IMG/VR virus record: IMGVR_UViG_3300043449_000953
Coordinates: 1-23,060 of that record
Strand: one strand, 5' to 3'
Source of the DNA: a virus
DNA: 23,060 nucleotides
Both the position numbers and the translations under genes were made by a program. Below the pieces are notes generated by a model. That model was not told where the DNA came from. It did no database searches and saw only the letters and a list, made by a program, of their open reading frames with translations. This document shows, in pieces, positions 1 to 23,060 of the stretch (positions within the stretch are counted from its first letter, which is position 1; each line of letters starts with the position of its first letter).

Positions 1-1660
1 CCTGATACTGCACGACTCGCTGCGACATCGTTGACGCATTCGGGTCCGATACCGGGATCACGTCCACTTGGTCGTAGTCGGACTTCTTGGCCGTCTTGTT
101 GCCAACCTCCGGCTCGTATGCGTAGTCTTCCGGCGCATTGTCACGGATGATGCGGGCAAGGAGCTTGAACTCCTGCTTCATGGTGTAGTGGATGCGGGCC
201 TGCACAGCCGACATGACCTTCAACACCCGCTCAAGGATTGCCAGCGTGGTCCCGACCGGGGACTGGGCCGACATGTCGCTCACCTTGAGATCCGCAACCG
301 CTGCGAACCTGCGCCCATCCTCGACCACCTTGTCCATCAACAGCGACAGGGTTTGGCTCGGCTCCTTGTACGGGAGCGGCAGGATGTTGTCGCGGATTGC
401 GCCGCTTGGAAGATCTACGTCCCTGAATTCGCCCGGTGCGATGGGGGTATCGTCACCCTTGATGCGCAGGCCACGAGCTTTAAGTCCGCCGGGGAGGTTG
501 GACAGCGTGCCCGCGTCAATAAGTTGACGAAGCAGGGACGTAGCGGCCTGCGAGTGCCCACCGATCAGGTGGATGAGGCCAAAGTAGTAGAACCCGAAGC
601 CGGGGATGTAGCCGTAGTGGACGAAGTGCTGCCGCTTCGCCTTAAGCTTGTCCTCTTCGAGCCAATTCCGTCGAATCGCAAGGACCGTACCGGTGCCCTT
701 GTCGATAGTCACAATATAAGGAAGGGCGATGCCCGTCTCGTAGTTGTCTTTGTCCTTGTCCTCATAGCCGGGCAGGTTGAGGTTGACGTGCATCTCAAGC
801 AGCTGGTACCGGTCATCGATGGACGTAGACAGACCCTGCTCGGTCGCCTTCTGCTTCTCGATCTCGTCCATGACCACCATGGGCTCGCCAAGGTCCACGT
901 CACGGTAGAAGCCAGCAACCTGCAGGCGCGTAACCTCGTTCTTGGTCTTGCGCATCTTGTGCGTGACCCGTTCAGCCGACTCAAGGTTCGAAGCGCCGTA
1001 TGGCACCACGATGTCCTCCGCCGGGATGAACATAGCCACCTGACGCTCAAGACTCGGGTCGTAGTAGATCTTCTTGAACGCATTGCCCGACAAGCACAGC
1101 GAAATCAGCAGTCGCTCATGCTCCGGGCGGTACTCCCGCATGACCTCGGTGAGCTCGTAGTTCATGTCGTCCGCAACGCGGATGGAGGCTTCCTTCTTCT
1201 CGGGGGTCTCCTTGCCAACAATCTTGGTCTTGACCGGGCCCGCCGCCGGGAAGGTCTCCATGATCGTCTCAGCCTGAAACTTGACTGCGCTCTCCATGAG
1301 CAACGGGTGGAACACACCGCACGCACCGGGCCATGGCTCCGACCGCTCCTCGTACTTGAGACCCAGCAGCTTCAAACCCTTGACGTAGATGTCAAGCCAG
1401 TCCTTGCGGGAGGTCAGGTCCGAGTCGTAGTCCCCCAGCAGGTCACCTGCGAGCGTCGCAAGTTCCTGCTCCGACATGTATTCGGCAAGGTTGGCGTCGA
1501 ATTCCTCGGCAGTCTCACGGCGCGGTTCAATCTCCAGCGCAACCCCGTCAACACCGATCTTGACGGACTCGGGATTCTCGATTTCAATCTCGATCTCGGG
1601 GCCTTCTTCGAGGGAGCCAAGACCCTGCGGGGCCTGATACAGTGAGGGTTCGATAGCCAT
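1..1660 (-). CDS. Portal protein, P22-type (partial, C-terminus beyond the window)
   Basis: The minus strand is open from the ATG at 1660 down to base 1, giving at least 553 residues with no stop, so the C-terminus lies outside the window. Portal proteins form the dodecameric ring at the capsid vertex through which DNA is packaged and ejected, and they dock the terminase. The call rests on overall resemblance to large P22-like portals: an acidic N-terminus, then segments such as DWLDIYVKGLKLLG, WPGACGVFHPLLMESAVKFQ, GYIPGFGFYYFGLIHLIGG and SDMSAQSPVGTTLAILE, typical of this family. GGAGA lies 5 bases before the ATG. It follows TerL by 13 bases, the usual TerS-TerL-portal order, and is read leftward with them. 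Portal identity is fairly sure; the P22 subtype is inferred. Confidence 0.85.
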   Translation of the reverse strand, partial: MAIEPSLYQAPQGLGSLEEGPEIEIEIENPESVKIGVDGVALEIEPRRETAEEFDANLAEYMSEQELATLAGDLLGDYDSDLTSRKDWLDIYVKGLKLLGLKYEERSEPWPGACGVFHPLLMESAVKFQAETIMETFPAAGPVKTKIVGKETPEKKEASIRVADDMNYELTEVMREYRPEHERLLISLCLSGNAFKKIYYDPSLERQVAMFIPAEDIVVPYGASNLESAERVTHKMRKTKNEVTRLQVAGFYRDVDLGEPMVVMDEIEKQKATEQGLSTSIDDRYQLLEMHVNLNLPGYEDKDKDNYETGIALPYIVTIDKGTGTVLAIRRNWLEEDKLKAKRQHFVHYGYIPGFGFYYFGLIHLIGGHSQAATSLLRQLIDAGTLSNLPGGLKARGLRIKGDDTPIAPGEFRDVDLPSGAIRDNILPLPYKEPSQTLSLLMDKVVEDGRRFAAVADLKVSDMSAQSPVGTTLAILERVLKVMSAVQARIHYTMKQEFKLLARIIRDNAPEDYAYEPEVGNKTAKKSDYDQVDVIPVSDPNASTMSQRVVQYQ

Positions 1661-1673
1661 CTAGGTCTCCAAA

Positions 1674-3191
1674 TCAGTAATAGGCCGCGTGACGCCGCGA
1701 CTTGAATGTTCGTTCTTCGTCTTCCTCATCCGAATCAAGACGGATGAAGCCCCCGCGCCGGAAGCGAAGCAATGCTTGGGTCATGCTGTCGGTCAAGTCG
1801 TCGTGTTCTCCAGAAGGGAAACTGGCTACTTCCTCGACCAATTCTTCCGCCCAATGCGTGTTCGGGACCCACACCCGGCCTGATGCAAACAGGTCCGCCA
1901 CGGCGTTAAGCCTCGCGATCTTATCATTACCTTTGGACGGCGTATATTCCTGTACCGGAATGCCCATGGCCCGCAACTCGAAGATCAACGGGGACCCTGC
2001 AGCCTTGGCTTCGACGATCAGGCTGTCCGGTTTCCAGTTCTTATACTCCTCCATGGCCCGCTGCTTGAGCTCGGGGAACTCCATGCGCTCCTTGATGGCA
2101 TCCAGCAGGATGATGTTGATCTGGTCCCGGCCCGTATCGTCCGGTTGGGAGAAAATCCCCCACGTCGTGCAGGCTGAATAGTCCGATCTCTGGGTCTTGA
2201 GGAACGCCGTGTCCCAAGACTGGATGATGTACTCGCAGGAAGGGGGTCGATCTGACTCCCAAGTCCTCCACCACTCGCGTTTGACGATGGCGGACACGTC
2301 CGAAGTGGGCTGTTGCTGGTACTGAGCCTGCCATTTGCTGTTCGGAAGCTCCTGACGGAGGGCTTCGAGCTCGTCAAGCTTCCAAAATTGCGGCCAAAGT
2401 GGGTTTCCAGAGGGCAAAATGGCTGGAAATTCAATAACTTCCCACTCTTCCCCGCTTCTTTGGGCTGCAGCCTTCAAAACTTGGCCTGTCAGGTCCTTTT
2501 TTGACCACCGAGTCATGACTACGACGATGGCTCCGCCCGGTTGCAGACGCTGACGAGGGCCGGATGTGTACCATTCGTACGTCTTATCGTAGATTTCGGG
2601 GTTTACCTCGGCCAGCGTCGCCTCTTGCTCGCTGTGTGGATCGTCGATAATGAGAAGATCAGCACCCTTACCAGTAACGGCACCACCAACACCAATAGCG
2701 AAATACTCACCAGCGTAATTAGTAGCCCAACGCCCAGCAGCCTTGCTATCCGCTTGAAGTGCAACATCAGGGAATATGTCCTTGTACCGGTCAGAGTCCA
2801 CCAAGTTTCTGACTTTGCGTCCGAAACCGACCGCTAACTCTGCAGTGTGTGAGGTTTGAATGATCTTCTTGGACGGGAAGTTGCCCAAAAACCAACTGGG
2901 TAGCAGGTAGGAGGCAAATTCCGACTTAGTATGCCGGGGCGGCATGTTGATGATCAAGCGTTTGACCTTGCCCTCGGCAACCCGCTGGAATGCTTCGGCC
3001 ATCTTCTCGTGATGCCGACCATGGATGAAGTTAGGCCAGACGTACTTGACGTAGGCCATGAAGTTCTTTTTGGACAACTCGCGTGTTGCGGTGCGACGAG
3101 CTTCCGCAATCAGCTCACCCACTTTTTGCTGGGCGGCAGGTGGCAGGGTTGCCAGCTTCTTTTCCGCCTCGGCCAGCAGGTTAAGATCCAT
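1674..3191 (-). CDS. terL: Terminase large subunit (packaging ATPase and nuclease)
   Basis: This 505-aa protein is the DNA-packaging motor that cuts concatemeric phage DNA and pumps it through the portal. The ATPase domain shows a Walker A-like PPRHTKSE at about residues 84-91, a Walker B LLIIDDP at about 179-185 and a coupling motif VVVMTRWS at about 223-230. The C-terminal RNase H-fold nuclease shows QSWDTAF (Asp near 327), SLIVEAKAAG near 395 and GEHDDLTDS near 470, supplying the acidic metal ligands. The length is normal for the family. The ATG at 3191 lies inside the end of the upstream gene (11-base overlap), suggesting translational coupling. All key motifs appear intact. Confidence 0.96.
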   Translation of the reverse strand: MDLNLLAEAEKKLATLPPAAQQKVGELIAEARRTATRELSKKNFMAYVKYVWPNFIHGRHHEKMAEAFQRVAEGKVKRLIINMPPRHTKSEFASYLLPSWFLGNFPSKKIIQTSHTAELAVGFGRKVRNLVDSDRYKDIFPDVALQADSKAAGRWATNYAGEYFAIGVGGAVTGKGADLLIIDDPHSEQEATLAEVNPEIYDKTYEWYTSGPRQRLQPGGAIVVVMTRWSKKDLTGQVLKAAAQRSGEEWEVIEFPAILPSGNPLWPQFWKLDELEALRQELPNSKWQAQYQQQPTSDVSAIVKREWWRTWESDRPPSCEYIIQSWDTAFLKTQRSDYSACTTWGIFSQPDDTGRDQINIILLDAIKERMEFPELKQRAMEEYKNWKPDSLIVEAKAAGSPLIFELRAMGIPVQEYTPSKGNDKIARLNAVADLFASGRVWVPNTHWAEELVEEVASFPSGEHDDLTDSMTQALLRFRRGGFIRLDSDEEDEERTFKSRRHAAYY

Positions 3192-3759
3192 TCGGTCCCC
3201 GTCCCAGCTCCTCGTCGAGATCCAGTTCAGCCAGACACTTGTTGTCCGGATCCGGGGTCACATCGATGGTCTTGCCCCCGTAGAGCTCAAGGGTCTTGCG
3301 CAGCTCGTTCTCGATGTCGGACACAGTGCGGTTCGTGACGTTCACGTCGATCCGGTCGCTGAACAGCCCCACGCTGGTCACCTTGCCAAGCAGTTCGAGG
3401 GCCTTGATCCGCTGCTTGGGGTCTGGATCCGTGGACTCCATGATCAGCTTGTTGGTCACGTAGTTGCGCAACCGGCGAGACACATCCAGCACTTCTTGGT
3501 CCCATTCCGTGAGAATGGCTTCGAGATTCACAATGGTCCCGGCAGTCAGGGTTTTGGCAGGTGGCATCTGGCCCCCGGCCATGATCTGGTGCGATGCAAC
3601 CTTGTCTTCTTGGGTCACTTCGACCGTCATGCCCTGATCCATGAGCTCCTTGACTGTCTCGAAGTAGGCATGGGCCTTGTTTCGAAACTCGTCCAGCTCT
3701 TCCGGTGTGGTGTCGAACGGGAACGGAATCCCGAGTTCAGGGGTTGCGACAATGGGCAT
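3181..3759 (-). CDS. Probable terminase small subunit
   Basis: This 192-aa acidic protein is encoded immediately upstream of TerL and overlaps it by 11 bases, the usual place for TerS, which recognises the packaging start site and loads TerL. It is predicted mainly helical, with a stretch DPKQRIKALELLGKVTSVGL near residues 110-130 that resembles helical segments of phage TerS-like proteins. I see no unmistakable N-terminal HTH, so the assignment rests mostly on position. The ATG at 3759 is preceded by AGGAG about 13 bases upstream, which is long for a ribosome site. It is the first gene of the leftward packaging operon, 30 bases from the -10 of its candidate promoter. Confidence 0.62.
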   Translation of the reverse strand: MPIVATPELGIPFPFDTTPEELDEFRNKAHAYFETVKELMDQGMTVEVTQEDKVASHQIMAGGQMPPAKTLTAGTIVNLEAILTEWDQEVLDVSRRLRNYVTNKLIMESTDPDPKQRIKALELLGKVTSVGLFSDRIDVNVTNRTVSDIENELRKTLELYGGKTIDVTPDPDNKCLAELDLDEELGRGPNGS

Positions 3760-3789
3760 AGAACTGTTTGGGGCTCCTGCGTTCGGGCG

Positions 3790-3818
3790 AGTATAACCAT
3801 TGGGTCTAGCAGAAGCAA
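3790..3818 (-). promoter_or_regulatory. Sigma-70-type promoter for the leftward packaging operon
   Basis: On the minus strand the -35 is TTGCTT (plus positions 3813-3818), followed by a 17-base spacer and the -10 TATACT (3790-3795). It points at the probable TerS gene, whose ATG is at 3759, leaving a short leader with AGGAG. Confidence 0.6.
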
Positions 3819-4047
3819 ACTGGAATTTGTAGGGGTATGGTGGGGGTGGATGGGACCCAAGCGAGGTACCGGGGGGTGTTGCTATATGAGGGGGGTGGGG
3901 TACGTATTAGCTTGTTTGGGGGATAAAGTTAGTTGGGAGAGTGATATGGGTTGTGCAGATCCTTATGTATGGGCGAGCGACGGGACTCCTAACCATTAGC
4001 GGGGGGTGCCGGGTGGGTGGGGTCAGAACTGCGCCAGAATCGGGCTT

Positions 4048-4062
4048 ATTAACAGTGTTAAT
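4048..4062. promoter_or_regulatory. Perfect 15-bp palindrome, possible operator
   Basis: ATTAACA-G-TGTTAAT is a perfect inverted repeat with one central base. It ends 20 bases upstream of the -35 of the rightward promoter at 4083. The position suits a dimeric repressor or activator of the first early gene. It differs from the GTTATCA/TGATAAC repeats further right. Confidence 0.45.
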
Positions 4063-4082
4063 ACCTGTAATGCCGATAAAGC

Positions 4083-4111
4083 TTGACATTGTTCCAGCTT
4101 TGCGAGACAAT
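4083..4111 (+). promoter_or_regulatory. Sigma-70-type promoter, first rightward gene
   Basis: TTGACA (4083-4088), a 17-base spacer and GACAAT (4106-4111). It precedes the GTG at 4168 by 56 bases, and GAGGT stands 7 bases before that GTG. Confidence 0.7.
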
Positions 4112-4167
4112 AGCTCCACGGTCAAGCAAGGCAACACCTGCCACGCGCCGTATACGAGGTATCTACT

Positions 4168-4689
4168 GTGTCTAACGTCATCAATGCAAAGCTCGCGAAG
4201 TCTGTGGCCGCTGCTGTGTCCGGCGATATCAAGCTCGGGAATACTTGGCAACAGGTTGGAACTGATGCGCGCGAAGCGTACCCAAGCGAAGCGGCGCTCA
4301 TCGAAGCCAAGGCCTTTATCCTTGATATGTACATCGTGCCCGCAATGCCCGGAGCGACCAAGATCCTCGCCGTGGTGCAGCATCGCAAGGGGAGCCCCGC
4401 ATACCTTGAAGCTTGCGCAAAGGATGCGACGTACAAGGAACAACACCGCGCAGCCGACGATGCCAAGAAGTCTGTACGTGCAATGGCGCATACCTACTTC
4501 GCCCGCATCGTGAAGTACGCATTCCCCACGGAGAAGGGCGCGAGCACACCGCGCACGCTCAAGACCCGCATCATGGAAGAAGTGACGGCGCTGGTGAAGG
4601 GTTGCCAAAAGGCGGAGGACGCTGACTTCGATCTTACCGCGACTCTGGCGGCGCTCGAAGCGGTGCTGGTCGCGGTCAACAAAAAGTAA
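4168..4689 (+). CDS. Unrecognised early phage protein, 173 aa
   Basis: I do not recognise this protein. It is alanine- and lysine-rich, predicted mostly helical, and has no obvious membrane segment, signal peptide or metal site. It starts at GTG 4168 with GAGGT 7 bases upstream. It stands alone between a strong promoter (4083-4111) and a strong terminator (4736-4766), so it is probably a single-gene transcript, made in quantity and early. That isolation, with a palindromic site upstream, would suit a regulator or an early host-directed protein, but this is inference from layout only. Confidence 0.8.
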   Translation: MSNVINAKLAKSVAAAVSGDIKLGNTWQQVGTDAREAYPSEAALIEAKAFILDMYIVPAMPGATKILAVVQHRKGSPAYLEACAKDATYKEQHRAADDAKKSVRAMAHTYFARIVKYAFPTEKGASTPRTLKTRIMEEVTALVKGCQKAEDADFDLTATLAALEAVLVAVNKK

Positions 4690-4735
4690 GCAGCTGCTAA
4701 CAAGTCGGGCGGGACTGACACCGCCTAGCTTAGTG

Positions 4736-4766
4736 GCCCGGTCTGGATTCCAGACCGGGCTTTTTT
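4736..4766 (+). terminator. Strong intrinsic terminator
   Basis: An 11-bp perfect GC-rich stem (GCCCGGTCTGG, loop ATT, complementary arm) at 4736-4760 is followed directly by six T (4761-4766). It ends the transcript of the gene at 4168-4689. Confidence 0.95.
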
Positions 4767-4846
4767 GTGCCCATCGAATCCACAAAGTTTTATTATGATA
4801 GCGACGCAAGGCGAAGGCGATGCGGCGGCACTAGGTGGGTCTTGAC

Positions 4847-4877
4847 CGATATGCTGCGGTGGCAGCATATCGTTTTT
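4847..4877 (+). terminator. Second terminator-like hairpin
   Basis: CGATATGCTGC, loop GGTG, and its perfect complement (11 bp, 4847-4872) are followed by TTTTT at 4873-4877. It lies 80 bases past the first terminator with no gene between, so it is either a back-up terminator or the end of a very short RNA. Confidence 0.7.
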
Positions 4878-4900
4878 CGGCAAGAAGCGCAAGGGGGTCT

Positions 4901-5224
4901 TGTTCCTTTCGTGTTCCTTTTGTTCCGCATGTTCCGCGAGCCCGGAACACAGCAAGTCGTTGATTCTGTAGCGGAAATCACCTCTTTTTTAATAATGTTC
5001 CAATGTTCCTTATATATATGTAGACGGGGCTATTCGTACTTTTTAAAAAATTCGTGTGAGTTTTTTTTTGTTGTGTTCCGTTTTTCGTGGATCTTGCCAA
5101 CCTCGTAATTAGCGCGGAACAACGGAACATGTTGTCATCGAACGTCGCAAGATCTTGATCCCACTGCATTTCACATCGTTTCCTGTTTCGGAACATCGCC
5201 CACAAAACCGCGTTTCGCGGAACA
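4901..5224. repeat. Cluster of TGTTCC / GGAACA hexamers
   Basis: TGTTCC occurs at 4901, 4912, 4921, 4930, 4996, 5004 and 5074; GGAACA occurs at 4944, 5116, 5124, 5190 and 5219. That is 12 copies of a 6-mer and its complement in 324 bases, far above chance. Spacings are often 8-11 bases (4901/4912/4921/4930, 4996/5004, 5116/5124), near one helical turn. Some copies form inverted pairs: TGTTCCG-6-CGGAACA at 4930-4949 and the near-palindrome TGTTTCGGAACA at 5184-5195. This resembles iterons or a cooperative binding array. The binding protein is unknown. Confidence 0.7.
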
Positions 5225-5289
5225 AAGTTGTGGTCGCGTGGTGCTGTGGCGCATTTTGACGATTGTGGCCTCATTCTCCTGTGGTTCTG

Positions 5290-5298
5290 TGGTATCAT
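5290..5298 (+). promoter_or_regulatory. Possible extended -10 promoter before the small-gene array
   Basis: TG-G-TATCAT reads as an extended -10 element, 41 bases before the ATG at 5340. There is no good -35 at the right distance (a TTGACG at 5256 is too far). It is the best candidate I can see for starting the transcript of the HTH-like gene. Confidence 0.3.
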
Positions 5299-5339
5299 TC
5301 TCTCGTTCCGTTGTTCTATTGTTCTACTGTGGAGGCACT

Positions 5340-5522
5340 ATGAATTCCATCGAATCGCACCGCGCCATTGCCGATCAGCCATTGACTGTCGAGGGCATCA
5401 CAAAACCCCTGCATGAATGGGCAAGGCTGCGCGGCATCCCGTACAAGACCGTTGCAATGCGCTGGGCACGCGGGCACAGGAATCCCAAAACCCTGCTGCA
5501 CAAAAAGGCTGCAAATGGATAA
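5340..5522 (+). CDS. Small HTH-like DNA-binding protein (NUMOD/AlpA-like)
   Basis: This 60-aa protein starts at ATG 5340 with GGAGG 4 bases upstream. After LTVEGITKPLHEWARLRG, the stretch IPYKTVAMRWARGHRNPKTL resembles the short helix-turn-helix found in phage proteins and at the ends of HNH homing endonucleases (pattern: SLxEWAxxxGIxxxTxxxRxxxGWxxxxAL). A DNA-binding role is therefore likely; no nuclease domain is present. It is the first gene after the TGTTCC array and before the paralogue array. Its last codons (AAT GGA TAA) overlap the next start and use the same GGCTGCAAATG junction as the paralogues that follow. A role as regulator of the nearby repeats is conjecture. Confidence 0.75.
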   Translation: MNSIESHRAIADQPLTVEGITKPLHEWARLRGIPYKTVAMRWARGHRNPKTLLHKKAANG

Positions 5523-5757
5523 CAAGTTATCAGATGATAACAAGTATGTGTTGTTCCAACACAGGCGAGACCCGAGCCGCGTGCATGTGTGGTCGGTAGC
5601 CAGTTGGGAGAAACACAGCGAGGGCGTCTACGGCAAAGAGTGGAACGTACTAGCCGAGTCCAACGACTACGAAGAACTGCTGGCCCTGTACAAGCTGATC
5701 AAGGCTGCCCACATGTCACAGGAGCAAAAACCCAAACTCGAATACTTGACTTTATAG
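5515..5757 (+). CDS. Array paralogue 1, unknown function (80 aa)
   Basis: First member of the array. ATG 5515 overlaps the end of the HTH-like gene by 8 bases; AAGG of the upstream gene serves as ribosome site. The N-terminus MDNKLSDDNKYVLFQ contains the palindrome-coded LSDDNK. It continues through VWSVASWEKH and EWNVLAES to EELLALYKLIKAAH. Unlike the others it has a C-terminal extension ending EYLTL, which is encoded by the -35 region of the promoter at 5746. The extension is therefore probably dictated by the DNA element. No known domain recognised. Confidence 0.85.
   Translation: MDNKLSDDNKYVLFQHRRDPSRVHVWSVASWEKHSEGVYGKEWNVLAESNDYEELLALYKLIKAAHMSQEQKPKLEYLTL
5526..5541. repeat. Dispersed palindrome copy 1
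   Basis: GTTATCA-GA-TGATAAC followed by AAG, 11 bases after the start of paralogue 1. The G of the left arm is a third codon position. Confidence 0.9.
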
Positions 5758-5774
5758 GTAATAAGTGTTATACT
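5746..5774 (+). promoter_or_regulatory. Sigma-70-type promoter before paralogue 2
   Basis: TTGACT (5746-5751), a 17-base spacer and TATACT (5769-5774). The surrounding AATACTTGACTTTATAG and GTGTTATAC sequence nearly matches the promoter at 7351, so these look like copies. It lies across the end of paralogue 1. Confidence 0.88.
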
Positions 5775-5819
5775 ATCTCCAATGGTCGTAGTCCGCCCGA
5801 CGCGGCAAGGAGAACGCAA

Positions 5820-6020
5820 ATGACTGACAAGTTATCAGGTGATAACAAGTGGCTGCTGATGAGGCACGATGATCTTGGGTGGATTGGGGTTTGGGACGTT
5901 CCGTTCTACCAAACCGTTCAGCGACGCAACCAACACCATGGATGGCGGGTATTGGCCGAGTCTGGCAGCCAAGACGAACTGATGGCCCTCAGAAAACTAA
6001 TCAAGGTCGCAAATGAGTAA
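5820..6020 (+). CDS. Array paralogue 2, unknown function (66 aa)
   Basis: Starts at ATG 5820 after AAGGAG with a 6-base gap, 46 bases past the -10 of its own promoter. MTDKLSGDNKWLLMR carries the palindrome-coded segment. The core is WIGVWDVPFYQ, WRVLAES and DELMALRKLIKVANE. The stop overlaps the next start as ATGAGTAA. It heads a co-transcribed run of eight overlapping genes (5820-7335). Function unknown; the small size and early-type expression suit a host-interacting protein. Confidence 0.87.
   Translation: MTDKLSGDNKWLLMRHDDLGWIGVWDVPFYQTVQRRNQHHGWRVLAESGSQDELMALRKLIKVANE
5831..5846. repeat. Dispersed palindrome copy 2
   Basis: GTTATCA-GG-TGATAAC followed by AAGTGG, 11 bases after the start of paralogue 2. 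Confidence 0.9.
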
Positions 6021-6198
6021 GAAGTATGTGCTGCTGCAATACGGACCTCCGCAAAACTGGACCGAAGTGTGGGATGCGGGATATTGGGCACGCTACCAAG
6101 AGATCACTCCGCACACGGACTGGCACGAAGTCTGCCAAGGTAACTCGAAGGAAGAACTGCTTGCTCTACTCAAACTAATCGAGGCTGCAAATGAGTAA
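6013..6198 (+). CDS. Array paralogue 3, unknown function (61 aa)
   Basis: MSKKYVLLQYG begins directly without the palindrome-coded insert. The middle has EVWDAGYWARYQ, then W-HEVCQGNSKEELLALLKLIEAANE, where the usual AES has become QGN. It overlaps both neighbours by 8 bases through ATGAGTAA, and the AAGG of the preceding gene lies 7 bases before its ATG. No recognised family outside the array. Confidence 0.86.
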   Translation: MSKKYVLLQYGPPQNWTEVWDAGYWARYQEITPHTDWHEVCQGNSKEELLALLKLIEAANE

Positions 6199-6403
6199 CA
6201 AGTGGCTGCTGGTCAGGTTCGACTACCGCTGGCCCGAGACGGATAGCGCGTACAGGATCTTCAGTCGGGAGCTATGGGATTCACGCATGAAACTGGTGCC
6301 CTATGATCCGCTGATGCCGCGCCGCTACACGATCATTGCCGAGTCCGATGAGTTCGACGAACTCGAAGCCCTGCTCAAACTGATCGAGGCTGCAAATGAG
6401 TGA
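6191..6403 (+). CDS. Array paralogue 4, unknown function (70 aa)
   Basis: MSNKWLLVRF lacks the palindrome-coded insert: AACAAGTGG follows ATGAGT directly. It has a longer middle (YRIFSRELWDSRMK...) before YTIIAESDEFDELEALLKLIEAANE. The ribosome site is GAGG inside the Glu-Ala codons of paralogue 3, 6 bases before its ATG. Overlap with the next gene is ATGAGTGA. Function unknown. Confidence 0.86.
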   Translation: MSNKWLLVRFDYRWPETDSAYRIFSRELWDSRMKLVPYDPLMPRRYTIIAESDEFDELEALLKLIEAANE

Positions 6404-6584
6404 CAAGAAGCGGTGGGCACTGCTGCAACACGACAGGCTAATGCGCGGAACCGTCTGGAACTCGGACCAGTGGGACAAATTCCTGCGGACAAACCCCACT
6501 ACGGGGTGGAAGGAAGTAATGAGGTCAGACGACCGGGATGAACTGCTTGCCCTTGCCAAGCTGATGGGGGGACCGGATGAGTAA
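6396..6584 (+). CDS. Array paralogue 5, unknown function (62 aa)
   Basis: MSDKKRWALLQHDR, TVWNSDQWDKFL, GWKEVMRSDDRDELLALAKLMGGPDE. The tail GGPDE departs from EAANE, but the gene keeps a G-rich ribosome site (GGGGGG) and the ATGAGTAA overlap for the next gene. No palindrome in this copy. Function unknown. Confidence 0.85.
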   Translation: MSDKKRWALLQHDRLMRGTVWNSDQWDKFLRTNPTTGWKEVMRSDDRDELLALAKLMGGPDE

Positions 6585-6789
6585 GCCAACCTATGTGCTA
6601 GTGAAGTTGACAATTAAAACGCCTCCAAACCGGGGGATGTATCAAGTTTGGCAACAAACCGACTACCGTGACCTGATGAAGCGCAGACCAGACACCGCTT
6701 GGCAACTGGTTGCCGAAGGTCCGAAGGCAGAAATGTTTGCCCTGCAAGCATTGGCGGAGGCTGCAAATGAGCAAGTTATCACCCGATAA
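6577..6789 (+). CDS. Array paralogue 6, unknown function (70 aa)
   Basis: MSKPTYVLVKLTIK, YQVWQQTDYRDLMK, AWQLVAEGPKAEMFALQALAEAANE, then QVITR. The last residues arise because the junction reads ATGAGCAA rather than ATGAGTAA, so this frame runs on until the TAA inside palindrome copy 3. It overlaps the next gene by 23 bases. AEG replaces AES, as in paralogue 8, so these two may be a subgroup. Confidence 0.84.
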   Translation: MSKPTYVLVKLTIKTPPNRGMYQVWQQTDYRDLMKRRPDTAWQLVAEGPKAEMFALQALAEAANEQVITR

Positions 6790-6958
6790 CAAGCAGTGGG
6801 TGCTGATGGAGCTGAACGGCTGGTGTGACATTTGGCACCGCTCAACATGGCTGCAGGTGTTCGGAGATACCAAAGCCGAATGGCGGTGCATCGCTGAGTC
6901 CGATGACGAGACGGAACTGATGGCCCTCAAGAAACTGATCAAGGCTGCAAATGAGTAA
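6767..6958 (+). CDS. Array paralogue 7, unknown function (63 aa)
   Basis: The start is ATG 6767, with GAGG 6 bases upstream and the same junction as the other members. A longer in-frame upstream extension exists but would lie inside paralogue 6. MSKLSPDNKQWVLMEL contains the palindrome-coded KLSPDNK; then CDIWHRSTWLQVF, EWRCIAESDDETELMALKKLIKAANE. It ends with an ATGAGTAA overlap. Function unknown. Confidence 0.86.
   Translation: MSKLSPDNKQWVLMELNGWCDIWHRSTWLQVFGDTKAEWRCIAESDDETELMALKKLIKAANE
6775..6790. repeat. Dispersed palindrome copy 3
   Basis: GTTATCA-CC-CGATAAC; one arm base differs (C for T at the start of the right arm). It lies 8 bases after the start of paralogue 7 and supplies the stop codon of paralogue 6. 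Confidence 0.85.
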
Positions 6959-7166
6959 CCATGATAGCGACGACGAGCTGTGGGTACTGATCCGGTTCAA
7001 CAGGTACGCAATGAAGTCTGGGTTCAGCCCCTACGCGCAGATGAGCAAAAAAGTCTGGGATGCCCACCGAGTCCAAAACTGGACCGTGATTGCGGAAGGC
7101 CCGTGGCACGAGATCGACGCGCTTAGAAAACTTAGCGAGGCTGCAAATGAGCAAGTTATCACCTGA
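6951..7166 (+). CDS. Array paralogue 8, unknown function (71 aa)
   Basis: MSNHDSDDELWVLIRF has an acidic N-terminal segment in place of the palindrome-coded one. It continues with KKVWDAHRVQNWTVIAEGPWHEIDALRKLSEAANE and then QVIT. As in paralogue 6, the ATGAGCAA junction lets the frame run into the next palindrome, whose TGA ends it, giving a 20-base overlap with paralogue 9. Function unknown. Confidence 0.85.
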   Translation: MSNHDSDDELWVLIRFNRYAMKSGFSPYAQMSKKVWDAHRVQNWTVIAEGPWHEIDALRKLSEAANEQVIT

Positions 7167-7335
7167 TAACAAGTGGGTGCTGGCCCGCTTCGGTTCGTTA
7201 CAATACGTGATAAGCGCCCATGAATGGAACGAGCACGTTAAGCGCACCCCAACAACAAAATGGGAACTGGTTGCGGATTCCGATGACGAACACGAGCTGC
7301 ACGCCCTCATGAAGCTGATCGAGGCCGCATGTTGA
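7147..7335 (+). CDS. Array paralogue 9, unknown function (62 aa)
   Basis: Start ATG 7147 by analogy with the other junctions (GAGGCTGCAA before it). MSKLSPDNKWVLARFG, ISAHEWNEHVKRTPTTKWELVADSDDEHELHALMKLIEAAC. The tail ends EAAC instead of EAANE because the junction is broken here, and a new promoter follows within 16 bases. It is the last gene of the transcript run begun at 5820. Confidence 0.86.
   Translation: MSKLSPDNKWVLARFGSLQYVISAHEWNEHVKRTPTTKWELVADSDDEHELHALMKLIEAAC
7155..7170. repeat. Dispersed palindrome copy 4
   Basis: GTTATCA-CC-TGATAAC followed by AAGTGG, 8 bases after the start of paralogue 9. It supplies the stop of paralogue 8. Confidence 0.9.
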
Positions 7336-7350
7336 TGGGTTCCAAAATAC

Positions 7351-7379
7351 TTGACTTTATAGTTAAGATGTGTTACAAT
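7351..7379 (+). promoter_or_regulatory. Sigma-70-type promoter before paralogue 10
   Basis: TTGACT (7351-7356), a 17-base spacer and TACAAT (7374-7379). The flanks AATACTTGACTTTATAG and GTGTTA are shared with the promoter at 5746. Confidence 0.87.
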
Positions 7380-7414
7380 GTATCTAACAGTCAAGCTACG
7401 CCCGGAGGTGAGTG

Positions 7415-7600
7415 ATGTTATCAGCTGATAACAAGTGGGTGCTGGTTAGCCACGGCAACAAAGAATGGGCTGGACCCGAGGTCATCACAGTGCGTGCATG
7501 GCTGGCGTTTACCCGCGAGGTCAAAGAAACAGCTTGGTATGTGGTCGCTGAGTCCGACAACAGGCACGAGCTTGAAGCCCTGAAGAAGTTGATGCCATGA
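7415..7600 (+). CDS. Array paralogue 10, unknown function (61 aa)
   Basis: ATG 7415 is chosen over the GTG three bases earlier because GGAGG then lies 6 bases upstream. MLSADNKWVLVSHG starts inside the palindrome itself: the G of ATG is its first base. It continues EVITVRAWLAFTREVK, AWYVVAESDNRHELEALKKLMP. It ends in an ATGA overlap with paralogue 11. It heads the transcript of the second promoter in the array. Confidence 0.86.
   Translation: MLSADNKWVLVSHGNKEWAGPEVITVRAWLAFTREVKETAWYVVAESDNRHELEALKKLMP
7417..7432. repeat. Dispersed palindrome copy 5
   Basis: GTTATCA-GC-TGATAAC followed by AAGTGG; its first base is the last base of the start codon of paralogue 10. Confidence 0.9.
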
Positions 7601-7773
7601 AGAAGTATGTACTGCTCGCGCATATCAAGACGGGGCAAGGGTCATTGCTTCCCAAGGCTGCGTATGAGGACATCCAAAAAACAATGAGCCCAAACCACGC
7701 AAGCAACTGGAAAGTCATCGCTGAAGCCGATACCCGTGAGGAGCTTTGGCCGATGGGGAAGTTGATGCCATGA
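7597..7773 (+). CDS. Array paralogue 11, unknown function (58 aa)
   Basis: The ATGA overlap with the preceding stop sets the start at 7597. MKKYVLLAHIKTG, SLLPKAAYEDIQK, NWKVIAEADTREELWPMGKLMP. It keeps the VIAE and EEL features but has lost several others (LWPMGKL for LxALxKL). The end GATGCCATGA repeats the end of paralogue 10, showing recent common origin of the two junctions. Last recognisable member of the array. Confidence 0.82.
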   Translation: MKKYVLLAHIKTGQGSLLPKAAYEDIQKTMSPNHASNWKVIAEADTREELWPMGKLMP

Positions 7774-7961
7774 GTTATCAACCTGATAACAAGATGCACA
7801 TCTTCGGCAGGCTGGCAAAGATTGACCGCATGTGTTCGAAGTGCAAGACACGCAAGCCCATTCGGGGCGGCAAGATCCGACGTGTTGATGGTAGACAAGT
7901 ATTCAAGTGTGAGGAGTGCGTCAATGGACAACATCGAACGGGGCCGGTTGTGCCGGTGTAA
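7770..7961 (+). CDS. Small zinc-ribbon-like protein (63 aa)
   Basis: ATG 7770 overlaps the preceding stop as ATGA. The N-terminus MSYQPDNKMHIFGRL contains the palindrome in a different reading frame from the paralogues. The rest has CSKCKTRKPIRGGK and VFKCEECVNGQ, two C-x-x-C pairs about 20 residues apart, the form of a zinc ribbon that could bind nucleic acid. Highly basic between the pairs. The first few codons may have been swapped in with the palindrome. Exact function unknown. Confidence 0.78.
   Translation: MSYQPDNKMHIFGRLAKIDRMCSKCKTRKPIRGGKIRRVDGRQVFKCEECVNGQHRTGPVVPV
7774..7790. repeat. Dispersed palindrome copy 6
   Basis: GTTATCA-ACC-TGATAAC (3-base centre), 4 bases after the start of the zinc-ribbon gene; followed by AAGATG. 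Confidence 0.9.
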
Positions 7962-8133
7962 CGAGTGCGACGACTGCGATGCGTACCGGGCTCACATGGC
8001 AGAACGTGAGCGCATTGCCCGAGCAACACGACATGCCAAGCCGGTGCTGTGCTTGCACAAGAGTTGCTACCAAGTCGTAGCCAACCTCGAAGAGATCAAG
8101 GGTTTCGGTAACAAGGGAGGATTTTACAGATGA
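7924..8133 (+). CDS. Small cysteine-rich protein (69 aa)
   Basis: The start ATG 7924 follows GAGGAG with a 7-base gap, inside the end of the previous gene (38-base overlap). An in-frame start further upstream would lie wholly within that gene and is less likely. CRCNECDDC near residues 10-18 and CLHKSCYQ further on suggest a metal site. The segment between them (AYRAHMAERERIARATRHAK) is a basic helix. Not a recognised family. Confidence 0.72.
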   Translation: MDNIERGRLCRCNECDDCDAYRAHMAERERIARATRHAKPVLCLHKSCYQVVANLEEIKGFGNKGGFYR

Positions 8134-8270
8134 GTAACGATTACTGGAAAGGCTACGCCGAGGGACGTGGGTTCGGCTATAGCCAAGGGTTCAGCATGGG
8201 GTTTTGGTCCGCCGTGCTGTTGATCGGCGGGGTGGTGTGTGCTGGGTTGCTTATGATGAGGGTGATGTGA
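8130..8270 (+). CDS. Small membrane protein with Gly/aromatic N-terminus (46 aa)
   Basis: ATGA overlap with the previous stop; GGGAGG lies 8-9 bases before the ATG. The N-terminal half, MSNDYWKGYAEGRGFGYSQG, repeats Gly and aromatic residues. The C-terminal half (about residues 23-44, FWSAVLLIGGVVCAGLLMM) is one transmembrane helix. It could be a holin-like, superinfection or envelope-associated peptide; no lysis enzyme is adjacent, so I leave it unnamed. Confidence 0.68.
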   Translation: MSNDYWKGYAEGRGFGYSQGFSMGFWSAVLLIGGVVCAGLLMMRVM

Positions 8271-8422
8271 TGTTCAGATTCATACTGGTACTCGGGTTCG
8301 GTTTGTTCCTCGCATGGGCGGTGGATGCCAGCAAAGCCGAGGCCCTTATTATCATCATGCTAATGGAAGTTATCCTTCCGTACTTTAAGTCAGTGGAGGT
8401 GCAAGATGGCAACGATCTATGA
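8270..8422 (+). CDS. Small membrane protein (50 aa)
   Basis: The start at 8270 shares one base with the preceding stop (TGATG), with GAGGGTG upstream. Two hydrophobic stretches (about residues 2-18 and 24-38) flank a short VDASKAEA segment, then an acidic tail VEVQDGNDL. It is probably a membrane hairpin or a signal-anchored peptide. It sits directly after another membrane peptide, so the two may work together. Function unknown. Confidence 0.65.
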   Translation: MFRFILVLGFGLFLAWAVDASKAEALIIIMLMEVILPYFKSVEVQDGNDL

Positions 8423-8612
8423 ACGACGCAAGAAGATCGAGAAGGAGCAGAAGCGGTTTGTACGCAAGTTGCGTGCATTGCAGGACGAGTGCCCGCATCC
8501 GCCGGAGCGGGTCGAGTTCACAAAGACGGGCGTCAGTTACATTGCGCTATGCCGTGACTGCCTGAAGGAGGCTGTGCGTGAAGATGCTGCCGAAGCAACG
8601 TCCGAAGTGTGA
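8406..8612 (+). CDS. Small basic coiled-coil/zinc-site protein (68 aa)
   Basis: ATG 8406 has GGAGG 6 bases upstream. The first 27 residues form a charged helix (YERRKKIEKEQKRFVRKLRALQ) and are followed by CPHPPERV and, after about 16 residues, CRDCLKE, which could hold one zinc ion. The overall form resembles small phage proteins thought to bind nucleic acid. Function unknown. Confidence 0.74.
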   Translation: MATIYERRKKIEKEQKRFVRKLRALQDECPHPPERVEFTKTGVSYIALCRDCLKEAVREDAAEATSEV

Positions 8613-8763
8613 TGTGTGTATCGGTGAGGGATTCATCTTTGGATTCTTCGAAGAGCATGTCGAGTGCGATCACTGCGAGGGCACAGGGTACGAACTTACC
8701 CTGTCTGAGCCAGACGAAGATCCGTATGCAGATTCCGAGTGGACTGGAGGTGTGGAATGTTAG
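8578..8763 (+). CDS. DnaJ-type zinc-finger microprotein (61 aa)
   Basis: Two CxxCxGxG-like motifs, CDVCIGEGF and CDHCEGTGY, are separated by about 14 residues, as in the cysteine-rich domain of DnaJ, and the tail is acidic. The J-domain is absent. The start is GTG 8578 (AGGAGG 6 bases upstream); the in-frame ATG at 8584 is possible but further away. Likely a small zinc protein; whether it engages a chaperone is unknown. Confidence 0.75.
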   Translation: MKMLPKQRPKCDVCIGEGFIFGFFEEHVECDHCEGTGYELTLSEPDEDPYADSEWTGGVEC

Positions 8764-8951
8764 GTGGATTTTTCATTGGACTGGTGTTTGGTGCTGCCCT
8801 TGTGATTGGGTTCGAGGCCGTGCATTACTTTTTGTCCTTTCGTAAGGACAAGGCAGCGGACATCGAATTCTACTGGCGCAGAAACAAGACCGACGTGGCA
8901 AGGCCGGGTAGTGCTGAGCATTTCCACCGAGTGTTCGGGCACAAAGAGTAA
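8757..8951 (+). CDS. Small N-anchored membrane protein (64 aa)
   Basis: ATG 8757 overlaps the previous gene by 7 bases and is preceded by GGAGG. Residues 2-24 (LGGFFIGLVFGAALVIGFEA) form one Gly-rich transmembrane helix; the rest is a basic cytoplasmic-type tail (SFRKDKAADIEFYWRRNK...). Not a recognised family. It is the last gene before palindrome copy 7. Confidence 0.72.
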   Translation: MLGGFFIGLVFGAALVIGFEAVHYFLSFRKDKAADIEFYWRRNKTDVARPGSAEHFHRVFGHKE

Positions 8952-8957
8952 CAGCCT

Positions 8958-8973
8958 GTTATCACCTGATAAC
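8958..8973. repeat. Dispersed palindrome copy 7 (intergenic)
   Basis: GTTATCA-CC-TGATAAC stands in the 38-base gap before the gene at 8990, just upstream of its AGGAGA ribosome site. As an intergenic copy it argues that the repeat is not kept for a protein sequence. Confidence 0.9.
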
Positions 8974-8989
8974 AACATAGGAGACGATG

Positions 8990-9811
8990 ATGAGTGCAAG
9001 ACTTTATAACGAGTTCAAAGCCAAGCACGATGCGATCAAGCCGATACGTGGACGCAAGCCAGAGTGGAGGCCGATCAAGAATCGGCGCAAGACGCACGAG
9101 TCGATCCACGAGGTAACGCACAACGGCGTCAAGGGTATCGCGTGCCGACTGTACAACACAGATGTGGTTACCTTCCTGCAGGATGGCAAGATCCTGATCA
9201 ACACAGGGGGCTGGAATACGCAGACTACGCAGAAGTTTATCAGTGACCATTCGCCGTGGTCCTGCACCAAGAGTTCCAACCGGTTGTGGCTGTACGTCCG
9301 TGGTACAGCGGTTCCGATTGAACGAGACGGGACTTCGACCGTGCTTGAAGCTGGTGAGTCGGGCTTTCGCCTAGTCCGTGACAAACCGTTCCAGCAGAAG
9401 GTTGTAGACAGGGTTAAGGCCAAGGAAGCACGTCGCCCGCTCGAACCGTTCCTGCAATGGGCCAAGACATTCCTCGCGCTGTCGGGGAACATGGTGGCCT
9501 ACGAGACGCACAAGCAAGTGTGTGGGGTTTCGGGGCAGGATGTGTGGGGCAAGGAGCAAGTGAACTATGACTTCTGGAGGCGGCTGCGTACATCCACGGG
9601 AATCTACGAATATCTCTGCAACCTGCATGAGGAGGACTACATCAAGGTGTTGTGTGCAATGTTCCCTACCAGTTCATACTTCAGGGAGGATGTGGACGTG
9701 ACGTTCCGGCAGGTCAAGGATGCAGTGTATGGAATCTGCAATAGTGCTGCTGACGTACACAAGTACGTCGAAGTGAAGCTGGGCCCAAAGCCCATCGCCA
9801 ATCTCGTATAA
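8990..9811 (+). CDS. Conserved-looking phage protein of unknown role (273 aa)
   Basis: AGGAGA precedes two adjacent ATGs; the second (8990) has the better gap. The N-terminus is very basic. Around residues 50-85, CRLYNTDVVTFLQDGKILIN followed by TGGW and TTQKFI matches a pattern I associate with unnamed phage proteins (x-LYNTDVVTF...G-x-I-x-INTGGW-x-T-x-TT). The C-terminal two thirds are helical with many aromatic residues. I know no enzyme with this pattern. It follows palindrome copy 7 and is cut off from the next operon by a promoter. Confidence 0.85.
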   Translation: MSARLYNEFKAKHDAIKPIRGRKPEWRPIKNRRKTHESIHEVTHNGVKGIACRLYNTDVVTFLQDGKILINTGGWNTQTTQKFISDHSPWSCTKSSNRLWLYVRGTAVPIERDGTSTVLEAGESGFRLVRDKPFQQKVVDRVKAKEARRPLEPFLQWAKTFLALSGNMVAYETHKQVCGVSGQDVWGKEQVNYDFWRRLRTSTGIYEYLCNLHEEDYIKVLCAMFPTSSYFREDVDVTFRQVKDAVYGICNSAADVHKYVEVKLGPKPIANLV

Positions 9812-9828
9812 ACTTCTTTTTCAAATAC

Positions 9829-9857
9829 TTGACTTTGAGCCGTCATTCAGTTATAAT
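9829..9857 (+). promoter_or_regulatory. Sigma-70-type promoter of the AAA+/VWA operon
   Basis: TTGACT (9829-9834), a 17-base spacer and a perfect TATAAT (9852-9857). AAATACTTGACTTT matches the promoters at 5746 and 7351. It is the strongest -10 in the window. Confidence 0.92.
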
Positions 9858-9892
9858 ATCTGGGACGGTTGGATAATTAACAGGAGAATGTG

Positions 9893-10978
9893 ATGAGTGC
9901 AATTAACTTCGGCAAGACCGTTTCGCTCCGTGAGTTCGCCCATGCCATCGCTACGGTGGGCGATAAGGTCACTATCATTGGTCAAGGCGAACCCGGCATC
10001 GGCAAGTCGGCCATGCTCAAGGTGCTGGCGGGCAAGTTCCCGACTCATGAGATTGCGTATATCGACTGCACGTTGCTTGACTTGGGTGACTTCGCGCTGC
10101 CCTACACCGAGGAGCATGTTATCAATGATAACAAGATGCGGGTGACCAAGTTCGCCCCCAATGCACGGTTCAAGTTCCACACGGGTCGGCCCGTTGTCAT
10201 CATGCTGGACGAGATCGGCAAGGCGATGAAGTCGGTCAAGAATGTGCTGTTGACCCTCATGCTGGAGCAGCGGATCGGTGACCAGTACCTGCCCCAAGGC
10301 AGCATCGTGTTCGGCACGACCAACCTGATGAGCGACGGGGTTGGCGACTCGCTCGAAGCACATGCCCGCAACCGTGTGGGTCTGGTGACGGTACGCAAGC
10401 CCGACTCCGACGAGTGGATCGAGTGGGCTATCAGCAACAACATTGCGCCTGAGATCATCGCGTGGGTTAAGCAGTTCCCCCATGCCCTTGCGAGCTACAC
10501 CGACCCGGCGCAGCGTGACAACCCGTACATCTTCAATCCGCAGCGTGCGGGTATGGGTGCCGTGGTGACTCCGCGCTCGCTGGAGAAGGCCAGCCACATT
10601 GCCAAGCAGCGCGATACTCTGGGCGATGAGTTGACCATCGGTATGCTGACTGGCGTGATCGGTGAGTCGGCTGCGCGTGACATGCAGGCGTTCTTCACGG
10701 TGGTGGACAAGCTGCCGTCGTGGGATTCGATCCTCAAGGATCCGGCTAACGCCAAGATGCCGAGCGACGCGGTGGCCCGTTGCATCCTCGTGTTCAGCGC
10801 CATTGCCCGCATCGAGAAGGACACGCTCGCCAAGTGGATGGAGTATGTGCAGCGCATGGACAAGGAATGGCAGGCCCTGTTCGCCACCAGCGTGATGAAG
10901 TCGCCCACCAAGCAGGCGTTCTGCGTGATGAACAAGCAGTTCAAGGATTGGGCCGTGGCTAATACGTGGCTGTTCTAA
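9893..10978 (+). CDS. MoxR/CobS-like AAA+ ATPase
   Basis: 361 aa from ATG 9893 (AGGAGA 5 bases upstream; a GTG three bases earlier is less likely). Walker A is GEPGIGKS at residues 32-39, Walker B VVIMLDE at 101-107, sensor-1 Asn in FGTTNLM at 144 and a probable arginine finger in HARNR at 159-161. This is the MoxR/CobS type of AAA+ protein, which remodels or activates partner proteins and normally works with a VWA-domain partner. Such a partner is encoded three genes downstream (11449). A dispersed palindrome lies in codons 76-80. The substrate is unknown. Confidence 0.93.
   Translation: MSAINFGKTVSLREFAHAIATVGDKVTIIGQGEPGIGKSAMLKVLAGKFPTHEIAYIDCTLLDLGDFALPYTEEHVINDNKMRVTKFAPNARFKFHTGRPVVIMLDEIGKAMKSVKNVLLTLMLEQRIGDQYLPQGSIVFGTTNLMSDGVGDSLEAHARNRVGLVTVRKPDSDEWIEWAISNNIAPEIIAWVKQFPHALASYTDPAQRDNPYIFNPQRAGMGAVVTPRSLEKASHIAKQRDTLGDELTIGMLTGVIGESAARDMQAFFTVVDKLPSWDSILKDPANAKMPSDAVARCILVFSAIARIEKDTLAKWMEYVQRMDKEWQALFATSVMKSPTKQAFCVMNKQFKDWAVANTWLF
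10118..10132. repeat. Dispersed palindrome copy 8 (inside the AAA+ gene)
   Basis: GTTATCA-A-TGATAAC with a 1-base centre, followed by AAGATG. Here GTT is a full codon (Val-Ile-Asn-Asp-Asn), a different frame from copies 1-6. Confidence 0.88.
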
Positions 10979-11211
10979 TGAAGCCGCCAAGCAAGAAGCT
11001 GATCGACAACTGGAAAGAACAGCAGCAGTTGGTACACAGGATGGGGGCCACAGTGCTTGAGCTGATGCGCCATCCTGACTCAACCATGGCCGAGGTGATG
11101 GACGTGCGGAACCGGTATGCCAAGACGTACACCGAACACCGCATGATGCGGGATCGCCTGCGCAAACTGTTCCGGTCGCATGGCACATTTTTTACGTACC
11201 CATGGGAGTAG
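10978..11211 (+). CDS. Small helical protein between AAA+ and VWA genes (77 aa)
   Basis: ATG 10978 overlaps the AAA+ stop as TAATG, so it is probably translated by reinitiation; no clear ribosome site is present. The protein is basic, predicted all-helical (LIDNWKEQQQLVHRMGATVLELM, RNRYAKTYTEHRMMRDRLRKL), possibly a coiled coil. Not recognised. Its place between ATPase and VWA genes suggests a small accessory subunit, but this is inference. Confidence 0.72.
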   Translation: MKPPSKKLIDNWKEQQQLVHRMGATVLELMRHPDSTMAEVMDVRNRYAKTYTEHRMMRDRLRKLFRSHGTFFTYPWE

Positions 11212-11215
11212 CAAC

Positions 11216-11452
11216 ATGCCAAAAGTAAAAGTTCGTATTGGATATACCGACTACATGATGGACGAGGAGCCTGCGTTCGCTTTGTTCAAGGCGCTGAACG
11301 GCCCGACTGTCGAGCGGTTGGAGGCTACGTATGACTCTGCGACCAAGCATAGTGGGCATAAGTTGATCGAGCAGGATGCGGGGTTCGTTACGTTGCATTC
11401 CGTATCTAAAGCAGAGTACGCAATTTGGAAACTTGCAGGAGCTAGCACATGA
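11216..11452 (+). CDS. Small unknown protein in the AAA+/VWA operon (78 aa)
   Basis: ATG 11216 has GGGAG 7 bases upstream. MPKVKVRIGYTDYMMDE begins with a basic strand, then FALFKALNGPTVERLEA and GFVTLHSVSKAEYAIWKLAG. A small alpha/beta fold is likely. It overlaps the VWA gene by ATGA, so the two are probably co-translated. I do not recognise the family. Confidence 0.75.
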   Translation: MPKVKVRIGYTDYMMDEEPAFALFKALNGPTVERLEATYDSATKHSGHKLIEQDAGFVTLHSVSKAEYAIWKLAGAST

Positions 11453-12660
11453 CTACCTTGACTATCGAGCAGCAGATCCAGAAGGAACACGTCTGGCTGA
11501 TGAAGCATCCGAACTATTGCCTGTACTCGGGCATCATCATGATCGGCAAGACCGAGGTGCGGGACGACATTCCGACTGCGTGTACTGACGGGCGCAATAC
11601 ATACTATGGCCGTGAGTTCTGCAGCAAGCTGGACAAGCAGGGGCTGCGTGCGGTGATCCTGCACGAGAATCTGCACAAGGCATTCCGCCATACAACGATG
11701 TGGCAGCATCTGTACAAGCAGTGGCCCATCGTTGCGAACATGGCGTGCGACTATGTTATCAACCTGATAATAAAAGACAGCGATCCCGAGGGTAAGGAGG
11801 TCAAGCTGCCTGACTCCGCGTTGCTTGACGATAAGTTTCGTGGGCTGGATGCTGGCGAGGTGTTCCGCAGGCTGAAGCAGGAAGCTGAATCTACCGGCAA
11901 GATCAACGTCAAGACGGCGGGTGATCAGAAAGGTAAGGACGTACCGGTTACCGAGGGTAGCCCGATGCCCGGTGGCTTTGACGAGCACGACTGGGAAGAA
12001 GCCGAGGGCATGTCGCAAGAGGAGAAGGAAGGGCTTGCCAAGGACATTGATCAGGCGCTGCGGCAGGGTGCGATCCTTGCTGGCAAGCTGAAGGGTAACG
12101 TCCCGCGTGAGTTGTCTGAGCTTACCGAGTCCAAGGTTGACTGGCGCGAAGCCCTGCGTGAGTTCGTGACTTCTTTCTGCGCGGACAAGGATGAGAGCAC
12201 ATGGCGCACACCATCCCGTAGGTGGATCGGGCAGGACGTATACATGCCGACCATGATCAGTGAATCGGTTGGTCGGGTTGTCGTAGGCATCGACATGTCC
12301 GGATCCATCGGGCCCACCGAGATCGGCCAGTTCTTGGGCGAGGTGCGCAGCATCTGCGAGCGTGTCCGTCCCGAGGGTATCGACTTGCTGTATTGGGATA
12401 CCGACGTGTGCCAGCACGAGAAGTACGATCAGGACCAGCTTGATAGCCTGTTGTCCAGCACGAAGCCCCGTGGGGGTGGCGGTACGTCGCCGCAGTGCAT
12501 CGTGAACTACATGAAGGCCCACAAGATCAAGGCCGAGTGTGCGGTGATCTTGACTGACGGGTACGTGGATAGCTTCGGTAGTGACTGGCCGTGCCCGACT
12601 CTGTGGGGCATCACGACCGACCGTGTGAGCGACGTGGGTAAGACTGTTCGAGTTCAATAA
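11449..12660 (+). CDS. HExxH metallopeptidase-like plus VWA domain protein (DUF2201/CobT-like)
   Basis: 403 aa. The N-terminal part has VILHENLHKAFRH, an HExxH zinc motif at residues 72-76 as in the putative metallopeptidase domain next to DUF2201 VWA domains. A charged linker (about 120-220) is followed by a VWA domain with the MIDAS signature D-M-S-G-S at 282-286, GGGGTS near 344 and LTDGY near 370. VWA proteins with this layout pair with MoxR/CobS ATPases, as in the CbbQ-CbbO, NorQ-NorD and RavA-ViaA families. Metal binding is supported by intact MIDAS residues. The target in the infected cell is unknown. Confidence 0.9.
   Translation: MTTLTIEQQIQKEHVWLMKHPNYCLYSGIIMIGKTEVRDDIPTACTDGRNTYYGREFCSKLDKQGLRAVILHENLHKAFRHTTMWQHLYKQWPIVANMACDYVINLIIKDSDPEGKEVKLPDSALLDDKFRGLDAGEVFRRLKQEAESTGKINVKTAGDQKGKDVPVTEGSPMPGGFDEHDWEEAEGMSQEEKEGLAKDIDQALRQGAILAGKLKGNVPRELSELTESKVDWREALREFVTSFCADKDESTWRTPSRRWIGQDVYMPTMISESVGRVVVGIDMSGSIGPTEIGQFLGEVRSICERVRPEGIDLLYWDTDVCQHEKYDQDQLDSLLSSTKPRGGGGTSPQCIVNYMKAHKIKAECAVILTDGYVDSFGSDWPCPTLWGITTDRVSDVGKTVRVQ
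11755..11771. repeat. Dispersed palindrome copy 9 (inside the VWA gene)
   Basis: GTTATCA-ACC-TGATAAT: 3-base centre and one mismatch at the last base. It lies in codons 103-108 of the HExxH/VWA gene, in the frame Val-Ile-Asn-Leu-Ile-Ile. Confidence 0.82.
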
Positions 12661-12686
12661 TTCAGATTCAATCTAGGAGTGCAATC

Positions 12687-13520
12687 ATGATCCAGAATAG
12701 TGCAATGCTTGTTGACCTGAACATCTCTGTGTGGACTGGTCGCAAGATGGACAAGAAGGTGTCGGATGAAATCGATGCCAGCAAAAACACCAAGGCCAAG
12801 GCGGGCAACTACCACAAGAAGCTGTTGGCAGGTACCGACAAGCTGGATGCGATCCAGAGCCTGACCAGCACAATCCGCTTGTGGCATCACGTTCATACGT
12901 TGCCGTGGTCGGATGGCGGTTCGAGGCTGTTGCCGGTGCAGAGCTTCTTCGAGTACAAGCCAGCGATTGCCGAGTTCGAGCAGAAGTTCTACGCGCTTGT
13001 CGAGGAGTTTCTGGCCGAGTACCCGACGCTCGTGAGTGCAGCGGCGTTCCAGTTGGGCGACCTGTTCAATTCCAACGACTATCCGCCAGTGTCCGAGCTG
13101 CGCAGCAAGTTCCGTTTCCGCTACGTGTTCATGCCGGTACCGACTTCGGGCGACTTCCGCATCGATATCGAGGACGCGAGCCGCAAGGATCTTGAGGAGC
13201 AGTACACCAAGTTCTATGCCGACAAGTTGTCCGAAGCCATGAAGGACGTGTGGGAACGACTGCACGACTGCCTCTCGCATATGAGCGACAAGCTGGCTGG
13301 TGAGGAGAAGCAGCTGTTCCGTGACTCGCTTGTGGAGAATGCCGTGGAACTGTGCGGGGTGTTGGGCAAGCTGAACGTGGCGAACGACCTGAAGCTTGAA
13401 GATGCTAGGCAGAAGCTGGAGCGTGCCCTGATGGGTGTGTCCGCTGTCGAGCTGCGCAAGCACAACGACCTGCGCAAGGATGTCAAGGCCAAGGTCGATG
13501 AAATCCTTTCGATGTTCTAA
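12687..13520 (+). CDS. DUF3150-like protein, partner of the AAA+/VWA genes
   Basis: 277 aa from ATG 12687 with AGGAG 8 bases before it. The sequence (LNISVWTGRKMDKKV near the start, KAGNYHKKLL, FRFRYVFMPVP in the middle, then long helices to the end) resembles DUF3150 proteins, which in my knowledge are often encoded beside CobS-like ATPases and CobT-like VWA proteins in phages and integrative elements. It is 26 bases after the VWA gene in the same direction. The family call is from memory of the pattern and its neighbourhood; the biochemical role is unknown. Confidence 0.75.
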   Translation: MIQNSAMLVDLNISVWTGRKMDKKVSDEIDASKNTKAKAGNYHKKLLAGTDKLDAIQSLTSTIRLWHHVHTLPWSDGGSRLLPVQSFFEYKPAIAEFEQKFYALVEEFLAEYPTLVSAAAFQLGDLFNSNDYPPVSELRSKFRFRYVFMPVPTSGDFRIDIEDASRKDLEEQYTKFYADKLSEAMKDVWERLHDCLSHMSDKLAGEEKQLFRDSLVENAVELCGVLGKLNVANDLKLEDARQKLERALMGVSAVELRKHNDLRKDVKAKVDEILSMF

Positions 13521-13535
13521 TTATCAGGTGATAAC
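13521..13535. repeat. Dispersed palindrome copy 10 (intergenic, carries a ribosome site)
   Basis: TTATCA-GG-TGATAA then C; the outer G of the left arm is A here. It fills the 15-base gap between two genes and touches the next ATG (13536). Its centre AGGTGA is also the only ribosome site of that gene, so a bound protein or a folded hairpin would block translation. Confidence 0.88.
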
Positions 13536-14336
13536 ATGATTATTATTGACGACACAGATTCGCTGTACGGGGAGTTGGACCCTAAGCTGAAGGAAGCTGT
13601 CGAGCAGTTTGCCAAGAACCACAAGAGCGAGTTCCCGATCCACGCTGAGATATTCAGCAAGACCAAGGTGCGGTTCTGGGATACGCGGTTCGTGAAACAT
13701 GGCAGGTCACTCGCTAACTTGACGTTCAATATCGACAACGATAAAAAGTTGCGGCTGACTTCGACCCGCATCAAGAATCCGAAGTGTAAGCCCTTCCATT
13801 CAAACTACCACGCCAAGATCAGCAAGAACGTGGGGCCGATTGTCAAGGCATTGCGGGAGTTCGTGTACCCCACTACCCCTGTCGAAATGCGAGCGGCTTC
13901 GAGCAATGGAGTTGCTACCGCGCACAACGAATGGCAGACGGAACCCATGATTTCGTTCAAGGAGTTACGGGGGAACTTGTTTGATTCGGATGCGTCACTC
14001 GTTGCCGAGTTTCAGCAGTTGCTTGCGGCGGGGGCAATGCTCGCTACGGAACCGTTCAGGAAGTTTGCTGCCGAGGGAGTCGGGCTCTACGCAGAACGTG
14101 AACGACGCAATAGGGTTGATAACCGGTATACCTCGCTGTGCATCAATCCCGACAACACGATAGACATATGCGCACCAAATGGGGAAGCCTACCGGTTCGG
14201 ATCGGTAGCCGAGCTGCCCCCTGCCCTGAGTGAACGACTGGCCCTGCTGCGTATGACCGAGGGGGAAACATTCGTCCCCGAAGTCGGGATGAAGTACGGC
14301 GGGATCTTTTGGATTTACGAAGGGCCTAACGCTTGA
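13536..14336 (+). CDS. Unknown protein with a duplicated C-terminal segment (266 aa)
   Basis: ATG 13536 directly follows palindrome copy 10, whose AGGTGA acts as ribosome site. The N-terminal 120 residues are charged and mixed alpha/beta. The last part, LPPALSERLALLRMTEGETF followed by a GGIFWIY segment, is mirrored in the next gene (LPTFLTERLALLR...EGETF...FHVYL), so the two share a segment. No recognised domain. It is the last gene of the operon that starts at 9893. Confidence 0.82.
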   Translation: MIIIDDTDSLYGELDPKLKEAVEQFAKNHKSEFPIHAEIFSKTKVRFWDTRFVKHGRSLANLTFNIDNDKKLRLTSTRIKNPKCKPFHSNYHAKISKNVGPIVKALREFVYPTTPVEMRAASSNGVATAHNEWQTEPMISFKELRGNLFDSDASLVAEFQQLLAAGAMLATEPFRKFAAEGVGLYAERERRNRVDNRYTSLCINPDNTIDICAPNGEAYRFGSVAELPPALSERLALLRMTEGETFVPEVGMKYGGIFWIYEGPNA

Positions 14337-14361
14337 CTTGTTTGGGACAGTAGGATAGTTT
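14333..14361 (+). promoter_or_regulatory. Sigma-70-type promoter before the 93-aa gene
   Basis: TTGACT (14333-14338), a 17-base spacer and TAGTTT (14356-14361), a weaker -10. The next ATG is at 14368, about where transcription would begin. Confidence 0.6.
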
Positions 14362-14367
14362 AGGGGA

Positions 14368-14649
14368 ATGAAAACTTATGTAGCTACGATCTATTGTGAC
14401 GAGGAAGGTGGCGCGTTCGTAGCGCATGTAGGCAACAACAAGACCATAGAGAGTTTTCCACTTGTGGGGGATTCGGTTACGTTGCCAACATTCTTGACCG
14501 AGCGCCTTGCCTTGCTTCGCCTGTGTGAGCCTAGTAAACAAAACGAAGGAGAGACCTTTGGCAGACGACTAACCGATTCGATGTTCCATGTTTACTTAAG
14601 CAAGACTGAATTTGATCAACTGAAGAAATTATCTCGGAGTGCAAAATGA
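14368..14649 (+). CDS. Unknown 93-aa protein related to the end of the preceding gene
   Basis: ATG 14368 with AGGGG just upstream. MKTYVATIYCDEEGGAFVAHVG is a beta-rich start; the centre LPTFLTERLALLRL and EGETF match the C-terminal segment of the gene at 13536, and it ends DSMFHVYLSKTEFDQLKKLS. A shared domain is therefore likely, probably by duplication. It lies after its own weak promoter and overlaps the next gene by ATGA. Function unknown. Confidence 0.78.
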   Translation: MKTYVATIYCDEEGGAFVAHVGNNKTIESFPLVGDSVTLPTFLTERLALLRLCEPSKQNEGETFGRRLTDSMFHVYLSKTEFDQLKKLSRSAK

Positions 14650-15014
14650 AGAAGCTTTCTGTTTCCGTCGCCACGACCAACCTGCTCAAGAATTCCAAGC
14701 AGCCCCTGACTGTTGCCCAGATTGCCAAGGCTACCAATAAGCCAGCAGCACAGGTGGCAACGACGCTTTGGAAGTTGAAGAAGGACGGCAGGGTCTACCA
14801 CAACACCGCCACCAACACGTACCGGTTATCAGCTGATAACAAGTTGCCGACCCACGCCAAGGTCGCAGCGCCGCGTATCGAAGTTCCTGAGCATAGCGAT
14901 GCCAGCAACTCGGTGGACAAGCGGTATGTGGATATGGCGGTCAAGTACATGGACGCGCTGGCCGTGATCCGGTACCTCGAAGGCAAGATCGCTGACCGCG
15001 ATGTCAACGCCTGA
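14646..15014 (+). CDS. Winged-helix DNA-binding protein 1 (122 aa)
   Basis: Residues 5-60 form a winged helix: LLKNSKQPLTVAQIAKATNK (helices 1-2), PAAQVATTLWKLKKDGRVYH (recognition helix), then the wing NTATNTYRLSAD. The wing end RLSADNK is encoded by palindrome copy 11. The C-terminal helix (VDKRYVDMAVKYMDALAVIR) could dimerise. CGGAG precedes ATG 14646. Probably a phage transcription or replication regulator; the target is unknown. It overlaps the next gene by 14 bases. Confidence 0.82.
   Translation: MKKLSVSVATTNLLKNSKQPLTVAQIAKATNKPAAQVATTLWKLKKDGRVYHNTATNTYRLSADNKLPTHAKVAAPRIEVPEHSDASNSVDKRYVDMAVKYMDALAVIRYLEGKIADRDVNA
14825..14840. repeat. Dispersed palindrome copy 11
   Basis: GTTATCA-GC-TGATAAC followed by AAGTTG, inside the winged-helix gene. 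It is identical to copy 5 over all 16 bases although the host genes are unrelated. Confidence 0.9.
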
Positions 15015-15327
15015 GAAGAAGGTAAAAGATAGAGTCAAACGTGTGCTGGCAGGGTGCGGTATTTATTACTTCATGCCTGCCACGCACGGCTACGGCTCGT
15101 CCGGTATCCCCGACCTGATCGCATGTAGGAAGGGGTTGTTCATTGGCATCGAGTGCAAGGCTGAAGGTAATAAGCCAACTACGTTGCAGTTGAAGAACCT
15201 CAATGACATCGTGATGGCCGGGGGTGTCGGTATCCTCGTGGACGAGACGGGGCTTGCCGACTTCGAGCTGATCATCAACACAGCCAAGAGTGGCGAGTTC
15301 TTTGACTTGCTCGCCAAACCCAAATGA
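15001..15327 (+). CDS. VRR-NUC domain nuclease
   Basis: 108 aa, the normal size for a stand-alone VRR-NUC protein of the PD-(D/E)xK superfamily. SSGIPDLIACRKGLFIGIE followed by CKAEG gives the catalytic set Asp38, Glu51 and Lys53, with Gln63 in the following helix. These enzymes cut structured or branched DNA, and in phages a role in resolving recombination or replication intermediates is usually proposed. Encoded among DNA-binding proteins and just before the polymerase, which fits. ATG 15001 lies inside the previous gene; its stop overlaps the next ATG. Confidence 0.92.
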   Translation: MSTPEKKVKDRVKRVLAGCGIYYFMPATHGYGSSGIPDLIACRKGLFIGIECKAEGNKPTTLQLKNLNDIVMAGGVGILVDETGLADFELIINTAKSGEFFDLLAKPK

Positions 15328-15539
15328 GATCCCGCCCCACAGACGGGGTAGTTCGGCGCTTACTACGTTGGATGCGTAGCGAATATGCCGTTTCTGTAAA
15401 AGATATCGCCCGCAAGTTTGATCTTGGCATCACGCAGTCGAGGCGGTACATACACAGACTGGAAAGAGAAGGTGCAATCTATCCACGGTACAGAGACCGG
15501 TGTGTTTACTATTCAGTAAGGAAAGACAATGAGACTTGA
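15324..15539 (+). CDS. Winged-helix DNA-binding protein 2 (71 aa)
   Basis: The whole protein is one winged helix: VVRRLLRWMRSEYAVSVKDI, then ARKFDLGITQSRRYIHRLER as the recognition helix, EGAIYPRYRDRCVYYSV as the wing. ATGA overlap with the nuclease gene sets the start. It is very basic, so DNA binding is likely; the regulated site is unknown. The second of three such genes in 1.2 kb. Confidence 0.85.
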   Translation: MRSRPTDGVVRRLLRWMRSEYAVSVKDIARKFDLGITQSRRYIHRLEREGAIYPRYRDRCVYYSVRKDNET

Positions 15540-15831
15540 AAAATTATCCGACGCGCTACGTATGGTCAAGGCGGAGTTTGATATCGACGCCACGGACGCC
15601 ATGCTACTCAGCGAAATTCTCGCCGCCCGCAAGGAGAAAGGCGAAGTCGCTATCATGGAGATTGTGGAGAATTCCAAAGTCGCATCGCCAGCTACGCTCC
15701 ATGGGCGCATCAAGAAGCTGGTCACGCGCAACCTGCTTACCAAGGTTACCGACGAATCCAATATGCGGTTCAAGAAGCTGGAGCCGGGTACGAAGCTTGA
15801 GGCTCTGCACCGCGCATTATCTGAGGTGTGA
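15529..15831 (+). CDS. Winged-helix (MarR-like) DNA-binding protein 3 (100 aa)
   Basis: Helix VKAEFDIDATDAMLLSEILAA, then EVAIMEIVENSKVASPATLH and GRIKKLVTRNLLTKVTDESN, then MRFKKLEPG as the strand after the wing, a MarR-like arrangement. ATG 15529 is 11 bases inside the previous gene, after AGGAAAG. Likely a small regulator; no ligand site can be named. Overlap and order suggest co-expression with the nuclease and polymerase. Confidence 0.82.
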   Translation: MRLEKLSDALRMVKAEFDIDATDAMLLSEILAARKEKGEVAIMEIVENSKVASPATLHGRIKKLVTRNLLTKVTDESNMRFKKLEPGTKLEALHRALSEV

Positions 15832-15832
15832 T

Positions 15833-16315
15833 ATGGCTATTGAAGACATGAACGAAGGTGTACGAATGCTGGCGGAACGCATGAAGACTAATCCGGAGGA
15901 GTTCAACCGGTATGGGAAGTGGAACGACATGCTGGCAATCGTTGACGATCCGGACCATGTGAAGTTCCTTACCGCTGAAGAAATCAAGTACCTGCAGGAA
16001 ACGACCCGCGAGATGCAGCGGCAACGGTTCACGACCAAAGTGCTTGAGACCTTGGTGCGGGATGAGGCGCAGGAAGACGTGCTTTCCAAGCCGTCGATCT
16101 ATGCCTATGGCAGTGCAGGTGGCGGCAGTATGGGATCTACGACGAGCATCGCGCAAGCAGCCAACTACAGTCTGTCCGCACTGGCACGGCAGAATGCCAT
16201 GTCACAACAGGCTGCGATGAATGCGTCCGCTGCATATACCCCCAACTGGAACCCGCCAACGCAGACCAGTGCGCCATCTGGATTGTTGGATAAGATCAAG
16301 GGGTTGATCCCTTGA
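15833..16315 (+). CDS. Unknown protein before the DNA polymerase (160 aa)
   Basis: ATG 15833 follows GAGGTG. The N-terminal 85 residues are helical and charged (MNEGVRMLAERMKTNPEEF, LTAEEIKYLQETTREMQRQR). The second half is low complexity, rich in Ser, Ala, Gly, Asn and Gln, and ends in an amphipathic SGLLDKIKGLIP. The disordered tail with a hydrophobic tip could be a docking peptide. It overlaps the polymerase start by 4 bases, so a replication accessory role is plausible. I do not recognise a family. Confidence 0.78.
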   Translation: MAIEDMNEGVRMLAERMKTNPEEFNRYGKWNDMLAIVDDPDHVKFLTAEEIKYLQETTREMQRQRFTTKVLETLVRDEAQEDVLSKPSIYAYGSAGGGSMGSTTSIAQAANYSLSALARQNAMSQQAAMNASAAYTPNWNPPTQTSAPSGLLDKIKGLIP

Positions 16316-18150
16316 AAATCATCACGCTCGACTTCGAGACTTACTACGACAAGGAGTATTCCCTGTCCAAGGTAACGACCGAGGAGTACGTACGATCCGA
16401 ACGGTTCGAGGTTATCGGTGTCGGGCTGGCCGTGGACGACGAAGATCCCCAATGGTTTACAGGAACGCAGGAGGAAGTCCGTGATTGGTTACACCAGTTC
16501 GATTGGGCAAACTCGTTTGCCTTGGCCCACAACATGCAGTTCGATGGCGCAATCCTGTCGTGGCGGTTCGGAATCAAACCGAAAGGCTGGCTCGATACCC
16601 TCTGCATGGCGCGAGCGATCCATGGGGTGGATGCCGGTGGAAGCCTCAAGGCGCTGGCCGAGCGATACAACATTGGCGAGAAGGGCATCGAGGTCCTTGC
16701 TGCCATTGGTCTACGGCGGGCTGACTTCCCACCACACCAGCTGGAGCAATACGGCGAGTATTGCAAGAACGACGTAGCCCTGACTCGTACGCTGTTCCAC
16801 AGGCTGATGCTGCCGGGGTTGGGTGCAGGGTTCCCCATGAAGGAGCTCAAGGTCATCGATACAACATTGCGGATGTTTGTCGAACCGTCGCTGCGCCTGA
16901 GCCTGCCCTTGCTCGAAGCCCACCTTGAGAACGTCAAGGAGAAGAAGCTGAAGCTGCTGCAAGCAGCCGAGGCCGACAAGGACAGTCTGATGTCCAACGA
17001 CAAGTTCGCGCAGTTGCTTGTCCAACTGGGGGTTGTGCCGCCCAAGAAGCTCAGTATCCGCACGGGTAAGGAAGCATGGGCATTCGCCAAGACCGACGAG
17101 GAGTTCAAGGCGCTGCTGGAGCATCCGGACCTGCGGGTACAGACCCTTGTCGCGGCACGGCTTGGGAACAAGACCACACTGGAGGAGACCCGCACACAGC
17201 GGTTCATTGACATTGCCCTGCGTGGCAAGCTGCCGGTACCGATCAAATACTATGCAGCACACACGGGGCGGTGGGGTGGCGACGACAAGATCAACCTGCA
17301 GAACCTGCCAAGTCGTGGGCAGAATGCCAACCAGCTGAAGCGGGCGATCCTGCCGCCTGATGGTCACGTCATCATTGACTCGGACTCGTCGCAGATCGAA
17401 GCGCGTGTCGTGGCGTGGCTGGCTGGACAGGACGATCTCGTTGCTGCCTTCGCCAACGGCGAGGATGTGTACCGCATCATGGCTGCGCAGATCTACGGCA
17501 AGCCCCCCGAGGAGATCACGAAGGAGGAGCGGTTCGTCGGCAAGTCCGTCATCCTTGGTGCCGGGTACGGCATGGGCCCAGCGAAGTTCCAAGCCCAGCT
17601 GCAATCGTTTGGGGTGACGGTATCGCTTGAGGAATGTAAACGCATTATCAGTGTTTATCGCGCCACGTATTCACGGATTCCCGAGCTTTGGAAGCAGGCG
17701 CAAGCTTGCGTGGAGGCGGTCATCACGGGCAATGCAGCGAATCTGGGTGCTGTTGACGTGGTGCAGTTTGATGCTTCGCGGCAGGGATTCTTGCTGCCGA
17801 GCGGGTTGTGGCAGCGGTACGAAGGGCTGGTCAAGCTGATGACGCCCACCGGTCCCCAGTATGAGTACAAGACGCGCAGGGGGATGGTGAAGATCTACGG
17901 CGGCAAGGTGGTTGAGAATCTTTGCCAAGCGATTGCCCGGTGCGTCATTGCCGAGCAGATGCTGCTGATTGCCAAGCGGTACAAGGTTGTGTTGACCGTG
18001 CATGATGCGGTAGCCTGCATCGCCCCCGCTGCCGAAGCGGAGGAAGCCCAGAAGTATGTCGAGGAGTGTATGCGGTGGAGGCCCGAGTGGGCCAAGACCC
18101 TTCCGCTCAATTGCGAATCCGGTATTGGTAATAGTTACGGAGAGTGCTAG
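16312..18150 (+). CDS. DNA polymerase, family A, with 3'-5' exonuclease domain (copy 1)
   Basis: 612 aa, complete. The exonuclease has Exo I D-F-E-T (Asp7, Glu9), Exo II HNMQFD (Asp78) and Exo III YCKND (Tyr150, Asp154), all intact. The polymerase has motif A D-S-S-Q-I-E (Asp358-Glu363), motif B R407-x3-K411-x3-L415-x3-Y419-G and motif C VHDAV (His564, Asp565). It replicates phage DNA. The residue matching E. coli Phe762 is Leu here, a variant known in many phage polymerases. GATCCCTTGAAA at the start gives ATGA-like coupling (start TTG 16312, overlapping the previous stop). A second paralogue starts at 21822. Confidence 0.95.
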   Translation: MKIITLDFETYYDKEYSLSKVTTEEYVRSERFEVIGVGLAVDDEDPQWFTGTQEEVRDWLHQFDWANSFALAHNMQFDGAILSWRFGIKPKGWLDTLCMARAIHGVDAGGSLKALAERYNIGEKGIEVLAAIGLRRADFPPHQLEQYGEYCKNDVALTRTLFHRLMLPGLGAGFPMKELKVIDTTLRMFVEPSLRLSLPLLEAHLENVKEKKLKLLQAAEADKDSLMSNDKFAQLLVQLGVVPPKKLSIRTGKEAWAFAKTDEEFKALLEHPDLRVQTLVAARLGNKTTLEETRTQRFIDIALRGKLPVPIKYYAAHTGRWGGDDKINLQNLPSRGQNANQLKRAILPPDGHVIIDSDSSQIEARVVAWLAGQDDLVAAFANGEDVYRIMAAQIYGKPPEEITKEERFVGKSVILGAGYGMGPAKFQAQLQSFGVTVSLEECKRIISVYRATYSRIPELWKQAQACVEAVITGNAANLGAVDVVQFDASRQGFLLPSGLWQRYEGLVKLMTPTGPQYEYKTRRGMVKIYGGKVVENLCQAIARCVIAEQMLLIAKRYKVVLTVHDAVACIAPAAEAEEAQKYVEECMRWRPEWAKTLPLNCESGIGNSYGEC

Positions 18151-18152
18151 AA

Positions 18153-18431
18153 ATGAGTAAGTCCGCGTTAGACTCGCAGATTGGTGGCGATCACTACAAG
18201 ACCATGAAGATCCAGCCAATTGAATACAGTATGCAGAACGAGCTGAATGCCTGCCAGCATACGGCTATCAAGTACGTTACAAGGTACAAGTCCAAGGGTG
18301 GCAAGCAGGATTTGCTCAAGGCCATCCACACGATTCAGCTGCTTATCGAGCTGGAGTACCCGGAAGATACAAGCAACGCCCCTACCCAGCTTGAGCTCCA
18401 GTTCGGATCAGGGTCACGGGCAGGACGATGA
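18153..18431 (+). CDS. DUF3310 protein
   Basis: The start ATG 18153 (GGAGAG upstream) lies just after the polymerase stop; an in-frame start 9 bases earlier is possible. IGGDHYKTMKIQPIEY at residues 10-25 and CQHTAIKYVTRYKSKGGKQD near 33-52, with KAIHTIQLLIE, match the DUF3310 pattern common in phages and sometimes loosely named nucleotide kinase. 92 aa, with an unpatterned tail (QLELQFGSGSRAGR). Likely linked to nucleotide metabolism or replication; the actual activity is not established. Confidence 0.9.
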   Translation: MSKSALDSQIGGDHYKTMKIQPIEYSMQNELNACQHTAIKYVTRYKSKGGKQDLLKAIHTIQLLIELEYPEDTSNAPTQLELQFGSGSRAGR

Positions 18432-18583
18432 TTCCGAAATACGGGTCCGGACGGGTAAGGCAATGCGCGCTATGTAAGGATCGTAAGGAAACCAAAGGTG
18501 GTACTTACATCGGGCCGTTTCGCAAGTTCATATGTAAAGAGTGCAAGGAAAAACGGGAGAAGCGGAATGAAGATCGAACTTGA
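18428..18583 (+). CDS. Zinc-ribbon microprotein (51 aa)
   Basis: ATGA overlap with the DUF3310 stop. CALCKDRKETKGG and FICKECKEKREKR form two C-x-x-C pairs about 20 residues apart on a very basic chain, the usual appearance of a small zinc ribbon that may contact nucleic acid. It overlaps the next gene by 17 bases. Function unknown. Confidence 0.72.
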   Translation: MIPKYGSGRVRQCALCKDRKETKGGTYIGPFRKFICKECKEKREKRNEDRT

Positions 18584-18782
18584 TTATCAGCAGATCGATG
18601 AAGTTGTCATTCAGTCGTTGCAGAATACGCTGGCGAATTTTAAGGAGAATCTGGAGGCCCACCGCAACGGGAGAGGCTTAGAACTGTTTGTTGCTGATCC
18701 TGCTGAAGATGCCAAGATCATTAAGAAGCACATCAAGGCTTGCAAGCGGCTGCTTGAGTATTACGGTGGGGTGGTGGAATGA
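18567..18782 (+). CDS. Small helical protein (71 aa)
   Basis: ATG 18567 follows GGGAG by 7 bases and lies in the end of the previous gene. MKIELDYQQIDEVVIQSLQN, FKENLEAHRN, AKIIKKHIKACKRLLEYYGG are predicted helices, a pattern seen in many unnamed small phage proteins. No metal site or membrane segment. Stop overlaps the next start by ATGA. Confidence 0.78.
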   Translation: MKIELDYQQIDEVVIQSLQNTLANFKENLEAHRNGRGLELFVADPAEDAKIIKKHIKACKRLLEYYGGVVE

Positions 18783-18982
18783 ACGAATGGATCTTGATTA
18801 TTACGCTGGCCGGTGGAATTGACGGGGGAATGTTCGTCAAGGACGTTTATTCGTTCACTAAGGAAGACTGCGTAGCGGCGGCAAATTCTTGGAACAACGA
18901 GTGGTACTCCCGTCGCATAGAGAAATGGGCTTCCTCGTACGTGAAGGCGTCCGGATTCGCGATTTGCGTGAGGAAGAAATGA
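18779..18982 (+). CDS. Small unknown, possibly exported protein (67 aa)
   Basis: ATGA overlap sets the start at 18779. MNEWILIITLAGGIDGG is a mildly hydrophobic beta-type or signal-like start without a clear cleavage site; then FTKEDCVAAANSWNN and ASGFAICVRKK give two cysteines near opposite ends, which could pair. It resembles small unnamed phage proteins with a FxxxxxCxxA motif. Function and location unknown. Confidence 0.7.
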   Translation: MNEWILIITLAGGIDGGMFVKDVYSFTKEDCVAAANSWNNEWYSRRIEKWASSYVKASGFAICVRKK

Positions 18983-19056
18983 TCGACCTAAGCTTGGAAG
19001 AGATCCTGACCGGGGCGGTGGTTGTCGCGTTCGTCGGGCTTTTTCTGGGGGAGTAA
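18979..19056 (+). CDS. Very small membrane peptide (25 aa)
   Basis: ATG 18979 overlaps the previous stop as ATGA and has GAGGAAG upstream. MIDLSLEEILTGAVVVAFVG LFLGE is mostly one hydrophobic helix after an acidic start. Its only support is the ribosome site, overlap and the fact that it fills an otherwise unexplained 76-base gap in a packed operon. Confidence 0.5.
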   Translation: MIDLSLEEILTGAVVVAFVGLFLGE

Positions 19057-19058
19057 CA

Positions 19059-19241
19059 ATGCGCTACGTACAACGAAAAGACGGTGAGGGGTTTGAAGTA
19101 CCCTTGGACACTCCATATCGAATCGCTTGTTGCGATTGTGGGTTAGTTCACGACGTTGTTTTCGTATACGTAAAAGGCAAACTGGGGATGGCGGCAAAAC
19201 GCAACAACCGTGCAACAGCGGCTAGGAGGCGGAAGAAATGA
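19059..19241 (+). CDS. Small protein with CCDCG metal-site motif (60 aa)
   Basis: GGGGGAG stands 5-6 bases before ATG 19059. MRYVQRKDGEGFEVPLDTPY, IACCDCGLVHDVVF, then a basic tail RNNRATAARRRKK. The CCDCGLVH segment could bind zinc with the nearby His; the tail suggests nucleic-acid contact. Similar unnamed proteins occur in phages. Function unknown. Confidence 0.76.
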   Translation: MRYVQRKDGEGFEVPLDTPYRIACCDCGLVHDVVFVYVKGKLGMAAKRNNRATAARRRKK

Positions 19242-19360
19242 AAAAAGTTACTCGAATGTCGGCAATCAAGCTATTGTCCAAAACCCGTGGGGCAAAGCGG
19301 AAAGTCAGGAAATCAATGCGTAGACACTACAAACTTCGGCATGGGATGATCGGCAAATGA
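19238..19360 (+). CDS. Very basic 40-aa peptide
   Basis: ATGA overlap at both ends (19238 with the gene before, 19357 with ThyX), and AGGAGG a short way upstream. About 16 of 40 residues are Lys, Arg or His (RGAKRKVRKSMRRHYKLRHG). It could bind nucleic acid or mark a coupling cistron. No family recognised. Confidence 0.62.
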   Translation: MKKVTRMSAIKLLSKTRGAKRKVRKSMRRHYKLRHGMIGK

Positions 19361-20007
19361 TCAAACTAATCTGGATCACGCCCGAGGCTGAGAAGCTGAT
19401 CGGGTATATGGCTCGCGTCAGTAATCCTGCCAATCAGGACAACGAGAACGTGGTGGGGCTGCTGAAGTACATGATCCGCAACGAGCATTGGTCGCCGTTC
19501 GAGATGGCGTCTGCGTGCTTCGAGATCAACACGACACGGGATATCGGTCGGCAGATCCTGCGGCATCGGTCATTCTCGTTTCAGGAGTTCAGCCAGAGGT
19601 ATGAAGATGTCAGCAAGTTACCCTACGTCCCTCTTCGGGAGTGTCGGATGCAGGATCCTAACAACAGGCAGAGTAGCTACGAAGTTGAGGACATGCGCCT
19701 CTCAGTCCAATGGGAAAGCCAGCAGAGGGTGCTGCGTACGCTGGCGACCGACATATATCGTTGGGCACTGACTAACGGGATTGCCAAGGAACAAGCACGG
19801 GCCCTGCTGCCTGAAGGCTTGACGCCGAGCAGGATGTACATGAGCGGCACGCTGCGTAGCTGGCTGCATTACTGTGCATTGAGGTCGGATGATGCAACGC
19901 AGAAAGAACATCGCTTGATTGCGCAGGAGATTGGCCGCGAGCTGGCTAAACAGGTGCCGACGATTTGGGAAGCTTGGAGTGCGAAAAATGAAACAGAAAT
20001 ATCCTGA
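19357..20007 (+). CDS. thyX: Flavin-dependent thymidylate synthase ThyX
   Basis: 216 aa, the normal ThyX length. The enzyme makes dTMP from dUMP using FAD, NADPH and methylene-tetrahydrofolate. The signature RHRSFSFQEFSQRY at residues 69-82 matches RHRxxSxNExSxRY except Gln for Asn. HWSPFE at 44-49 and ARALLPEGL...MYMSGTLRSWLHYCALR near 148-180 complete the active site. It serves the phage DNA precursor supply beside DUF3310 and the polymerase. ATGA overlap sets the start. Confidence 0.96.
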   Translation: MIKLIWITPEAEKLIGYMARVSNPANQDNENVVGLLKYMIRNEHWSPFEMASACFEINTTRDIGRQILRHRSFSFQEFSQRYEDVSKLPYVPLRECRMQDPNNRQSSYEVEDMRLSVQWESQQRVLRTLATDIYRWALTNGIAKEQARALLPEGLTPSRMYMSGTLRSWLHYCALRSDDATQKEHRLIAQEIGRELAKQVPTIWEAWSAKNETEIS

Positions 20008-20182
20008 TCAGGTGTGCGCTGAGTGCGCGAAGGATGCGCTGGATCCTATGGAGTGGCAGGATCTTGGGCTTCGAGGATTCACTTTGTGGGAAGATGTCTG
20101 CCCTGTCTGCGACGAGAACAAGATGGTCACTTCCCCACGTAACTATGGGTGGCCGCTGTTCAAGGGGTTTGATAGGCCATGA
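19988..20182 (+). CDS. Zinc-ribbon-like small protein (64 aa)
   Basis: ATG 19988 lies 20 bases inside the end of thyX, after TTGGAG. VCAECAKDALDPMEW and DVCPVCDENKMV give two C-x-x-C pairs about 28 residues apart. Aromatic segment LGLRGFTLWE between. It is one of several such proteins in this operon. Function unknown. Confidence 0.78.
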   Translation: MKQKYPDQVCAECAKDALDPMEWQDLGLRGFTLWEDVCPVCDENKMVTSPRNYGWPLFKGFDRP

Positions 20183-20376
20183 ATAGCCACAAATGGGACC
20201 GCGACGGGGAATGCTGCGTTAAGTGTGGCGAGAAAGATTGGTATGCCGGAGCGGAATGCAGCGTGCCTGATTCATTTGAGCATATTGATAGCCCCGACTG
20301 CCCCTGCGGCCCGACCCTCGATTATGTAGACCCCGAAACAGGTAATAGAGTGTACGTTCACAGGAAACCATCATGA
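20179..20376 (+). CDS. Cysteine-rich small protein (65 aa)
   Basis: ATGA overlap with the preceding stop. HKWDRDGECCVKCGEKDWYA, then AECSVPD and SPDCPCGPTLDY: seven cysteines in 65 residues, consistent with one or two zinc sites. The acidic, aromatic composition differs from the basic ribbons further upstream. Function unknown. Confidence 0.74.
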   Translation: MNSHKWDRDGECCVKCGEKDWYAGAECSVPDSFEHIDSPDCPCGPTLDYVDPETGNRVYVHRKPS

Positions 20377-20411
20377 CCGACCAGATCACCGCAGAGGAGA
20401 TGAGTATATGA
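20373..20411 (+). CDS. Possible 12-codon coupling cistron
   Basis: MTDQITAEEMSI runs from an ATGA overlap with the preceding gene to an ATGA overlap with the next. It contains the GAGGAG ribosome site of the next gene. It may only be a translational bridge, and product function is doubtful. Confidence 0.3.
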   Translation: MTDQITAEEMSI

Positions 20412-20746
20412 AGCAGCACGGACCAAGGGACGAATTCCGGGTTGTTGTTACCCCGCGCTCAATGACCAACTTCGGCGGAATATCTACATCGCGTGGCCTG
20501 TTCTATGGAAACGACGAAGCCGGGCAGCGGCGGTGGGAAAAGGACATGCAGCAGCGGTGCGAAGCGATTGCCGATCAGGTAAGGCGGCATGTCGATGACG
20601 TGGGATATGTGAGCGTCGAATGGGAATCTAGCCCCGTTTGCTCGCACTGCGGCTCCCGCTGGACGGAAATCAGCGACCGCTACAACGGCGGCTGCTGCGA
20701 CAAGGACGAGGAAGCAAACCCGGATCAGGAGACCGCAAGTGTCTGA
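20408..20746 (+). CDS. Protein with C-terminal zinc-ribbon motif (112 aa)
   Basis: ATG 20408 with GAGGAG 9 bases upstream. The N-terminal two thirds are mixed; VCSHCGSRWTEIS and GGCCDKDEE near the end provide Cys ligands for a zinc ribbon. Codons here are more GC-rich than in the array genes. No family recognised. It overlaps the next start by 8 bases. Confidence 0.76.
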   Translation: MKQHGPRDEFRVVVTPRSMTNFGGISTSRGLFYGNDEAGQRRWEKDMQQRCEAIADQVRRHVDDVGYVSVEWESSPVCSHCGSRWTEISDRYNGGCCDKDEEANPDQETASV

Positions 20747-21443
20747 CCCACTCACCACAAATGATCGTGCCTCTCGCCTGCGAGACCTTCGCGTGCGCCT
20801 CAAGTCAGGAGAGTACGACGGGGCCGACATCATGGCCGCATGGATCGCGTGCGACGATCTTGCCGACATGCTGGATAGAGCAGCCCACGAACCGGAAGAC
20901 GCCCACGCCGCGAACTTTACGGAATGGCTGTGCAATGAAATGCCGGCAGGCACCGTCATCGGCGACCCGGCATGGTGGGCGCGGAAGATTTGGGCGGCAG
21001 CAATAGTCTTTGCGCCAGAAGAACCGACAGCTCCACCGCCGGAAGCAGCGCCAAAACCTTCCTATGACCTTCAGGCCACGCTTTACGCATTACTTTGCAA
21101 CCGTGGATACGCCCAGCATGAGGCGCACTCGCTCGCGTATGACGATGTTCTGCCGCTCGTAACCGCTCCACCGCCGCCAGATGTGCAGCGGGATGCGGAG
21201 CTGGACCGCCTGACCGCAGAGAATGCGCGGCTGACTGCTGACTACATTGCGCACGAGCGGGTGGCCGCCAGCCTGACCGCCGAGCGCGACAGGCTGCGGG
21301 AGGCGTTGGCTCCGTTCGTTGCTCTTCTTCAGCCGCACAACGATCAAGGGCCTGACAGGCAGCCCATTTTCGGCATTAACGACGCCACCATAACGCTTGG
21401 AATGCTACGTACCGCCCGCGCCGCCCTCGGAGACCGCACATGA
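20739..21443 (+). CDS. Unknown coiled-coil protein (234 aa)
   Basis: GTG 20739 overlaps the previous gene (AGGAGACC upstream). The N-terminal domain is helical and tryptophan-containing (FTEWLCNEMPAG, PAWWARKIWAA), followed by a Pro/Ala linker (EEPTAPPPEAAPKPS), a segment LQATLYALLCNRGYAQHEA, and a coiled coil (LDRLTAENARLTADYIAHER and on). The layout recalls Ea22-like phage accessory proteins, but I cannot assign a function. Higher GC than its neighbours. Confidence 0.8.
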   Translation: MSDPLTTNDRASRLRDLRVRLKSGEYDGADIMAAWIACDDLADMLDRAAHEPEDAHAANFTEWLCNEMPAGTVIGDPAWWARKIWAAAIVFAPEEPTAPPPEAAPKPSYDLQATLYALLCNRGYAQHEAHSLAYDDVLPLVTAPPPPDVQRDAELDRLTAENARLTADYIAHERVAASLTAERDRLREALAPFVALLQPHNDQGPDRQPIFGINDATITLGMLRTARAALGDRT

Positions 21444-21652
21444 GCACGACAGCGAAAAGGGTGAGAGAACTTGAGGCTGAAATCGGCAGGCTTGACTTTG
21501 GCAGAGCCCCGCCTCCGTGCCTTGATGAGGCTTGCGAATACCTGCGCGCCTACGCCGACAGCCTAGAGCGGCCTTGCATGGACCGGGAGCCGCCGCACTG
21601 CCCGAGTTGCAACTGTGGGGCACCTGACGAACTGAAGAAAGGTGACCTGTGA
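21440..21652 (+). CDS. Small helical protein with Cys-rich tail (70 aa)
   Basis: ATGA overlap sets the start. RVRELEAEIGRLDFG is a coiled-coil start, then CLDEACEYLRAYADSLERPC, and HCPSCNCGAPDELKK at the end, a possible metal site. Similar in style and base composition to the gene before it, so both may have arrived together. Function unknown. Confidence 0.74.
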   Translation: MSTTAKRVRELEAEIGRLDFGRAPPPCLDEACEYLRAYADSLERPCMDREPPHCPSCNCGAPDELKKGDL

Positions 21653-21825
21653 CGCCAAAAGTTACTTCGCCCACCAAAAATGGGGCTTGCCTTTCATGCG
21701 GCAGAGGTGCAACGATGCTGTACCGGGTTCCCGTGATGAACGGCACCCAATGGCGGTGGCGCTGCAAGTCCTGCATCGATAAGCGGGCTGGCAGGAATAA
21801 AGAATTACAGAAGGTGAATAAGTGA
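21649..21825 (+). CDS. Zinc-ribbon microprotein before polymerase copy 2 (58 aa)
   Basis: GTG 21649 overlaps the preceding stop (GTGA), with AAAGGTG upstream. ACLSCGRGATML and WRCKSCIDKRAG give two C-x-x-C pairs about 22 residues apart, as in a zinc ribbon with a basic tail. Its own stop overlaps the start of polymerase copy 2 by GTGA, so the two are likely co-translated. Function unknown. Confidence 0.74.
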   Translation: MTPKVTSPTKNGACLSCGRGATMLYRVPVMNGTQWRWRCKSCIDKRAGRNKELQKVNK

Positions 21826-23060
21826 GTTTCATAACGCTCGATTTCGAGACCTACTACGACAAGCAATTCAGTCTGTCCAAGATGACGACTGAGGAGTACA
21901 TCCGCGATCCTCAATTCGAGGTGATCGGTGTCGGGGTCAAGGTGGATGATTATCCTACTAGGTGGTACACCGGGGATCATGCGTGTTTGAAGGAAGCATT
22001 GAACCAATATGATTGGAAGAACTCCGCTCTTGTCTGCCACAACACGATGTTCGACGGCGCGATTCTCAAGTGGATATTTGATATAGAGCCGGAGTTCTAT
22101 GTCGATACACTATCTATGGCCCGTGCTATTAACGGGATCGAAGTAGGCGGCTCGCTCGCTGCGTTAGTTGAACGATATGGGCTAGGCGATAAGGGCACAG
22201 AAGTCATCAACGCGCTGGGTAAGAAGCGTAAAGACTTTAGCGCGGAGGACTTGGCGCGGTATGGAGAGTACTGCATTAACGACGTAGAACTTACTAGTAA
22301 ACTGTTTGATAAATTAGCTTTAGGTTTCTCTGGCGACGAGCTTAAGCTGATTGACATGACCCTGCGTATGTACATTACCCCGGTGCTTGAAATCGATGAT
22401 GCACTGCTGGTTAGCCGCCTAGAGGCAATTAAGTCTGAAAAAACACTACTGCTCATCGGACTGTCCGAGGCACTGGGCGAGAATACCGAGGAAGGGGTAC
22501 GTAAGAAGCTGTCTAGTAATCCTCAGTTTGCCGAGATCCTCAAGCAGTTCGGCGTGGACCCGCCACTGAAGATTAGTCCTACCACAAGTAAGGAGACGTT
22601 CGCGTTCGCCAAGACGGACGAGGGGTTCTTAACTCTGCAGGAGCATGAGGATCCATTCATCCAGCAGTTGTGTGCCGTGCGACTGGGCACGAAGTCCACC
22701 ATCGAGGAGAGCCGCATCGAGCGGTTCATCAACGTCGGGGCTCGCAACAAGGGCAAGCTTCCGATCCCACTTAAGTACTACGGGGCACATACAGGCCGTT
22801 GGTCCGGGTTGGACTCGATCAACCTGCAGAATCTGCCCAGCAGAGATAAGAAAAAGAAAGCGTTGAAGAACGCGCTGCGCGCTCCGGATGGGCACTATGT
22901 CATCAATTGCGACTCCTCGCAGATCGAGGCCCGCGTGCTGGCATGGCTGGCGGGGCAGGATGATGTGGTTAAGGCGTTCGCTGATAAGCGCGATGTGTAC
23001 TGCGAATTTGCAGCGAAGGTGTACAAGAGACCTATCACGAGAGATAACCCGATTGAAAGA
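21822..23060 (+). CDS. DNA polymerase, family A, with 3'-5' exonuclease domain (copy 2, partial)
   Basis: 413 residues are open to the window edge from GTG 21822 (AAGGTG upstream); the polymerase C-terminus is outside. Exo I D-F-E-T, Exo II HNTMFD and Exo III YCIND are intact, and polymerase motif A D-S-S-Q-I-E-A-R begins at Asp364. Motifs B and C are not in view. Over the first 100 residues I count about 58 identities to copy 1 with no gaps, including ITLDFETYYDK and AWLAGQDD. It is therefore a paralogue, not a fragment of the same gene. Whether it is active depends on the unseen part. Confidence 0.93.
   Translation, partial: MSFITLDFETYYDKQFSLSKMTTEEYIRDPQFEVIGVGVKVDDYPTRWYTGDHACLKEALNQYDWKNSALVCHNTMFDGAILKWIFDIEPEFYVDTLSMARAINGIEVGGSLAALVERYGLGDKGTEVINALGKKRKDFSAEDLARYGEYCINDVELTSKLFDKLALGFSGDELKLIDMTLRMYITPVLEIDDALLVSRLEAIKSEKTLLLIGLSEALGENTEEGVRKKLSSNPQFAEILKQFGVDPPLKISPTTSKETFAFAKTDEGFLTLQEHEDPFIQQLCAVRLGTKSTIEESRIERFINVGARNKGKLPIPLKYYGAHTGRWSGLDSINLQNLPSRDKKKKALKNALRAPDGHYVINCDSSQIEARVLAWLAGQDDVVKAFADKRDVYCEFAAKVYKRPITRDNPIER

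Follow-up and report, generated by a model that had tools for sequence, protein, structure and literature searches.

Eleven near-perfect palindromes dispersed through the early region of this phage probably serve as double-stranded DNA operators, stoperator-like in layout, through which one phage-encoded regulator, most likely the product of ORF 4168, would roadblock early genes. This reading builds on the computed sites, on their confinement and placement, on their lineage-specific switching and on a symmetry that belongs to DNA rather than RNA.

Dispersed dyads in the early block

The window analysed here is the whole 23,060-base record, which is itself a fragment. The original prediction listed eleven copies of GTTATCA-N1-3-TGATAAC between 5526 and 14840, and we recovered all of them with no or one mismatch each. 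Eight are exact (5526, 5831, 7155, 7417, 7774, 8958, 10118 and 14825) and three carry one mismatch (6775, 11755 and 13520); ten coordinates were as first given, and the copy placed at 13521 begins at 13520. AA follows ten of the eleven copies, rather than AA or AAG following nine as had been reported. The statement that positions 1–5500 are free of copies overlooked a variant dyad, ATTAACAGTGTTAAT at 4048–4062, which is the consensus dyad of relatives and stands at their first-site position.

When up to one mismatch was allowed, the 11 sites of the real sequence compared with 0 in all 60 dinucleotide-shuffled sequences, far from the chance-level count that had been named as speaking against the prediction. 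The N2 form with up to 3 mismatches gave 9 matches, a number that none of 100 shuffles reached. The centre measures 2 bases in eight of the eleven sites, 3 in two (7774 and 11755) and 1 in one (10118). This tolerance of 1–3 bases is unusual for a rigid dimer and weighs against the operator explanation.

Sites (no strand assigned)
4048..4062, site 0, ATTAACA-G-TGTTAAT; centre lies about 64 nt before the start inferred for the first early promoter; position matches the relatives' first site
5526..5541, GTTATCAGATGATAAC; follows the start codon of the array's first ORF
5831..5846, GTTATCAGGTGATAAC; exact copy
6775..6790, GTTATCACCCGATAAC; 1 mismatch
7155..7170, GTTATCACCTGATAAC; exact copy
7417..7432, GTTATCAGCTGATAAC; exact copy
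7774..7790, GTTATCAACCTGATAAC; 3-base centre; follows the start codon of an ORF that ends at 7961
8958..8973, GTTATCACCTGATAAC; intergenic; ORF 8987 begins just downstream
10118..10132, GTTATCAATGATAAC; 1-base centre; inside the MoxR gene
11755..11771, GTTATCAACCTGATAAT; one mismatch and a 3-base centre; within the DUF2201 gene
13520..13535, ATTATCAGGTGATAAC; flanked by the DUF3150 stop codon and the ATG at 13536; provides an SD-like GGTGA
14825..14840, GTTATCAGCTGATAAC; inside ORF 14646-15014

Promoters and genes
4083..4111, +, sigma70-like promoter TTGACA-N17-GACAAT, predicted from sequence to drive ORF 4168
4168..4689, +, first early gene, encoding the candidate regulator (family A, 173 aa); helical N domain and C-terminal two-helix hairpin; Pfam, PHROG, PDB and fold searches gave no match
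5515..7773, +, about ten paralogous ORFs of 60-80 aa in a tandem array; in some of them a site directly follows the start codon
5746..5774, +, sigma70-like promoter TTGACT-N17-TATACT; centre of site 5831 about 56 nt downstream of its start
7351..7379, +, sigma70-like promoter TTGACT-N17-TACAAT; centre of site 7417 about 38 nt downstream of its start
9890..10978, +, gene for a MoxR-like AAA ATPase, in the regulated block; a variable loop insert holds site 10118
11449..12660, +, gene for a DUF2201 VWA-like metallopeptidase, in the regulated block; contains site 11755
12687..13520, +, DUF3150-like gene, likewise in the regulated block
15324..15539, +, rival regulator, a winged-helix protein of 71 aa; most relatives conserve it; partial Mantel test not significant

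Codon phases 1, 2 and 3 are all represented, as had been claimed, but six of the nine intragenic sites share phase 3, where they encode LSxDNK. Because five of these six directly follow the start codons of paralogues in the tandem array, they are not fully independent and may have been duplicated along with their genes; the neighbouring array ORFs 6013, 6191 and 6396 have no site insert. We rejected a shared LSxDNK peptide as the general cause, since codon phases differ and the MoxR loop keeps the motif while its residues change. At this same loop, relatives insert their own motif in-frame with different encoded residues and a different reading phase, which supports the earlier view that DNA or RNA, not protein, is conserved.

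Dyads in related phages

Each of about 100 related phage contigs carries its own set of roughly 5–18 dispersed dyads, spelled across relatives with about a dozen half-sites that include ATTAACA, ATAAACA, ATTAAAC, TACTGTC, TAATGTC, CCTAACA and TTATAGG. Comparing copy positions among relatives, a check proposed with the original prediction, located each phage's own motif at matching places, and in longer related contigs (47–65 kb) the dyads are confined to the same early block. Across 17 genomes with 202 sites, 135 sites were intergenic versus 48 expected, and 95 lay at most 60 nt upstream of the next start codon versus 26 expected. A dyad was present inside 120 nt of 30 of the 44 promoters, with centres clustering at about −50 to −66 (8 sites) and at +32 to +56 (18 sites); no promoter-linked centre fell between −50 and +30, and the promoter core is not overlapped.

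The cultured phage MinM2, judged with its deposited annotation, has the same dyad layout, its dyads being spelled GGTTCAG. When viral contigs were scanned for the exact pattern GTTATCA-NN-TGATAACAAG, only single or double matches came up, none showing kinship to the window, and a near-identity search among cultured phages found none. Scanning bacterial genomes with MoxR yielded no relative, and hence no prophage. Integrase and partition genes (PF00589, PF00239 and PF13614) were detected in 0 of 20 relatives, whose contigs may be incomplete, and with neither integrase nor ParA these phages look virulent. Searches of the open-access literature turned up no account of these palindromes for this lineage.

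The first early gene as candidate regulator

Family A is the first early gene in phages with A/T-type motifs, and family B takes that place in TACTGTC and TAATGTC phages. First-early-gene proteins have a basic N domain and a mostly acidic C domain; in family B the N domain tracks the motif, and C domains are swapped freely. A Mantel test controlled by MoxR alone was uninformative because VWA and DUF3150 scored equally high, and the partial Mantel test was repeated with three core genes as control. With core-gene distance controlled in this way, helix 89-119 of family A, which was picked only after the alignment had been inspected, gave the highest partial correlation with the motif (r=0.38, p=0.0005), compared with 0.07 for the family A C domain. 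Because profile comparison revealed no detectable homology between the first genes of different motif groups, their group-level match to the motif could simply be lineage.

The most likely regulator is therefore the ORF 4168-4689 protein, in which an N-terminal helix covaries with the motif beyond what core-gene phylogeny accounts for. This protein had no match in Pfam, PHROG or PDB, its model had no Foldseek match at E<=0.001, and tblastn against annotated phage records returned no match. ORF 4168 was absent from the regulators proposed originally (5340, 14646, 15324 and 15529).

Alternative explanations

A DNA-operator regulon of the same kind could be run by another phage binder, such as the 71 aa winged-helix protein 15324 or the MarR-like 15529, but we consider this unlikely. 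Each is a small winged-helix protein that most motif-bearing relatives conserve, and the recognition helix of 15324 differs between lineages. Protein 15324 looked promising initially but proved unsupported once phylogeny was controlled (r=0.09, p=0.26), and its family was not found in CCTAACA and TTATAGG phages. A weak covariation persisted for 15529 (partial correlation r=0.24, p=0.011), but that of ORF 4168 helix 89-119 was stronger, and the 15529 recognition helix is conserved although motifs differ. The promoters of both genes have no site. It is similarly improbable that the regulator is an activator, or a dual regulator that activates from sites near −60 and modulates from downstream sites. 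In several lineages the centre of the first site falls at about −56 to −66 relative to the inferred start, as a class I activator's would, and the same upstream geometry recurs in G017 at 29627 and in G016 at 11216. Against this, 18 promoter-linked sites lie downstream of the start, at 32–56 nt, and operon-internal gaps hold most of the sites; activation is expected in neither place. Many early promoters, moreover, are near consensus, which should make an activator unnecessary.

The remaining explanations dispense with an operator. RNA hairpins just upstream of ribosome sites, serving as translation operators, RNA-processing sites or terminators, would suit the many sites 3–50 nt upstream of start codons and the Shine-Dalgarno sequence inside the loop at some of them (ATTAACAGGAGTTAAT). 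However, because mismatches within the dyads show no G-U bias (111 of G-U type versus 94 of A-C type, p=0.26), we take the dyad to be recognised in DNA form and not as an RNA hairpin. The central base, moreover, is A or T in both orientations (A84/T33 and A19/T15), the innermost pair is often disrupted by AGGAG, and the first site is located upstream of an early promoter; the hairpin option left open originally is thus disfavoured and in our view quite improbable. A functionless mobile miniature palindrome, also left open, or the spread of copies by gene duplication would explain why five copies follow the start codons of tandem paralogues like in-frame inserts. Seven sites nevertheless lie outside the array in unrelated places, cassette position is conserved and sites are confined to one block. 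The whole dyad set switches sequence together between lineages, and this comparison already goes most of the way to refuting such an origin, which we regard as very unlikely. Single-stranded hairpin promoters for an N4-type virion RNA polymerase were rejected as having next to no likelihood, even though N4-like phages occur among the distant phages with the MoxR/VWA module and the dyads lie in the early region: the giant virion protein (1,972 aa) has no Pfam match and no polymerase domain, early promoters here are sigma70-like and the sites are operon-internal. N4 early promoters are few, and the site number here is far above theirs.

Proposed regulon

For the operator reading, we infer the identity of the binding protein, its dimerisation, the direction of regulation and the roadblocking. 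Early operons would be started from host sigma70 promoters, and the ORF 4168 product would bind DNA through its N-terminal helical domain, presumably as a dimer held by the C-terminal two-helix hairpin. As it accumulates, the regulator would occupy the dyad upstream of its own promoter as well as dyads 32–56 nt downstream of other early promoters, between operon genes and inside genes. Bound dimers would act as elongation roadblocks, perhaps also looping the DNA by bridging sites, and would throttle the early block, which runs from the small ORFs through MoxR-DUF2201-DUF3150. Between phage lineages, operator and regulator would change specificity jointly.

Most known cases of stoperator-type regulation come from temperate actinophages. 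Such regulation, in about a dozen dyad spellings, would here occur in a large aquatic phage lineage without recognisable lysogeny genes, raising the question of why a lytic phage roadblocks its own early genes, be it for early shut-off, copy-number control or superinfection exclusion. Rather tentatively, we suggest that a large, apparently virulent lineage possesses an undescribed class of sequence-specific DNA-binding regulator that silences early genes via dispersed dyad roadblocks; it would be encoded by the first early gene, in several families that look unrelated and have interchangeable domains. Operator specificity would be rewritten wholesale between close relatives, possibly because co-infecting phages exert pressure, as a heteroimmunity without lysogeny. 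The results point to a candidate DNA-binding family without a recognised fold; the natural series of motifs and proteins makes operator-regulator co-evolution testable, and phage MinM2/Pag-Yong1 is a tractable cultured member.

Comparison with known systems

In Cluster A phages (L5, Bxb1) the repressor sites number 20-30 and are dispersed, with many of them in short intergenic gaps; the stoperator consensus is lineage-specific and evolves with the repressor of 183 residues. Their sites are asymmetric 13-bp sequences oriented with transcription and bound by a monomeric HTH repressor, and the phages are temperate (PMC6550527, PMC9283540). The parallel drawn originally with L5 stoperators thus stands for the layout, with many dispersed sites mostly off promoters and often in short intergenic gaps, and for the conservation of DNA, but not as a close match. 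The sites here are perfect dyads with A or T centres in both orientations, the leading candidate has no recognised HTH or match to L5 Rep while winged-helix rivals exist, and no integrase was found. Integrase and partition genes were detected in none of the 20 relatives, whose contigs may be incomplete, and this sets these phages apart from temperate immunity systems generally.

In SPbeta, the non-HTH master repressor MrpR binds SPBRE, a short regulatory element that likewise recurs in intergenic regions (PMC10516654). MrpR, however, has a tyrosine-recombinase fold and a 15-bp motif, whereas no PDB entry significantly matches the ORF 4168 model. Perfect dyads that lie mostly within 80 nt upstream of genes are also found in phiC31 (TACTCACGTGAGTA, 15 exact copies), a temperate phage with an integrase, whose CIB sites extend genome-wide, including structural genes, and whose repressor, at 683 aa, lacks similarity to ORF 4168. 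As a positive control, the same scan recovered 15 phiC31 CIB sites, 14 of them intergenic.

Palindromic sites in the window

The dyads are very probably DNA operators that together make up the regulon of a factor encoded by the phage. A direct scan of the window, the 23,060-base record in full, itself a fragment, located exact copies of GTTATCA-N(1-3)-TGATAAC at 5526, 5831, 7155, 7417, 7774, 8958, 10118 and 14825 and one-mismatch copies at 6775, 11755 and 13520, which bears out the eleven palindromes of the original prediction; none of 60 dinucleotide shuffles contained a site. That prediction had seen no copies in 1-5500, but a further dyad, ATTAACAGTGTTAAT, is present at 4048-4062, directly upstream of the promoter (TTGACA-N17-GACAAT) of ORF 4168 (4168-4689, the first early gene); it was overlooked because two of the seven half-site bases deviate.

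The sites at 5526, 5831, 6775, 7155 and 7417 lie just past the start codons of tandem paralogous ORFs of 60-80 aa and encode LSxDNK, an insert missing from array ORFs 6013, 6191 and 6396; these five copies may partly be a product of duplication. Sites outside the array are in unrelated genes or gaps. The array (5515-7773) consists of about ten such ORFs, divergent in sequence, with overlapping stop and start codons; the two members scanned had no Pfam match, and the tested ORFs had no homologues among the relatives.

Conservation among related phages

Relatives were gathered via the MoxR protein (80 viral loci) and the DUF2201 protein (37 viral loci), both encoded in the site-bearing early block. 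A palindrome search without preset motif showed that most of these loci carry a set of repeated dyads, typically 5-18 copies, with varying spelling: half-sites include ATTAACA, ATAAACA, ATTAAAC, TGATAACA, TTACTAAA, TACTGTC, TAATGTC, CCTAACA, TTATAGG and ATCGACA, the cultured phage MinM2 carries GGTTCAG dyads, and one lineage has just 4-5 TGTGTAT-N5 dyads. In 47-65 kb contigs, the early block adjoining the divergent terminase is the sole location of sites. DSL-LC04, HTVC027P, HTVC023P and 023Pt_psg01, four phages of the same terminase type in which the MoxR module is missing according to annotation, have no comparable dyad set. Within its early block, the TACTGTC phage G014 has a gene for a 92 aa protein in which sigma-70 region 4 is clearly recognisable (L187:14660-14938; PF04545, E=3.5e-12).

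The clearest case of a conserved DNA motif with changing peptide and phase is the MoxR loop between ALPYTE and KVTKFAPN, in line with the claim that DNA or RNA, not protein, is conserved. Relatives carry in-frame inserts with each phage's own motif (GAG TTA ACA GGT GTT AAT in L020, TTA TCA GGT GTT AAT in L033, ATT GAT AAC AGT GTT ATC AAT in L059; GTT ATC AAT GAT AAC in the window), and some others lack the insert.

Recognition and mode of action

If the dyad is recognised as DNA, a left-arm change to G-T is equivalent to its right-arm mirror image, A-C, whereas RNA pairing predicts a G-U excess. Among 629 sites, related ones not being independent, G-T and A-C type mismatches numbered 111 and 94 (p=0.26), the unpaired base at the centre is A or T whichever strand is read (84/33 and 19/15), and the first site precedes the early promoter; recognition as DNA rather than RNA is favoured.

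Across 17 genomes, with gene calls from our own heuristic, 135 of 202 sites were intergenic (48 expected) and 95 were followed by a start within 60 nt (26 expected). In the deposited MinM2 annotation, 20 of 32 were intergenic (15% expected) and 17 preceded a start by 60 nt or less, many by 22-23 nt. A site occurs within 120 nt at 30 of 44 early sigma70-like promoters, with centres grouped roughly in the ranges -50 to -66 and +32 to +56 from the inferred start. No centre falls between these ranges, which leaves the core promoter free in every case. This geometry speaks for control from the flanks, through looping or a roadblock to elongation, rather than for simple occlusion, although an activator would fit the upstream position as well; repression or roadblocking is rather likely the main action of the regulon.

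The identical scan of phiC31 recovered its known dyads, which are repressor sites (15 exact matches, 14 of them between genes and most no more than 80 nt ahead of a gene); the phiC31 record names gene c repressor of lytic genes. The window system probably works like the phiC31 CIBs and the cluster A stoperators (PMC6550527, PMC9283540) but is neither by definition, because it has no homologous repressor and no lysogeny genes and its sites are symmetric, unlike the asymmetric, oriented sites of L5. The proposed L5 stoperator parallel is supported for the layout of the sites but not as a close match. Tyrosine recombinase, serine recombinase and ParA were found in 0 of 20 relatives, whose contigs may be incomplete, and the scan used found no MoxR relatives in bacterial genomes; the phages look virulent.

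Candidate regulator

In every genome examined, the first early gene (~160-280 aa) is the neighbour of the first site, and its type varies with the motif group: family A, that of ORF 4168, accompanies A/T-type motifs, family B TACTGTC/TAATGTC, and others occur elsewhere. We controlled family A correlations with motif distance for mean MoxR/DUF2201/DUF3150 distance. The partial correlation was highest for helix 89-119 (0.38, p=0.0005), a region picked after the alignment was viewed, with nine regions compared, against 0.28 for the N domain, 0.07 for the C domain, and 0.09 and 0.24 for the rival winged-helix proteins at 15324 and 15529. In family B, N domains share 68% identity between two TAATGTC proteins and 25-40% with TACTGTC proteins, whereas the C domains of the two TAATGTC proteins match two TACTGTC proteins at 63-71%; specificity therefore seems to sit in the N domain, with domains exchanged. 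Two very different C-terminal versions are also swapped among close relatives (L079, L080, L070, L082, L071 and other family B proteins), independently of the N domain.

On balance, ORF 4168 is more likely than not the factor acting on the dyads. The AlphaFold model of its protein is confident (pLDDT 91.8) and all-helical, the C-terminus forming a hairpin of two helices, and no match was found in PDB, BFVD, Pfam or PHROG. Six relatives (L031, L032, L023, L021, L041, L047) have a site inside the candidate regulator gene, ~50-75 nt into the ORF, encoding DINTVNKW or ELTGVNKW; the window copy has no internal site. Such internal sites suggest autoregulation.

Other genes in the window

16312-18150, family A DNA polymerase gene
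19357-20007, ThyX-type thymidylate synthase gene (PF02511)
21822-23060, second, paralogous family A DNA polymerase gene, open and extending past the record end

One phage thus carries two paralogous polymerase genes about 5.5 kb apart.
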